64,000 nucleotides of DNA from Selenomonas bovis DSM 23594 (lineage in GTDB: Bacteria; Bacillota; Negativicutes; Selenomonadales; Selenomonadaceae), in the NCBI RefSeq assembly GCF_000381005.1, contig NZ_KB908379.1:62001-126000 (forward strand), read 5' to 3'. The stretch's first letter is position 1. Each line of letters begins with the position of its first letter. The position numbers and the translations under genes are program-made. Below are positions 1-64,000 of the stretch, in pieces. A model generated the notes under the pieces. It was given only the letters and a program-made list of their open reading frames with translations, made no database searches and was not told the DNA's origin.

Positions 1-22
1 TCATTGTCTGAAAAGACCTCCT
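1..22 (-). promoter_or_regulatory. RBS and start codon of a gene leaving the window
   Basis: On the minus strand AGGAGGT (16-22) is followed 11 nt later by an ATG at 4-2, so a minus-strand gene seems to begin here and run off the left edge. Only its start codon is visible, so nothing can be said about its product. The 24-181 interval upstream holds no other gene that I can support. Confidence 0.45.
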
Positions 23-181
23 GTTTGATTTCTTTCGTCACGACAGCACACCCCTAGAGCATGCTATACAAAGCACATCATATCACAAACGGCACGGAAA
101 CACAAGAAAAACGAATCACATGGGAAACGGCATAGAACCGCCGATGCAAGAAGCGCTCCCGCTCTATGCGCACGCCGCCCC

Positions 182-790
182 TCAAAGCAGCTGCTTCATG
201 CGCGCGAGCGGCTGCGTCAGATCCATGTGACCGCTCAGGGACTCGATGGCCTTGCCGTCGATGAGGATCTGCACGCGCTTCACTTCGGGAAATTCCGTGA
301 GCGTATCGACGATGGAGCCTACGAGCATCTCTTCCCCCGTAGAGCCGCCGACGAAATTCTTCGAGAGCTCCCTGCTGAAGCTCACCTTCGCCGTACCGTC
401 CGCGACCTTGACCGACTGGAGCTTCGCCTGCTTCGGGATGATGACAGTCTGCCCCTTTTCCTGCGTTCCTGCAAGCAGAGACCGCATGACCGCCGTGTAC
501 TTATCCTCCTTGTCCGTCTTGATCTTGCGCGAGACGGCGACGAGCTTCGTCCCATCATCGTTTGGATAGTATACCTTGACCGTGAGCTCCTTCGCAGCTG
601 TCTCCTTCTTTTCCCCTGAAGCAGGCTGCCCCGCCCTCGCGCCACTCTCTGTTACGACAGAGGCATCACTGCCGTCCTGTGCACCTTTCGTTGCCGTCTG
701 CGCGCCGCAGCCCGCCACGAGCAACAGGCCGCAGCAAATCACGAGCGGCAGTAGCGCGCCACGAGCGCCACGCAATATCTTCATCATCAT
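182..790 (-). CDS. GerMN-domain lipoprotein
   Basis: A 202-residue lipoprotein: a basic start, a hydrophobic stretch and a lipobox LVAGC with the lipidated Cys at about residue 28, then a low-complexity linker rich in Ala, Gly, Thr and Ser to about residue 65. The rest matches a GerMN (sporulation/germination GerM N-terminal) domain, seen in the VYYPNDDGTKL start and the VKVADGTAKVSFS core. These domains occur on envelope lipoproteins and often travel with cell-wall amidases, as here, where the amidase gene lies 11 bp upstream on the same strand. The two are probably cotranscribed and work at the peptidoglycan. Three consecutive ATG codons make the exact start uncertain. Its biochemical role is unknown. 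Confidence 0.85.
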   Translation of the reverse strand: MMMKILRGARGALLPLVICCGLLLVAGCGAQTATKGAQDGSDASVVTESGARAGQPASGEKKETAAKELTVKVYYPNDDGTKLVAVSRKIKTDKEDKYTAVMRSLLAGTQEKGQTVIIPKQAKLQSVKVADGTAKVSFSRELSKNFVGGSTGEEMLVGSIVDTLTEFPEVKRVQILIDGKAIESLSGHMDLTQPLARMKQLL

Positions 791-801
791 ACTCCCAACT
801 C

Positions 802-1875
802 CTATCTAGCCGATTCGCTGAAATATCGTCCGATGCCTTTTGCCAGCGCCAGGGCGAGCTCCCTCTGATACGCGTCGGAGGCGAGCAGCGCCTCCTCCTC
901 CGGATTCGTGATGAACGCGAGCTCGACGAGACTCGCCGGCATCGCGGAGTGCTTCATGACGTAGAAATTCGCCTGCTTGACGCCGCGGTTGAAGCGGCCG
1001 CCCGCTGCCGCAAGCTCCTCGTTCAGCAGCTCGGCCAGGCGCTCATCACGATCCGTCTTCGGATAGTAATATGTCTCCATGCCATGCGCCCCCGGATTGG
1101 AAAACGCGTTGCAGTGGATGCTGACGAAGATTTCCGCCTCCGGCGCATATGCGCCGACATTCACCCGCGCCTGCAGTTCCTGCCGATCCGTGGCATACGG
1201 CCCATAGACATCGACATCCGCATCGCGCGTCATCACGACGCGCGCACCAGAATTCGTGAGGATATCCCGCAGATCGCGCGCCACTGCCAGCGTGACAGAT
1301 GCCTCTGTCACACCATCCGGCCCGACGGCCCCCGTATCGCTGCCGCCATGGCCAGCATCAAGCACGAGGGCGTGACCTGCCACGCCCTCGACGTTCCCCG
1401 CTGGCGCAGCCTGCGGCTTCTCGAAGATATCGATGGCAATGCGGCTGGGTTTGCGTGCCCTGCGGTCAGGATCGAGCCGCGTCACCTGGTAGGTGCAGCC
1501 CGCGCCCGCCTGCGTCAGGAGCACGCGCACCAACGTATGCCGCGCCTCCAGTTCCTCGATATGGACAGACGAGACATATTTGCTCTTCTGTGCAATCTGC
1601 GCCGCAAGCTGGCCGCGCACCGTGTTCGGCAGGTCGAGGACGAGCTCCTTGCGCAGGAAAGTCTTCTCCCTGACCGTATACTCGGCATTCGCCCGGCTGA
1701 CGCCGATCTCGATGTGCCATGCCGGCCGGCCGTCCACCGTCGTCTCATACGCCTGAAAATAATTTAGTTCATTGACAGGCAGCTGGCGCGCTGCCGACGC
1801 TGTCGGCAGTGCGAAAAGCAGCCCGCACAGACAGCAAAAACAAAGCCGCAACACATATTTTATCTGGTCTTGCAT
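802..1875 (-). CDS. N-acetylmuramoyl-L-alanine amidase (Amidase_3)
   Basis: A 357-residue exported amidase that cleaves the bond between MurNAc and L-Ala in peptidoglycan. Residues 1-28 form a signal peptide ending near PTASAA. Residues about 30-155 look like an AMIN-type wall-binding domain. The C-terminal half is an Amidase_3 zinc domain: the first ligand lies in LDAGHGGSDTGAVG, the second (Glu) in TEASVTLA, the third in VSIHCNAF, and the catalytic Glu in LVELAFITN. All key residues are present. It is followed within 11 bp by the GerMN lipoprotein gene and preceded by the DUF3006/MBL pair, forming one minus-strand run of envelope genes. Confidence 0.92.
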   Translation of the reverse strand: MQDQIKYVLRLCFCCLCGLLFALPTASAARQLPVNELNYFQAYETTVDGRPAWHIEIGVSRANAEYTVREKTFLRKELVLDLPNTVRGQLAAQIAQKSKYVSSVHIEELEARHTLVRVLLTQAGAGCTYQVTRLDPDRRARKPSRIAIDIFEKPQAAPAGNVEGVAGHALVLDAGHGGSDTGAVGPDGVTEASVTLAVARDLRDILTNSGARVVMTRDADVDVYGPYATDRQELQARVNVGAYAPEAEIFVSIHCNAFSNPGAHGMETYYYPKTDRDERLAELLNEELAAAGGRFNRGVKQANFYVMKHSAMPASLVELAFITNPEEEALLASDAYQRELALALAKGIGRYFSESAR

Positions 1876-1881
1876 AAAAAT

Positions 1882-2088
1882 CTATCCTTCCTCGTGCAGC
1901 AGCGACAGCGCCTCGTCCTCCGCCGCCTCTGTTCTTTCCTTGTCATAGCGGATATCGATGGTCACATAATCGCCCTCCTGCAACCCGGACGGCAGATAAG
2001 CGCGGGGGAAATTCACTTTCTTCATCTCATCGCCGAGCAGCAGGACGGCCCATGCCTCCTCGAAGCGATCCAAGTAAGCAGAAATCAT
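1882..2088 (-). CDS. DUF3006-family small protein
   Basis: A 68-residue acidic protein. It has the DUF3006 pattern: an N-terminal YLDRFEEAWAVLLLGDE strand-rich segment and a later LQEGDYVTIDI segment. The function of the family is unknown; members are usually encoded next to ComEC-like metallo-beta-lactamase hydrolases. That holds here: its start overlaps the end of the MBL-fold gene by 4 bp (ATGA), which implies translational coupling and a functional link. It has no signal peptide and is probably cytoplasmic. Confidence 0.8.
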   Translation of the reverse strand: MISAYLDRFEEAWAVLLLGDEMKKVNFPRAYLPSGLQEGDYVTIDIRYDKERTEAAEDEALSLLHEEG

Positions 2089-3038
2089 GATTTCTCCTCC
2101 TTCACCTCATAGCTCTTGCCGTCAGACGTTATGGTAATCGTGCCGTTCTTGTCCGTCTCGTAGGTCTTAGCATGGATGGCCGCATATTTCTTCAGCGTCT
2201 CCTTATGCGGATGACCGTAGTCGTTACCCGCGCCGCAGGAAATCACGCATGTCTCCGGCTGCACGAGGCGGAGATATGCAGCGCTCGACGATGTCTTGCT
2301 GCCATGATGCGGCGCCTTGAGCACCTGGCTCTTCAGCTCACTGCCGTAACGAGCGGCAATGGACGCCTCGGCCTCCTTCTCGGCATCGCCCGTAAAGAGC
2401 ATCGCGAACTGGCCGAACGTCAGCCGTCCGACTACCGACTCATTGTTCGGATCATGCTTGTAGCCCTTCTGCTGCCCCTTCTGCACGAGACTTTCCTCAG
2501 GACTCAACACCTCGAACTGCGCACCGCCGCCGAAATCCAGTACATCCCCGGCCTTGAGCGCATGGTGCGGGATGCCTCTGGCTTTCGCTTTTTTCATGTA
2601 GCTGAGATAGAGCTTGGATGTAGACGGCATGCCGTTGTCATAGATACTGCCGATCTCATAACTGCCGTCGAGCAGCACCTCCATGCCGCCGATATGGTCG
2701 GCATGCGGATGCGTGAGGATGACCTTATCGATCTTCTTCACACCGGCTTTCGCAAGCTGGGCGCGTAGCTTGTCGCGCTCATCCACATCGCTCGTATCGA
2801 TGAGGACCGTCTGCTCCTGCGTCTGTATGAGGATGGCATCCCCCTGTCCGACATCGAGCATCTTGATGCTGATGGTTCCCTGCGGCACACTCGTCTGCAC
2901 CGCGGCCTTCGCACTCCCCTGAGCGGAGGAGGACGTCGATGCGGCGGTGTTGTCTGCCGTCTTGGCAGCGCCGCAGCCCGCAAGCAGCAGCGTCAGGCTC
3001 AGCAGCAGGCTAACCCACCATTTCCAACGTTTCTGCAA
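2085..3038 (-). CDS. ComEC/Rec2-like MBL-fold hydrolase, lipoprotein
   Basis: 317 residues. A lipobox LLAGC puts the lipidated Cys at residue 22, followed by a Ser/Ala/Thr-rich tether to about residue 50. The metallo-beta-lactamase fold begins with ISIKMLDVGQGDAILI and carries the metal-binding ILTHPHADHIGG motif (His110, His112, Asp114, His115). Later ligands fit LFTGDAEKEAE and LKAPHHGSKTSS. This is the stand-alone form of the ComEC C-terminal hydrolase domain, anchored outside the cytoplasmic membrane. ComEC itself is absent, so a role in DNA uptake cannot be inferred; family members are predicted phosphodiesterases or nucleases. It is coupled to the DUF3006 gene. Confidence 0.88.
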   Translation of the reverse strand: MQKRWKWWVSLLLSLTLLLAGCGAAKTADNTAASTSSSAQGSAKAAVQTSVPQGTISIKMLDVGQGDAILIQTQEQTVLIDTSDVDERDKLRAQLAKAGVKKIDKVILTHPHADHIGGMEVLLDGSYEIGSIYDNGMPSTSKLYLSYMKKAKARGIPHHALKAGDVLDFGGGAQFEVLSPEESLVQKGQQKGYKHDPNNESVVGRLTFGQFAMLFTGDAEKEAEASIAARYGSELKSQVLKAPHHGSKTSSSAAYLRLVQPETCVISCGAGNDYGHPHKETLKKYAAIHAKTYETDKNGTITITSDGKSYEVKEEKS

Positions 3039-3067
3039 AACGAATCCCTCCTAAGAAAAATGACATA

Positions 3068-3877
3068 TCACTCGTCACGATGCAAAATCAAATGTGAAAT
3101 TCCCCAGGCGACGCCGTCCTCGTCGACGCTCGGAACAGTGTAACGCGCAATGGCCTTGACCTCCGGCTGCGCATTGCCCATCGCCACGCTGGTGCCGACA
3201 GTCTGCATCATCTCGATGTCGTTGAGGCCGTCGCCGAACGCGATGCTGTCGCGCACGGGGATGGCTAGCGCCTCCAATGCCCGCAGGATGCCGCTGCCCT
3301 TCGAGACATCCGCGGCATAGAGCTCCATATTCTTCTTATGATACGGATCCATGAGCCCCGCGAGCCCCGGCAGCGCGAGCAACTGCCGAAACGCACCGCC
3401 TCCCTCCGCCTCGAACGCGAGGAATTCCAGCTTGCAAACATCGATATCCTCCAGCGAGAACGAGCGGACGAACCGCCCCACATCGATGCCGATGCCCCGG
3501 TAGAACTCCTCCAAGCCGTGGAACTCCGGTCTCAGATACACTTGCCGCGGTCCCTGCAGGATATACTCCACGCCATGCGCCTCCGAGAGCGCCACGATCT
3601 CCCGCACACGCGCCCGCGGCAGCGGCTGCTCATAGACGCAGTGCCCATCGACGAACACCGCTGCTCCGTTCATGAGCACATAGCCATCGAAGAGCCCCTG
3701 CGTCGTGAGCTCGTCATCGAGATACACGAGCGGCCTCCCGCTCGCAATCAGCGTCCGATGCCCCGCGCGCCGCAGCTCCAAGATGGCCTGTCGCGTGCGC
3801 TCTGTCATCTGCGGCCGTCGCCGCATGATATTGATGAGCGTCCCGTCAATATCGAAAAAAACTGCCTTCCTCGTCAA
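3068..3877 (-). CDS. Cof-type HAD-superfamily phosphatase
   Basis: About 269 residues. Motif I is AVFFDIDGTL, with nucleophile Asp9 and acid/base Asp11. Motif II is TLIASGRP. The C-terminal FGDGLNDIEMM matches the Asp pair of motif IV of the Cof (type IIB cap) family. These enzymes dephosphorylate sugar phosphates, phosphorylated cofactors or nucleotides in the cytoplasm; the substrate cannot be read from sequence. A longer frame opens with GTG at 3904, but I prefer the TTG at 3877 because GGAGG lies 6 nt upstream and the mature N-terminus then starts right at the Rossmann strand. It stands 30 bp upstream of the MBL gene on the same strand. Confidence 0.88.
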   Translation of the reverse strand: MTRKAVFFDIDGTLINIMRRRPQMTERTRQAILELRRAGHRTLIASGRPLVYLDDELTTQGLFDGYVLMNGAAVFVDGHCVYEQPLPRARVREIVALSEAHGVEYILQGPRQVYLRPEFHGLEEFYRGIGIDVGRFVRSFSLEDIDVCKLEFLAFEAEGGGAFRQLLALPGLAGLMDPYHKKNMELYAADVSKGSGILRALEALAIPVRDSIAFGDGLNDIEMMQTVGTSVAMGNAQPEVKAIARYTVPSVDEDGVAWGISHLILHRDE

Positions 3878-4081
3878 AAACAACCTCCGTCTGCTGTTCG
3901 CCACCCCATCTACAAAGATACTGTAACATCTCCCAGCGCAGTCCGCGGATCAGCACGCTAAAGGTCTTATAAGGCGGCGGCACATGGCATCCGCCACGCG
4001 GACGCCCAGCGTATGTTCACCGTCTACGATTATAGCAACGACGGGGATTTTTTTCAAGAAACTGCCGCGCACCACGCTGTC

Positions 4082-4600
4082 TCAGCGCACGATGCGTACC
4101 TGGCACATCTTCATGGCCGCGAGCGCATTCTCATGGCTATCCGGCGTCACCCCGGCGCAACAAGAAGCGTCGACCGAAATAGGAATCTCGGGGAATGCCG
4201 CCTTGAGGATCATCGCGTTTGCTATGACGCAGATATCCGTACAAAGGCCTGTGAGCTCTATCGCCTCCGGCCGGAGACTGCGCACGGCCTCCGGGAGCGC
4301 CAACGAACCAAACGCCGGCTTCTCGATGACAGCTACCGCCCGCGCGACATACGGTGCCAAAGCCGGTGCGATTTCCCAGCCCTGCGATGCCTTGACACAA
4401 TGTACCACAGGCAGAAGCTTCCCTTCCTGCGTCTCCAGATAAGATGCACCATGCGTGTCCTGGGTGAAAATCAGCGCTGCCTCGCGCTCACGTGCCAACT
4501 TCGCCACCAGACGCGGCAGTATGGCCTGCGCCTCCTTCGTACCGAGACTCCCATCGATGAAATCATTCTGCATATCAATGACGACAAGGACTTTTTTCAT
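4082..4600 (-). CDS. Isochorismatase-like cysteine hydrolase (nicotinamidase-type)
   Basis: 172 residues, the usual length for small isochorismatase/nicotinamidase-fold hydrolases. Asp9 in VVIDMQNDFI, a Lys in VIEKPAFGSL and the Cys in TGLCTDICV supply the Asp-Lys-Cys triad of nicotinamidase-type enzymes, and the cis-peptide region precedes that Cys. It probably hydrolyses an amide such as nicotinamide; the Zn-ligand pattern of true PncA is not clear, so I do not assign the symbol. The 3.9-4.08 kb gap downstream holds no gene. The gene is monocistronic as far as can be seen. Confidence 0.8.
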   Translation of the reverse strand: MKKVLVVIDMQNDFIDGSLGTKEAQAILPRLVAKLAREREAALIFTQDTHGASYLETQEGKLLPVVHCVKASQGWEIAPALAPYVARAVAVIEKPAFGSLALPEAVRSLRPEAIELTGLCTDICVIANAMILKAAFPEIPISVDASCCAGVTPDSHENALAAMKMCQVRIVR

Positions 4601-4756
4601 TTTCTCTTCCTTTATATATTGGCGGGCAAATGCTGCCTTCCTATTTTTTCCGTATTCATCTCATATTCTTCTATTCTTCGACAAGCAGGGATGCTTTTCC
4701 TATCGCAAATGGATCAGCCTTTCCATAAGAAACGACATTCTGACCGTATCACTACA

Positions 4757-4797
4757 AAAAGGTGCGCCAACATGTGTAAACATCTTGGCACACCTTT
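4757..4797 (-). terminator. Intrinsic terminator at the 3' end of the accessory cluster
   Basis: An imperfect stem AAAGGTGCGCCA (4758-4769) pairs with TGGCACACCTTT (4785-4796). Read on the minus strand it is followed by a run of T. It lies 43 bp after the stop of the last cluster gene (GNAT 1), so it marks the end of the long minus-strand transcription unit. Confidence 0.75.
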
Positions 4798-4839
4798 ATA
4801 CAGACAGCAACTTCACAAGTTTTAACGCGTAAGTGATCC

Positions 4840-5793
4840 TTATAGCCTTTCCTTAATTTTTCTCTGCTCACGGCTCGCCTCATACACCATAACCTCATCC
4901 TGCAAATGATCAAATCTCATTCCATACGCCTGATACATGGATTTTGCTGTATGATTATCATCCCGCACCCAAAGCAGGAAACGCTTTGCATTGCGATTTT
5001 CTTCTATATAAGCGCGATAGAGCGCACTTCCTATCCCTTGATTTTTCCATTGTGTCCGACACACCCAATAGCGCAAGCAACAAGTCACTCCATGACGTTC
5101 AAAGAATAGAAACGCAGCTGGCGTTGAAATTTCATTAGGCCGATGTACTAATATCTGCCTTTTTTGTATAGCAGATGACAGTTCATAGTCTGTAGGAATT
5201 TGTTCGCACAGGGGATCCATATTTTCGTAAAGAATATCCAATAATGCACGAACATCTTCCTGACGTGCAAAATCAATCGATATCGATTGTCTAAAGGAAT
5301 GCAGGGAACTCGTCTTCCCCACCATCCGAGTCAATGTCCTATACGAGAGAAACCGACATTGCATCAACATTTCCCGCATCGAGCGCATCTCACCCACCAA
5401 GTCAACGACAATCTTTCGCCGAAAAAATTTCTGCAAAGCGAGTAAATCATCCATGAACTGCCTAGATTTCACAGCGACGAAGTATAGGTGTAAAAAATCG
5501 TTCCTCTCGCGTACGATAAAAAAGCAGTCTGAAAACAATACACCAGTTACTTCATTATGATCGATCCAAGCCCCCGCCTGTTCCCCAGAAATGAAATAAT
5601 TCGTTTCCCACTCATCCGCCGTATCGCGGATCAAAAATATGCCAGCCTGAAGCTCTTCCAGACGCTTCATCTGCCAACAGATTCCCATTCCCTCAGGCGG
5701 CAGACGAGTCGGCTTCCATCCTGTTCCGCAAGAACGTAAGACATCTGCCCCCCCCGGATGCACATTCTTCAAGGGCATAATTTTCGATTTCAT
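4840..5793 (-). CDS. GNAT-type N-acyltransferase 1, paired with formyltransferase 1
   Basis: 317 residues. The C-terminal third (about 195-305) is a GNAT fold: the acetyl-CoA motif A region reads QWKNQGIGSALYRAYIEE, followed by FLLWVRDDNHTAKSMYQ. The N-terminal half is a region shared only with GNAT 2 in this cluster (for example FLIRDTADEWETNYF), perhaps a substrate-binding domain. It should transfer an acyl group to an amine. The gene overlaps the formyltransferase 1 gene by 101 bp, and the G8 tract at 5748-5755 encodes Gly14-Gly15 here. In the present length it is in frame from its own ATG, which has a weak AGAGG upstream. DNA is visibly more AT-rich than the middle of the cluster. Confidence 0.8.
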   Translation of the reverse strand: MKSKIMPLKNVHPGGADVLRSCGTGWKPTRLPPEGMGICWQMKRLEELQAGIFLIRDTADEWETNYFISGEQAGAWIDHNEVTGVLFSDCFFIVRERNDFLHLYFVAVKSRQFMDDLLALQKFFRRKIVVDLVGEMRSMREMLMQCRFLSYRTLTRMVGKTSSLHSFRQSISIDFARQEDVRALLDILYENMDPLCEQIPTDYELSSAIQKRQILVHRPNEISTPAAFLFFERHGVTCCLRYWVCRTQWKNQGIGSALYRAYIEENRNAKRFLLWVRDDNHTAKSMYQAYGMRFDHLQDEVMVYEASREQRKIKERL

Positions 5794-6514
5794 AAATCCT
5801 ATCCTCTAATCGAATCCGCGGTACAGGCATAATGGGTAAGCCGCGATAGTCCATGGCGCGCAAAAACGCATATCCTTTTGCAAGGCTCCAGTTCGTATCA
5901 TAAAAGCCCTCATTCGGGATATCCGATGACAAGAACAGCTTGCCGGAACTCATAGGAACATGAGGCATACGTTCCTTCTGCAAGAACGATCCTATATGTT
6001 GTCGCAGGAGGCTGACTCCGCATGCAGCGCTTTTCATCAAAAGAGAAAGTGCCGTATCATCTGGCTGAATAGGGACTTTTTCTTGCACTATGATCATGCC
6101 AGTATCCACAGTGGGGGCTACGAAATGCCAAGTTGCTCCGCCAAACTTTTCTTGGTAAAAAATCTCCCATGTAGGAGCGTTGCGCCCACGATAGTTCGGC
6201 AAATAAGCGTTATGAAAATTGATGATCGTAAAATTTTCTTTTTCTACAATTTCTTTCGGGAAAATATAGGAATTATGCGCACTCAACAACAAGATCTTTG
6301 CTTCTTGCTGTGATAAAAACAGACGCAATTCCTTCGGGGGCATCCTCAAATAGGGAATCCCCATCTGTCGGCATTGATTCTCTACGGTAGGAATCGCGTA
6401 CTGCTCTACTGAAAGGCAAGTAATGGGTACTGAAACGCAAGCTTCCGCAAGAATCTGCAAGCACGCTCCCCCCACACGCCCAGTTCCCATGAAATAAATT
6501 TGATTGTATGTCAT
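5693..6514 (-). CDS. Formyltransferase-family protein 1
   Basis: 273 residues related to methionyl-tRNA and sugar formyltransferases, which use N10-formyl-tetrahydrofolate. The Rossmann start is YFMGTGRVGGACLQIL; the catalytic triad is Asn99 and His101 in INFHNAYLPNYRGRNAP and Asp137 in VDTGMI. The C-terminal tRNA-binding domain is reduced to a short tail, as in sugar N-formyltransferases and the formylation domain of linear gramicidin synthetase. The likely substrate is a sugar amine or a carrier-bound amino acid. The ATG has GGAGG 7 nt upstream. The tail after residue 250 reads through the G8 tract and ends in SSAA, so its C-terminus depends on tract length. It forms an overlapping pair with GNAT 1 and is separated from the rest of the cluster by repeat copy A. 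Confidence 0.85.
   Translation of the reverse strand: MTYNQIYFMGTGRVGGACLQILAEACVSVPITCLSVEQYAIPTVENQCRQMGIPYLRMPPKELRLFLSQQEAKILLLSAHNSYIFPKEIVEKENFTIINFHNAYLPNYRGRNAPTWEIFYQEKFGGATWHFVAPTVDTGMIIVQEKVPIQPDDTALSLLMKSAACGVSLLRQHIGSFLQKERMPHVPMSSGKLFLSSDIPNEGFYDTNWSLAKGYAFLRAMDYRGLPIMPVPRIRLEDRIYEIENYALEECASGGGRCLTFLRNRMEADSSAA
5748..5755 (-). repeat. G8 tract in the formyltransferase 1 / GNAT 1 overlap
   Basis: Eight C on the given strand (eight G on the coding strand). Formyltransferase frame reads TCC GGG GGG GGC; GNAT frame reads CCG GGG GGG GCA. With G7 or G10 the two genes become one open frame of 557 codons' worth of protein at G7; with G9 the GNAT is frameshifted from its own start. 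Confidence 0.9.
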
Positions 6515-6582
6515 TCATCTACCTCCGTAGAATTCATGCACCATTCTTTTTTGCTATTCCTATCTTATTTTAATTTTAAATT

Positions 6583-6730
6583 AATGAACAGGGCATTCCG
6601 GATTCGCGTAGATGCGCTGTATCTCTCTAGGAGACGAACCGAAGACGTAGCGAGCTAGCTGAGGATTTGTCGACGACGAGAGGACAGCTCAGACGCGTGA
6701 AGACGGAGTGCCGAATGAATCAGTGTTTCC
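6583..6730. repeat. Dispersed MITE-like repeat, copy A
   Basis: About 148 bp, sharing GATGCGCTGTATCTCTCTAGG and a TGAATCAGTGTTTCC end with copies at 20.8 and 31.1 kb. The right end abuts the stop codon of the NeuD-type gene. The left inverted end is degraded (only AATGAA is recognisable). The rest of the 6515-6730 interval is AT-rich and holds the GGAGG of formyltransferase 1 and perhaps a weak promoter. Confidence 0.8.
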
Positions 6731-7366
6731 TCAAATCGGCATCGCTGGATTACCAAAGACTTTCTGTCCCTTGCGCACGTGCTTAAACACGACACTCCGC
6801 GCACCGACAAAAGCTCCGTCATCGACCCGACTATGCGGCAGCGCACAAGCCCCGTCACCCCAGTACGTCTCCCGGCCGATCTGCGCATAGCCACAGAGGC
6901 TGCAGCCGCCCATGAAGCAGGAATGATCACCGACTGTAACATCGTGCCCAGCACCGGAATTGCCATTGAAAAGAACATCCTTGCCGATTACAGCATGATC
7001 ATGAATCGATACGCGTGGACAGAGGATCGTCCCCTCGCCGATCTGTGCAGTTCCATGAACGATGGCCGTCTTGTGAATGAGCGTAAAGAACTTGCCCCCG
7101 CGAGCCCTTAGTGCCTCGCTCATTTTCTTGCGCACTGCGGGCGTGCCAACCGCACAGACGAAAACGTCGTCCGGCTGAATCTCATACGACGCAATATCGC
7201 CGACGACTGGGAGTTCGAGCTTCTCATACTCTGCTTCCGGCAAACGCACATCTCCATCGAGGAATCCTTTGAGTTCCCACGTTTCGAGATAGCCCAGCGA
7301 GTCCTGTGCATGCCAGTACAGTTCTCTGGCAAAGCCGCCACAACCAACGATGATCAATTTCTTCAT
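6731..7366 (-). CDS. NeuD/PglD-type hexapeptide-repeat acyltransferase
   Basis: 211 residues. The N-terminal PglD-like domain starts LIIVGCGGFARELYWHAQDS and binds the sugar substrate; from about residue 100 a left-handed beta-helix of hexapeptide repeats follows (AQIGEGTILCPRVSIHD and following turns), ending in GNPAMPI. A catalytic His is likely in NSGAGHDVTVGDHS. The family O- or N-acetylates sugars, typically 4-amino sugars or sialic acids, from acetyl-CoA as a trimer. Its place as the last gene before repeat copy A suggests it finishes the product of the carrier-protein pathway upstream. It lies 51 bp after the preceding reductase gene. Confidence 0.88.
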   Translation of the reverse strand: MKKLIIVGCGGFARELYWHAQDSLGYLETWELKGFLDGDVRLPEAEYEKLELPVVGDIASYEIQPDDVFVCAVGTPAVRKKMSEALRARGGKFFTLIHKTAIVHGTAQIGEGTILCPRVSIHDHAVIGKDVLFNGNSGAGHDVTVGDHSCFMGGCSLCGYAQIGRETYWGDGACALPHSRVDDGAFVGARSVVFKHVRKGQKVFGNPAMPI

Positions 7367-7417
7367 GACATTCTCTCTTTCTCCACAGCGATTCCTAGAG
7401 CACGTACAGCGACAAGT

Positions 7418-8173
7418 TCACGCCAAATACCCACCATCGACGGGGATCTGCGCTCCTGTCATCCACGACGCGCGATCACTCAGCAGGAAAAGAACGACAC
7501 CCGCCACATCCTGCGCACGTCCTGCGCCCAAAAGTTCCCGGTCAAGGATGGGCTGCAAATGACCATCAGGAAGCATTTCTCCCCCTTCGCGCGTCATCTC
7601 CGTATCAACCCAGCCGGGCTGAATCGTATTCACACGCTGCTTCCTACGTGCAAGTTCCTTCGCAAAGGAATGCGAAGCCGCATCGACCGCCGCTTTGGCC
7701 GCACTATAGGCGAAGCCTCCCTTAAGTCCCTCTACAGCTGCCACCGAGGAAAACAGAACGAAACTCGCCGCAGTATGAGAGATGCTTGCCCTCGCGCACG
7801 TATGCATGAAATTCACAGCACCCCAAAAGCTCGTATTGACGATATCATGTGCCTTCGCTTCATCATAAAAACGAAGCGTCATGAGTCCGCCAATCCCTGC
7901 AGCATGGACGCCGCCATCGATTTTCCCATGCGCTTTGACAAAGGCCTTCACTGCCGCTTCCATCTCTTTCGGCTCGCGCACATCGCAAGCAGCGGGATAG
8001 ATTCCCTCCGCGGACTCCTCTGCAAGTGCTGAAAGGTTCTCCCTACGCCGCGCAAGAGCCAGGACGCTGGCACCCGACTCGACGAGTTCCAGCGCGACCT
8101 GCTTGCCCATACCAGACGAAGCTCCGGTCACCACGAAATTCTTCCCATGAAAATCAAATGCTACATTGCTCAT
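7418..8173 (-). CDS. Short-chain dehydrogenase/reductase (FabG-like)
   Basis: 251 residues of the classical SDR family. Coenzyme motif TGASSGMGKQVA near residue 17; ACDVREP supplies the adenine contact; HAAGIGG stands for NNAG; catalytic Ser in FSSVAAVEG and Tyr-x3-Lys in YSAAKAAVD; C-terminal IPVDGGYLA typical of 3-oxoacyl-ACP reductases. In this context it probably reduces a 3-keto group on an ACP-bound intermediate made by the KAS III encoded 23 bp upstream. Confidence 0.88.
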   Translation of the reverse strand: MSNVAFDFHGKNFVVTGASSGMGKQVALELVESGASVLALARRRENLSALAEESAEGIYPAACDVREPKEMEAAVKAFVKAHGKIDGGVHAAGIGGLMTLRFYDEAKAHDIVNTSFWGAVNFMHTCARASISHTAASFVLFSSVAAVEGLKGGFAYSAAKAAVDAASHSFAKELARRKQRVNTIQPGWVDTEMTREGGEMLPDGHLQPILDRELLGAGRAQDVAGVVLFLLSDRASWMTGAQIPVDGGYLA

Positions 8174-8196
8174 CCAATATTCCCCCGACCATCATG

Positions 8197-9240
8197 TCAC
8201 GAGTGAAAATGCTGTGTCGGCAGACAATTCGTATCCTTGAGATTGATGATCGTCGATGCGATCGACAAGCCGATGCCAAAGCCAGAAAGCAGGGAAAGAT
8301 GGTTTTCACGCCGCTTCCATTCCTCCCCCATCTCCGTGAGCAGCAAGGGGATGGTCGCCGAACTCGTGTTGCCGATCTGCGCCGAATTTGATATGACCTT
8401 CTCTGGCGTCGCCGCAATCTGCTCACTCATCGAACGGATGAGGATGCGATTCGGCTGATGGAAGAGATACGCGCCGAGGTCTTCATCACAGACACCTGCG
8501 GCATTCATCAACTCGCGCAAATTCACCGGCACATCCTGCATCGTAAAATCAAGGACACCCATACCGTCCATATTGGAGTAATTCCCTGCATCCTCCGTAT
8601 CAAGGTGACTGTCCTTGTACGACAGGGGATGACGTGCACCGCCGTTGGGGCGGATCAATGCCCGATAGCGCTCCCCGTAGCTCGTGATATTGAAGATCGT
8701 CTCCGTGCCTTCGTCCCCCCCAATCAACGTACATGTCCCTGCATCTCCTGTGATGGCGCGCACACCAGGCTCATGCGGAGAAATCAACGGAGTAGCGACA
8801 TCGCCACAGCAGAGGAGCACCTTTTTGCTGTTGAGGGTTGGCAAAATCGAGGCGGCGAGATAGAGCCCATATACGAATCCCGAGCAGCCTAGATTGATAT
8901 CAAACGCCACGAGATCCTTGGCTAAGCCCAAACGATCCTGCATCGCGTATGCCGTTGACGGCGCGGTGTAATCCGGTGTCTGCGTCACGAACAGCAAAGC
9001 TCCTACCGATGCCCGCTCAACCCCCTGGGCGAAAATCTGCTCCGCCGCCTGCACACAATAATCCGATGTGCATTCCCCAGACGAGGCGATACTGAGCGCA
9101 CGAAAGCCCGTCCCCTTCTGTAGCCGCTGCAGTTTTTTCTCTGTCAGCACATCCTTCAGGTAATCACACACAGGCAATACTTGATGCGAGATGACGCCCG
9201 CGACATACTCTAAACGAATCCCCGATGTCTTTGCAATCAT
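8197..9240 (-). CDS. 3-oxoacyl-ACP synthase III-like enzyme (KAS III) A
   Basis: 347 residues of the FabH-like thiolase fold. The Cys-His-Asn triad is complete: Cys119 in DINLGCSGFVYGL, His261 in YLFHQPNRI, Asn291 in QIGNTSSATIP. Such enzymes condense an acyl-CoA or acyl-ACP starter with malonyl-ACP, or transfer acyl groups. The gene overlaps the upstream ACP gene by 4 bp, so the ACP is its probable partner. A G7 tract (8715-8721) encodes Gly174-Gly175 in frame; losing or gaining one G would truncate the enzyme before the His and Asn. It is only distantly similar to KAS III B of the same cluster, so the two likely have different starters. Confidence 0.88.
   Translation of the reverse strand: MIAKTSGIRLEYVAGVISHQVLPVCDYLKDVLTEKKLQRLQKGTGFRALSIASSGECTSDYCVQAAEQIFAQGVERASVGALLFVTQTPDYTAPSTAYAMQDRLGLAKDLVAFDINLGCSGFVYGLYLAASILPTLNSKKVLLCCGDVATPLISPHEPGVRAITGDAGTCTLIGGDEGTETIFNITSYGERYRALIRPNGGARHPLSYKDSHLDTEDAGNYSNMDGMGVLDFTMQDVPVNLRELMNAAGVCDEDLGAYLFHQPNRILIRSMSEQIAATPEKVISNSAQIGNTSSATIPLLLTEMGEEWKRRENHLSLLSGFGIGLSIASTIINLKDTNCLPTQHFHS
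8715..8721 (-). repeat. G7 tract inside KAS III A, in frame
   Basis: Seven C on the given strand, read as ATT GGG GGG GAC in the gene. The same length as the tract that splits the reductase at 13.1 kb, so it could also slip, but nothing shows that it does. Confidence 0.8.
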
Positions 9241-9473
9241 TCCTCACTGCCTCCCGCAAGGACAAAAAGATCGCGCATCGTCTTCGCAGCCTTCACCTGT
9301 GCCGGCAGGATGCGCTTCCCCGACGCCTTATTCGCCATTGCAAGAAACGCCACATAACTGAGAGAATCCCACTCCTCGATCTCGTCAAGCGACTGCTCTA
9401 GACTAAGTACCCCCTCATTTTCATCTAAATCTAATACATAGGCCATTTCTTCCATGAATTGCTCTTTCGTCAT
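9237..9473 (-). CDS. Acyl carrier protein A
   Basis: About 78 residues, a four-helix carrier protein. The phosphopantetheine site is the Ser in EEWDSLSYVAF. I chose the ATG at 9473 (MTKEQF) over the one at 9485 because an AAAGGA lies at a good distance upstream of it. Stop and KAS III A start overlap (ATGA), implying coupled expression. Close in motif to carrier protein B, 25 bp upstream, so the two may hold successive intermediates. Confidence 0.82.
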   Translation of the reverse strand: MTKEQFMEEMAYVLDLDENEGVLSLEQSLDEIEEWDSLSYVAFLAMANKASGKRILPAQVKAAKTMRDLFVLAGGSEE

Positions 9474-9498
9474 TTGCAATACCATCCTTTCTCGTCAC

Positions 9499-9714
9499 TC
9501 ACTGCAACAGTTGATAGAGGTCCGCCACGGTTTTCGCCGCTGCGATATCCGTAGCAGCCAGCTTTCCCTTCGCCTTCTCCATCATCTTGGACTGGAACAT
9601 CAGCTTGGATAGGGAATCCCACTCCTCCAGGCTCTCCAACTGCGTCTCCATCGTTAAATTCTCCTCCGTATCGAGGAGATCCGTCAAAATATCGAGAAAT
9701 TCCTGTTCCGTCAT
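9499..9714 (-). CDS. Acyl carrier protein B
   Basis: About 71 residues starting MTEQEF, preceded by AGGAAGAG at a normal distance. The attachment Ser lies in LEEWDSLSKLMF. It shares the E-E-W-D-S-L-S pattern with carrier A but not with carriers C and D. A start further upstream (9753) would overlap the FkbM gene and lacks a ribosome site. It should carry a thioester intermediate after activation by a phosphopantetheinyl transferase, which is not in the window. Confidence 0.8.
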   Translation of the reverse strand: MTEQEFLDILTDLLDTEENLTMETQLESLEEWDSLSKLMFQSKMMEKAKGKLAATDIAAAKTVADLYQLLQ

Positions 9715-9736
9715 CGTGTACTCTTCCTTTCCTGAT

Positions 9737-10859
9737 TCAATCCACATAAGCATAAACGACAGTTTCCGTAAAATTCGTTGAGTGGTGATAAATCCTGAGA
9801 TGATATTCGGGGACGAGCGACTTGATATACAGCGGCAGCTCGAAGTAATCCGTCAGCTTGTGATAAAGCGAGATGGCGAGGTTCGGACGATCGCGGCGGA
9901 TAATCTCCTGCGCGCCCTGCAAAAGCGCCAATTCCGATCCCTCCACATCCGCCTTGATCATATCGATTCTAGGCTCCCTATCGCGGAAATACTCATCGAG
10001 CGAAACGACATGTACGCGATCGATGATTGACGCCTCGTCGGCCTCTGCCTCCGGCACGAGTTTCGTACCGATGGCAAGGTCGCTCATCACGCCTTTGACA
10101 AGCGCCATATCCTGCGTAGCCTCGCCAACACCAGCCGGCACGATGGAAATCTGATTGTCATCGAGCGCCCATTCCTCCACGAGTCTCGCTTTCCGATGCT
10201 CCAGAGCTGTCCTCTGCTTCATCCCAGGCTCAAATCCGTATATACGACGGAAAATCCCTTGACTGTGCCAGATATATTTCTCGATCGTATCACCGACGAA
10301 GGCTCCACAATCCACGAAAACACTGTCCGGCGTAAAGCGATTCATCTCCGGCGGAGTGAAATACTGATCCGGCTGAAACACAGAGAAGACTTCCGCATCG
10401 TCAGCGAGCTTGAAACGCACGTTCAAGACGCGCGTAAAGGTTTCGCGGGAGACCTCGTCCTCCAACAAATCATAGACCTGCCGCAATGCCGGCTGCATAA
10501 ACTTGAAATACGCGCGGTATCGTGAAAACAACTGATAGGACTGACCGTTAAATGCCGTTTGGAAGGGCTTCTCATATCTGTCCTTCAGCAAGAAGACGAT
10601 GCCATCCCCTTGCTCACACAATGCTGTGCGTAAAGAGAGAACGTCTGCCCCCCCCCGAAAGCACAAACCGCGAGCATCTCGTCATGCCATGCTGTGCAAA
10701 GAAGCCCTCCGCTTTCGGGAAATCCTTTGCCTCCCCGACGAGCAGAAGGGGCGTATCCCTTGTGACACGCCGCGCACCGGGACGCAAATCAATTTCCTTG
10801 CCACGATAGGCCATGCCATAGACATCCTCATCAAAGATCGACGAATGCATAGATATCAT
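9737..10859 (-). CDS. FkbM-family methyltransferase, split by a G9 tract (OFF)
   Basis: Read as one gene this would give 373 residues at G8. Codons 1-70 (from the ATG at 10859) form a Rossmann-like N-terminal region (FDEDVYGMAYRGKEID, then TPLLLVGEAKDFPKAEGFF), and the downstream frame (9737 to about 10650) is the FkbM SAM-dependent methyltransferase: DSVFVDCGAFVGDTIEKY binds SAM, IDMIKADVEGSELALLQGA is the FkbM signature. With the nine G of this assembly the first part stops after 81 codons and the second lacks an ATG (only a TTG before the tract), so the enzyme should be OFF. FkbM enzymes O-methylate sugars or secondary metabolites. Confidence 0.85.
10648..10656 (-). repeat. G9 tract splitting the FkbM gene
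   Basis: Nine C on the given strand. Upstream frame: CTT TCG GGG GGG GGC AGA; downstream frame: CGG GGG GGG GCA GAC. Loss of one G (G8) or gain of two (G11) joins the two parts into one frame. Confidence 0.92.
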
Positions 10860-10867
10860 CTCCTTAT

Positions 10868-11716
10868 CTATAAGGCGACCATCTCGCCAGTGACTTCAAA
10901 TCGGTCATCGAGCGGTCGCGGGTAATCATGCGCGAGCATATAGAGCGGGTCCAGCCTAATCTTCTCGACGAGCAGCGCATAGCTCGCCTTTTCCTCTACG
11001 ACATAGAGGAAACTATCGCCGCAGGACACCTTCTTTGCCGCGCCTGTATGGAGCAGCGCCTGCTCGAAATCATCCCGATCCGTCGGCTCTACACCCGCAT
11101 AGCGGACGTAGAGCTCGTACGTCTCCTCTCGCGTCGTGCCGTCCGCTGCCGTAACCTTGCCCGTAAACGCGCGGTTATAGCGATAGGGGACATGAAGCGC
11201 ATACTCGATGTAGTGCGTATACGTAAAGCACATCGCGGGACGAACGCCAAGGAAGAGGAACTTGACGCGCGCCTCCTGATGGAGGAGGTCGAACGTGCAT
11301 CCCTTGCCGATGGACTCATGTCCAACTTCTGTCGCCAAATACCTTTTCTCCCCCATCGCCGCGACGGACATCATCGGGTCAAGGGAGCGGACGGCCTCCG
11401 GTTGGCGGCGGAAATACTCGTTGAACGCGCCCATCTTCGTCTTGCTCTTCTGTACATCGTAATCTCTGCCATTGGGAAAACTGAAGGTGAACGTCGGCAC
11501 GATGAGCGTCCCAACGCCAAGCGAGCGCACGGCATCGAGGACGCCCGCCATGATGCCGCGCCTGCCGAGACTGAGATTCGGCTGACCAAACGTCAGATCC
11601 GAATGGATGAATAGAACGTCCGCATCCGCCGCCCCACACGCCTCGAGCGCCGCACGCAGTGTCGATCGCGTCACCAGCTGTCCGCTTGCATCCTGAAACA
11701 AAACCTGTTCTGCCAT
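10868..11716 (-). CDS. AAC(3)-family N-acyltransferase
   Basis: 282 residues of the aminoglycoside 3-N-acetyltransferase fold (Antibiotic_NAT). Visible family features are FIHSDLTFGQPN, TLIVPTFTFSFPNGRDYD and LDPMMSVAAMGEKR, with the later VGHESIGKGCTFDLL. Outside resistance islands this family acylates amino groups of sugars in polysaccharide and glycoprotein clusters, so here it is a good candidate to move an ACP- or CoA-bound acyl chain to an amine. It lies 8 bp upstream of the FkbM start and 11 bp downstream of an SDR gene. I see no reason to call it a drug-resistance gene. Confidence 0.85.
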   Translation of the reverse strand: MAEQVLFQDASGQLVTRSTLRAALEACGAADADVLFIHSDLTFGQPNLSLGRRGIMAGVLDAVRSLGVGTLIVPTFTFSFPNGRDYDVQKSKTKMGAFNEYFRRQPEAVRSLDPMMSVAAMGEKRYLATEVGHESIGKGCTFDLLHQEARVKFLFLGVRPAMCFTYTHYIEYALHVPYRYNRAFTGKVTAADGTTREETYELYVRYAGVEPTDRDDFEQALLHTGAAKKVSCGDSFLYVVEEKASYALLVEKIRLDPLYMLAHDYPRPLDDRFEVTGEMVAL

Positions 11717-11727
11717 GGAATCTCCTC

Positions 11728-12480
11728 CTAATGTGCCATCCTACCGCCATCAACCGTGAAACACTGTCCCGTGATCCAGCGCGCCTCCTCCGAGAGCAGG
11801 AACGCCACCATCGATGCGATGTCTTCCGGCATGCCAAGACCGAGCGTATATCCCTCTGCCACATCTTTCGTCAAGAGATCCGCCCGCGCGGTCAGCTCAT
11901 CCGCCATGCGGGACGGAACGGCGCCCGGGCGGATGGCGTTCACCCGCACCCGCGGTCCGAGCTCTTCTGCCATCGCCCGCAGGAAGCCCTCAAGCGCCGC
12001 CTTCGAGGCACAGTAGAACCCCTGCCCTTTCGCACCGATCTGACTCTGCACACTCGATATCAGGACGACGCGTGTCAACTCTTTCCGGTTGACGTGCCGA
12101 CTGATGAGCGTCTCGAGCAACGCTGCCGCGGAGAAAAAATTGACCTCCATAATGCGGTGTGCCGTTTCCGCGTCCGCGAGCCGCAGCGGCAGGAGCGGTG
12201 CCATACCAGCACAGTGGACGAATGCCTGCACAGAAAGCTGCCGCGCCTGGAGGAACTCCTGGAGCGCCTCCCCCGCCGCCCAGGCATTGTCGAGTTCCCG
12301 CGGCCAGAGCACATCCTCCGCACGTTCTCCGCAAAGCGTCCATGTCTCGCGCAGACGCGCCTCGTCCCTGCCGCTGAGGATTAAGGTGATTTCCCTCTCC
12401 TTCGCAAGACGGACAGCAGTCGCCCTGCCGATACCAGAGGAAGCGCCCGTGACGAGCACCCTTGTTTGAGAAAATTCCAT
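11728..12480 (-). CDS. Short-chain dehydrogenase/reductase (FabG-like)
   Basis: 250 residues, classical SDR: RVLVTGASSGIGRAT near residue 8; HCAGMAPLLPL; catalytic Ser in VLISSVQSQIG and YCASKAALEG for Tyr and Lys; end ITGQCFTVDGGRMAH. It is a close paralogue of the phase-variable reductase upstream (12509-13263); both end in the same ITGQCFTVDGG segment, so they look like a tandem duplication. Probable role: ketoreduction of an ACP-bound intermediate. GAGGGA precedes the ATG. Confidence 0.88.
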   Translation of the reverse strand: MEFSQTRVLVTGASSGIGRATAVRLAKEREITLILSGRDEARLRETWTLCGERAEDVLWPRELDNAWAAGEALQEFLQARQLSVQAFVHCAGMAPLLPLRLADAETAHRIMEVNFFSAAALLETLISRHVNRKELTRVVLISSVQSQIGAKGQGFYCASKAALEGFLRAMAEELGPRVRVNAIRPGAVPSRMADELTARADLLTKDVAEGYTLGLGMPEDIASMVAFLLSEEARWITGQCFTVDGGRMAH

Positions 12481-12508
12481 ATATCCCTCTTTCCGAGAAA
12501 AGGGACTC

Positions 12509-13263
12509 CTAGTGTGCCGTCACACCCCCATCCACCGTAAAGCACTGCCCTGTGATGAAACGGGCCTCCTCCGATAATAGATAGCGGATGAGCGCCGTCA
12601 CATCCGAAAGCCGCGCACAGCCCAGCAGGCTGCCGTGTGCCTCAGGATGCTCACGGAAATCCTGCGCAATCTCCGGCGAGACACCGGCCTTCTCCAAGAT
12701 CTCTGTGGGCAGTGCCCCAGGACGGACGGTATTGATGCGCACATGCGGCGCCATCTCTACCGCGAGCGCCCGCGCCGCCGCGTCGAGCGCCCCCTTCGAG
12801 GCGCAATACGCGCTCATGCCGCTCGTACCGCGGACACTCGCGATGCTCGAGATCAGCACCACACTTTTGAGTGCACTATGATTGACGCGCCTCGCCGTCA
12901 GCACGCGCAGGATTTCCAGACAGGAACACACATTGACTGCAAGCACGTCTCGGATCGCCGCGGCATCCATAAGCCGCAGCGGCGAGATGGGCGACACGCC
13001 GGCACAGTGAACGAATCCCTTCACTCTGATTTCATTCTCTTCGAGATAGGTACGCAATGATGTCGCTATTTCCGACACGTTGCGCAGGTCAAAGGCATAA
13101 GTTTTTGTTATACCCCCCCGAATTCCGATAAATCAAGAAAATGATTGAACGTTCGCCCGCAGGCGATCACCGACTCCCCCTGTCCGCAGAGTTCTCGAAC
13201 GAGCTCCAAGCCTAAACCGGAAGTTGCGCCTGTCACTAAGGTGAATTCATTTTTCGTCTCCAT
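12509..13263 (-). CDS. Short-chain reductase, split by a G7 tract (OFF)
   Basis: The gene starts at ATG 13263, two bases after the stop of KAS III B, and runs NEFTLVTGATSGLGLELV as a normal SDR coenzyme site. At G7 (13113-13119) the frame ends at GGG GGG GTA TAA after about 52 codons. With one more G it continues as GGG ATA ACA AAA ACT TAT and joins the rest of the enzyme (VKGFVHCAG, VVLISSIASVRG, YCASKGALD, ITGQCFTVDGGVTAH), giving 251 residues, exactly the length of its paralogues. So all catalytic residues exist, but the gene is OFF in this assembly. The downstream part alone (from a GTG at 13078) would lack the nucleotide-binding motif. Confidence 0.9.
13113..13119 (-). repeat. G7 tract splitting the reductase gene
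   Basis: Seven C on the given strand. G7 leads to a TAA three bases after the tract; G8 (or G5, G11) restores a 251-residue SDR. Confidence 0.92.
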
Positions 13264-13265
13264 AC

Positions 13266-14330
13266 TCAAAACTCCACCATCTCACAGAAATCCAGCTGCC
13301 CCAGCTCGAGCACCATCGCCCCCCAGGTGAGGCCGACGCCGAAGCCGGCGAGGCAGACTTTATAGGTGTGGCCCAGCAGCTTCTCCCCGACGTTGTAGCA
13401 GATATTCGTCGGGATGGTGACGCCGCTCGCGTTGCCGAAATACGTGACGATATTGCTTGGCATTTTCTCGAGCGGCACGTCGATAGCCTGCGCTAGCTTT
13501 TCCACCATGAACTTATTCGGCTGGTGGAAGAGGAACCAATCGATCTCCTCCTTCTTTACACCGAGCCGCGCGAAGAGCGATGCGAGGAGCGGCGGCATCT
13601 CCGTCTGCACGAAGTTGAAGACATCGGCGCCCTTCATCACGAGGTTATCGAGGCTGCGGCGGTTCCCCTCGCTGTCCTCGTGAAGCACAGCGGTCTCCGG
13701 CGTCGAGGGCTGTCGGAAGCCTCCCGCCGGGATCATCAGCGCATCGTGGCGGCTGCCATCCATGCGGATCTCGCCGTCGATGCGCGTCTCCTCCTCCGTC
13801 CGCTCGACGACCGTCACCGAGGCGGCATCGCCGATGAGCGGATAGCTGTTGCGGTCCTCCTTTGAGACTTTGTGGCTCAGGACATCTACGTTGATGAGGA
13901 GGACTTTCCGCGTCTGCGGCTGGTCGAGCAGGGAGAACGCCTCCATGAGCCCCGTAAGATAGCCGGTGCAGCCCTGGCTGATATCCACGCAGTAGACGTG
14001 CGAATCGAGCCCGAGCCGCCCGTGGATCACGGCGCCCGTCGTCGGCATGAAATAGTCCGGCGACTGCGTGACCGTGACGATGGCATCGATCTCCTCCTTA
14101 CGGAGCTTCCCCTCGTGCAGAAGTGTCTCCACGCCGAAAACGGCGAGGTCCGACGCGCAGACCCCAGGCTCCACGAAATGATGCCTATCATAGCCCATCA
14201 CGAGCTTGAGCCGCCGCGAGCGCTTCTTGTCCGCCTGGTAGTTTTTCATCTCCTCATCGAACGTCTTGCAGTTCTTCGGGATGACCGTCAGGACACCGGT
14301 GATTCTCTTGTTCCGATATGCTAGCTGCAT
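13266..14330 (-). CDS. 3-oxoacyl-ACP synthase III-like enzyme (KAS III) B
   Basis: 354 residues with the complete KAS III triad: Cys121 in VDISQGCTGYLTGL, His269 in WFLFHQPNKFM, Asn300 in YFGNASGVTIPTN. The start codon overlaps the stop of carrier protein C by one base (TAATG), so C is its likely partner. It differs from KAS III A over most of its length, including a longer N-terminal segment (about 45 residues before MGYDRHHF). In flagellin and O-antigen islands similar FabH homologues make short 3-hydroxyacyl groups that end up on amino sugars. Confidence 0.88.
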   Translation of the reverse strand: MQLAYRNKRITGVLTVIPKNCKTFDEEMKNYQADKKRSRRLKLVMGYDRHHFVEPGVCASDLAVFGVETLLHEGKLRKEEIDAIVTVTQSPDYFMPTTGAVIHGRLGLDSHVYCVDISQGCTGYLTGLMEAFSLLDQPQTRKVLLINVDVLSHKVSKEDRNSYPLIGDAASVTVVERTEEETRIDGEIRMDGSRHDALMIPAGGFRQPSTPETAVLHEDSEGNRRSLDNLVMKGADVFNFVQTEMPPLLASLFARLGVKKEEIDWFLFHQPNKFMVEKLAQAIDVPLEKMPSNIVTYFGNASGVTIPTNICYNVGEKLLGHTYKVCLAGFGVGLTWGAMVLELGQLDFCEMVEF

Positions 14331-14560
14331 TACTTCGCACCACTCTTTTTGAGAAGCTCTGCCATCGCCGCTACCGAAGAAAAGTTCTCCGGCACAATAT
14401 CGATTCCCTTGATCTTCACCTCATACTCCTTCTCAAGCATCGCCACAAGCTGGACGATGTCAAAGGAATCGAGATACCCTTCCTCGATGAAATCCACATC
14501 CTCGGTGAAATCGAACTCTGGGCGCAAGTCCGCCAAGATTTCTCGTATCTTTTGCTCCAT
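14330..14560 (-). CDS. Acyl carrier protein C
   Basis: 76 residues; attachment Ser32 in EEGYLDSFDIVQLV. The GYLDSFD form is typical of carrier proteins that work with stand-alone ligases of the D-alanyl or acyl type. The gene lies between the ligase (19 bp upstream) and KAS III B (1-bp overlap), so it probably receives the starter unit from the ligase and hands it to the condensing enzyme. Confidence 0.88.
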   Translation of the reverse strand: MEQKIREILADLRPEFDFTEDVDFIEEGYLDSFDIVQLVAMLEKEYEVKIKGIDIVPENFSSVAAMAELLKKSGAK

Positions 14561-14579
14561 AAAAACTCCTCCTTATCGT

Positions 14580-15926
14580 TTAGCGCTTCTTCTTGAATCG
14601 CTTGGTATACTCCACCTGCTCCATGAGGACCACCCGCACCGGAATCTTATAGGATGCCAGCCGCGTCTTGCAGAACTTGCGCACTTCTTTCTTGATCTCT
14701 AGCGGTGTCATCGCGGCATCCCGATGCTTGATCTTGCAGGCGACCGCCTGCCCTGTGATGGGATTGGACTCTCCGTAGACGGTAACGTCCTCCACCCCTG
14801 GCATCTGGAGCAGTACTGCCTCCACTTCCTCCGGCATCACCTTTTCGCCGCCGACATTGATCATATCGGAGTTGCGCCCGACGATGCGCAGGAAACCATC
14901 TTTCTCCTCGACGAAGTCCCCTGTACGGAACCAGCCGTCTTCTGTAAAGCGCTCTGCTTTGGCATTGAGATAGCCCATCACTTGCGTTTTTGTCCGCAGC
15001 CACAATTCCCCATCGACGACTCTATACTCCGTATCGGGATCATCGAATTTCAGGAAGGTACTCGTAGAGGACTTGCTCACCGTGGAAATGATGCCCGTCT
15101 CGCTCGTCCCGAAGGTCTGCAGGAAGCGCACATGAGGGAACGCTGCTTTCAGCTTCATCAGCAGCGAGGACGGCATGGGCTCTGTCCCGTAGGTGATCAT
15201 GCGCAGGCTGGAAAGGTCGTATTTCTCGGCTGCGCCACTGAGTAGCAGCAGATTCAGGAACGTCGGTGAGGACGGCAGGACCGCCACGTGGTAGCGCTCC
15301 ACCAGCGAGGCGATATACTCCGGTTCCCTTCGCTCCGGCAGAACCATCGTGATATGCATGGTGAGCGAATTCAGCAGCGTATTGATGCCGCCGATATGAT
15401 CGAACATCAGAAAAATCAGGAACGTCATATTACGCTTGCGCTCGCGTTTTCCCTCATAATGTGCGATCAGCTGCGTCAGATCGTGTACCATTGCTTTCGG
15501 TTTTCCTGTCGAGCCGCTGCTGAAAAGGACCAGTCCAGCGTGCCCCCGCTCCTGCAATTTCTGCAGGAGCACCGGGGAATCATGCCGTTCAGTCTCCGAC
15601 AGGAGACGCAGCGTTCCTCCTGGCTCCTGGATCAATCGATACGCACAGGGGACCTCGGAGAGGCGGCTCTCGATCTCTTCTGGAATGGTCGTTGCGATGG
15701 GGATGATCACATTCTTATTTTCCATCATGGCCAGGAACAAGGAGATCGCCGAAAAGGAATAGTCCATGCAGAGAGCGACGACAGCGCCCTCCGGGACTCT
15801 TCCCGACAGCCAATGATACTGCTTCTCGATTTCCTGATAGAGATCCTGATAGGTATACGTCGCGCCACGATTGACCACGGCTATGCGCTGCTGAGCGCCC
15901 TGGAACTTCTCAATGAACGGATGCAA
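14580..15926 (-). CDS. AMP-forming acyl/aryl-acid ligase (ANL superfamily)
   Basis: 448 residues. Core motifs: P-loop-like VLFSSGSTGKPKAM, FGTSETGIIS (A5), FRTGDFVEEKDGFLRIVGR (A7-A8), and the hinge/C-domain NVGGEKVMPEEVEAVL. The extreme C-terminus VEYTKRFKKKR takes the place of the usual GKxxR loop and still offers a Lys for adenylation. The enzyme is short for the family, with little before the first core motif. It should activate a carboxylic acid as AMP ester and load it on carrier protein C. The substrate pocket does not look like an amino-acid one (no clear Asp235-type motif), so a fatty or hydroxy acid is more likely; that is inference. It directly abuts the SDR gene upstream. Confidence 0.85.
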   Translation of the reverse strand: MHPFIEKFQGAQQRIAVVNRGATYTYQDLYQEIEKQYHWLSGRVPEGAVVALCMDYSFSAISLFLAMMENKNVIIPIATTIPEEIESRLSEVPCAYRLIQEPGGTLRLLSETERHDSPVLLQKLQERGHAGLVLFSSGSTGKPKAMVHDLTQLIAHYEGKRERKRNMTFLIFLMFDHIGGINTLLNSLTMHITMVLPERREPEYIASLVERYHVAVLPSSPTFLNLLLLSGAAEKYDLSSLRMITYGTEPMPSSLLMKLKAAFPHVRFLQTFGTSETGIISTVSKSSTSTFLKFDDPDTEYRVVDGELWLRTKTQVMGYLNAKAERFTEDGWFRTGDFVEEKDGFLRIVGRNSDMINVGGEKVMPEEVEAVLLQMPGVEDVTVYGESNPITGQAVACKIKHRDAAMTPLEIKKEVRKFCKTRLASYKIPVRVVLMEQVEYTKRFKKKR

Positions 15927-15927
15927 T

Positions 15928-16626
15928 TCAATTCACCCCGCCTAGATAAAGTACTTGTCCCGTAATGAAATCGCTTTCCGGCCTCAGATAGAAGTCGATT
16001 GCATTTTTCACATCCTGGAACGTCCCCAGCCGCTTGATGCACTGCTGGTTCATCAGATTGGCAATTTTCTCCTTCGGCACATTCTTGATCAAATCCGTAT
16101 CGATTGGCGTCGGTCCAATCGCATTGACCGTAATACCGAACGTGCCGATTTCCTTCGCCAGGACATGCGTCAGCTGTTCCACAGCCGCCTTGGAAGCCGA
16201 ATAGATGAGTTCCCCCTCCAACTGCAGGGCGACGGCGACGGTCGAATAATTCACGATGCACCCTTTCCGCGCTTTGATCATGTACTTGCTGACTTCCCGC
16301 GAGAAAAGAAACGTGCCAGCGAAATTCGTCTCCATGACGCGCTTGGCTGTCGCATACGGGGTCAAGACGAAGGCATTCATGGACGCTGCTCCCGCATTGT
16401 TGATCAAGGCGTCGATTCTGTGCTCTTTTTTATAGACATCCCGTACGAATGTTGTTACCGCCTTTTCATCAGCAACATTGAGGCATGTATGGTGGTAATG
16501 CGGATGCTCCAAATCTGAAGCACGCCGAGAGCAGCCGTAAACAACATCGCCTGCCGCGAGGTACGATTCCGCCAAAAAGCGGCCGATTCCCTTGCGCGTG
16601 CCCGTGATGATCATGACACGGCTCAT
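15928..16626 (-). CDS. Short-chain dehydrogenase/reductase (FabG-like)
   Basis: 232 residues. RVMIITGTRKGIGRFLAE gives the coenzyme site, INNAGAASMN the NNAG motif, NYSTVAVAL the Ser region and YSASKAAVEQL the Tyr-Lys pair; it ends FITGQVLYLGGVN. It overlaps carrier protein D by 4 bp and abuts the ligase gene by 1 bp, so it belongs to the same translationally coupled set. Likely a ketoreductase or dehydrogenase on a carrier-bound intermediate. The family resemblance to the other three cluster SDRs is only moderate. Confidence 0.87.
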   Translation of the reverse strand: MSRVMIITGTRKGIGRFLAESYLAAGDVVYGCSRRASDLEHPHYHHTCLNVADEKAVTTFVRDVYKKEHRIDALINNAGAASMNAFVLTPYATAKRVMETNFAGTFLFSREVSKYMIKARKGCIVNYSTVAVALQLEGELIYSASKAAVEQLTHVLAKEIGTFGITVNAIGPTPIDTDLIKNVPKEKIANLMNQQCIKRLGTFQDVKNAIDFYLRPESDFITGQVLYLGGVN

Positions 16627-16916
16627 GCTTTTCCATCCTCCAGTTCACGCTCGATGAAACTGCACAGGGAACCGATGGTACGAAACGGGCTGATACGCGC
16701 GGACATCGCTGTCTCAGACGTCAGGGAGATATCTACTCCCTCTTCCAAGAGCGCGCTCTCGATATCGACAACCGTGCTCACGAGACCCACCGAATCCATG
16801 ATGGAGCTTGCTCCGATGAGGTGCGTATTCTGCGTTACCTCCGCCTTGATATCATTTTCCTCACAGTAGTCGCGGACAACCTGCTCCACGATCTGGTCAA
16901 TCTTTTCTCTCGTCAT
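16623..16916 (-). CDS. Acyl carrier protein D
   Basis: 97 residues from MTREKIDQIV. Attachment Ser42 in SSIMDSVGLVSTVVDIE. It is longer than typical ACPs, with an insert around ISLTSETAMSARIS. The frame is open further upstream to 16982, but the ATG at 16916 follows the end of GNAT 2 with a 20-bp overlap and gives a standard N-terminal helix. It sits between GNAT 2 and the SDR, suggesting GNAT 2 may take its acyl donor from this carrier. Confidence 0.82.
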   Translation of the reverse strand: MTREKIDQIVEQVVRDYCEENDIKAEVTQNTHLIGASSIMDSVGLVSTVVDIESALLEEGVDISLTSETAMSARISPFRTIGSLCSFIERELEDGKA

Positions 16917-17859
16917 CTTCTGCCATTCCCTTCTTCGTGAAAACCATATCTTCCAGCCCATCAAAACGAAAGCCATTGGCAAGATGCATCTTGATCACAG
17001 GCGCATTTTCTTCCTTTACGAATAGCGTCACGACGCGCAGCCCTTTCATCAGCCGCAGGGCGTCCCAGTAGACGGCAACACCCGGGAAATCGCCATGACC
17101 GCGATACGCCGGGTCCGCGAGCCAATACCTGGCTTCCCCCCGTTTCCCATGTCGTGCGAGCCAAAAGACAGCGACGACACGACCGTCACGACGCGCCGCG
17201 AATATCTCACGCCGCTGGATAGCTGCCCTGATCTCTTCGCACGATGGCACGTTCTCCGTCATGACATCGAAATTCCGCTGCAAGAGGCGCGTGATTTCAT
17301 CTGTCTCCGACGGTCGGGCAAACTTATCTGCAGGAACGGCTAAGTCCTGGAGACGCTTCTGTATGCGCGTCATACGCCGCAAGCGGAACTGCTGCTGAAA
17401 GCCGCAATGCGTGAATCCATCTACGAGCTGCACGCGCCCACCTTCGTCTTTATCAGCGATCAGGTCCACCACAAGCGGCAGCGTACTGCATGGAAGGGCG
17501 CTTCGCAAAAGCTCCGTTAGAGCGCCAGCGCATGTGCTCCCATAGTAAAGGCGCTCATAGGATGTCCTCGTTTCGATCAAGAGGAAGGCGGTACAGGAAA
17601 GGACTGCCCGCACCTTCCCCGCATGGAGTTTCTTCTCCAACTCCTCCGGGGAAAGGAAGTAATCCGTCCGCCAATCTTTCGCTTGACTTCGCAGGAAGGT
17701 AAAAGCAGAGAGAACCTCTCGCGAGTCCTTCACCTCCCAGGCGGCGGCAGTTTCCTCAGGCGGCAGAGGAGAGCTGATCTGCCATCCGCGCTCGGGACGG
17801 TATGATACAGATGCCCCCCCCGATTGGACATCCGCCAATCTGATAATCTTCAATCTCAT
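16897..17859 (-). CDS. GNAT-type N-acyltransferase 2, paired with formyltransferase 2
   Basis: 320 residues from the ATG at 17859, which has a strong GAGAGGAGG just upstream. Same architecture as GNAT 1: a cluster-specific N-terminal half (FLRSQAKDWRTDYF) and a C-terminal GNAT domain (LADPAYRGHGDFPGVAVYW, VTLFVKEENAPVIKMH). The substitution GHGDFPG for the usual Q/RGxGxG/A pyrophosphate loop is conservative. The N-terminus overlaps the formyltransferase 2 gene by 104 bp and includes the G8 tract, again encoding GGA at about residue 15. An open frame extends upstream to 18057, but that part is out of keeping with the family and runs inside the formyltransferase. Confidence 0.8.
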   Translation of the reverse strand: MRLKIIRLADVQSGGASVSYRPERGWQISSPLPPEETAAAWEVKDSREVLSAFTFLRSQAKDWRTDYFLSPEELEKKLHAGKVRAVLSCTAFLLIETRTSYERLYYGSTCAGALTELLRSALPCSTLPLVVDLIADKDEGGRVQLVDGFTHCGFQQQFRLRRMTRIQKRLQDLAVPADKFARPSETDEITRLLQRNFDVMTENVPSCEEIRAAIQRREIFAARRDGRVVAVFWLARHGKRGEARYWLADPAYRGHGDFPGVAVYWDALRLMKGLRVVTLFVKEENAPVIKMHLANGFRFDGLEDMVFTKKGMAEDDERKD

Positions 17860-18573
17860 AAACCTCCTCTCCCAGGCGCAGTTTCGGCGGCGGCAGGATA
17901 GGGAGGCCCCCGTAGTCCAGCGCACGCAGGAAGGCGTAGGCCTTCGCCATCGACCATGTCGGGTCGAGCCAGCCGTCGTTGGGGACCTCGCGGGATAGGT
18001 AGAGGCGCCCCGGCGCCGTGATGCGCCTGCGCGAGTACATTCCCGCGAGGATCTCATCGATGTGCTGCCGGAACAGTCGGACGCTCGTGCGCGCCGTCGC
18101 CATCAAGAGCTCCAGCGCCGTCATGTCCGAGGTGATCGGCACTCGCTTCTGAAAGGCGATGGCGCCCGTATCCACGTCCGCTGCGATGATGTGCCAGGTC
18201 GCACCGCCATATGTCTCGCCGCGATAAATCTCCCACGTCGGCGCGTTGCGCCCGTGGTAGTCGGGCAGATAGGCATTGTGGAAATTGAGCAGCGTGAGAG
18301 GTGGGTGCGCCACGACCTCCCGCGGGAAGAGGTAGCTGTTGTGTGCACTCACGAGGAGCGCAGGCTGCGTTCGCGCGCAGAGGAAGTGCGGCAACGCCTC
18401 CGGCGTCAAGGGATGGAAGGGCACGCCGAGGCGCGCCGCCGTCTGCCGCATCGTCGGGACGTGCTCCTTTTCCACCGCGAGGCACACGAGCCGCTCGCCA
18501 CACGCCTGCGCCAGGATGCGCAAACAGTCCGCGCCGACGCGGCCTGTCCCCAGAAGTACACCTGCTCGTAACT
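17756..18573 (-). CDS. Formyltransferase-family protein 2, damaged N-terminus
   Basis: Paralogue of formyltransferase 1: GTGRVGADCLRILAQA, then the catalytic NFHNAYLPDYHGRNAPTWE and VDTGAIAFQ, ending YEIEDYQIGG and SSAA. The active-site Asn, His and Asp are kept. The beginning is not normal. Codons for YEQVYFW (matching YNQIYFM of paralogue 1) lie in another frame and join GTGRVG only if the four G at 18548-18551 were five; where paralogue 1 starts, AGT replaces ATG. No ATG, GTG or TTG stands in the current frame before the dinucleotide motif. Either the gene is inactivated, or the assembly has an error here, or this short G run is also variable. Confidence 0.75.
17814..17821 (-). repeat. G8 tract in the formyltransferase 2 / GNAT 2 overlap
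   Basis: Eight C on the given strand. Formyltransferase frame ATC GGG GGG GGC, GNAT frame TCG GGG GGG GCA: the same relation of frames as in pair 1 at 5748-5755. G7 would fuse the two genes. Confidence 0.92.
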
Positions 18574-18584
18574 GTCTTCTCCCT

Positions 18585-19013
18585 TTACTTCGATGCGCTG
18601 CCGAACCGTTCCGCCAACTGGTGCCGGTCGATCTTGCCATTGGGATTTCGCGGCATGGCGAGCACCTGCTGGAACTCCGTCGGCAGCATGTATTTCGGCA
18701 GGACCTTCGCGAGGTCTGCCCGCAGCACGCGGGCAGGGAGTTTCTGCGCGCTTTCATAGATCAGGACAATCTTCTTCTCCTGCTTGCGGTAGAGCACGCA
18801 GGCGTTCCTTATCGCCGGCTCACGGAGCGCCGCCGCTTCGATCTCACCGAGCTCGATGCGGTAGCCCATGTGCTTGACCTGAAAGTCCCGCCGCCCGAGG
18901 AAGAGGATTTCCCCGTCCTCGCGCTCCTTGCCAAGAAAACGGCAGAGATTGTATATGAGGTTCGTGATCCCTATGTGGAACTCCATCCGCTTCCTTCCCT
19001 TCACATACGGCAA
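18585..19013 (-). pseudogene. Remnant of an adenylation enzyme (AMP-binding C-terminal domain)
   Basis: 142 codons that cover only the end of a DltA/NRPS-like adenylation protein: EDGEILFLGRRDFQVKHMGYRIELGEIE (A8 region) through NPNGKIDRHQL with the A10 Lys. The large N-terminal AMP-binding domain is missing, and the first 35 codons no longer match the family. It is similar to the C-terminal domain of the intact adenylation gene directly upstream, so it looks like what is left of a tandem duplicate. A small domain could still be made from the TTG at 19013, but nothing suggests a use for it. Confidence 0.65.
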
Positions 19014-19071
19014 TCTGCAAGGTCATCACCGCATCACAGGCAGTAAGAATTACCGGACAAGGCGTGGTAGG

Positions 19072-20595
19072 CTATTGATTTTTCTGTCTCTTATCTTGCG
19101 CGTAAGACCGCATGAGCTCCTTCCGATCGAATTTCCCATTCGCGGTCAAGGGCAGACGATCAAGCTGCCGCGTGATCTTGGGCAACATGTAGTCTGGCAA
19201 CAGGTCACGTAGCGCGCGATAGACTGCAGCAGGCTCTGCCGCTCCCGCATAGCAGAGAACAATCTCCGATGCTTCCGCGTCGTAAAGGCAGACCGCCTGG
19301 TGAATGTCCGGCAGTGCCGCAGCAGCCGTCTCGATTTCACCCAGTTCGATCCGATGTCCCATATACTTGATCTGAAAATCTTTGCGGCCGTCGTACATCA
19401 GTTCCCCGTGCATATTATAGTGCACGATATCGCCTGTGCGGTAGATGATCTCCCTCTCCTTCCGCAAGGGATTCTGCACAAACACGGCCTTCGTCTTCTC
19501 CGGGTTTTTATAGTAACCGAGTGCCAACGATGCACCGCGGACGCAAAGCTCGCCCTTGAACTCCGGCTGCATGATACGCCGATCCTCTTCATCGAGGACG
19601 AAGACCGTCTCCGGACGGCATTCCCTGCCAATAGGCAACGGCTCATCATCGCGGAATGGTCGGTTCACGATGTAATATGTACAATCGACGGTGACCTCTG
19701 TCGGACCGTAGAGATTGGCAAAGACCGCCTTCGGCAGACGCTTCCGCCAGATATTCAGCTGCTTGTTCGGCATAACTTCCCCGGCAAACAGCACCTTTTT
19801 CAGGCAGGAAATATCGCAGTCATTGAGGATGCCAAAATTGGCGACACTGCACAAAACGGACGGCACCCAGAAGACGAGACTGATATGATGATCCCGCACA
19901 TACTCAAGCAAGCGAATTGGGAAGATGAACGCCTTGCGCGGGATGATGCAAAGCGTCGCGCCGTTCCTGACCGTCTGATAGATATCGAGCACGGAGTTAT
20001 CGAAAAAGAATGGTGCCTGATTGCCGATGATGTCCTTTTCCGTGACAGCAAATGTCTCGCGAACCCATTCCGTATAGTCCATGACCGACCGCTGCCGGAT
20101 CGTCACGCCTTTTGGTGTGCCCGTAGAACCGGAGGTAAAGAGCACATAAAGGATATCCTGTTCGGAAACCTTCTCACGAACGCTCGCGAGCAGTGTCTCT
20201 TCTATCTCCTGTCGAAGGAGATCCTCATAGAAAAGCACAGGGATTTCCCCAGGATCCATCAATCTCCCCCGGTGTGCCTGATCTGTGATGATGGCAGCCG
20301 GGGAGAGCGTCTCAAGAATTTTCGCCTGACGCACCTTCGGCATCTTCGCATCGAGAACCGTATAGAAAGCCCCGGCATACGCGACTCCCAAAAAGGAAAT
20401 GACTGCCGCACGCGTCTGCCCGAGAAAGACAACTACAGGCGCATGGAATATATTCCGCCTTGCCAAGGCGGTCGCTATGGCGCGCGCCTGCCGACGAAAT
20501 TCCGCAAATGTCGTCGTTCCCTCTTGATCGATAAGTGCCGTCTTCTCTGAGAATCTCCGCGCCGTCTCATCGAGAGCATCTGTCGTCAGTTTCAT
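19072..20595 (-). CDS. Stand-alone amino-acid adenylation enzyme (DltA/NRPS A-domain type)
   Basis: 507 residues, the full length of a DltA-like enzyme. Motifs A3 LFTSGSTGTPKGVTI, A5 NLYGPTEVTVDC, A7 YRTGDIVHY, A8 DFQIKYMGHRIELGEIE and A10 LTANGKFDRKEL with the catalytic Lys are all present. It should activate an amino acid (or a small acid) as AMP ester and load it on one of the cluster carrier proteins; no carrier or condensation domain is attached. DltB and DltD are absent, so it is not a teichoic-acid alanylation operon. It is the first gene of the cluster, about 100 nt downstream of the promoter with the poly-G spacer. GGAAGAGG precedes the ATG. Confidence 0.9.
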   Translation of the reverse strand: MKLTTDALDETARRFSEKTALIDQEGTTTFAEFRRQARAIATALARRNIFHAPVVVFLGQTRAAVISFLGVAYAGAFYTVLDAKMPKVRQAKILETLSPAAIITDQAHRGRLMDPGEIPVLFYEDLLRQEIEETLLASVREKVSEQDILYVLFTSGSTGTPKGVTIRQRSVMDYTEWVRETFAVTEKDIIGNQAPFFFDNSVLDIYQTVRNGATLCIIPRKAFIFPIRLLEYVRDHHISLVFWVPSVLCSVANFGILNDCDISCLKKVLFAGEVMPNKQLNIWRKRLPKAVFANLYGPTEVTVDCTYYIVNRPFRDDEPLPIGRECRPETVFVLDEEDRRIMQPEFKGELCVRGASLALGYYKNPEKTKAVFVQNPLRKEREIIYRTGDIVHYNMHGELMYDGRKDFQIKYMGHRIELGEIETAAAALPDIHQAVCLYDAEASEIVLCYAGAAEPAAVYRALRDLLPDYMLPKITRQLDRLPLTANGKFDRKELMRSYAQDKRQKNQ

Positions 20596-20689
20596 CTACC
20601 TCTTCCTTTCGTACGGATAAATCGCACTTCATGACAAGTATATGTCACGCAAATATGATCTAACATTCATCTTCTCCGCACTAGCTTTT

Positions 20690-20717
20690 ATTATACTATG
20701 AATGTCCCCCCCCACAA
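20690..20717 (-). promoter_or_regulatory. Cluster promoter with a G8 tract in its spacer
   Basis: On the minus strand a perfect -10 TATAAT (20690-20695) follows a -35-like TTGTGG (20712-20717) with a 16-bp spacer. The G8 tract spans 20706-20713, so its length sets the spacer: 16 bp at G8, 17 bp (optimal) at G9, 15 bp at G7. Start of transcription should be near 20683, about 90 nt before the adenylation gene. The -35 match is weak (TTG only), as in other spacer-tract promoters. Confidence 0.72.
20706..20713 (-). repeat. G8 tract in the cluster promoter
   Basis: Eight C on the given strand between a -35-like element and TATAAT; non-coding. See the promoter entry for its effect on spacing. Confidence 0.9.
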
Positions 20718-20775
20718 GACATTTTCATCCCCACGTTCGTTTCATAAAATCAACAGAATCATCTAGCAATTTTTT

Positions 20776-20902
20776 GCGTAGATGCGCTGTATCTCTCTAG
20801 GCGGCAAGCCGGAAACGTAGCGCCAAAACGCTTCATCGCGTTTTGTGCTGAGGATTGTAGAGTGACGCGGGAAGACGAAGTGCCGAATGAATCAGTGTTT
20901 CC
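20776..20902. repeat. Dispersed MITE-like repeat, copy B
   Basis: About 127 bp, same orientation as copy A (GCGTAGATGCGCTGTATCTC at the left, TGAATCAGTGTTTCC at the right). The left inverted end is missing. An internal hairpin AAAACGC/GCGTTTT is kept. It lies directly upstream of the cluster promoter. The rest of the 20.72-21.05 kb gap holds only the argH terminator. Confidence 0.8.
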
Positions 20903-20990
20903 CTAAATCTTGTAAGCTGCTGGATATTACCATACCTTTTGTGCAGCCGCCACTTCGATCAGTGGCATTGGCTGGCTTATATTACACACC

Positions 20991-21030
20991 AAAAAGCCAC
21001 CGCACAGTGTTTTGCTATGCGATGGCTTTT
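20991..21030 (-). terminator. Terminator after argH
   Basis: AAAAAGCCACCGCA pairs with TGCGATGGCTTTT around a short loop. T-rich on both strands, so it may work in both directions. It closes the arginine operon, 20 bp after the argH stop. Confidence 0.8.
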
Positions 21031-21049
21031 AGCTACGATATACGTTCGA

Positions 21050-23679
<2,630 letters not shown>

Positions 23680-23702
23680 AGTGAGTAACCTCTTTTCTTA
23701 TT

Positions 23703-24635
23703 TCAGTCGCCCATGGTGAGCGCCATGATGGCTTTCTGCGTGTGCAGGCGGTTCTCCGCCTCGTCGAAGATCACGTCGGCATTCGCCTCGAGAACCTCCT
23801 CAGTGATCTCCTCGCCGCGGTAAGCGGGCAGGCAGTGCATGACGATGACGCGCTTGTCCGCGCCCTTGAGGAGTTCCTTGTTGACCTGGTAAGGGGCAAA
23901 GATCTTTTTGCGCATCTCGTGCTCCGCCTCCTGCCCCATGCTCGCCCAGGTGTCGGTCACGACGATATCGGCATCCTTGACGGCTTCCTGAGGATCCGTG
24001 ACGAGCGAGAGCTCCGCGCCCGTCTCCTCCGCGTCCTTGCAGGCGTTCTCGAAGACGGTCGCGTCGGGGCGGTAGTCCTCCGGCGTCGCTGCGACAAAGG
24101 TCATGCCGACCTTGGCACAGCCGTAGAGATAGGAGTTCGTCATGTTGTTGCCGTCGCCTACATAGGCCATCTTAAGCCCCTTGAGATTCTGCCCCTTGTG
24201 CTCGCGGATGGTCAGCAGATCCGTCAGGACCTGGCAGGGATGCAGAAGATCCGTCAGCGCGTTGATGACGGGAATATCCGCCCATTTGGCGAGCTCCTCC
24301 ACGCGATCATGGCCGAACGTGCGGATCATGATGCCGTCGAGGTAACGCGAGAGCACGCGCGCCGTATCCTTGATGGGTTCGCCGCGGCCAAGCTGCAGGT
24401 CGCGGCTCGAGAGGAAGAGCGCCTGCCCGCCGAGCTGGTACATGCCTGTCTCGAACGAAACGCGCGTGCGCGTCGAAGATTTCTCGAAAATCATGCCGAG
24501 CGTCTTGCCTGCGAGCAGGTGATGCTCGACACCAGCCTTCTGCATGGCCTTGAGTTCTTTGGCAAGGGAAAGGATTTCCTCGACCTCTGCGACGGAAAGG
24601 TCATGGATGGATAACAGGTCTTTGCCTTTGAGCAT
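23703..24635 (-). CDS. argF: Ornithine carbamoyltransferase
   Basis: 310 residues; makes citrulline from ornithine and carbamoyl phosphate. Carbamoyl-phosphate loop SSTRTRVSFE, HPCQVLTDL, ornithine-site MHCLPAYRGEEI and the VTDTWASMGQE SMG loop are all in place, which fits the anabolic enzyme. It lies 87 bp downstream of argD. Confidence 0.97.
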   Translation of the reverse strand: MLKGKDLLSIHDLSVAEVEEILSLAKELKAMQKAGVEHHLLAGKTLGMIFEKSSTRTRVSFETGMYQLGGQALFLSSRDLQLGRGEPIKDTARVLSRYLDGIMIRTFGHDRVEELAKWADIPVINALTDLLHPCQVLTDLLTIREHKGQNLKGLKMAYVGDGNNMTNSYLYGCAKVGMTFVAATPEDYRPDATVFENACKDAEETGAELSLVTDPQEAVKDADIVVTDTWASMGQEAEHEMRKKIFAPYQVNKELLKGADKRVIVMHCLPAYRGEEITEEVLEANADVIFDEAENRLHTQKAIMALTMGD

Positions 24636-24722
24636 GCCATTACCTCCAAATCTTGATATGTTCCATGAAGGTCACCATTGTCCTTCATTATACAACATTG
24701 CTTCATGCCTGACTAGGGCCGG

Positions 24723-25922
24723 TCAGCAGTATTTCGGCAGGACATCGTCGAGCTTCGCGAGGACGTCATCGACCTGCTGCTCTGTGATGATGAGCGGCGG
24801 GATGAAGCGCAGGACGTTGCCTGCTGTGCAGTTGATGATGGCTCCCTTCGCGAGGACATCATTGACGATGTCACGGCCAGGGCGCGTGAGCTCCGCGCCG
24901 AGGATGAGCCCCGTGCCGCGCACTTCCTTGATGAGCGCGGGGTATTTCTGCTGGAGGCTCAGCAGCTGTGCCTTGAAGTAGCTGCCGACCTTCTCGACAT
25001 GTTTGAGGAACGCAGGCTGCGGCACGGTGTCAAGCACGACGTTCGCCGCGGCACAGGCCAGCGGATTGCCGCCGAAGGTCGTGCCGTGATCGCCCGGCTT
25101 CATCGCGGCTGCCGCTTCCTCGGTCGTGATGAAGGCACCGATGGGCACGCCGCCCGCGAGGCCCTTCGCGAGTGTCACGATGTCCGGCTTCACGCCGTAT
25201 TTCTCGTAGGCGAAGAACTTGCCGCTGCGGCCGATGCCTGCCTGGATCTCGTCGAAGATGAGCAGCGCGTGGTATTTGTTGCAGAGCGCGCGCACCTGCT
25301 CGAGGTAGCCGGGCGCCGGTGTATAGACGCCGCCCTCGCCCTGTATGGTCTCGAGCATGACGGCGCAAGTCTTCTCACTCATCATCTGCGCGAGCGCGTC
25401 AATGTCATTGTAGGGAACGTAGTCAAAGCCTGCCGGCAGCGGGCCGAAGCCCTCATGGTAGTGCGGCTGTCCCGTCGCCGTGAGCGTCGCAATCGTGCGG
25501 CCATGGAAGCTGCCCAGCGCCGTGATGATCTGCGATTTCTCCGGGTCGAGAGAATGCGCGTATTTGCGCGCGACCTTGATGGCGCCCTCGTTCGCCTCCG
25601 CACCGGAGTTGCCGAAGAACGCCCGGTCGAGTCCCGAGAGCTTCACGAGTTTCGCTGCGGCATCTGCCTGCGTCTCTGTATAGTAGAGGTTCGAGCAGTG
25701 GATCATCTTGCCTGCCTGACGGCTGATGGCCTCGACGAGCGGTGCGTAGGCGTGGCCGAGCACGTTGACGGCGATGCCGCCGAGGAAGTCGAGGTACTTG
25801 TTCCCGTCCACGTCATAGGCATAGGCTCCCTCGCCGTGGTCGAGAACGATCTTGTAACGGCTGAAGACCGGCAGATAGTCCGCCGCATCCTCAGCAAAAA
25901 CCTTCTCATCTATTTCACTCAT
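24723..25922 (-). CDS. argD: Acetylornithine aminotransferase
   Basis: 399 residues, class III PLP aminotransferase. FGNSGAEANEGAIK binds the phosphate, LIFDEIQAGIGRSG supplies the Asp, and the PLP Lys is in VTLAKGLAGGVP. The open frame extends upstream to 26057 but the first 45 codons there overlap argB and are unlike the family; the ATG at 25922 (MSEIDEKVF) is the better start, 14 bp after argB. Confidence 0.96.
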   Translation of the reverse strand: MSEIDEKVFAEDAADYLPVFSRYKIVLDHGEGAYAYDVDGNKYLDFLGGIAVNVLGHAYAPLVEAISRQAGKMIHCSNLYYTETQADAAAKLVKLSGLDRAFFGNSGAEANEGAIKVARKYAHSLDPEKSQIITALGSFHGRTIATLTATGQPHYHEGFGPLPAGFDYVPYNDIDALAQMMSEKTCAVMLETIQGEGGVYTPAPGYLEQVRALCNKYHALLIFDEIQAGIGRSGKFFAYEKYGVKPDIVTLAKGLAGGVPIGAFITTEEAAAAMKPGDHGTTFGGNPLACAAANVVLDTVPQPAFLKHVEKVGSYFKAQLLSLQQKYPALIKEVRGTGLILGAELTRPGRDIVNDVLAKGAIINCTAGNVLRFIPPLIITEQQVDDVLAKLDDVLPKYC

Positions 25923-25936
25923 AAAACAAAACTCTC

Positions 25937-26821
25937 CTATCTGACGACCTGTGTGCCGATGCCCTGCGGCGTCAGCACCTCGAGCAGGATGGAGTGCGCG
26001 AGGCGGCCGTCGATGATATGCGCCTTGACCGCGCCGGCGTCGAGCGCCTTGAGGCATGCCTCGATCTTCGGGATCATGCCGCCCTCGATGATGCCGGTTT
26101 TGATGTACTCCCGCGCCTCCGCCTGATGCAGCGTGGAAATGAAGGTATCCTTGTCATGATAGTCCTTGTAGACGCCTTCGATATCCGTGAGCAGCAACAG
26201 CTTTTCCGCGTGGAGCGCGCCGGCGATCTCCGCAGCGACGTAGTCTGCATTGATATTGTAGCTCGCGCCCTCCTCATCGACACCGATCGGCGCGATGACG
26301 GGGATGTAGTCATGGTCGATGAGATCGTCGAGCAGACCGGTGTCGACTTTCTCCACCTCGCCGACATAGCCGATATCGACCTTTTTCGCATCATCGCCAT
26401 CGTAGACGGTCGCGAGCTTCTTCTTCGCGCGGATGAGGCCCGCATCCTTGCCCGAGATGCCGACGGCCTTGACGCCGCGGTGATTGAGCAGGTTGACAAT
26501 CTCGGAATTCACCTTGCCGTCGAGCACCATCTCCGCGATCTCGACGGTCTCCTCATCTGTGACGCGCAGGCCGGAGACGAAGGATGTCTGCTTGCCGACC
26601 TTCTTGAGGAAGCCGGTGATCTCCGGACCGCCGCCGTGAATGATGACGGGGCGCACACCGACGTACTTGAGCAGTGCGATATCCTCCATGACCTTTTCCT
26701 TCAGGGTATCGCTCACCATGGCATTGCCGCCGTACTTGACGACGATGGTCTTACCGTAGAACTTCTGGATATAAGGCAGCGCCTCGATGAGGACGGATGC
26801 CTTGTCCTCTGCTGAAAACAT
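25937..26821 (-). CDS. argB: Acetylglutamate kinase
   Basis: 294 residues. VVKYGGNAM at the start, the VIIHGGGPEI loop and the VRGxxN-like VNSEIVNLLN segment mark N-acetylglutamate kinase. An ATG at 26836 lies in front, but GGGAGGAG sits between the two, so the ATG at 26821 (MFSAEDK) is the likely start. The N-terminal helix found in arginine-inhibited kinases seems present (SVLIEALPYIQKFYGK), so feedback inhibition is likely. Confidence 0.96.
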   Translation of the reverse strand: MFSAEDKASVLIEALPYIQKFYGKTIVVKYGGNAMVSDTLKEKVMEDIALLKYVGVRPVIIHGGGPEITGFLKKVGKQTSFVSGLRVTDEETVEIAEMVLDGKVNSEIVNLLNHRGVKAVGISGKDAGLIRAKKKLATVYDGDDAKKVDIGYVGEVEKVDTGLLDDLIDHDYIPVIAPIGVDEEGASYNINADYVAAEIAGALHAEKLLLLTDIEGVYKDYHDKDTFISTLHQAEAREYIKTGIIEGGMIPKIEACLKALDAGAVKAHIIDGRLAHSILLEVLTPQGIGTQVVR

Positions 26822-26835
26822 CGAAGCTCCTCCCA

Positions 26836-28047
26836 TCAGGTGTGATACTCCCCGTTGATCTTGACGTACTCATAGGAGAAGTCACAGGTCCAGACCGTCG
26901 CCTCGCTGCCGCCGTCCGCAAGATCGATGTCGATCGTGATGTCGTGCTCCGCCATGACCTCGGCGATCTTCTCCGTATCCGTCTGCGCGCCGACGCCATG
27001 CGCATAAACCGGGATGCCGCCGAAGCTCACAACGGTCTTTTCGGGGTCCATCGGAACGCCGGCATAGCCGACGGCGCAGATGACGCGGCCCCAGTTCGGA
27101 TCCTCGCCAAAGAACGCCGTCTTGACGAGCGGGCTGTTGGCGACGGCCATGCCGACCTTCTTCGCGTCAGCAAAGGACTTCGTCCCCTTGACGTGGATCG
27201 TGAGGAACTTCGTCGCGCCCTCGCCGTCCGCAGCGATGCGCTCCGCCATGCCCTGGCAGATAGCGTGAAGCGTCTCGACGACCTTGTCGTAGTCCGCGCC
27301 CTTGGCCGTGATCTTCTCATTGCCTGCCTCGCCGTTCGCGAGGACGATGACCATGTCGTTCGTGCTCATGTCCCCGTCGATGGAGATCATGTTGAACGTC
27401 GTTTCCACAACGCCGGAAAGCGCTTCCTGCAGGAGCTTCTGATCGATGGCGAGGTCTGTCGTCACATAGCAGAGCATCGTCGCCATGTTCGGACGAATCA
27501 TGCCCGAGCCTTTCGCGATGGCGCCGAAGCGGACTTCCTTGCCGCCGAGCGTGATGGACGTCGCGCATGCCTTCGTGTGCGTATCCGTCGTGATGATGGC
27601 GTTCGCCGCCTTCTCGCTGCCGTCCGCGGCCAGCTCGCTGACTGCCTGCTTGACACCTTTTTCGACCTTTTCCATCGGCAGCGTTACGCCGATGACGCCC
27701 GTCGAGCCGACGATGACATCGAGCGGCTCACAGCCGAGTGCCGCTGCCGCGACCTCCTGCGTCTTCGCCGCGTCCGCGTCACCCTGCGCGCCCGTGCAGG
27801 CATTCGCGCAGCCAGAGTTCGAGACGACGGCATGCGCTGTGCCCGTCGCTACGACCTTCTTCGACGCGTAGACCGGCGCCGCCGCGACCTGGTTCTGCGT
27901 GAACGTGCCGGCGACGACGGCTTCCTTCGCCGTATAGATGACGGCGACGTCGGGATTGCCGCTCTTCTTGATACCGGCCTTGACGCCCGCCGCCTGGAAC
28001 CCTTTCGGATACGTTACGCCTTTTTTCGCATTTTCTTCACTGAACAT
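26836..28047 (-). CDS. argJ: Bifunctional ornithine acetyltransferase / N-acetylglutamate synthase
   Basis: 403-residue precursor that cleaves itself at the Ala-Thr bond in IRPNMATML into alpha and beta chains; the Thr is the nucleophile. It recycles acetyl groups from acetylornithine to glutamate and may also use acetyl-CoA. The oxyanion STGVIGVTLP motif is present. No argA is seen, as expected with ArgJ. argB follows after 14 bp. Confidence 0.96.
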   Translation of the reverse strand: MFSEENAKKGVTYPKGFQAAGVKAGIKKSGNPDVAVIYTAKEAVVAGTFTQNQVAAAPVYASKKVVATGTAHAVVSNSGCANACTGAQGDADAAKTQEVAAAALGCEPLDVIVGSTGVIGVTLPMEKVEKGVKQAVSELAADGSEKAANAIITTDTHTKACATSITLGGKEVRFGAIAKGSGMIRPNMATMLCYVTTDLAIDQKLLQEALSGVVETTFNMISIDGDMSTNDMVIVLANGEAGNEKITAKGADYDKVVETLHAICQGMAERIAADGEGATKFLTIHVKGTKSFADAKKVGMAVANSPLVKTAFFGEDPNWGRVICAVGYAGVPMDPEKTVVSFGGIPVYAHGVGAQTDTEKIAEVMAEHDITIDIDLADGGSEATVWTCDFSYEYVKINGEYHT

Positions 28048-28099
28048 GTTGCATGCCTCCTGGAAATCTTAGTGTATATCAGCTATGATTGCTGGTGCA

Positions 28100-29134
28100 T
28101 CATGGGTACATCGGAGCAACATCGAGCGCGGTCTTCTCGTCGAAACCGCAAGCGATATTGAAGTTCTGCACAGCCTGCCCGGCTGCGCCCTTGACGAGGT
28201 TGTCGATAGCGGAGAGCGCGATCACGCGGTGCGTGCGTTCATCGACATGCCACGCGATGTCGCAGAAATTCGAGCCGCGCACCTCCTTCGTCGAGGGATA
28301 GCCGCCGCGCCCGAGCAGTCGGATGAAGAACTCCTTGTCGTAGAGCTTTTCATAGGCCGCGTCGATGAGCTCCGGCGTCACGCCCTCCTTGAGATCGGCA
28401 TAGCAGGTCGCGAGGATTCCTCGCCCCATCGGCACGAGGTGCGGCGTGAAGTTGATGAGCGTCTCTTCATCGGAAAGATCCGCCACCGCCTGCTCGATTT
28501 CCGGTGTATGCCTGTGATGCGCGACATTGTACGCACGAAAATTATCGTAGAGCTCGGGGAAATGGTTCGCGAGCTTCGGCGAGCGCCCCGCGCCGGTGAC
28601 ACCGGACTTCGCATCGACAATGATGCTCTTCGTATCGATGAGGTGGGACTTGGCGAGCGGCGCGAGCGCGAGGATGCTCGCCGTCGTGAAGCATCCCGCA
28701 TTGCCGATGATCTTCGCGGATCGCACCGCGTCGCGGTAAAGTTCGGCGAGCCCGTAGACGCGCGGCGCGTCCGTATATGTATGCTTCACATGGTACCATT
28801 CCTCGTAGACCGCCGTATCATCGAAGCGAAAATCCGCGCCGAGGTCGATGATGCGCACCGGCAGATCGGCAAGCGCTCGCGCGACCTCCATCGCGTGTCC
28901 GTGCGGCAAGCCGATAAAGATGAAATCGCTGTCCTCGCCGATGGCCCTGATGTCCTGCATGCTCTCGAGCTTCATGTCGTAGAGTCCTCGCAGATGCGGA
29001 TAAAGAGAGGCGATCGACTCGCCCGTATGGCTCTCTGACGTGATGTGCACCACATCCGCCTGGGGATGCTGATAAAGAATGCGTAGGAGCTCCGCTCCAG
29101 CATAGCCCGTAGCACCTAAGACACTAACCTTCAT
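28100..29134 (-). CDS. argC: N-acetyl-gamma-glutamyl-phosphate reductase
   Basis: 344 residues. VSVLGATGYAGAELLRIL binds NADP, the catalytic Cys is in IIGNAGCFTTAS, and the His lies in HHRHTPEIEQ. The ATG at 29134 begins right at the Rossmann strand. It is the first gene of the operon, 65 bp downstream of an ARG box. Order argC-J-B-D-F-G-H follows the pathway except for the last genes and lacks carAB. Confidence 0.96.
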   Translation of the reverse strand: MKVSVLGATGYAGAELLRILYQHPQADVVHITSESHTGESIASLYPHLRGLYDMKLESMQDIRAIGEDSDFIFIGLPHGHAMEVARALADLPVRIIDLGADFRFDDTAVYEEWYHVKHTYTDAPRVYGLAELYRDAVRSAKIIGNAGCFTTASILALAPLAKSHLIDTKSIIVDAKSGVTGAGRSPKLANHFPELYDNFRAYNVAHHRHTPEIEQAVADLSDEETLINFTPHLVPMGRGILATCYADLKEGVTPELIDAAYEKLYDKEFFIRLLGRGGYPSTKEVRGSNFCDIAWHVDERTHRVIALSAIDNLVKGAAGQAVQNFNIACGFDEKTALDVAPMYP

Positions 29135-29186
29135 TCTGGTCCCTCCCGAAAACGGCCTGCGCCGCTTCTTGAATCTGATGTTTATA

Positions 29187-29217
29187 ATTATACGACTTTT
29201 ATGCATAAAAATGCAAG
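29187..29217 (-). promoter_or_regulatory. arg operon promoter with ARG box
   Basis: On the minus strand -35 TTGCAT (29211-29216), an 18-bp spacer and -10 TATAAT (29187-29192). An 18-bp near-palindrome at 29200-29217 (TATGCATAAAAATGCAAG on the given strand) matches the ArgR/AhrC consensus at 17 of 18 defined or free positions. It covers the -35 element, so arginine-bound ArgR should block polymerase. Confidence 0.82.
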
Positions 29218-29254
29218 GGCTTTTTCCATATTTTTCGCTACGATTCGCTTATGC

Positions 29255-29282
29255 TATAATAGAAGTGAATCCAGCAAAGGAG
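29255..29282 (+). promoter_or_regulatory. -10 element and RBS of the GT51 gene
   Basis: TATAAT at 29255-29260 faces right, with only a weak -35. AAAGGAG (29276-29282) lies 8 nt before the ATG at 29291. This promoter is back to back with the arg promoter and close to the ARG box. Confidence 0.6.
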
Positions 29283-29290
29283 CATCGTCT

Positions 29291-30127
29291 ATGAAAAGAA
29301 ACAAGAGACGCCGACTGCGGCCGCTCCGCTTTCTCATCTTTCTTCTGCTCACCTTCTTCCTCACCTTCTCCCTCTCTGGAGGACTCAATATCTTCCTGCC
29401 GCGCACCTGGCAGGGCATCGGTGATTTCCTGCCCAAGCTGTCATACCAGCCGCCGGCGGGGCGTTCCGATACGGAGTACCGCCAGATTTCCACACTAGAC
29501 CGCCTCAGCCGCCTCGTCTTCCTGCGACGCGCCGTCAATGCTCGCGTGGCCAGAGACGACTACGTGCCGTTCGCCAAGCTGTCGCCCGATCTCATCCATG
29601 CCGTCGTCGCCGTAGAGGACCGGCGATTCTACGAACATCACGGCATCGACATGGAAAGCATCGCGCGCGCCGCACTCGTGAACCTCCAGTATGGCAGCAT
29701 CGAGGAGGGCGCGAGCACCATCACACAGCAGCTCGTGAAGAATCTCTTCCTCAGTCACGAGCAGACCTTTGGCCGCAAGGCGGAGGAGGTCCTGCTCGCC
29801 CTCGACATGGAGGCCAATTACTCCAAGAACGAAATCCTCGAGCTCTACCTCAACACGATCTATTACGGCAGCGGCTACTACGGCATCGCCGCCGCCGCGG
29901 ACGGCTATTTCGGCAAGGCACCGCAGGATCTTGCACTGCCCGAGGCCGCCATGCTCGCGGGCATCCCGAACGCCCCCTCCGTCTACTCGCCCTATGTCGA
30001 TTTTCTCATGGCGAAAAAGCGGCAGTTCGTCGTGCTCGACGCAATGAAGGACGCTGGCTACATCAACAGCGAACTGGCGGAGGAGGCAAAAATCAAGCCT
30101 CTAACGCTCGTACAGACGAGGAAGTAA
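29291..30127 (+). CDS. Monofunctional peptidoglycan glycosyltransferase (GT51)
   Basis: 278 residues. A basic start and one membrane segment (about 13-35) anchor it; the GT51 domain follows. Catalytic Glu109 lies in AVEDRRFYEHHGID, then EGASTITQQLVKN and ILELYLNTIYYGSGYYG, all conserved motifs of the lipid II polymerising domain of class A PBPs. There is no transpeptidase domain; the protein ends soon after the GT51 fold, so it is a MtgA/Mgt-like enzyme. The frame opens earlier (29201) but the RBS places the start at 29291. Confidence 0.92.
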   Translation: MKRNKRRRLRPLRFLIFLLLTFFLTFSLSGGLNIFLPRTWQGIGDFLPKLSYQPPAGRSDTEYRQISTLDRLSRLVFLRRAVNARVARDDYVPFAKLSPDLIHAVVAVEDRRFYEHHGIDMESIARAALVNLQYGSIEEGASTITQQLVKNLFLSHEQTFGRKAEEVLLALDMEANYSKNEILELYLNTIYYGSGYYGIAAAADGYFGKAPQDLALPEAAMLAGIPNAPSVYSPYVDFLMAKKRQFVVLDAMKDAGYINSELAEEAKIKPLTLVQTRK

Positions 30128-30213
30128 ACGGCTTCAAAAACCACCGTGTGCCACAGCGCAATCCCCCGTCGCGGCATATCATCCTGCCGGTCATCGCACC
30201 TGTCATAAGACAA

Positions 30214-30252
30214 GAAAAGAGAGTCCCATCATCTAGTGGGTACTCTCTTTTT
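30214..30252. terminator. Bidirectional terminator between convergent genes
   Basis: AAAAGAGAGTCCCA and TGGGTACTCTCTTTTT form a stem with one mismatch, T-rich on both sides. It lies between the GT51 gene (+) and the secreted-protein gene (-). Confidence 0.8.
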
Positions 30253-30257
30253 CTATC

Positions 30258-30833
30258 TCATTTTTTCTTGTCAGCCTTCGCGTCTTTCTTCTGCTGCTCT
30301 CCGATGGAGCGCTCGAAATTCTTGTAGAACTGCTCGCAAAGGTTCTGGTACGTCGTGACATCATCCTTTTCCGAACGGTTTGCCTGAATCTGGTAGGAAT
30401 AAAGAAGCTCGTTCGATCCCGCCTTGTAGACATCGAAGAAGAACGACGTGCGGCTGTCGTTCGCGACAGTCAGCACGACATAGGCATCCGCATACTTGCC
30501 GGCATTCTCCTTGAACACCTTGGCGGCCTGATGGCGGTCGAGTGCCTTGATATCGACCTTCGTATCCGTCTTGACACTTGCCGCGACTGTATCGTACGGA
30601 ATGACATACATGCGCGCGACTTTGCTCGCCTCGCTCTCAATCTGGATAAGCTGGTCCATCGTCGGCGCGAGTTTATCCGTCTGCATGTAGAGCGGCTTTG
30701 CGAGCGCGAGGCGATGGATGCCCGTGATGTCCGCGCCCTCCACCAGTGTTACCTTATCCGAGTTTGCGAACGCTACCTGCGTACTGAAGACAACGAGGCA
30801 TAGAACGAGCAGCATCTGCATCAACTTTTTCAT
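30258..30833 (-). CDS. Secreted protein of unknown function
   Basis: 191 residues with a signal peptide (MKKLMQMLLVLCLVVFSTQ, cleavage near AFA-NS). The mature part is mixed alpha/beta, with HRLALAKPLYMQT, a TYVVLTVANDSRTSFFFDVYKAG core and a highly charged Lys-rich tail. I do not recognise a family with certainty; the repeated strand pattern is like small periplasmic proteins of Negativicutes with DUF-type annotation. GGGGGT precedes the ATG at 30833. It is monocistronic. Confidence 0.7.
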   Translation of the reverse strand: MKKLMQMLLVLCLVVFSTQVAFANSDKVTLVEGADITGIHRLALAKPLYMQTDKLAPTMDQLIQIESEASKVARMYVIPYDTVAASVKTDTKVDIKALDRHQAAKVFKENAGKYADAYVVLTVANDSRTSFFFDVYKAGSNELLYSYQIQANRSEKDDVTTYQNLCEQFYKNFERSIGEQQKKDAKADKKK

Positions 30834-30854
30834 GGAAGTACCCCCTGCTTTCAA

Positions 30855-31058
30855 CTTTCACCACTGCGAGGAATTCCGCGGCGCGCAGACGCCGACAGGC
30901 TTCTCTGCCGCAAGACCGCTGGCTGCTTATCACCGGAAGATTCCTCGTTCTCTTGGTACCATCAGCGAGTGCTGGTTCAGCTGATCTCTCACCAGACCAG
31001 CACTTCTTTTCTTTATTTCTCCCCTGAAGAGAAAAATCCTGCTTCCTCACGAAAGTTT
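30855..31058. other. Intergenic region with strong hairpins, no gene
   Basis: Between the secreted-protein gene and repeat copy C. AGTGCTGGT (30968-30976) pairs with ACCAGCACT (30996-31004), followed on the plus strand by a T-rich stretch like a terminator, although no plus-strand gene ends here. GAGGAAT/ATTCCTC at 30868 and 30945 could enclose a branched structure. I could not match it to a known riboswitch, T-box, 6S or SRP RNA. Confidence 0.4.
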
Positions 31059-31060
31059 TA

Positions 31061-31238
31061 GGAACCGCTGATGAAACGGAGTACTCCGGATTTGCGTGGA
31101 TGCGCTGTATCTCCCTAGGAGACAAACCGGAAGCGTAGCAACCAAAACACTCCATCGCGTTTTGTGCTGAGGATTGTAGGGCGACGAGAGGACAGTGCAG
31201 ATGCGCAAAGGCAGGGTGCTGAATTCATCAGTGATTCC
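31061..31238. mobile_element. MITE-like repeat, copy C (complete)
   Basis: 178 bp with terminal inverted repeats GGAACCGCTGATGAA (31061-31075) and TTCATCAGTGATTCC (31224-31238), 13 of 15 matching, flanked by TTA on both sides (possible target duplication). The interior shares GATGCGCTGTATCTC and the AAAACAC/GCGTTTT hairpin with copies A and B. No coding capacity, so it would need a transposase in trans. It lies just after the sdaAA stop codon. Confidence 0.75.
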
Positions 31239-31246
31239 TTAGGCTA

Positions 31247-32125
31247 TCAGCTGTGCGACGGATAGATCTGCGCGGCGAGTGCCCTACCTGTCTCCGTCGC
31301 CGCGAGGCCGCCCTCCGCGGTCTCCTTGAGTGCATGCGGCATCATGCGGCCAATGGCTGCCAGTGCCTCGATGACATCGTCGATGGGGATCACGGATTTT
31401 ACGCCCGCAAGACTCATATCGGCCGCGAGCATCGCATGCACCGTACAGAACCCATTGCGCTTGACGCAGGGCACCTCGACAAGGCCCGCCACGGGGTCGC
31501 AGGCGAGGCCGAGCAGATTCTTTATCGCGAGTGCGCAGGCATTGCCGACGGCCGCGGGCGTGCCGCCTGCAAGCTCGACGAGCGCAGCGGCTGCCATGCC
31601 GGCCGCCGTGCCACACTCCGCCTGACAGCCGCCTTCCGCGCCTGCGATCGACGCGTTCTGGTCGATGACCATGCCGATCCCCGCCGCTGTAAAGAGTGCT
31701 CCGACGATGGTCTCCTCTGATACACGGCGCTGTTCTCGCGCCACATAGAGTGCCGCCGGCACGATACCGCAGCTGCCGGCCGTCGGGCAGGCGACGATGC
31801 GCCCCATGACGGCATTGACCTCACTGACACCGACGGCATACGCCGCCGCGTGCAGGACGCGTGTTCCGAGGTAGCCACGCTCCGCATAGGCGTAGATTTT
31901 CTCCGCGTCACCGCCCGTGAGACCGCTCACCGAGTGCTCTTCGTTCTCAATGCCGCGTTCGATGGCCGCTTGCATGACCTCCCAGTTTTTCTTCATCTCG
32001 TCGAGCAGCGCCTGCCGCGTTCTCTGCGCGTCGTGCATCTCGTGTGCGATGACGATTTCATGAATGGGGACATCCTTCTCCTCGGCAAGCCGGACAAGCT
32101 CGCCAACCGTATGAAAACTGACCAT
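31247..32125 (-). CDS. sdaAA: L-serine dehydratase, Fe-S, alpha subunit
   Basis: 292 residues. It deaminates L-serine to pyruvate and ammonia with a [4Fe-4S] cluster. The cluster Cys are in CPTAGSCGIVP and in the later LACDPVAGLVEVPC segment; SIAGAEGGCQAECG is the family signature. It follows sdaAB after 9 bp; the two-subunit form is typical of anaerobic Firmicutes. Confidence 0.95.
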   Translation of the reverse strand: MVSFHTVGELVRLAEEKDVPIHEIVIAHEMHDAQRTRQALLDEMKKNWEVMQAAIERGIENEEHSVSGLTGGDAEKIYAYAERGYLGTRVLHAAAYAVGVSEVNAVMGRIVACPTAGSCGIVPAALYVAREQRRVSEETIVGALFTAAGIGMVIDQNASIAGAEGGCQAECGTAAGMAAAALVELAGGTPAAVGNACALAIKNLLGLACDPVAGLVEVPCVKRNGFCTVHAMLAADMSLAGVKSVIPIDDVIEALAAIGRMMPHALKETAEGGLAATETGRALAAQIYPSHS

Positions 32126-32134
32126 CTAGACCTC

Positions 32135-32800
32135 CTAACCGACGGGCGGAATGCTGAACGCATTCTCCACATCGCAGACTTCCCGGCACGCTTCGACGAC
32201 CTCCTCCGCAGGCACGTCATCGAGCTCCATGATCATCATCGCTGTCTCACCGCGATTCCGCCGGGAGACGCGCATGAACGCGATATTGACCTCATAGCGC
32301 GAGAGGATCTGCGTCACCTGCGTGATGACGCCGGGCCTGTCGCGATGGATCGTGATGAACGACGGATAGGCACCCGTGAGCTCCACCTCATACCCATCGA
32401 TGTTCGTGATGAGGATATTCCCGCCACCGACCGACGCGCCGCGCACACGCGTAACGCGCCCCGACGCACCTGTGAGCGCGAGGATTGCCGTATTCGGATG
32501 TGCCTGCTCCAAGCTGACGGGCGCGAAACGGTACTTCACCCCCTGTCGCGTCGCGATCTGCAGAGCCTCGCGGATGCGCTCATCATCCGGTGCGAAACCC
32601 AGGATGCCAGCGACAAGCGCCTTGTCCGTGCCATGACCGCGATACGTCTGAGCAAACGAGCCGTGCAAGAGAATCTCCGCCTTGACCGGCACCTCTCCGA
32701 GCACCTGCCGCGCCATGAGTCCGAGGCGGACAGCGCCCGCCGTGTGAGAACTCGAAGGACCGATCATCACCGGTCCGACGATGTCAAAGACACCATGCAT
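32135..32800 (-). CDS. sdaAB: L-serine dehydratase, beta subunit with ACT domain
   Basis: 221 residues. IGPSSSHTAGAVRLG is the conserved serine-binding part; from about residue 147 an ACT domain (ITIHRDRPGVITQVTQIL) should give regulation by L-serine. It partners with SdaAA. Upstream, 32801-32965 holds no gene and no motif I recognise. Confidence 0.95.
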   Translation of the reverse strand: MHGVFDIVGPVMIGPSSSHTAGAVRLGLMARQVLGEVPVKAEILLHGSFAQTYRGHGTDKALVAGILGFAPDDERIREALQIATRQGVKYRFAPVSLEQAHPNTAILALTGASGRVTRVRGASVGGGNILITNIDGYEVELTGAYPSFITIHRDRPGVITQVTQILSRYEVNIAFMRVSRRNRGETAMMIMELDDVPAEEVVEACREVCDVENAFSIPPVG

Positions 32801-32967
32801 ACATCATACACCACCTTGAGAGTATCTCCCTGTTGCGGAGCTTGCCCCGCCCCGATAAAACATCTAACCAGGCACGCTGTGCCTGTATCCCATATCCCTG
32901 GGAAGCTGTTACTGAAATGCGGCGTTCCAAAAGTAATTGCTGTGCGTACAAACATCCATTCTGGTCA

Positions 32968-32999
32968 CATAGAAAGAGGCTCCCATATGTGGAAGCCTC
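32968..32999 (-). terminator. Terminator after dapA
   Basis: AAAGAGGCT and AGCCTCTTT enclose a 14-nt loop; on the minus strand a CTTTCT follows. It lies about 75 bp after the dapA stop. The plus-strand reading is equally T-rich. Confidence 0.7.
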
Positions 33000-33075
33000 T
33001 TTGCTTGCATATAGAGCACAACGAACGCCCATTTTGTAGACATCATCCGCCCGTCCTTACAGTAAATCTGACATC

Positions 33076-33963
33076 TTATTTGAGCAACCCATGTTGTCGG
33101 AGCGCGGTTTTAAGCTTCTCCTCATGTGCCGGCTCCATCGGCGAGAGCGGCATGCGGAGCGGGCCCGTCTGATAACCGAGGAGCTGCATCGCCGTCTTCA
33201 CGGGGATGGGATTGACCTCGCAGAAGAGCGCATCGATGAGATCGCAGTAATCAATCTGCATCTTCGCAGCTTCCGCCGTCTTGCCCTCAAAATAGAGCTC
33301 ACACATCTTGTGCGTGTCCTGCGGCGCGACATTGGAAAGCACGGAGATGACGCCCTTGCCGCCGAGCGAAAGAATCGGGATGATCTGGTCGTCATTGCCA
33401 GAATAAATCGTAAGCGCGTCGCCAACCGCTGCGCGCAGGCGCAGGATCTTCGAGAGATCACCGTTGGCCTCCTTGACTGCCGCGATGTTCGGATGCTGCG
33501 CGAGCTTCACATACGTCTCCGTCTGGATGCCCACGCCCGTACGGGACGGCACATCGTAGAGGATAAGCGGGATGTTCACGCTGTCAGCAATGGCCGTGTA
33601 GTGCGCGACGAGGCCATTCTGCGTGCATTTGTTGTAATACGGCGTCACGACGAGCAGTGCATCGGCGCCGACGCTTTCCGCGTACTGAGAGAGCTGGATG
33701 GCATACGCTGTCTCGTTCGAGCCCGTGCCGGCAATGACGGGGATCCGGCCCTTCACCTGTTCGCAGGCGAACTTGATGACCGCGCGATGCTCCGCATCTG
33801 TCATCGTCGCAGACTCTCCCGTCGTGCCCGTGATGACGATGGCGTCCGTACCGCCGGCAATCTGATCCTCGATCACGCGGGCAAGCTCATCGAAATTGAT
33901 GCCGTCCTCCGTGAACGGCGTAATAAGAGCGACAGCTGCGCCCTGGAAAATCTCTTTTTTCAC
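33076..33963 (-). CDS. dapA: 4-hydroxy-tetrahydrodipicolinate synthase
   Basis: 295 residues; condenses pyruvate with aspartate semialdehyde, first committed step to lysine and diaminopimelate. VITGTTGESATM is the substrate loop, Tyr in LILYDVPSRTG and Schiff-base Lys in AAVKEANGD are present. It stands alone here, with its own promoter about 110 bp upstream. Confidence 0.96.
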   Translation of the reverse strand: MKKEIFQGAAVALITPFTEDGINFDELARVIEDQIAGGTDAIVITGTTGESATMTDAEHRAVIKFACEQVKGRIPVIAGTGSNETAYAIQLSQYAESVGADALLVVTPYYNKCTQNGLVAHYTAIADSVNIPLILYDVPSRTGVGIQTETYVKLAQHPNIAAVKEANGDLSKILRLRAAVGDALTIYSGNDDQIIPILSLGGKGVISVLSNVAPQDTHKMCELYFEGKTAEAAKMQIDYCDLIDALFCEVNPIPVKTAMQLLGYQTGPLRMPLSPMEPAHEEKLKTALRQHGLLK

Positions 33964-34070
33964 AAATAGCCCTCCCTATCAGCTTCGCGCAATTTACAAT
34001 GGAGCCGCACCGAATGACGGCGTGTCCATGTAAGGGCATGCAGGCGGAGTGCGCCCGCAAAGTTTCCTAT

Positions 34071-34099
34071 ATTATTGCATGACGAGACTTGAAAGTCAA
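34071..34099 (-). promoter_or_regulatory. dapA promoter
   Basis: On the minus strand TTGACT (34094-34099), 17-bp spacer, AATAAT (34071-34076). It leaves a leader of about 100 nt before dapA; I see no lysine riboswitch in it. Confidence 0.6.
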
Positions 34100-34120
34100 G
34101 GAAGCGCACGCGCTTCCGTC

Positions 34121-37039
34121 TCAATCCATCACGCGCGTCAACCGCCCGAAGAGCGCGGCGTTTTCCTTTACTTTCTCCTCCGCACCGAAGACACAGATAG
34201 CATTCTCGTGCATGCAAGCGTCGATAAGCGGCGCGAGCGCGCGGATATCCTCCTGCCGTGTGCTGAGAATCTCGTCGCGCGACTGCTGACGATCCTCGTA
34301 GGTGATGCCGCGCAGGTAGCACTCCGCCGCAGCCTCGCCCTTCATTTTCGGCGTCAATGGCATGTCGACGCCGCTCATCGTGCCGATGATGGACTTGAGC
34401 ATCTCGCGGTTCGTCGCCTCGAAATGGCGTACGACCTCCGCTGTCCCGTCAAAGACATCAAGCGTCTCCTTGAGATTCGGGTCGCGGTAGGAGCCGAAAA
34501 AGAGCTGCCCGTCGCGCCGCAGCCGTGTGAACGCGCCGTATGCACCGCCTTGCACGCGGATCTTCGTCCAGAAATAGCCGTAGCGCAGCAGCGTCTCGAG
34601 CACGCGCATCGCGCCCGTATAGGAAAAGCCGAGCTGCTTGAAGTTCGCGCCCTTACCGACGTACTGGACCTGGCTAGCGGAGAGGAAACCGTCGTTTTTC
34701 TTCTTGAGCGGGAAATGATACTCCTCTTTAGGATACGCCTCCGCTGGCAGATGTTGGAGGAAATGCCCGAGCTCTGCCTTGGCGGCTGCCGCATCGGACG
34801 CAGAGATTGTCAGACTGACGACGAGTCCCTCGCCGCCGAAGAGACGCGGCAACAGGCGTGACGCAGCCTCGCGCAGGCGAAGGAGCGAGGCATCGAAATC
34901 CTTGAGGAACGCCTTGACGAACTCATAATACGGCAGCGCGCCCTCATCCTCATACGCGCCCGCCTTCGTGAAATATGCGGCGAGGCGCGAGGCCACGACG
35001 TTATGCGCGCTGCGCTGCATGTTCATCTCGATGGAGACCTGCTCCTGCTCGAGGAGTTCCTTCAGGCGCTTCGCGTCCGTAAACTGGCTCTCCATGAGGA
35101 TTTCCCGCAGCAGCGAGAAGAGCTCCGGCAGTTTGCGCGTGAGCGCCTTTGCCTTCACGCGCAGCTTCGGCAGGAACGTCTCCGGCGCGTCCTTGTAGGT
35201 GTAGGCACCAAGGTCGAAGCTCATGCCGCCCGTATGGAGGTTCGCGAGATTCGCGAGTTCCATATAGGAGTGCTCCTGCGTGTCCACGCTGCCGAGCAGG
35301 GCGCAGAGCAGATAGGCGTACGGCAGATCCGCCTGCGCGACCCGCGAGGCGTCGAAATAGAATGTGAGGTAGGCGATGCCGTTCGTCTCCACGTCGCTCT
35401 CGAGCAACTTCCTGCCTGCAATCTTACTGACCGCGAGCGGCAGCTCGTAAGCCTTTCTGCGAATGTCATCGAGCTTCAGCACAGGAATCGTCGCGAGCGC
35501 CTCCGGCGTATCCGGCGTCTGCTGGCGCAGCTTGAGCGCCTTCGTCCCCTCGATGACTGCCTGGATTTCCTCCGCGCTCATCGCCCGCTTGCGCGCCGCG
35601 AGCTCTTCTGTCATCACGCGCTCTTTCTCCGCTGCGAGCGTCGTAGACGGTGCGAGCGTCAGAAGTACTACATGCGGATTATCGAGCAGATACGTCTCTA
35701 TAAGCCGCTCGAAATACCCCTGCGCGAGGCCATCGCGCAGTTCCCTGAGCGTATCCTCATAGAAGAGATAGTCCAGCGCATCGCCGTCATAGAGCCAGCT
35801 CCGCAGGCAATGGATATTGTAGATGAGCCCTTTCGGCGCCGAGCCGAAATCCGCCTCGCGCAGCTTGAACTCAAAGCGGTTGAGTGACGCCTCCATGAGC
35901 GTTCGGTCGAGCCCGTCTGCTACGAGGCGGCGCAGCGTCTCCATGACGGTCGTGTAGAATTTCTCCTGACGCTCCGCTTCCGAATTGTTGATGATGATAG
36001 AGAAAAAAGGCTCCATGAGATCTGTCTCGAACTCTGAATCAACATCCTTGCCGAGATGTGCGTCGATGAGCGCCTTGCGCAGCGGCGCCGCCGGCGTACG
36101 GAGCAGGGCATGCTCGAGGATCTCGAATGCGAACATCGTCTTGGCGTCCTGCGCCTCGCCGATCTTCCAATTCAATGACAGGAACGTCTTTTCCCGTGTC
36201 TCCTCCCCCGCACTCACCGGATATTCCTGCGCGGCATGGCGCAGCGCGTCGAACGCTGGCTGACGATCGATGTGCGAGGGCACGGGGATGCGGTCGAAGT
36301 GCGAGAGATATGCTTCGTCGAGGTAGCGCAGCTTCTCATCGATATCCATATCGCCATAGAGGTAGATATAGCTGTTCGACGGGTGATAATATCGCGCGTG
36401 GAAGTCCGTGAACATCTGCTGCGTGAGCTGCGGAATCGCCGCCGGGTCGCCGCCGGACTCATAGTGGTACGTCGTATCGGGATAGAGTGCGGCCATGATC
36501 TTGCTCTCGAGCAGATCGTCCGGCGAGGAAAGCGCGCCCTTCATCTCGTTGTAGACGACGCCGCTGTAAGTGAGCGGTGCCTCCGGGCTCTCGATTTCAT
36601 AGTGCCAGCCCTCCTGCATGAGCACCTGCGGGTTCTCGCGCATCGCGGGATAGAATACCGCGTCGAGATAGACATCCATGAGATTCTGGAAATCCTTATC
36701 GTTGCGGCTCGCGACAGGATACATCGTCTTGTCCGGGTACGTCATCGCATTGAGGAATGTATTGAGGCTGCCTTTGACGAGCTCGACAAACGGCTCCTTG
36801 AGCGGATATTTGCGCGAGCCGCAAAGCGTCGAGTGCTCGACGATATGCGCGACGCCCGTGTCATCCGTCGGCGGCGTGCGGAACGTGATGGAGAATACCT
36901 TGTTGTCGTCCGTCGTCTTCAGATAGAGCATACGCGCACCGCTTTTTTCGTGCGTAAACTCATACGCCGTCACATCCGCCTCGGGCACCGGCGTCTCCCG
37001 CAGCAGGCGAAAGCCGTGGTAAGCCTCTTGTATCTTCAT
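34121..37039 (-). CDS. M16C metallopeptidase (presequence-protease type)
   Basis: 972 residues, four M16 half-domains as in PreP-like proteases. The inverted zinc site is His65-x2-Glu68-His69 in GVAHIVEHSTLCGS with KYPLKEPF after it; the second Glu should lie about 75 residues on. It degrades peptides in the cytoplasm inside a closed chamber; bacterial members are poorly studied. The ATG at 37039 follows AAGGAGG; a -10 TATAAT is at 37076-37081. Confidence 0.92.
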   Translation of the reverse strand: MKIQEAYHGFRLLRETPVPEADVTAYEFTHEKSGARMLYLKTTDDNKVFSITFRTPPTDDTGVAHIVEHSTLCGSRKYPLKEPFVELVKGSLNTFLNAMTYPDKTMYPVASRNDKDFQNLMDVYLDAVFYPAMRENPQVLMQEGWHYEIESPEAPLTYSGVVYNEMKGALSSPDDLLESKIMAALYPDTTYHYESGGDPAAIPQLTQQMFTDFHARYYHPSNSYIYLYGDMDIDEKLRYLDEAYLSHFDRIPVPSHIDRQPAFDALRHAAQEYPVSAGEETREKTFLSLNWKIGEAQDAKTMFAFEILEHALLRTPAAPLRKALIDAHLGKDVDSEFETDLMEPFFSIIINNSEAERQEKFYTTVMETLRRLVADGLDRTLMEASLNRFEFKLREADFGSAPKGLIYNIHCLRSWLYDGDALDYLFYEDTLRELRDGLAQGYFERLIETYLLDNPHVVLLTLAPSTTLAAEKERVMTEELAARKRAMSAEEIQAVIEGTKALKLRQQTPDTPEALATIPVLKLDDIRRKAYELPLAVSKIAGRKLLESDVETNGIAYLTFYFDASRVAQADLPYAYLLCALLGSVDTQEHSYMELANLANLHTGGMSFDLGAYTYKDAPETFLPKLRVKAKALTRKLPELFSLLREILMESQFTDAKRLKELLEQEQVSIEMNMQRSAHNVVASRLAAYFTKAGAYEDEGALPYYEFVKAFLKDFDASLLRLREAASRLLPRLFGGEGLVVSLTISASDAAAAKAELGHFLQHLPAEAYPKEEYHFPLKKKNDGFLSASQVQYVGKGANFKQLGFSYTGAMRVLETLLRYGYFWTKIRVQGGAYGAFTRLRRDGQLFFGSYRDPNLKETLDVFDGTAEVVRHFEATNREMLKSIIGTMSGVDMPLTPKMKGEAAAECYLRGITYEDRQQSRDEILSTRQEDIRALAPLIDACMHENAICVFGAEEKVKENAALFGRLTRVMD

Positions 37040-37075
37040 GGAAATTCCTCCTTGCTGTCGTTTCAAAACATCCCC

Positions 37076-37081
37076 ATTATA
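37076..37081 (-). promoter_or_regulatory. -10 element of the M16C peptidase gene
   Basis: TATAAT on the minus strand, 37 bp before the start codon. No good -35 is visible. Confidence 0.5.
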
Positions 37082-37284
37082 CCATAATGTGTACGAACAA
37101 ACTATACATCGTCACCACCACGCACCATAGAACAGCCTGTTCCAGCAATCCCGTAGCAGGACATACAGCGTGATGCGCAGCATCCTGACCTCCTGCCCTA
37201 TCCATTCGCAGCACACCCTGCCTCCGCATCCTTGTCAGCCATAAGAAAAAGGCCAGCCCCACGGCTGACCTCTGCTCTCAGAAA

Positions 37285-37361
<77 letters not shown>

Positions 37362-37416
37362 ACAACGATGATTATTATACGCTATTTGCAGAAGAAAAGC
37401 AAGCATTTTTTTAAAC

Positions 37417-37458
37417 AGGAAACCGCGCACAGCCCCCTGCGGGCCATGCGCGGTTTTT
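37417..37458 (-). terminator. Hairpin after nifJ
   Basis: AAACCGCGCA (37420-37429) pairs with TGCGCGGTTT (37447-37456). The T run is better on the plus strand; on the minus strand TCCTGTTT follows. It lies 24 bp after the nifJ stop. Confidence 0.65.
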
Positions 37459-37482
37459 CCTATGACATCTCAGCCAGCAGGC

Positions 37483-40400
37483 TTATTTGCCAGCAAGCTT
37501 CTTGTACGTATTGTAGCGCGTCTCCGCGTCATGCTGCGTCTTCTCGAAGAGCGCCTCTGCGGCCTCCGGGAAGCTGCGCTTGAGGTTGATGTAGCGGTTC
37601 TCGCCCATGAGGAACTCCTGGAACTTCGAGAAGTCCGGCTCCTTGGAATCGAGGCTGAACGGGTTCTTGTCCGTGCCCACGAGCTGCGGGTTGTAGCGGA
37701 AGTTCGCCCAGTAGCCGCACTCGACGGCGAGCTTGCCCTCGAGCTGCGAGCAGCCCATGCCCTTGCGGATGCCATGGTTGATACACGGCGAATAGGCAAT
37801 GATGAGGGACGGGCCCTGATACGCCTCAGCCTCGGCAATCGCCTTGAGAACCTGGTTGTGGTCGGCGCCCATGTCGACCTGCGCGACATAGACGTAACCG
37901 TACGTCATCGCCATGCGGCCGAGATCCTTTTTCTTCGTGCGCTTGCCGGAGGCAGCGAACTGCGCGATGGCAGCTGCCGGCGTCGCTTTGGATGCCTGAC
38001 CGCCCGTGTTGGAGTAGACCTCCGTATCGAAGACGAAGACATTAACATCCTCGCCGGAAGCGAGCACATGGTCGACGCCGCCGTAGCCGATATCGTACGC
38101 CCAGCCGTCGCCGCCGAAGATCCACTGCGAACGCTTGACGAAATAGTCCTTTTCGTCGTAGATCTTGTTGAGGAGCTCGTCCGCGCCCTTTTCTGCTGCA
38201 AGAAGCGTCTCGAGCCGATCCGCGCGGTCACGCGTGCCCTCGCCGCTGTCCATGTTGTCCTTCCAATCCTTCATGGCAGCCTGGAGCTCCGCCGAGCCCT
38301 TGCCCGCCTCGATGGCCGCCGCGACATCCGCCGCGAGGCGCGTGCGGCAGGCTTTCGTGCCGAGGAGCATGCCGAGACCGAACTCCGCATTGTCCTCGAA
38401 CAAGGAGTTCGCCCATGCCGGGCCCTGGCCCTTGGCGTTCTTCGTGTACGGCATCGCCGGCGCGCTGCCACCCCAGATGGAGGAGCAGCCCGTCGCGTTC
38501 GCGACCATCATGCGGTCGCCGAAGAGCTGCGTGATGAGCTTCGCGTACGGCGTCTCACCGCAGCCGGCGCAAGCGCCGGAGAACTCGAAGAGCGGCTGCT
38601 CGAACTGCGAGCCAATGACCGTCGTCTTCTTGACGGGGTTCTTTTTCGGCGCAACTTTCTCCGTATCGATACCGTAGTCAAAGTACGCCTGACGCGCCTT
38701 ACCGGCGTCGTCGAGCGGCTTCATCTCGAGCGCCTTGACCGGGCAGACCTGCGCGCAGTTGCCGCAGCCGAGGCAGTCGAGCGTCGAGACAGCGATCGTG
38801 AGGTGCATGCCTTTCGCCACGCGAGAGTTCGTCGCAGGCATGCCCTCCGGCGCCTTTGCGAGCTCCTCATCCGTCGTGAGCACGGGGCGGATCGCCGCAT
38901 GCGGGCAGACGAACGAGCACTGGTTGCAGCCGATGCACTTCTCCGCATCCCAGACCGGCACATTGATGGCCGTGCCGCGCTTCTCATAGGCGGAGCCGCC
39001 GACCGGGAACGTGCCGTCCTCCATGCCGTCAGCGAACTTGGAGACGGCGAGCTTGTCGCCCTCCTGGCGGTTCATGACTTCCTGAATGTCCGTGATGAAC
39101 GCCGGTACGTCGCGTTTCTCCGCCGGTGCGTCCTCCGCCGTCTGCCAGGACGCAGGCACCTCGACCTTGTGCAGCGCGTTGATGCCCTGGTCGATGGCGC
39201 CGTGGTTCATGTTGACGACCTTCTCGCCCTTCTTGCCGTAGGACGTGACGACGGCATCCTTGAGGTACTTGACCGCCGTGTCGATGGGGATGATGTTCGC
39301 GAGCTTGAAGAACGCGGACTGCATGACCATGTTGAAGCGGCCGCCGAGGCCGAGGCCCTTGGCGATCTCCACGGCGTTGACCGTGTAGAACGCAATCTCA
39401 TTCTTCGCGATGAAGCGCTTCATCGCGGCCGGCAGGTGCTTCGTGAGCTCCTCGTCGCTCCAGACCGTGTTGAGCAGGAAGACGCCGTGCGGCTTGAGGC
39501 CGGCGAGCAAATCATACTGATAGACGTACGACTGCTGCGAGCAGCTGATGAAGTCCGCCTTATTGATGAGGTACGGGCTCGTGATCGGCTGCTTGCCGAA
39601 GCGCAGATGGCTCATCGTGATGCCGCCGGACTTCTTTGAGTCATAGGCGAAATACGCCTGCGCGTACATGTCGGTCTTATCACCGATGATCTTGATGGCG
39701 CTCTTGTTCGCGCCGACCGTGCCGTCCGAGCCGAGGCCCCAGAACTTGCAGGCCGTCGTGCCCTCCGGCGTGAGGTCGACATCCGTATGACTCGGCGCGA
39801 GGCTCGTATGCGTCACATCGTCGTCGATGCCGAGCGTGAAACCGTTCTTCGGCGCATCCTTGGAGAGCTCGTCATAGACAGCGAAGATCTGATCCGGCGT
39901 CGTATCCTTGCCGCCGAGACCATAGCGGCCGCCGACGATGACCGGGCTGCGGTCAGAACTGTAATACGCGGCCTTGACATCGAGGTAGAGCGGCTCGCCG
40001 ATGGCGCCCGGTTCCTTCGTGCGGTCGAGGACGGCGACCTTCTTGACCGTTGTCGGGAGCTGCTTGAGGAAATGCTCCACGGAGAACGGACGGTAGAGAT
40101 GCACATTCAGGAGGCCGACCTTCTCGCCGTTCTTGTTCAGATAGTCGACGACCTCCTCCGCCGTCTGGCAGACAGAGCCCATCGCGATGATGACGCGGTC
40201 GGCGTCCTTCGCGCCATAGTAGTCAAAGAGATGATGCTCGCGGCCCGTGATCTTCGCCATCTGCGCCATCGCTTCCTCGACGAGCTCCGGCAGGGCATCG
40301 TAATAGCGGTTGACCGCCTCGCGCTCCTGGAAATAGATATCCGGGTTCTGCGCCGTGCCGCGGATGACCGGATGATCCGGGTTGAGCGCATTGCGGCGGA

Positions 40401-41007
40401 ACTTCTTGACCGCATCCCAGTCGAGGATCTTGCCGAGATCGTCGTAGTCGACCATCTCGATCTTCTGGATCTCATGAGACGTGCGGAAGCCGTCGAAGAA
40501 ATTGATGAACGGCACGCGGCCTTTGATGGCGACGAGATGAGCGACAGCAGAGAGATCCATGACCTCCTGCACGCTTGCCTCGGCGAGCATCGCGCAGCCA
40601 GCCTGGCGCGCAGCCATGACATCCTGGTGATCGCCGAAGATATTCAGCGTGGACGTCGCGAGCGCACGCGCCGACACATGGAAGACACCGGGGAGCAGCT
40701 CGCCGGAAATCTTGTAGAGGTTCGGAATCATCAGCAGGAAGCCCTGAGACGCCGTGTAGGTCGTCGTCAGAGCGCCTGCCTGCAGCGAGCCATGCACAGC
40801 GCCGGCAGCACCGGCCTCCGACTCCATCTCGATGACGCGAACCGTCTCTCCGAACAGGTTCTTTTTGCCATGCGCGGCCATCTCATCCACATGCTCCGCC
40901 ATCGGCGAGGACGGCGTGATCGGATAGATCGCTGCGACATCCGTAAACGCATAAGAGATGTAGGCGGCGGCCGTGTTGCCGTCCATGGTTTTCATCTTTT
41001 TGCTCAT
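37483..41007 (-). CDS. nifJ: Pyruvate:ferredoxin (flavodoxin) oxidoreductase
   Basis: 1174 residues, the single-chain homodimeric enzyme that turns pyruvate and CoA into acetyl-CoA, CO2 and reduced ferredoxin. In order: pyrimidine-binding domain (AIYPITPSSPMAEHVDEMA), domain III/II, a double ferredoxin domain (CIGCNQCSFVCP and CLGCGNCAQVCP), the proximal cluster CAGCGETPYAK, and the TPP pyrophosphate domain (GDGWAYDIGYGG, FDTEVYSNTGGQ). All cluster Cys are present. The open frame runs 378 bp further upstream into the permease gene, but MSKKMKTMDGN at 41007 is the family N-terminus. Confidence 0.97.
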   Translation of the reverse strand: MSKKMKTMDGNTAAAYISYAFTDVAAIYPITPSSPMAEHVDEMAAHGKKNLFGETVRVIEMESEAGAAGAVHGSLQAGALTTTYTASQGFLLMIPNLYKISGELLPGVFHVSARALATSTLNIFGDHQDVMAARQAGCAMLAEASVQEVMDLSAVAHLVAIKGRVPFINFFDGFRTSHEIQKIEMVDYDDLGKILDWDAVKKFRRNALNPDHPVIRGTAQNPDIYFQEREAVNRYYDALPELVEEAMAQMAKITGREHHLFDYYGAKDADRVIIAMGSVCQTAEEVVDYLNKNGEKVGLLNVHLYRPFSVEHFLKQLPTTVKKVAVLDRTKEPGAIGEPLYLDVKAAYYSSDRSPVIVGGRYGLGGKDTTPDQIFAVYDELSKDAPKNGFTLGIDDDVTHTSLAPSHTDVDLTPEGTTACKFWGLGSDGTVGANKSAIKIIGDKTDMYAQAYFAYDSKKSGGITMSHLRFGKQPITSPYLINKADFISCSQQSYVYQYDLLAGLKPHGVFLLNTVWSDEELTKHLPAAMKRFIAKNEIAFYTVNAVEIAKGLGLGGRFNMVMQSAFFKLANIIPIDTAVKYLKDAVVTSYGKKGEKVVNMNHGAIDQGINALHKVEVPASWQTAEDAPAEKRDVPAFITDIQEVMNRQEGDKLAVSKFADGMEDGTFPVGGSAYEKRGTAINVPVWDAEKCIGCNQCSFVCPHAAIRPVLTTDEELAKAPEGMPATNSRVAKGMHLTIAVSTLDCLGCGNCAQVCPVKALEMKPLDDAGKARQAYFDYGIDTEKVAPKKNPVKKTTVIGSQFEQPLFEFSGACAGCGETPYAKLITQLFGDRMMVANATGCSSIWGGSAPAMPYTKNAKGQGPAWANSLFEDNAEFGLGMLLGTKACRTRLAADVAAAIEAGKGSAELQAAMKDWKDNMDSGEGTRDRADRLETLLAAEKGADELLNKIYDEKDYFVKRSQWIFGGDGWAYDIGYGGVDHVLASGEDVNVFVFDTEVYSNTGGQASKATPAAAIAQFAASGKRTKKKDLGRMAMTYGYVYVAQVDMGADHNQVLKAIAEAEAYQGPSLIIAYSPCINHGIRKGMGCSQLEGKLAVECGYWANFRYNPQLVGTDKNPFSLDSKEPDFSKFQEFLMGENRYINLKRSFPEAAEALFEKTQHDAETRYNTYKKLAGK

Positions 41008-41069
41008 GTTAAAGCTCCCCTCTTTTGATGCATTGTACCAGCGAGTATACAATATACTCTCTACCTCAT

Positions 41070-42506
41070 TTATTTTACATGCCGCTCTCGCGAATGTAAA
41101 GAACAGATTGACGGGTTCTCCGCTGCCTGCCGCCGTCCTTCCCGGCTGTGCCGGAAGCCGTACGCGAAATAAATCAGGATGCCCAGCGCGCTCCAGATCC
41201 AGAAGCGCTCCCAGGTCATCGACGAAAGGTTGTACATGATGTAGCCGCAGCTCGCAACCGCGAGCAGGCTCATGAGATGGATGGCAGGACAGCGGAACGG
41301 CCGGTGCGCATCCGGATAACGGTAGCGCATGACGACGACGCCGACAGCCGAGACGATGAACGCGAAGAGCGTCCCGACGCTGCACATCTCCGCGACGACA
41401 TGGATGGGCGTAAAGCCAGAGATGAGCGCGACGCCCAGCCCCACGATCACCGTGATGCGGTGCGGCGTCGCGTAGCGCGGATGAATCTTACAGACCGCCT
41501 GCGGGATCAGGCCGTCGCGGCTCATCGCGAAAAACGCACGCGTCTGCGCGTACATCATGACGAGCAGCACTGTCGTAAGCCCGGCGATAGCGCCCGTTCC
41601 CACGAGCGCCGAGCCGAACCGATAGCCGAGCTCGCGCAGCACATAGGCGACAGGCTCGGCGTTATCGAGCTGCGCGTAGGGCACATTGCCCGTCATGACC
41701 GCCGTGACGCCCACATAGAGCAGCGTGCAGACGACGAGCGAGGCGATGATGCCGATCGGCATATCGCGCGCGGGGTTGCGCGTCTCCTCCGCCGCCGTCG
41801 CCACGGAATCCACGCCGAGGTAGGCGAAGAATATCACGGCGGCGCCCGCCGATACGCCCGCCCAGCCAAACGGCAGGAAGGGCTCCCAGTTCGTGACGTC
41901 GACGGAGGGCGCCGCGAGGAACAGGAAAATGAAGATGGCAAGCAACTTGACACCGACGAGCGCCTTGTTCACCGTCACACTCTCATGCACGCCGCGGATG
42001 AGCAGCGTAGAGAGGAACAGCGTGATGAGCACCGCCGGCAGGTTCACGATGCCGCCGTCCGCGGGAACCGCGGTGTACGCAGACGGCAGGTCGATGCCCG
42101 CCGTCTTAAGCAGGCCGACGACATAGGCGGACCAGCCGCCCGCCACCGCCGACGCGCCCACGGAATACTCCAGCACGAGATTCCAGCCGACAAGCCAGGC
42201 AAAGAACTCACCTACCGACGTATAGGCGTAGGCATAGGCGCTCCCCGCCACCGGCACCATCGACGCGAGTTCCGAGTACGTCATGCTCACGAAACCGCAT
42301 GTCACCGAGGCAATCAGAAAGGAAAGCATGAGCGCTGGCCCCGCGTATTTCGCGGCCGCTACGCCCGTCAGGACAAAGATGCCCGTGCCGACGATGACGC
42401 CGATTCCGAGCAGCGTCACATCGAGCGCCCCCATCGTGCGCCGCAGATGAGAAGCGGCGGCATCCATCTGATATGCTTCTATGCTTTTGGTACGCAAAAA
42501 CTTCAA
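41070..42506 (-). CDS. APC-family amino acid permease
   Basis: About 478 residues with roughly 12 membrane segments, first VTLLGIGVIVGTGIFVLTGVAA, which holds the GxGxxxG-like substrate loop of the APC (YfnA/CAT-like) group. VPVAGSAYAYAYTSVGEF and FFAYLGVDSVATAAEE are further signatures of cationic or branched amino acid transporters. I start it at TTG 42506 because AGGAGGG lies 8 nt before; the frame is open to 42629 but those residues are not family-like. It ends 63 bp before the nifJ start. Substrate unknown. Confidence 0.88.
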   Translation of the reverse strand: MKFLRTKSIEAYQMDAAASHLRRTMGALDVTLLGIGVIVGTGIFVLTGVAAAKYAGPALMLSFLIASVTCGFVSMTYSELASMVPVAGSAYAYAYTSVGEFFAWLVGWNLVLEYSVGASAVAGGWSAYVVGLLKTAGIDLPSAYTAVPADGGIVNLPAVLITLFLSTLLIRGVHESVTVNKALVGVKLLAIFIFLFLAAPSVDVTNWEPFLPFGWAGVSAGAAVIFFAYLGVDSVATAAEETRNPARDMPIGIIASLVVCTLLYVGVTAVMTGNVPYAQLDNAEPVAYVLRELGYRFGSALVGTGAIAGLTTVLLVMMYAQTRAFFAMSRDGLIPQAVCKIHPRYATPHRITVIVGLGVALISGFTPIHVVAEMCSVGTLFAFIVSAVGVVVMRYRYPDAHRPFRCPAIHLMSLLAVASCGYIMYNLSSMTWERFWIWSALGILIYFAYGFRHSREGRRQAAENPSICSLHSRERHVK

Positions 42507-42718
42507 AAATACACCCTCCTCACAGGTTGCCTTACGAGTATACATTCTATCATATCTCGGCATAAATAGGAAGTAGTTGAACGAAAAAGAACACAAAAAT
42601 AAAAAATCACACTCCAACCGATACAACACGGATACAATCGTTCTGTGGCAAGGCCCTTATGTCACATGTAGCAATCCACTCTCTTCCCACGCGACTGCCG
42701 CAAATCTCCCGTGACAAA

Positions 42719-42745
42719 GAAAGGACCGCCACATCAGTCGTGGCA
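42719..42745 (-). terminator. Terminator of the corA / antitoxin unit
   Basis: On the minus strand GGACTGCCAC pairs with GTGGCGGTCC, followed by TTTCTTT. The stem includes the last codons of the small antitoxin-like gene. The 42507-42718 interval holds no gene. Confidence 0.7.
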
Positions 42746-42925
42746 GTCCTGAGCGCTGCGCGCCTCGTAGAGGCTGCGCCGCAGCGCATTATAAGCGTCG
42801 AGAGAGAGCAGCACGACATCCTTTCCATTTTTCCGCTCGATGAGGAACGTCTCTCCCTCTTCGGCGGCGCGGTCGGCAATGAGCGTGAACTCCTCCAGAA
42901 AGCTCCCCGATGGTACGGCCTCCAT
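42734..42925 (-). CDS. Small YefM/Phd antitoxin-like protein, no toxin partner
   Basis: 63 residues: VPSGSFLEEFTLIADRAAEEGETFLIERKNGKDVVLLSLDAYNALRRSL has the strand-turn-helix pattern of YefM/Phd antitoxins (ERKNGKDVVLLSLDAYNAL matches their core). The ATG at 42925 follows GGGGAGG; another ATG lies 6 bp earlier. No RelE- or Doc-like toxin gene lies on either side, only corA (14 bp upstream) and a terminator, so it may be an orphan or have a different role. Confidence 0.6.
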   Translation of the reverse strand: MEAVPSGSFLEEFTLIADRAAEEGETFLIERKNGKDVVLLSLDAYNALRRSLYEARSAQDCHD

Positions 42926-42938
42926 CCGCATCCTCCCC

Positions 42939-43892
42939 TCAGAACATGTCCCGCCGCCAGAGCACATAGGCGGAGGTGACGGAAATCGCGAACGCGATGA
43001 CCATGATATACGCAAAGCCGAACGGATTCTCCGCGAACGGCACGGGGACGTTCATGCCGAAGAAGCTCGACACGACCGTCGGAATCGCGATGATGATCGT
43101 CATCGCGGCCAAGAACTTCATCACGAGGTTCTGGTTATTAGAGATAATGGAAGAAAACGTATCGGCCAGACGCGCGAGGATCTTGCTGTACATCTCGACC
43201 ATCTCGCGCGCCTGCTTGTTCTCGATGATGACATCCTCGAGCAGATCCTCATCCTCCTCATACGTCTTGAGGATGGGCTGCAGGCTCTGGTTGTTGCGCA
43301 TGCGCGTGAGCTTGTCGAGCACGGCACCGTTCGAACGGATCGCGGCGTTGAAATACGTCAGGCCCTTCTGCAGCGTCAGGAGGCGCAGGATCTCGCTGTT
43401 TTTCATATCGTGACGCAGCTGATCCTCGATCTCGTCAGACGTCTTAGAGATCTGACGCAGATAGCGCAGGAAATACGTCGCGGACTTATAGAGGATCTGG
43501 AAGAGGAACCGCGTCTTCTTGTACGTGCGGAAGAGCTTCGCCGTGCGCTCATTGAACTCCATCATCACGGGCGTCTCTTCGAGGCAGACCGTGATGATGT
43601 ATTCCTCCGTCACGATGATCGCAAGCGGCAGGGCATCATAGCTGTCGCGGTCGCGGCAGACCGGTACGTTCGTCAGAACCATGACGGAGTCGTCCTCGAC
43701 ATCCGTATGGGAACGCTCCTCATCATCGAGCGCTGACCGCAGGAAATCGGGATCAACCTCCGTGAGATTGCTCACGACCTTCAGCTCGTAGGGTGTCGGA
43801 TCGATGATATTGATCCACGCCCCCTTCTCTAACGTCTTCAGCGTGAGCTCCACGAGCGGACCGCTCTCCATTGATTTGTAGATTTTCAGCAT
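42939..43892 (-). CDS. corA: CorA-family magnesium/cobalt transporter
   Basis: 317 residues; a large N-terminal cytoplasmic domain, a long helix (about 200-250) and two C-terminal membrane segments. The pore signature GMN is in VVSSFFGMNVPVP. It forms a pentameric channel for Mg2+ (or Co2+/Ni2+). The end of the protein (VLWRRDMF) is the usual basic tail. The 225-bp leader upstream may fold (separate entry). Confidence 0.93.
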   Translation of the reverse strand: MLKIYKSMESGPLVELTLKTLEKGAWINIIDPTPYELKVVSNLTEVDPDFLRSALDDEERSHTDVEDDSVMVLTNVPVCRDRDSYDALPLAIIVTEEYIITVCLEETPVMMEFNERTAKLFRTYKKTRFLFQILYKSATYFLRYLRQISKTSDEIEDQLRHDMKNSEILRLLTLQKGLTYFNAAIRSNGAVLDKLTRMRNNQSLQPILKTYEEDEDLLEDVIIENKQAREMVEMYSKILARLADTFSSIISNNQNLVMKFLAAMTIIIAIPTVVSSFFGMNVPVPFAENPFGFAYIMVIAFAISVTSAYVLWRRDMF

Positions 43893-44080
43893 GGATGGCT
43901 GTCTCCTTTCGGTCAGGGAAGCGCCATCCCCTCAGACTGCCATCAGGCAGCACAAAGAACAGGACGGCCTCCCCTGTATTCTTTTTTGCATCGCTTGGGC
44001 TCCGCTGAGCTAGGGTGGTCGTCCATGTTCCTCACCGTCCTTATTTCTTAGATTAGATTTTATCCGAACCTCATTTTATA
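43893..44080 (-). ncRNA. Possible structured leader of corA
   Basis: On the minus strand GGACGG (near 44035) pairs with CCGTCC (near 43964), enclosing GCTCAGCGGAGC and a GGGGAGG segment, about 110 nt upstream of corA. A metal-sensing leader would make sense, but I cannot match it to the M-box, yybP-ykoY or NiCo consensus, so this is only a candidate. Confidence 0.35.
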
Positions 44081-44118
44081 CCGCTGCTTCCTCTTTGTCC
44101 AGACCATGAAAAGAATTT

Positions 44119-44610
44119 TCAAGCCAGACCATATACCGCATCGAGCAGCCGGATGCCGCTGCGCGTACGGAAGACCTTCGCGCGGAACGCCCTGATGCCC
44201 TGCGCGGAGAGCCCATCCTCATAGGCATTGACGAGGAAATCCGCCTCGAGAAGAATCTGGTAATCCAGCCCGTCCACGCCGTCATACGTATGATGATGTG
44301 CAATGAGATAGCAGACGCGTTCGATGAGCGCCTCCTCGCAGTCGAGGCTCTCCAGCAGCGCCCGCGCCGGCGCCGGTCCCTCGATCTCCTGATACTTCCC
44401 CGCGGCGCTGCCGTATTTCTCTTCCGCCGCATGGATACCGATGTCGTGCAGGATGGCCGCCACCTCGAGCCGCTCCTGCACGTCGGGCGGCAGCTGCTCC
44501 TCCCTGCCGATCAGCGCCGCGTAAGCGTGCACCTTGAGAAAATGCTGGATGCGCCGCGCGTCGCCCGCGTCGTACGCGATCATCTTTTTGAGCACCAGAT
44601 CCAGATTCAT
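44119..44610 (-). CDS. HD-domain phosphohydrolase
   Basis: 163 residues. The metal-binding His..HD is seen in HFLKVHAYAALIG and AAILHDIGIHAAE, and the later HHHTYDG supplies further ligands. HD proteins of this size hydrolyse nucleotides or phosphate esters; the substrate is unknown. It is separated from the corA leader and has no obvious partner. Confidence 0.85.
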   Translation of the reverse strand: MNLDLVLKKMIAYDAGDARRIQHFLKVHAYAALIGREEQLPPDVQERLEVAAILHDIGIHAAEEKYGSAAGKYQEIEGPAPARALLESLDCEEALIERVCYLIAHHHTYDGVDGLDYQILLEADFLVNAYEDGLSAQGIRAFRAKVFRTRSGIRLLDAVYGLA

Positions 44611-44725
44611 CGAAATCCCTCCTCATGAATTGCATGCAAAGTATAACACATCGGCAAAGGCTTCGCAAAATATCGCGCAGCGTATCGCCTGCGCCAATCT
44701 GTCCTGTCCATACTGGCGGGCAGGA

Positions 44726-44753
44726 TTTACATCGATTTTACATAGCCGTAACA
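44726..44753 (+). promoter_or_regulatory. Pho-box-like triple direct repeat
   Basis: TTTACA (44726-44731), TTTACA (44737-44742) and GTAACA (44748-44753) repeat with an exact 11-bp period. That is the layout of PhoP/PhoB binding sites (TTWACA every 11 bp). A -10-like TAGGGT follows at 44773-44778. It stands about 75 bp before a secreted phosphoesterase gene. Confidence 0.65.
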
Positions 44754-44827
44754 GCCGCCCGCCCATTTCATGCTAGGGTAGGGAAAGAATCGCTCACTGA
44801 TGTGAAATGTAGGAGGTCTTCCAAACC

Positions 44828-46375
44828 ATGAAATTTTGCAAAAGCAAGAAACGCATCACCGCCTATGTGCTGCTCGCGCTCTGCGCGGCCACGACGGCGT
44901 ATGCCGCTACCGAGCATTGGAACGATGCTTCCCTGACGCCCAAGGCCGTCGTCGCGACGCAGGCCGGCGACCAGAACTGGGAGCAGTGGAAAGCCAGCTG
45001 GGAAACGATCAAGACAGACTACGAACAGGTCTCTCTCGCCCCCGGCAAGAATGCTTCGCAGATGAATTTCGCCTGGTACTCCAGGGAACAGGCCAAGAAC
45101 GCGGTAGTCCGCGTCTCGACGCATGAGGATATGTCGGGCGCAGCGGACTACCGCGGCACATCCAAGGAAGGAACGCTCGTCGCCGGCACGCAGTACTATA
45201 CGAACAAAGTGACGGTGCGCGGCCTCAAGCCGGAGACGACGTATTACTATCAAGTGAAGGTCAACGGCGACTGGAAGCCGGTCGCATCGTTCAAGACGGG
45301 CAATCCTGACGACTTCACGTTCATGTATGTCGGCGACCCGCAGATCGGCGCCTCGAAGGGCCAGACGTCGTCGGAGGGCAACAAGCAGGACGGCGAGCTT
45401 GCAGCCCGCAACGATGCCTACAACTGGAACAAGACGCTCAACAGCGCGCTCGCCCAGCACCCAGAGATCAACTTCCTCGTCTCCCCGGGCGACCAGATCA
45501 ATGAGCCCGCGGAGGACCAGTCCGAGAAAAAGATCCAACTGCAGGAGATGCAGTACGCGGGCTACCTCTCCGCCAAGGCGCTGCGCAGCCTGCCGGAGGC
45601 CACAAGCATTGGCAACCATGACAGCATGACCATCGGCTACCAGAACCACTTCAACGTGCCGAATCCGTTCACGGAAGAAGCGACGCCGACGGCTGCCGGC
45701 CACGGCTATTTCTACTCCTATGGCAATGCGCTTTTCATCGTCATCAACGCGAACAACTACAACGCGGCGGATCACGAGGCACTCATCAAGAAAGCCATCA
45801 AATCGAACCCGAACGCGAAATGGCGCATCGTCGTCATGCATCAGGATATCTACGGCAGCGGCCTCGACCACTCCGACTCCGACGGCATCCTGCTGCGCAC
45901 GCAGCTCACGCCGATCTACGACGCGAACAAGATTGACGTCGTCCTGCAGGGCCACGACCACACCTACGCGCGCACATACCAGCTCTCGAGCGACGGCAAG
46001 CAGCATGCGGACTTCGCCGAGTACAAGGTCGCAGGCCAATCCGGTCAGCATCACAACCTCATCAATGCGGCGCTCAAGGACAGCGCGAAGAAATCCGTCT
46101 ATGAGAGCCAGAACCTCTGCTACACGATTGCCGACATGCGCCAGGGCACGCTCGTGAACCCGAAAGGCGTCTTCTACATGTCCTCGAACTCGGCGACAGG
46201 CTCGAAGTTCTATCAGCTCATCCCGCAGCAGCAGGACTACGTCGCGGCACGCAACCAGAGCTGGCGTCCGACGTACTCCGTCATCCATATCACGAAGGAT
46301 TCCTTCACCATCGACACATATGACGCGGAGACGGGAACCCCCATCGACGAGACGTACCGCATCGTCAAGAACTGA
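44828..46375 (+). CDS. Secreted purple-acid-phosphatase-like metallophosphoesterase
   Basis: 515 residues. Signal peptide (RITAYVLLALCAATTAYA), then an N-terminal fibronectin III-like domain of purple acid phosphatases (about 60-155, LKPETTYYYQVKVNGDWK), then the metallophosphatase domain with MYVGDPQIG, VSPGDQIN, SIGNHDSM, VVMHQDIY and LQGHDHTYAR, all metal ligands in order. It should hydrolyse phosphate esters outside the cytoplasm. AGGAGG stands 10 nt before the ATG. The Pho-box-like repeat upstream fits a phosphate-scavenging role. Confidence 0.9.
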   Translation: MKFCKSKKRITAYVLLALCAATTAYAATEHWNDASLTPKAVVATQAGDQNWEQWKASWETIKTDYEQVSLAPGKNASQMNFAWYSREQAKNAVVRVSTHEDMSGAADYRGTSKEGTLVAGTQYYTNKVTVRGLKPETTYYYQVKVNGDWKPVASFKTGNPDDFTFMYVGDPQIGASKGQTSSEGNKQDGELAARNDAYNWNKTLNSALAQHPEINFLVSPGDQINEPAEDQSEKKIQLQEMQYAGYLSAKALRSLPEATSIGNHDSMTIGYQNHFNVPNPFTEEATPTAAGHGYFYSYGNALFIVINANNYNAADHEALIKKAIKSNPNAKWRIVVMHQDIYGSGLDHSDSDGILLRTQLTPIYDANKIDVVLQGHDHTYARTYQLSSDGKQHADFAEYKVAGQSGQHHNLINAALKDSAKKSVYESQNLCYTIADMRQGTLVNPKGVFYMSSNSATGSKFYQLIPQQQDYVAARNQSWRPTYSVIHITKDSFTIDTYDAETGTPIDETYRIVKN

Positions 46376-46450
46376 TCCTACCTGCCCCCACATTTCTCCA
46401 TAGAGACTGCTGCGCCTCCCCCTGCATGCGGCAGTCTCCCCATATGACGA

Positions 46451-46490
46451 TATTCGGCCGCACGGATTTTTTCATCCGCGCGGCCTTTGA
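46451..46490 (+). terminator. Terminator-like hairpins after the phosphoesterase gene
   Basis: GGCCGCACGGAT pairs with ATCCGCGCGGCC, followed by TTTG, just before the YibE/F gene. A second stem (GAGACTGC/GCAGTCTC, 46401-46438) precedes it. Confidence 0.55.
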
Positions 46491-46504
46491 AATGAGGTCT
46501 TTCC

Positions 46505-47620
46505 ATGCAATCACTTTTCAAACGGTTCGGCGTCGCCCTGCTCGCCGTCGCCCTGCTCGCCTTTCTCTTTCATCTCAACGATATCGAAAAGCCACAGCTC
46601 GTCAATACGCAGGGACGCAGCTTCGAACGCGCGACGGTCACGGAGATCCTGCGCGACAACCTGCAGGAGAACGGCAGCCACATCGGCGACCAGGTCGTAC
46701 GCCTGCGCTTCGCGGACGGTGCGGAGGCCGAGGCGAACTGCCCGAACGGCCTGCTCTTCGGCACGGTCTGCACGCCGGGCATGACGGTCATCGCCATGCG
46801 CAGCCAGGCGGGCGCGCTCGCCTCCTCCACGGTGTACAGCTACGACCGCACGAAATCTGTCATCTGCTTTCTCGTCTTTTTCTGCGCGCTGCTCATCCTC
46901 GTCGGCGGCAGCAAGGGGCTGAAGTCCGTGCTCGCGCTCATTCTGACCTTCGCGAGCTTCCTCTTCTTTTTCTTCCCATTGCTCATGCACGGCGTCGCGC
47001 CGATTCTCGCCGCGGTCATCACGGCGACCATCATCCTCTCGCTCACCGTCTGGCTCATCTGCGGGCAGACGAAAAAAGCCCTCGCCGCCGGCATCGCCGC
47101 GTTCGGCGGCGTGCTGGCGGCAGGGCTTGCCGCAGAGGGCTTCGGTGCCGCGGCGCATCTCTCCGGCTACAATGTGACGAACATCGAGGCGCTGCTCTTC
47201 GTCGCGCAGAACACGCGCATTGATGTCGGCGGCCTGCTCTTCGCCGGCATCCTCTTCGCGAGCCTCGGCGCGGTGCTCGACATCGCGATGGATGTCGCGG
47301 CAGCGGTCGCGGAGATTGCAGAGACGCGCCCCGCCTCCTCCCGGGAGCTTTTCGCGAGCGGCATGCGCGTCGGACAGGATGTCATGGGCACGATGGCCGC
47401 AACGCTCATCCTCGCCGTCTTCGGCGGCTCACTCGGCGCCTGGGTGCTCGACTACGTCTACGACCTGCCGCTCTTGCAGCTGATGAACTCGAACGGGCTC
47501 GATATCGTCATCATGCAGGGCCTCTCAGGCGGCATCGGCGTCATCCTCACCGTGCCGCTCGCCGCATTCAGCGCTGCGCGGCTGCTTTCTCGTAAAGCAC
47601 CTGGAGCTCCTCGCCCGTGA
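46505..47620 (+). CDS. YibE/F-family membrane protein
   Basis: 371 residues. A first membrane segment (7-23), an extracytoplasmic domain with GDQVVRLRFADGAEAEA and ADGxxxEA pattern (about 35-115), then about seven membrane helices (from SVICFLVFFCALLILVGG on). This is the YibE/YibF fold, found mostly in Firmicutes; its transport role is unknown. The last 53 bp overlap the end of hslO on the other strand, with no terminator between them. Confidence 0.88.
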   Translation: MQSLFKRFGVALLAVALLAFLFHLNDIEKPQLVNTQGRSFERATVTEILRDNLQENGSHIGDQVVRLRFADGAEAEANCPNGLLFGTVCTPGMTVIAMRSQAGALASSTVYSYDRTKSVICFLVFFCALLILVGGSKGLKSVLALILTFASFLFFFFPLLMHGVAPILAAVITATIILSLTVWLICGQTKKALAAGIAAFGGVLAAGLAAEGFGAAAHLSGYNVTNIEALLFVAQNTRIDVGGLLFAGILFASLGAVLDIAMDVAAAVAEIAETRPASSRELFASGMRVGQDVMGTMAATLILAVFGGSLGAWVLDYVYDLPLLQLMNSNGLDIVIMQGLSGGIGVILTVPLAAFSAARLLSRKAPGAPRP

Positions 47621-48452
47621 ACGCGTACCGCTCGCCGCAGAAATGGCAGACGACCTCCGCCTTGCCGTCCTCGACGAGCGACTTGAGGTCATTAAGGCCG
47701 AGACTCAGCAGCACCTCGCTGATGCGCTGCTTGGAGCAGGTGCAGCGAAAGGCGAGATCCGTCGTCGTGAGATAGTCGATTGAAAAGCCTTGGAGGAGCG
47801 CCGCGATGATGCCCTTCGCATCTAGTCCCTGCTCGACGAGGTGGGAGACGGACTGCACATGGCTGAGGTTCTCCTCGAGCCGTCCGATGGTCTCCTCCGT
47901 CGCGTCCGGCAGCGGCTGGAGCAGGAAGCCTCCGGCGCCGATGCAGCGGAAGTCCGGATCGACGAGCACGCCGAGGCCGACGCTCGAGGGCGTCTGCTCG
48001 GAGTCGTAGAGATACTTTGTCAGATCGTCAGCAATCTCGCCGTCCGTGAGCGCCGTGCTGCCCGTCACGGGGTTGCGCAGTCCCGTGAAACGCGTGACCG
48101 TCACCATGCCGTCCGCGCCGACGCCGCCGCCGACGTCAATCTTCCCCTTCGCGTTCAGCGGCAGATTGACATGCGGATTGCCGACCGCGCCGCGCACGAA
48201 GCCTTCCGGCACAGCATCCGCCGTCACCTTCCCCAGGGGGCCGTGGCCATCAAACGTGATGGTCACGGCCTCTTTGTTCTTGAGGTTCGCCGCGAAGAGC
48301 AGCGCGCCCGTCATCGTCCTGCCGAGCGCGGCGGCCGCCACGGGATAGCAGTCATGGCGGCGGATGGCCTCATTCACGAGGTCGGTCGTCACGGCGGCGT
48401 AGACGCGCACGCCGTCCGCCACCGCCTTTACGAGATGATCCTTCATTTTCAT
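47568..48452 (-). CDS. hslO: Redox-regulated chaperone Hsp33
   Basis: 294 residues. The C-terminal zinc centre C-x-C..C-x2-C is present in RCTCSKQRI and VCHFCGERY; the N-terminal fold holds VGGGVGADGM. On oxidation the Cys form disulfides and the protein becomes an active holdase. AAAGGAAG precedes the ATG at 48452. It is convergent with the YibE/F gene. Confidence 0.95.
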   Translation of the reverse strand: MKMKDHLVKAVADGVRVYAAVTTDLVNEAIRRHDCYPVAAAALGRTMTGALLFAANLKNKEAVTITFDGHGPLGKVTADAVPEGFVRGAVGNPHVNLPLNAKGKIDVGGGVGADGMVTVTRFTGLRNPVTGSTALTDGEIADDLTKYLYDSEQTPSSVGLGVLVDPDFRCIGAGGFLLQPLPDATEETIGRLEENLSHVQSVSHLVEQGLDAKGIIAALLQGFSIDYLTTTDLAFRCTCSKQRISEVLLSLGLNDLKSLVEDGKAEVVCHFCGERYAFTGEELQVLYEKAAAQR

Positions 48453-48483
48453 TTCTTCCTTTCTGAGCGCGCTGCACACGCGG

Positions 48484-48528
48484 AAAAAAACTGCCCCATC
48501 CAGACGCAGCGCAGGAGGATGGGACAGC
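48484..48528 (-). terminator. Strong terminator after the phosphodiesterase gene
   Basis: CTGTCCCATCC pairs with GGATGGGGCAG (48491-48528), followed on the minus strand by seven T. It separates the riboflavin/phosphodiesterase unit from hslO. Confidence 0.9.
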
Positions 48529-48548
48529 AATCGTCATATCATCTGAAA

Positions 48549-49106
48549 TCACAGCTTGCGCTCGGCGAGGCAAGCGCCCGTCGCGAGCTCGAGGATGCGG
48601 ATGACACCGTCCTCGAGTACAGCGATGGTGTTCTTGCCGTCCTCGCGCTTCGAGAGCGCCGCGGAACCGGGATTGAGGAACACCGTCTGACCGCGCTTCT
48701 CAAGGACGGTCGTATGGATGTGCCCGCTGATGAAGAGGTCCGCCCGAAGGTGCCGCGCGAGCGCATCCTTCGCCTCGTCCGTCATCACGGCATCGCCGTG
48801 CGTGACGATGATGCGCAGCCCCTCGTAGACGACGTAGGCATACGGCGCGAGTATCGGCAGCTCGAGGCAGCTCGCGTCGACATCGGAGTCGCAGTTCCCC
48901 TTCGCGATGACGACGGGCACCGGGCAGCTGTTGATGCGGCTGACAAGCCCCGCGGGGTTGTAATCCGCCTTGCGCGGGTTGCGCGGCCCGTGGTAGAGTA
49001 CATCGCCCGCGTGGAGGATCATGTCCGCATCCTGGAAATATTTCTCATAGGCGTCCGCCCAGGCCATCTCGTGGCCGTGCGTATCGCTGATGATACCGAT
49101 CTTCAT
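48549..49106 (-). CDS. YfcE/MJ0936-family metallophosphodiesterase
   Basis: 185 residues. IGIISDTHGHEMAW, ILHAGDVLYHG, AKGNCDSD, IVTHGDAVM and FISGHIHTTV give the two-metal site. The family hydrolyses phosphodiesters or acts on small phosphate compounds in vitro; its cellular substrate is not known. It follows ribH by 16 bp and probably shares its transcript. Confidence 0.92.
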   Translation of the reverse strand: MKIGIISDTHGHEMAWADAYEKYFQDADMILHAGDVLYHGPRNPRKADYNPAGLVSRINSCPVPVVIAKGNCDSDVDASCLELPILAPYAYVVYEGLRIIVTHGDAVMTDEAKDALARHLRADLFISGHIHTTVLEKRGQTVFLNPGSAALSKREDGKNTIAVLEDGVIRILELATGACLAERKL

Positions 49107-49122
49107 AGTCCGCGCCTCGCTC

Positions 49123-49590
49123 TCAATCGATTTTCTTCAGGAGGTTCGCCATCTCCATGGCTGCCATCGCGCCGTCGACGCCCTTGTTGCCTGCCTTCGT
49201 GCCTGCGCGCTCGATGGCCTGCTCGATGTTCTCCGTCGTCACGACGCTGAAGATCGTCGGCACGCCCGTCGTCATGCCGACCTGCGCGACGCCCTTCGAC
49301 ACCTCGTTGCAGACGTAGTCGTAGTGCGTCGTCGAGCCGCGGATGACGGCGCCGAGGCAGATGACGGCGTCGTACTTGCCGCTCGCTGCGAGCTTCTTCG
49401 CCACGAGCGGGATCTCGAACGCGCCCGGCACCCAGGCGACATCGATATCCGCGTCGTCCGCCTCATGGCGGTGCAGTGTATCGAGCGCGCCGCTCAGGAG
49501 CTTGCTCGTGATGAATTCATTGAAACGCGCGACCACGATGCCGAATTTCAGCCCCTTGCCTGTCACATATCCTTCCAAAACATTTGCCAT
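49123..49590 (-). CDS. ribH: 6,7-dimethyl-8-ribityllumazine synthase
   Basis: 155 residues. [28 protein letters not shown], and [17 protein letters not shown] with the catalytic His region are typical of lumazine synthase, which forms 60-subunit capsids or pentamers. The ATG at 49590 (MANVLEGY) is the family start. A 130-bp gap separates it from ribBA. Confidence 0.96.
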
Positions 49591-49720
49591 AAAGCTCTCC
49601 TCCCTCAACTTTAGCGGAAAATACCATTTCTCGCGTCTCTTCCATTTCTTTCCCAGCGCCATGCCATGCGCCCGCGGCGCAAACCCCGGCGACGCGGCAA
49701 TCTCCCTGCCGCCTGCCGCA

Positions 49721-50932
49721 TCACTGCAGCTTTTCCTCCTCGAGCAGATGTCCCATCTTGACCTTCTTGACGGTCAGATAGCGCTTGTCGAACTTGTTCG
49801 CACGCACCTGCAGCGGCACGCGCTCGACGATCTCGAGTCCGTAGCCCTCGAGGCCCGCGCGCTTCGCGGGATTGTTCGTCATGAGGCGGATGCTCGTGAG
49901 CCCGAGGTCCGCGAGGATCTGCGCGCCGATGCCGTAGTCGCGCAGGTCGGGCGCGAAGCCGAGCTCGACGTTGGCCTCGACGGTGTCCGCGCCCTTGTCC
50001 TGCAGTTCATAGGCGCGCATCTTGTTCGCGAGGCCGATGCCGCGCCCCTCCTGCCGCATGTAGAGCACGACGCCCTCGCCCTCCGCCTCGATCTTCTTGA
50101 GTGCAAGCGCGAGCTGGTCGCCGCAGTCGCAGCGCAGGGAACCGAGCGCGTCGCCCGTGAGGCATTCCGAATGAACGCGCACGAGCACGTTCTTCTTGCC
50201 GCGCACGTCGCCCTTGACGATAGCGAGATTGCATTTGCTATTCAGCGTGTTCTCATAGGCATGGATGCGGAAATGACCGTACTTGCTCGGGAAATCGACG
50301 TCAGCGACCTCCTTGACGAAGTTCTCCGTGCGCTTGCGGTACTCGATGAGCGACTTGACCGTGATGATGTGCAGTCCGTGCGTCGCGGCGAATTCCTTGA
50401 GGCGCGGCGTGCGCATCATGTGGCCGTCATCGTCCATGATCTCGCAGCAGAGACCGATGGGCGCGAGCCCAGCGAGGCGCGCGAGGTCCGTCGTCGTCTC
50501 CGTGTGGCCCGCGCGGCGCAGCACACCGCCCTCGACGGAGCGCAGCGGGAACATGTGCCCGGGACGGCGGAAGCTCGCGGGCTTCGCCTTCGGGTCGAGC
50601 AGCATCTTCACCGTCTGGCAGCGCTCGAACGCCGAGATGCCCGTCTCCGTGTCATAGGCGTCGACGGAGACCGTGAACGCCGTCTCATGGTTGTCCGTGT
50701 TGTTCGTCACCATCGGCGGGATGTCGAGCGCGTCGAGCCGTGCGCCCTCCATCGGCGTGCAGATGAGCCCCTTGGCGTATTTCGCCATGAAATTGATGGC
50801 CTCCGGCGTGACCTTCTCGCCTGCGATGATGAGGTCACCCTCGTTCTCGCGATCCTCATCGTCGACAACGACGACCATCTTGCCTGCCTTGATATCCGAA
50901 ATGGCCTCTTCGACCGTTGCAAAATCCGACAT
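49721..50932 (-). CDS. ribBA: Bifunctional DHBP synthase / GTP cyclohydrolase II
   Basis: 403 residues. The N-terminal RibB half has [14 protein letters not shown] and [11 protein letters not shown] and makes the four-carbon unit; the C-terminal RibA half has the zinc Cys in [17 protein letters not shown] and the RQEGRGIGL loop, and opens GTP. The fusion is the usual Firmicutes form. Both active sites look complete. Confidence 0.96.
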
Positions 50933-50944
50933 GATGTCCCCTCC

Positions 50945-51595
50945 TCAAAATCCGTAACGCGCGAGAAACGCCGGCGTGATGCCGCCCGCTGCTTCCGGTG
51001 CGGCCGTCCGCCCCGCGTCTTTCGCTGCCATCAATTTCTCCACATATTTGCCGATGATGTCCGTCTCGATGTTCAGCCGGCTGCCCGCCCGCTTGGCGCG
51101 CAGATTCGTCACCTCGCGCGTATGCGGGATCAGCGAGACGGTGAAATCCGCCGCCGTGACGGCGGCGACGGTGAGGCTGATGCCGTCGAGCGCCACAGAG
51201 CCCTTTTCCACGATGCCGCGCAGCAGCGCGGGCGAGGCCGCGACCTTGAGCAGAAGCGCGTTCCCCTCCCGCCGGAGATCCGTCACCATGCCCACGCCGT
51301 CGATATGGCCGCTCACGATATGGCCGCCCAGCCGCGAGGCGAGCGTGAGCGCGCGCTCGAGGTTGACGGGGCTGCCCTTGCGCAGCTCCGCAAACGACGT
51401 GCGGCGCACCGTCTCCGGCATCACATCCGCCTCGAAATGTTCCCTGTCAAACGAGGTGACCGTGAGGCAGACACCGTTCACCGCAATGCTGTCACCGAAA
51501 TGCACATCCTCTATGACCTTCGCCGCATCGATGGCGAGCGTGCCGCCGCCGATCTTGCGGACGGTGCCGACCTCCTCGATGATTCCTGTAAACAA
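50945..51595 (-). CDS. ribE: Riboflavin synthase, alpha chain
   Basis: 216 residues, two tandem lumazine-binding domains: FTGIIEEVGTVR with AVNGVCLTV, and GHIVSGHIDGVG with ALDGISLTV. It turns two lumazines into riboflavin and pyrimidine. It lies 9 bp after ribD and 12 bp before ribBA. The C-terminal tail after EKLMA is longer than usual by some 20 residues. Confidence 0.96.
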   Translation of the reverse strand: MFTGIIEEVGTVRKIGGGTLAIDAAKVIEDVHFGDSIAVNGVCLTVTSFDREHFEADVMPETVRRTSFAELRKGSPVNLERALTLASRLGGHIVSGHIDGVGMVTDLRREGNALLLKVAASPALLRGIVEKGSVALDGISLTVAAVTAADFTVSLIPHTREVTNLRAKRAGSRLNIETDIIGKYVEKLMAAKDAGRTAAPEAAGGITPAFLARYGF

Positions 51596-51604
51596 AGCGC
51601 CACC

Positions 51605-52702
51605 TCATTTCCTCACATAGCCGGTGAGGAGCACGTCCTCCCCGACCGTCTCCACTGCGAGCCCTGTGAGCGTGACGGCGTCAGAGAGCCGCTCCGCGCC
51701 CGTGCCCTCCACCGGCGTCAGGGCGTCCCTGCCGCCGACGAGCTTCGGCGCGACGAAGGCGTAGACCTTGTCGACGAGCCCTGCCGCGAGCAGGGACGCA
51801 TTCACGCGCCCGCCGCCCTCGACAAAAACAGAGGAAATCTCCCGCTCACCAAGCGCCTTTAGGAGTGCCTGGGCATCGACCCGCGGCCCCTCGCCGCAGA
51901 CGAGGACCTCCGCGCCCGCCTGCCGCAGCGCTGCCACACGCTCCTGCGGTGCGCGTGCCGTCACCGCGATGAGCGTCGGCGCCGCGCCGTCCGTGAGGAG
52001 CTGTGCCGCGCGCGGCGTGCGCGCCATGCTGTCGAGCACGATGCGCAGCGGATTCTTCCCCTGCCTGTCCGGCAGGCGCGTCGTGAGGCTCGGATCGTCG
52101 TGGAGCACCGTGCCGATGCCGACGAGGATCGCGTCGTATCTGTCGCGCAGCTCGTGCACGCGCAGGCGGGATGCCTCGCCCGTGATCCACTGGGAGTCCC
52201 CCGTATGCGTCGCGATCTTGCCATCGAGCGTCATCGCCGTTTTGAGCGCGACGAACGGCAGCCCCGTCGTGATCCAGTGCAGGAACACCTCGTTGAGGCG
52301 CGCCGCCTCCGCCGCGAGCACGCCGCAGCGCACCTCGACGCCCGCCGCGCGGAGCATCTCCATGCCCCGGCCCGCGACCTTAGGATTAGGATCCTGCATG
52401 GCGACGACGACGCGCGCGATGCCCGCCTCTGCCACGGCCTTCGCGCAGGGGCCCGTGCGCCCGTAGTGGGAACACGGCTCGAGCGTCACATAGAGCGTCG
52501 CCCCGCGCGCGAGGTCGCCCGCCATGCGGAGCGCGTGGATCTCCGCGTGCGGCGTTCCCGCCTTCCTGTGCCAGCCCTCCGCGATGATGCGGCCGTCGCG
52601 CACGATGACCGCGCCGACGAGCGGATTCGGGCTCGTGCGCCCCTCGGCATAGCGTGCGATGCGCAGGGCCTCGCGCATGTAATCTTCATCTGTCACTCTC
52701 AT
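51605..52702 (-). CDS. ribD: Bifunctional riboflavin deaminase/reductase
   Basis: 365 residues. The deaminase domain (1-145) has zinc ligands in TPHAEIHAL and LEPCSHYGRTGPC; the reductase domain (150-365) has LKTAMTLDGKIAT and VFVEGGGRVNASLL. The ATG at 52702 (MRVTDEDYM) lies just after GCGAGG. It is the first gene after the FMN riboswitch. Confidence 0.96.
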   Translation of the reverse strand: MRVTDEDYMREALRIARYAEGRTSPNPLVGAVIVRDGRIIAEGWHRKAGTPHAEIHALRMAGDLARGATLYVTLEPCSHYGRTGPCAKAVAEAGIARVVVAMQDPNPKVAGRGMEMLRAAGVEVRCGVLAAEAARLNEVFLHWITTGLPFVALKTAMTLDGKIATHTGDSQWITGEASRLRVHELRDRYDAILVGIGTVLHDDPSLTTRLPDRQGKNPLRIVLDSMARTPRAAQLLTDGAAPTLIAVTARAPQERVAALRQAGAEVLVCGEGPRVDAQALLKALGEREISSVFVEGGGRVNASLLAAGLVDKVYAFVAPKLVGGRDALTPVEGTGAERLSDAVTLTGLAVETVGEDVLLTGYVRK

Positions 52703-52734
52703 CACCTCGCATCGTTTTCTTCTAAGGAACCGCG

Positions 52735-52812
52735 ATGCCTCCGGCGGTTCCGTTCTCCGATGGAATAGGCCACGAGAAAGCAAAAAGCCACGGAGAAAAC
52801 TCTCTCCGTGGC
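52735..52812 (-). terminator. Riboswitch terminator and RBS-proximal hairpin
   Basis: On the minus strand GCCACGGAGA pairs with TCTCCGTGGC (52787-52812), followed by TTTTT, an intrinsic terminator between aptamer and ribD. A second stem, GGAACCGC/GCGGTTCC (52735-52760), lies closer to the gene. Confidence 0.8.
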
Positions 52813-52841
52813 AAATCTTCGCGAAAAAATCACGACATTCT

Positions 52842-52945
52842 TTTCTCATCCAGACTATACTGTCGGCCTCGGAGTCTCACCGAATCATGCCCCAAGGGGC
52901 TCGCGGGCTATACCGCCGGTGGGGAATCACACCCCGCCCTAAAGA
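52842..52945 (-). ncRNA. FMN riboswitch (RFN element)
   Basis: Canonical RFN parts on the minus strand: GGGCGGGGTGTGATTCCCC, ACCGGCGGTA, CCGCGAGC, GATTCGGTGAGACTCCGAG, GCCGACAGTATAGTC and TGGATGAGAA. When FMN binds, the terminator downstream should form and shut off ribDEAH. A promoter -10 TATACT lies just upstream at 52967-52972. Confidence 0.96.
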
Positions 52946-52966
52946 GATGTCCTATTCACGTTTCCT

Positions 52967-52995
52967 AGTATAACACTCGGGAATGCATTTGTCTC
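52967..52995 (-). promoter_or_regulatory. Promoter of the riboflavin operon
   Basis: On the minus strand -10 TATACT (52967-52972) with a GAGACA-like -35 17 bp upstream. Transcription would start just before the RFN element. Confidence 0.6.
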
Positions 52996-53033
52996 CCCCG
53001 CCGTACTGACACCGGGCTTTCCTAGAAAAACGC

Positions 53034-53957
53034 TCACGCCTCCTCACCGAGGATGCGCACCTCCGGATGAAGCTCGACGCCATGCGCCTCCTTGACGCGG
53101 TGCTGCACCTCGCGGATGAGCTGCAGCACATCCGCCGCCGTCGCCGTACCCGTGTTGACGACGAAACCCGCATGCTTCGTCGAGACCTGCGCGCCGCCGA
53201 CCGTGAGCCCCTTGAGTCCCGTCTCCTGGATCAGCGTGCCCGCGTAATAGCCCGTCGGGCGCTTGAACGTGCTGCCGGCGCTCGGCATCTCGAGTGGCTG
53301 CTTCGCCTCGCGCCGCGCCGTGAAGTCCGCCATCTTTTCCTCGATGGCCTCGCGCTCCCCGCGCTGCAATGAGAGCGTGACCTCACAGATGGCCTCGCCG
53401 TTCGACTGGAATACGCTGTGGCGATAGCCGAGATCGAGCGCGGCGGCCTGCCGCTCCCTGCAAGCTCCCTGCGGCGTCACAGAGCGCACGGCAGCGACGA
53501 CGTTCTTCATCTCACCGTCATAGGCGCCGGCGTTCATGAAAACCGCGCCGCCGATGCTGCCCGGGATGCCGCAGGCGAACTCGAGTCCCGTGAGACCAGC
53601 CGCAGCGGCTGCCGCCGACACATCCTTGAGCAGGGCGCCTGCGCCCGCGATGATGCGCTCCCCCTCGACGCGGACAGCCGACATCGGATGGTTGAACTTC
53701 ACGACGGCGCCGCGGATGCCCTTATCGAGCACGAGCACATTCGAGCCGTTGCCGAGGATCGTCAACGCGATGCCGTAGCGCGCGATGAGACGCAGGATAC
53801 GCGCTGCCTCATCGACACTTGCCGGAAAGATCAGATAGTCGGCTTCCCCGCCGATCTTGAACGTCGTATGCTCACACATGGGCGCGTGCAGCATCACCTG
53901 CTCCGGCCGCAGGAAACCACGCAGCTCGCTCACGAATGCTTCATTGATCTCACACAT
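53034..53957 (-). CDS. murB: UDP-N-acetylenolpyruvoylglucosamine reductase
   Basis: 307 residues, FAD enzyme that makes UDP-MurNAc. ILGNGSNVLV binds FAD, GIPGSIGGAVFMNAGAYDGE, PSAGSTFKRPTGYYAGTLI holds the catalytic Ser, and HPEVRILG the final Glu. The GYYAG form is type IIb, as in Gram-positive relatives. The ATG at 53957 follows GAGGAGG. Confidence 0.96.
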   Translation of the reverse strand: MCEINEAFVSELRGFLRPEQVMLHAPMCEHTTFKIGGEADYLIFPASVDEAARILRLIARYGIALTILGNGSNVLVLDKGIRGAVVKFNHPMSAVRVEGERIIAGAGALLKDVSAAAAAAGLTGLEFACGIPGSIGGAVFMNAGAYDGEMKNVVAAVRSVTPQGACRERQAAALDLGYRHSVFQSNGEAICEVTLSLQRGEREAIEEKMADFTARREAKQPLEMPSAGSTFKRPTGYYAGTLIQETGLKGLTVGGAQVSTKHAGFVVNTGTATAADVLQLIREVQHRVKEAHGVELHPEVRILGEEA

Positions 53958-53968
53958 GTGTATCCTCC

Positions 53969-54451
53969 TCAAATATGCAGCCCGGGGCCGACCTCAGCGA
54001 GCTGAGCGAATCCCTGCTGACGGAGTGCCTCATAGGCGACGATGGCGACGGAATTGGAAAGGTTCAGCGAGCGCGCCTCGCTGATCATCGGTATGCGCAC
54101 CGCACGCTCCCAATGCTCCGCGAGCAGCGTCTCCGGCAGGCCCGCCGTCTCCTTGCCGAACACGAGCAAAGCATCGCGCTCGTAGGCGACCTCCGTGTAG
54201 GCGCGCGGCGCCTTCGTCGAGAGGAAATAAAAGGGATGGCCGTGATACATCGCCGCCACCTCCTCGAAATTCTCATGGTAATGGACATTGACGAGATGCC
54301 AGTAATCAAGACCCGCCCGTTTCAAGTATTTATCATCTGTCGAGAAGCCGAGCGGCTTGACGAGATGCAGATCAATGCCCGTCGCCGCGCAAAGGCGGGC
54401 GATATTCCCCGTATTCCCCGGGATCTCCGGTTCCACCAATACAATATGCAA
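53969..54451 (-). CDS. trmL: tRNA (cytidine(34)-2'-O)-methyltransferase
   Basis: 160 residues of the SPOUT family, with the trefoil knot: HIVLVEPEIPGNTGNIAR at the start, LVFGKETAGLPE (motif 2) and IPMISEARSLNLSNSVAI (motif 3). It methylates the wobble ribose of tRNA-Leu. I start it at TTG 54451, since AGGAAGG lies 8 nt before and the protein then begins MHIVLVEP as in relatives. Confidence 0.93.
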   Translation of the reverse strand: MHIVLVEPEIPGNTGNIARLCAATGIDLHLVKPLGFSTDDKYLKRAGLDYWHLVNVHYHENFEEVAAMYHGHPFYFLSTKAPRAYTEVAYERDALLVFGKETAGLPETLLAEHWERAVRIPMISEARSLNLSNSVAIVAYEALRQQGFAQLAEVGPGLHI

Positions 54452-54504
54452 AGAATGCACCTTCCTCATGAAATGAATGAAAGACTTCCGCTGCGGGAGC
54501 CCGT

Positions 54505-55236
54505 TCAAAGCTGCTGCATCATCCTGTGCGTCTGCGGAATCACGCGCACATTCCGGAGCTGCTGTGCCGCAGCCGCCTGGAGGGCAAGCACGCGCGCGGG
54601 CGCGATGGCCTCGCAGCCGCCGAACGGCGTGACGGGCTGCAGAATGAGCAGCGCGTCCGGCGCCTCCTCGCGGATGAGGCGAACGCCCTCGAGGAACTCC
54701 TCCTCCCGCGTCTCCGCCGAGAGCACCATCTTGAGATAGAGATCTTTCGCGCGGGCGATGCGGAGGAAGCTCCGATGCGCCTCCCAGACCGGCCGCGGCA
54801 AAGCGCTCGGCAGCTTGATGTCCATGCTGATGATGTCGATATCGTCGATGGTGGCCGCGAGCTGCTGCGTGCAGGTGCCGTTCGTCTCGAGGAAGAACGG
54901 CGCCGCGACGAGCGGGCGCAGCGCGTGGATGAAATCCGCCTGCAGCAGCGGCTCGCCGCCCGTAAAGCTCACGGCCTGATGCGGCACCTCCCGCAGCAGG
55001 CGATTGATTTCCTCCGCCGCCTGCGCGAGCGAGAGCGGGTTCTTTTCCTCGCGGAACGCGCGGCTACCCGCATGCGTCTCCACCTGGCAGACGGGGTGCT
55101 TTGCCGGCGCGTTCTCCGTATCGCAGTAGCGGCAGGCGAGATTGCACCCGGCAAAACGCACGAAAACCTGGCGACAGCCAACATACTTGCCCTCGCCTTG
55201 GATAGAGGAAAACATCTCGATGATACTGCGCTGCAA
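54505..55236 (-). CDS. queE: 7-carboxy-7-deazaguanine synthase
   Basis: 243 residues, radical SAM enzyme of queuosine synthesis. Cluster motif CNLACRYCDTE (C-x3-C-x2-C) and VSFTGGEPLLQ for SAM; MFSSIQGEGKYVG at the start is diagnostic. Start at TTG 55236 with GTAGGAGG 9 nt before. It follows queD by 78 bp. queC and queF are not in the window. Confidence 0.94.
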   Translation of the reverse strand: MQRSIIEMFSSIQGEGKYVGCRQVFVRFAGCNLACRYCDTENAPAKHPVCQVETHAGSRAFREEKNPLSLAQAAEEINRLLREVPHQAVSFTGGEPLLQADFIHALRPLVAAPFFLETNGTCTQQLAATIDDIDIISMDIKLPSALPRPVWEAHRSFLRIARAKDLYLKMVLSAETREEEFLEGVRLIREEAPDALLILQPVTPFGGCEAIAPARVLALQAAAAQQLRNVRVIPQTHRMMQQL

Positions 55237-55314
55237 ACTCCTGGCCTCCTACTCAGAAAAGCGCTGGCTCCTCCAGCGCTTTCAAATCACGATGGCACTC
55301 CTGCCTCCGGCACC

Positions 55315-55698
55315 TCACTCCGGCGTATACGTCACCGACGACTTCGGCGACTCCCATACCGTGATTGCCGCAAGCCGGACAGCCGCTGTCTCCGCAAACG
55401 GCGCTTTCGCCGCGAGTGCCTCATAAATGATGCGCGCGAGCTGCTCCGCCGTCGGATTCACGCCCTCAGAAAAGGGTGCCAGCTCGTTGAGATAGCGGTG
55501 GTCGAACCGCTCGAGCACCTCACCGAGCAGCGCCTTGACCGTCTTGAAATCGATGAGCATGCCGAGGCTGTCGAGCTCGCAGCCGCGCACCACGGCCTGC
55601 ACGACCCAGTTGTGGCCGTGCAGGCGCGCGCATTTCCCCGGATAATCCTTGATCTGGTGGGCCGCCTCGAAGGCGCCCTCCACTTTCAGTTCATACAT
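55315..55698 (-). CDS. queD: 6-carboxy-5,6,7,8-tetrahydropterin synthase
   Basis: 127 residues, PTPS/QueD family. Zinc His in EGAFEAAHQI and CARLHGHNW, catalytic Cys before LHGHN, and FDHRYLNEL. It makes carboxy-tetrahydropterin from dihydroneopterin triphosphate, the substrate of QueE encoded next. Confidence 0.95.
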   Translation of the reverse strand: MYELKVEGAFEAAHQIKDYPGKCARLHGHNWVVQAVVRGCELDSLGMLIDFKTVKALLGEVLERFDHRYLNELAPFSEGVNPTAEQLARIIYEALAAKAPFAETAAVRLAAITVWESPKSSVTYTPE

Positions 55699-55707
55699 CT
55701 GTTCCTG

Positions 55708-56976
55708 TCAGTCCCTCTCTATGGTCTCCGTATTCTTGACGTTGCCAACGATATCGCGCATACTCATCGCCCGCGTGTGCTGCGTATGGCTCCATTCGTG
55801 CTCATTGCGATGAATGAAGCCGAGGAAGATGATGGGAATCCACGAGTAGATGAACACGGGATAGAGCAGCATATAGAGCCACGACTTCCACTTCGCGCGA
55901 ATCTTGATGAGGATGATCATCGGCAGGATATACTGTCCAAGCATGATGGCCGTCATGAGCTGCGACGGCATGAAATTGTAGATATTCGTATAGAACGGTG
56001 GAAACGCGAGCTGGATATAGCTGATGATGATGAAGACGGTCGAAATCATGAGGAAATGCGGCTGCATAAGGTAGATGCACTCATCCCACATGCGGATGTC
56101 CTTATGCTGCCACCCCGCCTTGAGCATCTTCGGGATGAAGCGGTTGCCCACGTCGAACTGTCCCTGCGCCCAACGACGGCGCTGGTTCCAGGACTGCTTG
56201 AACGTCAGCGGCTTCTCATCGTAAATGATGGCATCATGCGCCCAGCTCGTCTTGATGCCCTCCGCCATGCACTTCATCGTGAACTCCATATCCTCGGTGA
56301 GGCAGGTGGCCTGCCAGCCGTGCTTCTTGAGGATCTCCGTATCGAAGCACATGCCTGTGCCGCCGAGGCAGGCGGAGAGTCCGATGTTGGACTTCGCGAG
56401 ATGCGAGATATAGCAGATGACCCAGAACGCGATGGCGAATGTGCCCGACACCCAGGTATCGTATGGGTTCTTCGCGTCCATATAGCCCTGGATGACTTTA
56501 TCCCCCTTGCAGAGCCGGTTGTTCATCTCCATGAGGAACTGCGGGTGCACGAGATTGTCAGCGTCAAAGACACAGATGGCATCGTACTGCTTCTCCATCT
56601 TGAACAAGCGGTCGAACATCCAGTCAAGCGCATAGCCCTTGCTCTTCTTCGTCGGATGCGTGCGCACATGCACGAGCGCACCGGCCTTTGCAGCGATCTC
56701 CGCCGTATCGTCCGTGCAGTTGTCAGCGATGACGTAGATATCGTACATGTCTTTCGGATAGTTCAGCTGCTGGAGATTCTCTACGAGCTCCCCGATGACC
56801 GCGTGCTCATTATGCGCCGCTACGACGAGCGCAAACGTCTTGCGCGGCGTCGTGATCTTCTTCTCCTTGCGCCGCCACATGCCGCAGAAGCCGATGACGA
56901 AGAAATAAAGCGTGAAGAGGAAAATCAAAATCTGCATTGGCACCATGATGATGTCAAAGGGATGTGTCAAAGTCAT
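55708..56976 (-). CDS. Membrane glycosyltransferase, family 2
   Basis: 422 residues. One membrane segment at the start, a cytoplasmic GT-A domain with VVAAHNEHAVIGELV, VFDADNLVHPQF (DxD), LTEDMEFTMKC (ED) and QRRRWAQGQ, which is the Q-x-x-R-W of processive synthases, then about four membrane segments. It probably polymerises a surface polysaccharide. It lies between queD and pssA with short gaps; no other sugar genes are nearby. Confidence 0.88.
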   Translation of the reverse strand: MTLTHPFDIIMVPMQILIFLFTLYFFVIGFCGMWRRKEKKITTPRKTFALVVAAHNEHAVIGELVENLQQLNYPKDMYDIYVIADNCTDDTAEIAAKAGALVHVRTHPTKKSKGYALDWMFDRLFKMEKQYDAICVFDADNLVHPQFLMEMNNRLCKGDKVIQGYMDAKNPYDTWVSGTFAIAFWVICYISHLAKSNIGLSACLGGTGMCFDTEILKKHGWQATCLTEDMEFTMKCMAEGIKTSWAHDAIIYDEKPLTFKQSWNQRRRWAQGQFDVGNRFIPKMLKAGWQHKDIRMWDECIYLMQPHFLMISTVFIIISYIQLAFPPFYTNIYNFMPSQLMTAIMLGQYILPMIILIKIRAKWKSWLYMLLYPVFIYSWIPIIFLGFIHRNEHEWSHTQHTRAMSMRDIVGNVKNTETIERD

Positions 56977-56979
56977 GGT

Positions 56980-57690
56980 TCAATCCTTTTTGCAAAACAG
57001 TAAAAACAGAGAGTTCACAATACCGAACGCGGCATACGTCGAAAAAATCGCCACGAAAACCGCCGGCACAAGTGCTGCGCGTCCCGCGTAGAGGATGGCG
57101 AGGAACATGAGCGCCGCAAGCACCTTCGCTGCAGCATAGAGCTTGTCGCCGCCGTCCCCCTTGAAATTCGGGTAGTGCAGATGGCTCACCATCAGATAGG
57201 CGACAATGGCCATGAGCAGCGGATAGGAAACGCCGAACACCGCAGGATCAACGCCAAGCTGCGTGAAGAGCAGCGTCGTCATCGCGACGATATTGCCGCC
57301 CGCCGGGATTGCAAGTCCCATGAAATAGCCATGCACCACGCTTGCGTTCACATTGAAGCGCGTGAGACGCCACATGCCGCAGAGAGCGAAGAAAATCGCG
57401 ACGGCGGCACCGAGCGCTCCATGCGCGTGCAGGCAGAACTCATAAGCGAGCAGCGCGGGCGCGACGCCGAACGAGCCGAGGTCGCAGAGCGAGTCCATCT
57501 CCTTGCCGAACTCGCTCGCGACGCCGAAAAAGCGCGCCGTGCGGCCATCGAGGCCGTCAGCGACGAGCGCGAGCAGAATGAACACCGACCCCCAGAAAAA
57601 ATCATGATGCAGCGTTGCGAGCATCGAACACATACCGAAGAAAAGATTCGATGCCGTGCAGAGATTCGGAATGATTCTCCGATAATTCAT
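56980..57690 (-). CDS. pssA: CDP-diacylglycerol-serine O-phosphatidyltransferase
   Basis: 236 residues, six or more membrane helices. The CDP-alcohol phosphotransferase motif reads DGLDGRTARFFGVASEFG then DSLCD. The start overlaps psd by 4 bp (ATGA), and the pair makes phosphatidylethanolamine. The ATG at 57690 (MNYRRIIPNL) is the family start. Confidence 0.95.
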   Translation of the reverse strand: MNYRRIIPNLCTASNLFFGMCSMLATLHHDFFWGSVFILLALVADGLDGRTARFFGVASEFGKEMDSLCDLGSFGVAPALLAYEFCLHAHGALGAAVAIFFALCGMWRLTRFNVNASVVHGYFMGLAIPAGGNIVAMTTLLFTQLGVDPAVFGVSYPLLMAIVAYLMVSHLHYPNFKGDGGDKLYAAAKVLAALMFLAILYAGRAALVPAVFVAIFSTYAAFGIVNSLFLLFCKKD

Positions 57691-58331
57691 TTCCTTCTGA
57701 TCCTCCCAAGAATAGTTTTCCCGCCCGTGACCTTCTGTCCGGGCTTTACGAGGACATCGACATCCTCCGCCGGCATGACGACCTCGAGGCACGAGCCGAA
57801 ACGGATCATGCCGTAGAGCTCTCCCTGCCGCAGCGCATCGTCAAGCGTCACCCACGAGACGATCCTGCGCGCGAGAATGCCGGCGATCTGCTTGACCGTG
57901 ATGCGCAGACGGCTGCTTTCAATGCCGATGAGGTGGTGCTCGTTCTCGAAGCCGACCTCATCTTTGTACGCGGGGCGGAAACGACCGCAGAAATACTTCT
58001 GCAGCTTGATCTCTCCATCTATCGGGCTGCGGTTCACATGTACATTGAAGACCGACATGAAGATGACGACCTTCCGGCACGGCCCCGCGACGAACTCGTC
58101 GGGATCGTGCGCGAGCTCCGCAACCTCCTGCACCGTGCCGTCCGCAGGCGAAAGGATCGCCGTCTCATCCCGCACGATCTGGCGCGATGGATTGCGGAAG
58201 AAATAGAGGAAATATAACATCAGCACCGCCGGCACCGCCGCCGCATACGGATGCAGACCGAAGCCAAAGAGAACGGCGAGCAGGAAGCATGTGCCGATAA
58301 ACGGATACCCTTCCCTGACGATTGGAACCAA
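57687..58331 (-). CDS. psd: Phosphatidylserine decarboxylase
   Basis: About 214 residues, the short (type II-like) proenzyme. FMSVFNVHVNRSP, GFENEHHLIGIES, and the self-cleaving IRFGSCLEVVMP, where the bond before Ser yields the pyruvoyl group. I start it at TTG 58331, which has GGAGGTGGGAGA right before; the frame is open to 58379. The 58332-58522 gap upstream holds nothing I recognise. Confidence 0.93.
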   Translation of the reverse strand: MVPIVREGYPFIGTCFLLAVLFGFGLHPYAAAVPAVLMLYFLYFFRNPSRQIVRDETAILSPADGTVQEVAELAHDPDEFVAGPCRKVVIFMSVFNVHVNRSPIDGEIKLQKYFCGRFRPAYKDEVGFENEHHLIGIESSRLRITVKQIAGILARRIVSWVTLDDALRQGELYGMIRFGSCLEVVMPAEDVDVLVKPGQKVTGGKTILGRIRRK

Positions 58332-58522
58332 TCTCCCACCTCCTGAAAATGAAGCAGTCCGCACGGATGCCCGTTTCATAAATATAGTGCGCCGCTTCAG
58401 AAATCAAACATTGGCACATACACACCCTATTGGCGAATCATGTGCGTCTGCCTTTAAAGCAAAATTACATTCATGCAAAGATTCTCTCATATTATAGAGG
58501 ATTGTCCTTGGTTTGTCTATTC

Positions 58523-59254
58523 TTACTTTTTCCTTTTCTGCGCGTGCACTTTAAGCACGAAACGCGGCAGAGCGAGGAGTCGCCCCGCACGCTTCGGCTG
58601 CATCATGCCGCGGAAGAGCCACTCGAGCTTCGCGCGCTGCATCCAGCGCGGCGCGCGCTTCATGACGCCCGCCATGACGTCGAACGTGCCGCCGACGCCG
58701 ATCGCGACCGGCACGCCGAGCTCGCCGAGGTGTTTCGCTAGCCATTTCTCCTGCTTGGGCACGCCGAGGGCCGCGAGCAGGATGTCGGGATGCGCCGCCC
58801 TGATCTCCTCGATGATGGCAGGCTCATCCGCCGCCGTGAAAAAGCCGTTGCGCGTGCCGACGATCTCGATGCCCGGATAAAGCTGCTCGGCCTTTTTCTT
58901 CGCCTTGTCCGCGACGCCCGGTGCCGAGCCAAAGAAGAAGATGCGGCGACGCTTCGCCGGCGCCTCGCGCATGAGTTCCTGTACCATGTCATAGCCTGCG
59001 ACTCGCTCCGGCATTGCGTACCCGAGATGATGTGCCGCCCAGACCGTCCCCGCGCCGTCCGGCGTGACCATGGCAGCTCCCTGCAGGATGCGGCGCAGCG
59101 CCCCGTCATGCGTTGCCCGCATGAGCATCTCCGCATTCGCCGTAGCGACGAGCACCGGCGTGCGCTTCTCGATGAAGCCATCGATGCGTGCCACGGCTTC
59201 CCCCATCGTGATGGCATCCACCGGAACACCGAGGATTGTGACTTTCTTTGGCAC
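58523..59254 (-). CDS. WecG/TagA/CpsF-family glycosyltransferase
   Basis: 243 residues, GT26. TANAEMLMRATHDGALR, VTPDGAGTVWAA, FFFGSAPGVADKAKKK and ALGVPKQEKWLAKH are its four signatures. Members add N-acetylmannosamine or similar sugars to undecaprenyl-linked GlcNAc in teichoic-acid linkage units or enterobacterial antigen. It stands alone, so the exact product is not known. Confidence 0.92.
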   Translation of the reverse strand: MPKKVTILGVPVDAITMGEAVARIDGFIEKRTPVLVATANAEMLMRATHDGALRRILQGAAMVTPDGAGTVWAAHHLGYAMPERVAGYDMVQELMREAPAKRRRIFFFGSAPGVADKAKKKAEQLYPGIEIVGTRNGFFTAADEPAIIEEIRAAHPDILLAALGVPKQEKWLAKHLGELGVPVAIGVGGTFDVMAGVMKRAPRWMQRAKLEWLFRGMMQPKRAGRLLALPRFVLKVHAQKRKK

Positions 59255-59409
59255 GTGATTCCCTCCTCAACCTTGCAACGCCCCGCTTTTACGGGCAGCC
59301 AGTCTGCCGCAGGACGCTGCATGCTGCATTATCTTTGTAAGCGGGTACTCCTGCGAACACGAAGCACCCTGAGCATTTTCAAATTGTACCACAGAACGCA
59401 GCGGAATGC

Positions 59410-59447
59410 AAAAAGGGCCGCCCTCCCCAGCCGGGGAGAGCGGCTCT
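59410..59447 (-). terminator. Terminator after aspS
   Basis: GAGCCGCTCTCCCC pairs with GGGGAGGGCGGCCC on the minus strand (one mismatch), followed by TTTTTGC. It lies 13 bp after the aspS stop. Confidence 0.85.
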
Positions 59448-59459
59448 ATCGCCGCAGGC

Positions 59460-61265
59460 TTACGCCTTCGGCGCTTCTTTCTTTTTCGCGACAGCCGTGC
59501 GGATGGAGAGCTCGCGCAGCTGCTTCGGATCGACCTCAGACGGCGCGTCGCTCATGACATCGCGTGCGCTCTGGTTTTTCGGGAACGCGATGACGTCGCG
59601 GATGGAGCCGCGCTTCGCCATGAGCATCACGAGGCGGTCAAGGCCGAACGCGAGGCCGCCATGGGGCGGCGTGCCGTACTGGAACGCATCCATCATGAAG
59701 CCGAACTTCGCGTGTGCCTGTTCCGGCGTGAGGCCGAGCGACTCGAACACCTGCTCCTGCAGCTCCGCGTTGTAGATACGCAGGGAACCGCCGCCGATCT
59801 CGACGCCGTTGAGCACCATGTCGTAAGCGTTGGCCTTCACACGGCCCGGGTCGCTCTTGAGGTACTGGATATCCTCATCACGCGGCGCCGTGAACGGATG
59901 GTGCATCGCCTTCCAGCGGTTCTCCTCGTCGCTCCACTCGTACATCGGGAAATCGACAACCCAGAGGAAGCGCAGCGCATCCGGGTCAATGAGATTCCGC
60001 TCGCGGCCCATTTCGAGGCGCAGCTGGCCGAGCGCCGTATCGACGACGAGGCGCTTGTCCGCGACGACGAGCAGCAGGTCGCCCGTCTTCGCCCCTGTCG
60101 CCTCGGCGATCTTCGCGAACGTCGCGTCATCATAGAACTTCTTGAACGGACTCTTGATGCCCTCCGCTGTGTACTGAACCCAGGCAAGACCCTTCGCACC
60201 GTAGATCTGCACGAACTTGACGAGCTCGTCGAGACGGCGGCGCGGGATATCCGCATAGCCGTCGACTTTGATGCACTTGACCATGCCGCCGCTCTCGATA
60301 ACGCTGTTGAACACTTTGAACGAGGAGCCTTTGACGTACTCCGAAATGTCCATGAGCGGCATGTCGAAGCGCAGATCCGGCTTGTCGGAGCCGTACTTAT
60401 CCATCGCCGTATCCCAATCCATGCGCTCGAACGGCACGGGGATATCGCGATCGATGGCTTTCTTGAAGAGCTCCTTGATCATGCCCTCCATCATCGTCAG
60501 GATGTCTTCCTGGCTGATGAAACTCATCTCGATATCGAGCTGGGTGAACTCCGGCTGACGGTCGGCGCGCAGATCCTCATCGCGGAAGCAGCGGACAATC
60601 TGGAAATATTTCTCAAACCCCGCCACCTGCAGGATCTGCTTGAAGATCTGCGGCGACTGCGGCAGAGCGTAGAACTCGCCCGGATTCACGCGGCTCGGCA
60701 CAAGAAAGTCGCGCGCGCCCTCCGGCGTGCTTTTGCAGAGCATCGGCGTCTCGATTTCGAGGAAGCCGTTGCGGTCAAAGTAATCGCGCATGATCTTTGT
60801 CACGCGGTGACGCAGGATGATGTTTTTCTGCATCTCGGGGCGGCGCAGGTCGAGATAGCGATACTTGAGGCGCACCTTCTCATCCACATCGATATCATCC
60901 TGAATGTAGAAGGGCGGCGTCTTCGCCTTGTTGAGGATGCGCAGCTCCGCGCAGACGACTTCCACCTCGCCCGTCTCGATGTTCGGGTTGATCGTCTCCT
61001 CGCTACGCGCGCGCACCTTGCCGCGCACGGCGATGCAGAACTCATTGCGCAGGGACTCCGCCTTGTGGAACGTCCCCTCGTTCATCGCCGCCTCGTCAAA
61101 GACGACCTGCACGAAGCCGGAGCGGTCACGCATGTCGACGAAGATGAGTCCGCCGTGATCGCGCCGTCTCGACACCCAGCCGCAGAGGACAACCTCCGTC
61201 CCTACGTCTGCCTTGCGAAGCGCGCCGCAATGATGGTCGCGCTTCATGCCCTGTAATGTTTCCAT
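59460..61265 (-). CDS. aspS: Aspartyl-tRNA synthetase
   Basis: 601 residues, the bacterial type with the GAD insertion. OB fold at the start (LCGWVSRRRDHGGLIFVDMRD), class II motif 2 FRDEDLRADRQPEFTQLD and motif 3 GGLAFGLDRLVMLM. The ATG at 61265 follows GAGGTGA. It follows hisS by 29 bp, a common gene pair in Firmicutes. Confidence 0.97.
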   Translation of the reverse strand: METLQGMKRDHHCGALRKADVGTEVVLCGWVSRRRDHGGLIFVDMRDRSGFVQVVFDEAAMNEGTFHKAESLRNEFCIAVRGKVRARSEETINPNIETGEVEVVCAELRILNKAKTPPFYIQDDIDVDEKVRLKYRYLDLRRPEMQKNIILRHRVTKIMRDYFDRNGFLEIETPMLCKSTPEGARDFLVPSRVNPGEFYALPQSPQIFKQILQVAGFEKYFQIVRCFRDEDLRADRQPEFTQLDIEMSFISQEDILTMMEGMIKELFKKAIDRDIPVPFERMDWDTAMDKYGSDKPDLRFDMPLMDISEYVKGSSFKVFNSVIESGGMVKCIKVDGYADIPRRRLDELVKFVQIYGAKGLAWVQYTAEGIKSPFKKFYDDATFAKIAEATGAKTGDLLLVVADKRLVVDTALGQLRLEMGRERNLIDPDALRFLWVVDFPMYEWSDEENRWKAMHHPFTAPRDEDIQYLKSDPGRVKANAYDMVLNGVEIGGGSLRIYNAELQEQVFESLGLTPEQAHAKFGFMMDAFQYGTPPHGGLAFGLDRLVMLMAKRGSIRDVIAFPKNQSARDVMSDAPSEVDPKQLRELSIRTAVAKKKEAPKA

Positions 61266-61294
61266 GAAATTCACCTCAGCACTCGCCCGCAGAA

Positions 61295-62563
61295 TCACTG
61301 CTTTCCCAGCAATTCCTTGAGCTTCTCTATCATTTTATCAAAGGGAACCTTCTGCTGCTCGCTCTTTGCCATATCCTTGAGCTGCGCACAGGACTCCTTG
61401 ACTTCCTCTTCTCCAAGGATGAGCGCAAAACGCGCCTGTGCCTTGTTCGCCTGCTTCATCTGCGCCTTCATGCTGCGTCCCGCGTAGTCCATGTTCGCCT
61501 TGAGGCCAGCGCGGCGGCATGCCTCGAGCAAGCGGAACGCAGGCGCCTGCGCCGCCTCGCCGAGCGCGACGACGAAGACATCGGATGCCTTTTCCGCCTT
61601 CGGCAGCAGATCCTGCTTCTCGAGCGCAAGCAGTACGCGCTCGAGCCCCGTCGCGAAACCGACCGCCGGCGTCGGCTTGCCGCCGATCTCCTCGATGAGT
61701 CCATCGTAGCGGCCGCCGCCCGCGACGGCGCTCTGCGCGCCGAGCGGCGCGTACTTGATCTCGAACGCCGTCTTCGTATAGTAGTCGAGACCGCGCACGA
61801 GACGCGGATCGAGCGTAAAGGAACCCCCCGCCTCCCGGAGGTACGCCTGCACCTTCTCGAAGTGGTCGCGGCACTCATCGCAGAGGCAGTCCGTGATCTT
61901 CGGCGCGTCCGGCATGAATGGCTTGTCAGCGTCTGCCTTGCAGTCAAGGATGCGCAGAGGCGAGCGCTCAAAGCGGTCCTTGCAGTCATCGCAGAGCTCA
62001 TCGAGCTTATCGCGGAAGAAATCCTGTAACACCTTTCGGTAGACGGGGCGGCATTTCGGACAGCCGACGGAGTTGAGGCTCAGCGAAAGATCCTTGAGCC
62101 CGAGGGAGCGCAGGAAATCCATCGCGACGAGGATGACCTCCGCGTCGACAGCCGGATTCTCCTCGCCGAGCGCCTCGATGCCAAACTGGTGAAACTCGCG
62201 CATGCGGCCCGCCTGCGGACGGTCGTAGCGGAACATCGATCCGATGTAGAAAAGCTTCACGAGCGAGACATCGCCGTAGAGCTTGTTCTGCAGGTAGGCA
62301 CGCACAGCAGATGCCGTGTTCTCCGGACGCAGCGTGATGCTCCGCCCGCCGCGATCCGTGAACGTGTACATCTCCTTGTCGACGACATCGGTTCCCTCGC
62401 CGATGCCGCGGTGGAAAAGCTCCGTATGCTCGAACATCGGCGTGCGGATTTCCTCGTATCCGTACCGCGCGCAGAGGGAGCGAATCTTGCCCTCGACGTA
62501 ATTCCAGGCACCAACCTTGTCAGGCAGAATGTCATTCGTGCCGCGAGGCGCATTTGTCAGCAT
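61295..62563 (-). CDS. hisS: Histidyl-tRNA synthetase
   Basis: 422 residues. PRGTNDILP at the start, motif 2 MFRYDRPQAGRMREFHQFG, histidine A/B loops LVRGLDYYTKTAFE and VAGGGRYDGLIEEIGG, and the C-terminal anticodon domain. Standard length. It lies 12 bp after hemZ on the same strand. A G6 run at 61824-61829 is in frame and too short to call variable. Confidence 0.97.
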   Translation of the reverse strand: MLTNAPRGTNDILPDKVGAWNYVEGKIRSLCARYGYEEIRTPMFEHTELFHRGIGEGTDVVDKEMYTFTDRGGRSITLRPENTASAVRAYLQNKLYGDVSLVKLFYIGSMFRYDRPQAGRMREFHQFGIEALGEENPAVDAEVILVAMDFLRSLGLKDLSLSLNSVGCPKCRPVYRKVLQDFFRDKLDELCDDCKDRFERSPLRILDCKADADKPFMPDAPKITDCLCDECRDHFEKVQAYLREAGGSFTLDPRLVRGLDYYTKTAFEIKYAPLGAQSAVAGGGRYDGLIEEIGGKPTPAVGFATGLERVLLALEKQDLLPKAEKASDVFVVALGEAAQAPAFRLLEACRRAGLKANMDYAGRSMKAQMKQANKAQARFALILGEEEVKESCAQLKDMAKSEQQKVPFDKMIEKLKELLGKQ

Positions 62564-62575
62564 AAAAACGTCCTC

Positions 62576-64000
62576 CTATTCCCCATACGCTTCCTCGAGC
62601 AGAAGCGCACGTTTCTCTATATAATGGTCGATATCGCGCAGGTAGGTCGTGAGATCCTTCGCGTTAAACGCGGACTTCATGCGCTGCCTGCGGAAATCGA
62701 CGACCTTTGTCGTCGCCGCGCCGCCGATGCCGAGGATGGTCTGATGCTCCTCCATGATCTGAATGTTGTACATCCCCTCCGCGCCGGGGCGGCAGCAGCC
62801 GATGTTCTCGAGATCACCGCTCATATACCCCTGGCGATAGAGATAATACGGGCGCATGCCTGCCGCGCGCACATAGCGCAGCGCTGTCTCCGACATGCGC
62901 CGCGTCTCCGCGTCATCCGGCAGTTCCACATGCTGCTCCTCCATCATGAGCTTCAGGCGCGAGCCGCGCTTGAGCGCGAGCGCGTGCAGCGTGATGTCAT
63001 CGGGCGCGAGCGCCACGACCTGCCGCATGGTGTCCTCAACATCCGCAGCCGTCTCGCCCGGCAACCCGAGGATGAGGTCCATGTTGATGTGCGGGATGCC
63101 CGCTGCCCGCAGGGCGCGGAACATCTCGACGACCTGAGCCGGCGTATGGCGGCGGCCGATGCGCACGAGCGTCTTTTCCTGCATGGACTGCGGATTGACG
63201 CTCACGCGCGTGACGCCGAGCGCACGCATCGTCTCGATCTTGGCCGCGGACATGCTGTCGGGCCGTCCTGCTTCCACCGTGAATTCCCCGCAGGCAGGAC
63301 CATAGAATGCATTATATACCAAATGCAGCATTTCGGCAAAAAATTTGTCCGGCAGGCTTGTCGGCGTGCCGCCGCCGACATAGATGTTCTGTACGGCAAA
63401 GCCGTAGCGGCGCACAGCCTCCCGCGCCGCAGCAAGATCCTTGCGGAAGACCGCCATGAAGACGCGCAGCTGTTCCTCGCCTGGCAGAATATTCGCGGGA
63501 AACGAACAGTAGAGACAACGCGTGAGGCAGAAAGGGATGCCGACGTAGATGCTCACGGTCTTCTCCGACGACGTCCGCAGGAAAGGCAGCTGGCGGAACG
63601 CCATGGGCACGATGAGCTCCGCCTTTTCCCGGCTGCACGCGTAATCCCGCTGCAGCCGCTCGATGATGGCCGCCTCGTCAAGGCCGCCCGCAATCCAGCG
63701 ATGGACGATCTTCGTCGGACGCACGCCATGCAATATGCCCCAGGGAGCCTGGGGCATACCGAAATGACGCCGAAAGATATGGTAAAGGCCGAGCTTGAGG
63801 ATCCGGTGAAACGCCGCCATCTCGCGCTCATCGGCAGCGCCGCCGCCCTCCTCCTCATAGATCTCCTGCGTGCCGTCCCTGCGGAACGCGTAGAGACACA
63901 CGCTCGCGCGCACGCGTCCGGCCACGTCGTCCGGCAGGCGGCGATAGACGACGGAAAGCTGTGCGTAGTCCGCGAGGGCTCTGCCGCCCACGATCTCGAC
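62576..64000 (-). CDS. hemZ: Oxygen-independent coproporphyrinogen dehydrogenase HemZ (5' end outside window)
   Basis: At least 471 residues; the frame is open to the window edge and the usual HemZ N-terminus is longer, so the start lies outside. A non-radical N-terminal part (1-165, GMPQAPWGILHGVRPTKI) precedes the radical SAM core with CLTRCLYCSFP (C-x3-C-x2-C), YVGGGTPTSLP and RVSVNPQSMQEKTL. It converts coproporphyrinogen III without oxygen in the heme pathway of anaerobes. The Cys site is complete. Confidence 0.93.
   Translation of the reverse strand, partial: VEIVGGRALADYAQLSVVYRRLPDDVAGRVRASVCLYAFRRDGTQEIYEEEGGGAADEREMAAFHRILKLGLYHIFRRHFGMPQAPWGILHGVRPTKIVHRWIAGGLDEAAIIERLQRDYACSREKAELIVPMAFRQLPFLRTSSEKTVSIYVGIPFCLTRCLYCSFPANILPGEEQLRVFMAVFRKDLAAAREAVRRYGFAVQNIYVGGGTPTSLPDKFFAEMLHLVYNAFYGPACGEFTVEAGRPDSMSAAKIETMRALGVTRVSVNPQSMQEKTLVRIGRRHTPAQVVEMFRALRAAGIPHINMDLILGLPGETAADVEDTMRQVVALAPDDITLHALALKRGSRLKLMMEEQHVELPDDAETRRMSETALRYVRAAGMRPYYLYRQGYMSGDLENIGCCRPGAEGMYNIQIMEEHQTILGIGGAATTKVVDFRRQRMKSAFNAKDLTTYLRDIDHYIEKRALLLEEAYGE

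Follow-up and report, generated by a model that had tools for sequence, protein, structure and literature searches.

Does a run of eight Gs, placed where a formyltransferase gene overlaps the acetyltransferase gene behind it, decide between separate production of these enzymes and their synthesis in a single chain? The question is raised by a 64,000-nt stretch of the Selenomonas bovis DSM 23594 genome (the window, meaning the whole of the DNA that was analysed), in which a sugar N-formyltransferase-like gene (FT2) and a GNAT acetyltransferase-like gene (GNAT2) read the same G8 tract in different frames. An earlier note on this DNA had described a switch choosing between separate enzymes, a fused enzyme and the loss of one. 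A second copy of the pair keeps G8 and a relative carries the fused form, so that the tract seems to be a genetic dice-roll that is maintained and not a run of Gs that arose by chance. Judged jointly in all its parts, we consider the following explanation fairly probable: the tract is a 3'-end contingency site that would switch the FT C-terminus between a native, an aberrant and a GNAT-fused form, and FT is a sugar N-formyltransferase-like protein putatively coupled in translation to the downstream GNAT.

Reading frames of the FT2/GNAT2 pair

The features of this pair, called pair 2, are the following.

17814..17821 (-): G8 homopolymer close to the 3' end of FT2, read by FT2 and GNAT2 in different frames
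17756..18571 (-): FT2 as assembled (G8), with a sugar N-formyltransferase-like core (PF00551, 1.4e-16) and, from the frames, an aberrant tail, GICIIPSRARMADQLSSAA
17730..17813 (-): native FT2 C-terminal tail HLYHTVPSADGRSALLCRLRKLPPPGR, stop TGA (match to tract-free relatives AE3005 and G072, p<0.001; model of a tract-free homologue)
17857..17859 (-): upstream overlapping ATG, inside the FT codons Y-E-I and preceded by an SD-like sequence formed by the RLGEE codons; opens a 320-aa GNAT at G8
17731..17733 (-): GTG, probable native start of GNAT2, sharing bases with TGA, the stop of native FT2 (GTGA), at the position where free-standing homologues start
16897..17733 (-): GNAT2, acetyltransferase-like, native-length form of 278 aa (PF00583, 2.3e-4; homologues)

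Frames were recomputed in silico for tract lengths of 6 to 12 Gs. At G8, FT2 ended in ...GGGICIIPSRARMADQLSSAA* at 17756 and the 320-aa GNAT frame opened at ATG 17859, the overlap being 104 bp (17756-17859). At G7 or G10, a single frame of 619 or 620 residues ran from FT2 through to the end of GNAT2. At G9, FT2 ended in ...CRLRKLPPPGR and the frame from ATG 17859 stopped after 34 aa; the native tail was in frame with FT2 at G9, G6 and G12. The recomputation thus reproduced what the earlier note had read from the DNA: the tract, the overlap and its two reading frames, separate proteins at G8, one FT-GNAT polypeptide frame at G7 or G10, and loss of the ATG-17859 frame at G9. The tract lies inside FT, is long enough to slip and is placed so that a change in its length alters the frame, with three distinct outcomes; every post-tract frame leaves most of the FT protein intact, and one of them joins the next gene.

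The 5' end of FT2 is less regular. The earlier note had placed its start at 18573, but the nearest in-frame ATGs are 18640 and 18757, to which the open frame extends, and no ATG, GTG or TTG was found at the FT2 position homologous to the FT starts of relatives. FT2 has the Formyl_trans_N fold and the N-x-H...D motif, with the catalytic N-x-H and D conserved. The Acetyltransf_1 match of GNAT2 is weak, just over the Pfam cut-off. The acyl-CoA motif A (Q/R-x-x-G-x-G/A) reads NQGIG in the paralogue GNAT1, whereas the corresponding GNAT2 loop, RGHGDFPG, appears degenerate, which counts against the explanation given above. Just upstream of FT2 lies the C-terminal remnant of a second adenylation enzyme (18585-19013, minus strand), where relatives have a full ligase. 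Because FT2 lacks a canonical start and this ligase is truncated, pair 2 is perhaps partly decayed; that it may be decaying also counts against that explanation.

The native formyltransferase tail and the acetyltransferase start

The tail that FT acquires at G9 had been taken in the earlier note for a new one. We rejected this idea, as the G9 frame matches the tails of tract-free relatives. The comparisons involved pair 2, a second pair in the window (pair 1) and the junction copy of G127, a relative described below. The G9-frame tail matched that of Selenomonas sp. AE3005 in pair 1 (p=0.002) and those of AE3005 and G072 in pair 2 (p<0.001 for each); the native-frame tail of the G127 copy also matched AE3005 (p<0.001). 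Overall, this frame matches the tract-free relatives AE3005, G072 and G143. The GNAT and G8 frames gave no match to the tract-free tails, except for a marginal one between the GNAT frame of pair 1 and G143 (p=0.012). Furthermore, native-frame similarity among the three junction copies exceeded that forced by the GNAT frame (p 0.001-0.004). The reciprocal effect, GNAT-frame similarity beyond that forced by the native frame, was only partial (p=0.005 between pairs 1 and 2, 0.02 between pair 1 and G127, 0.47 between pair 2 and G127). The FT of G143, which has no tract, was modelled with a mean pLDDT of 90; its tail folds into two strands, residues 261-265 and 272-279, in a block with a pLDDT of 90-93. 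Both alignment and model indicate that the G9 tail is the native FT C-terminus and that the assembled G8 carries an aberrant one. As the native tail is conserved and modelled as two strands, the assembled G8 form would lack a folded, conserved element, and FT activity may be lost or changed in this state.

The GNAT start was also reconsidered. Free-standing GNAT homologues start a few residues before a conserved E-I/V/L...(A/S) helix (e.g. MRLIEDIQEIKDAI in G155 and MPVRGIDEIRRA in G110), and in the junction copies a start codon at the homologous position overlaps the native FT stop. The overlap reads ATGA in pair 1 (5670), GTGA in pair 2 (17733) and TAGTG in the G127 copy and in AE3005, so that a coupled-pair arrangement, in which the start overlaps or abuts the native-frame FT stop, is conserved in all four. 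In both window pairs, 22 nt separate the G8-frame stop of FT from the native GNAT start downstream. ATG 17859, which had been regarded as GNAT2's own start, is doubtful in this role: it adds 42 residues absent from free-standing homologues, and these are an overprinted stretch of FT sequence. The 'strong RBS' in front of it (GGGAGAGGAGG-TTT-ATG) does contain an SD-like sequence, but the same nucleotides encode the conserved RLGE(E)VYE of FT. The part of the G127 fusion that corresponds to the 42 extra residues, a linker at residues 247-279, was modelled with a pLDDT below 50; the FT half of this model was poor, due to a thin, mixed alignment, and nothing but the domain boundaries and the linker was taken from it.

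The native GNAT start therefore most likely lies downstream of the tract. Since this start overlaps the native FT stop in the junction copies, we infer that the ancestral state was a translationally coupled FT-GNAT pair. For the same reason, GNAT is probably made at G9, and loss of GNAT at this length was rejected as unlikely on start-codon homology. Of the choice proposed in the earlier note, the three-way frame selector stands, and its fused frame occurs in nature (see below), but the loss of one enzyme is improbable.

These findings suggest the following scheme. Slipped-strand mispairing, which presumably operates in this strain, would change the number of Gs (N). With N divisible by 3 (9), FT would have its native C-terminal beta hairpin and its stop codon would overlap the native GNAT start. 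With N equal to 8 (as assembled) or 11, the hairpin would be replaced by a short aberrant tail, and GNAT would be made from the upstream ATG as an N-extended form and/or from the native start 22 nt beyond the FT stop. With N equal to 7 or 10, a tail-less FT would be joined to GNAT in one chain by an unstructured linker of ~33 residues. GNAT would probably be made in every state, and the switch would act on the C-terminal form of FT and on its separation from, or fusion with, GNAT. For rapid slippage, a tract of 8 Gs is near the lower limit of length, which counts against the scheme.

The tract in a paralogous pair and in relatives

A search of the genome with GNAT2 revealed a second, diverged FT/GNAT pair in the window.

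5748..5755 (-): G8 of pair 1, placed as in the paralogous pair 2 (from sequence comparison)
5693..6514 (-): FT1 as assembled (G8, aberrant tail), 51% identical to FT2
5667..5747 (-): C-terminal tail of native FT1, QMSYVLAEQDGSRLVCRLREWESVGR, read in the G9 frame up to the stop TGA (from the AE3005 match)
4840..5793 (-): GNAT1, 317 aa from the upstream ATG, 27% identical to GNAT2 (E 6e-35)
5668-5670 (-): probable native GNAT1 start ATG, overlapping the native FT1 stop

In both pairs the tract lies 38 nt after the overlapping ATG and the three outcomes are identical. FT1 and GNAT1 are intact. The DNA flanking the tracts is 59-63% identical between the pairs, which rules out a recent gene conversion; together with the protein identities, it indicates an old duplication in which the tract was kept.

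When relatives of the window pairs were sought in genome contigs with GNAT2 patterns alone, none was found. Searches with an FT alignment across 189 genomes of the family and 380 of the class identified close FT homologues in only five other Selenomonadaceae. One of these, G127 (sheep-rumen MAG RGIG6591), belongs to another genus and has an FT with 53% identity. Its tract at this site is G10, which puts the pair in the fused state, with one open frame of 562 codons. The search suggested by the earlier note for fused formyltransferase-GNAT proteins was thus positive, and the length of the tract differs between genomes. The rule modulo 3 is the same in G127: G9 would give the native tail, and G8 or G11 a separate GNAT. 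The position of the junction tract is therefore conserved while its length varies (G8, G8 and G10, and G8 in G127 pair B), albeit in few copies. That the fused frame is known from one MAG only counts against a switch of the FT C-terminus that includes fusion.

Pair B, a second locus of G127, has kept the FT 3' end, G8 and GNAT, the FT body being replaced. In its place (L069, about 12250-12600) are ~250 bp of unrelated sequence with inverted-repeat-like stretches, between the first FT codons and the 3' end with its G8 tract. G143 and AE3005 (G166) have a stand-alone FT and lack the junction tract; the AE3005 GNAT is degenerate. The orthologous FTs of G093 and G072 contain runs of 10 and 11, respectively, inside the gene and out of frame; runs of 13 and 11 lie within or next to GNAT genes of these genomes. 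FT is hence a repeated target of such tracts.

Three further observations concern the gene family and the assemblies. In L099 (G110:C44, about 1471-3171), two GNAT-family domains share one 566-codon frame directly after a ligase and with no FT, which is another natural fusion. L074 (G003:C47), from the same genus, has a related island with a GNAT but no close FT homologue, and C8, C9 and C8 runs at 1516, 3030 and 5420. Long G/C runs (G9-G14) are found at or close to the ends of several contigs, namely L069 (G127:C528; 15243-15251) and C16, C38 and C43 of the genome studied here, so assemblies may break at variable tracts.

We considered the possibility that the products arise by ribosomal or transcriptional slippage on a fixed G8, which would yield several of them at once. 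Recoding by slippage on homopolymers is known in other genes (PMC3711429), and a frame overlap containing a homopolymer would suit it. Yet lengths of 8 and 10 in relatives, with different frames, look more like DNA slippage, and we hold this mechanism to be highly improbable.

Does selection act on the fused frame? All four tract-bearing copies keep the GNAT frame free of stops across the tail, and tract-less AE3005 has stops there. With random synonymous codons, the fused frame would be open with P about 0.01 in the G127 junction copy and about 0.65 in the window copies; the former value is suggestive of selection but not decisive, and the latter, which is unremarkable, counts against the explanation given at the outset. 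These data bear on plain on/off switching of FT, in which only G9 would work, G8 and G7 would both be 'off' and the fused frame would be a by-product of gene order. This is a serious possibility. It agrees with the conservation and predicted structure of the native tail, with the tracts in G093 and G072, which simply break the FT gene, and with the weakness of the GNAT-frame similarity left after native-frame forcing (above all between pair 2 and G127). It does not explain why three junction copies carry the tract right where the gene ends, why the GNAT frame is open in 4/4 tract-bearing copies with a low P in G127 and stops in AE3005, or why G127 occurs in the fused state. These points favor a switch between native, aberrant and fused C-termini. 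A stronger version, in which the tract is a maintained, true three-position selector and the fused bifunctional formyltransferase-acetyltransferase has a function of its own, drawn stochastically in each cell lineage, is rather doubtful. Its positions would be native FT with native GNAT, altered FT with N-extended GNAT, and the fusion, which might serve, for instance, for channelling or for an altered acyl/formyl choice on one sugar.

The island and comparison with known systems

G runs are not in excess in the window as a whole, and this idea was rejected: under a dinucleotide model, 6 runs of at least 7 Gs were seen against 5.1 expected, and 4 of at least 8 against 1.3. Their clustering was judged against the genome background instead. 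All six runs of at least 7 Gs are in a 15.9-kb island (4840-20713), on its coding strand, and none in the other 48 kb. The 2.69-Mb genome contains only 22 runs of at least 8 Gs; the island has 4, where the frequency in the rest of the genome predicts 0.11 (Poisson P about 5e-6; about 8e-4 once corrected for genome length). The strongest argument against chance is nevertheless a comparative one: both a diverged paralogue and a member of another genus carry the tract at the matching site.

The rarity of such runs, with all four of those in the window lying in the island, also argues against the view that the tract is a relic, inherited from an ancestor by decaying genes and no longer switching. 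The irregular start of FT2, the truncated ligase beside it, the degenerate AE3005 GNAT and the loss of most of FT from G127 pair B would fit a relic, but FT1 and GNAT1 are intact and the tail frame is still conserved; we regard a relic as unlikely.

The island encodes acyl- and sugar-modification functions: AMP ligases, a KAS III, SDRs, an AAC(3)-like protein, an FkbM methyltransferase and a PglD-like acyltransferase. Judging by this gene content, the island probably makes a surface sugar that is acylated or formylated, both this sugar and the carrier being putative. Flagellins are encoded in the genome, but on other contigs.

The island has other tracts. A G9 (10648-10656, minus strand) lies near the N-terminus of an FkbM methyltransferase-like gene, whose upstream and downstream stretches occupy different frames that G8 would unite; a G9 is also present at the corresponding place in G093. 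A G7 (13113-13119, minus strand) splits an SDR, the N-terminal Rossmann part (TLVTGATSGLG...) being in another frame than the rest; the two parts would join at G8, and the listed ORF (12509-13078) lacks its N-terminus. A G8 (20706-20713, minus strand) precedes the first gene of the island and is followed, 10 nt on, by a perfect TATAAT; if TTGTGG served as a weak -35, the spacer would measure 16 nt (17 at G9). It is a possible promoter-spacing switch for the whole operon, though a sigma-70 promoter around it scored below the threshold of our scan.

Both window copies of the FT/GNAT junction are in a non-native frame, as would be expected if the homopolymer length had been misread and the true genome had G9 at both sites. 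The runs at 13113 and 10648 are, however, out of frame in different ways, which is typical of mixed phase states, and independent assemblies show long homopolymers at the same sites. Such an assembly or sequencing error is very unlikely.

The closest folds to FT are those of WbkC and related sugar N-formyltransferases (TM 0.75/0.85 to WbkC). FT shares the fold and the N-x-H...D motif with WbkC (5VYR), WlaRD (4LXQ), QdtF and FdtF, but only 16-23% identity, and the sequence match to WbkC stops before the C-terminal tail. In the PhasomeIt report (PMC6321876), Campylobacter fetus CFT03427_1556 is a phase-variable formyltransferase-domain gene, likewise with a poly-G, of G9-10 in most genomes examined. 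In Campylobacter Cj0031/Cj0032 (PMC4335053) and Helicobacter pylori HP1353-1354/JHP1272 (PMC3936762), homopolymer length also decides between one and two reading frames, and a second tract in JHP1272 changes enzyme specificity (PMC3936762); there, both frames are parts of one tract-split enzyme, whereas here they belong to two separate enzymes. No earlier report of homopolymer phase variation in Selenomonadaceae was found in the openly accessible literature, and the present data suggest that this family possesses a contingency island with poly-G tracts, of the kind known from Campylobacter and Helicobacter.

The nearest precedent is Helicobacter canadensis, for which C-terminal phase variation and switching between separate and fused products were proposed (Snyder et al. 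2010, PMC2823697). As here, a poly-G at the 3' end of a gene would alter the C-terminus or merge the gene with the next one. The 3'-tract genes of that genome include a formyltransferase, HCAN_0643 (G11, reads G8-14), and an acyl-ACP reductase beside glycosylation genes; HCAN_0660/0661 are among the examples of C-terminal phase variation, and one pair of hypothetical genes can merge (PMC2823697). In H. canadensis, length variation is documented by read data, but the merged genes are hypothetical and relatives were not compared. The 2010 proposal thus concerned one genome and two hypothetical genes made apart or as one (PMC2823697). In the present case the two partners can be recognised as enzymes and the native tail has been pinpointed, a fused state is found in nature, and the design is kept in two paralogues and a second genus. 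This makes two questions testable: whether homopolymer length can dictate the separation or fusion of enzymes, and whether the fusion, for which a role may be suspected, has any effect.
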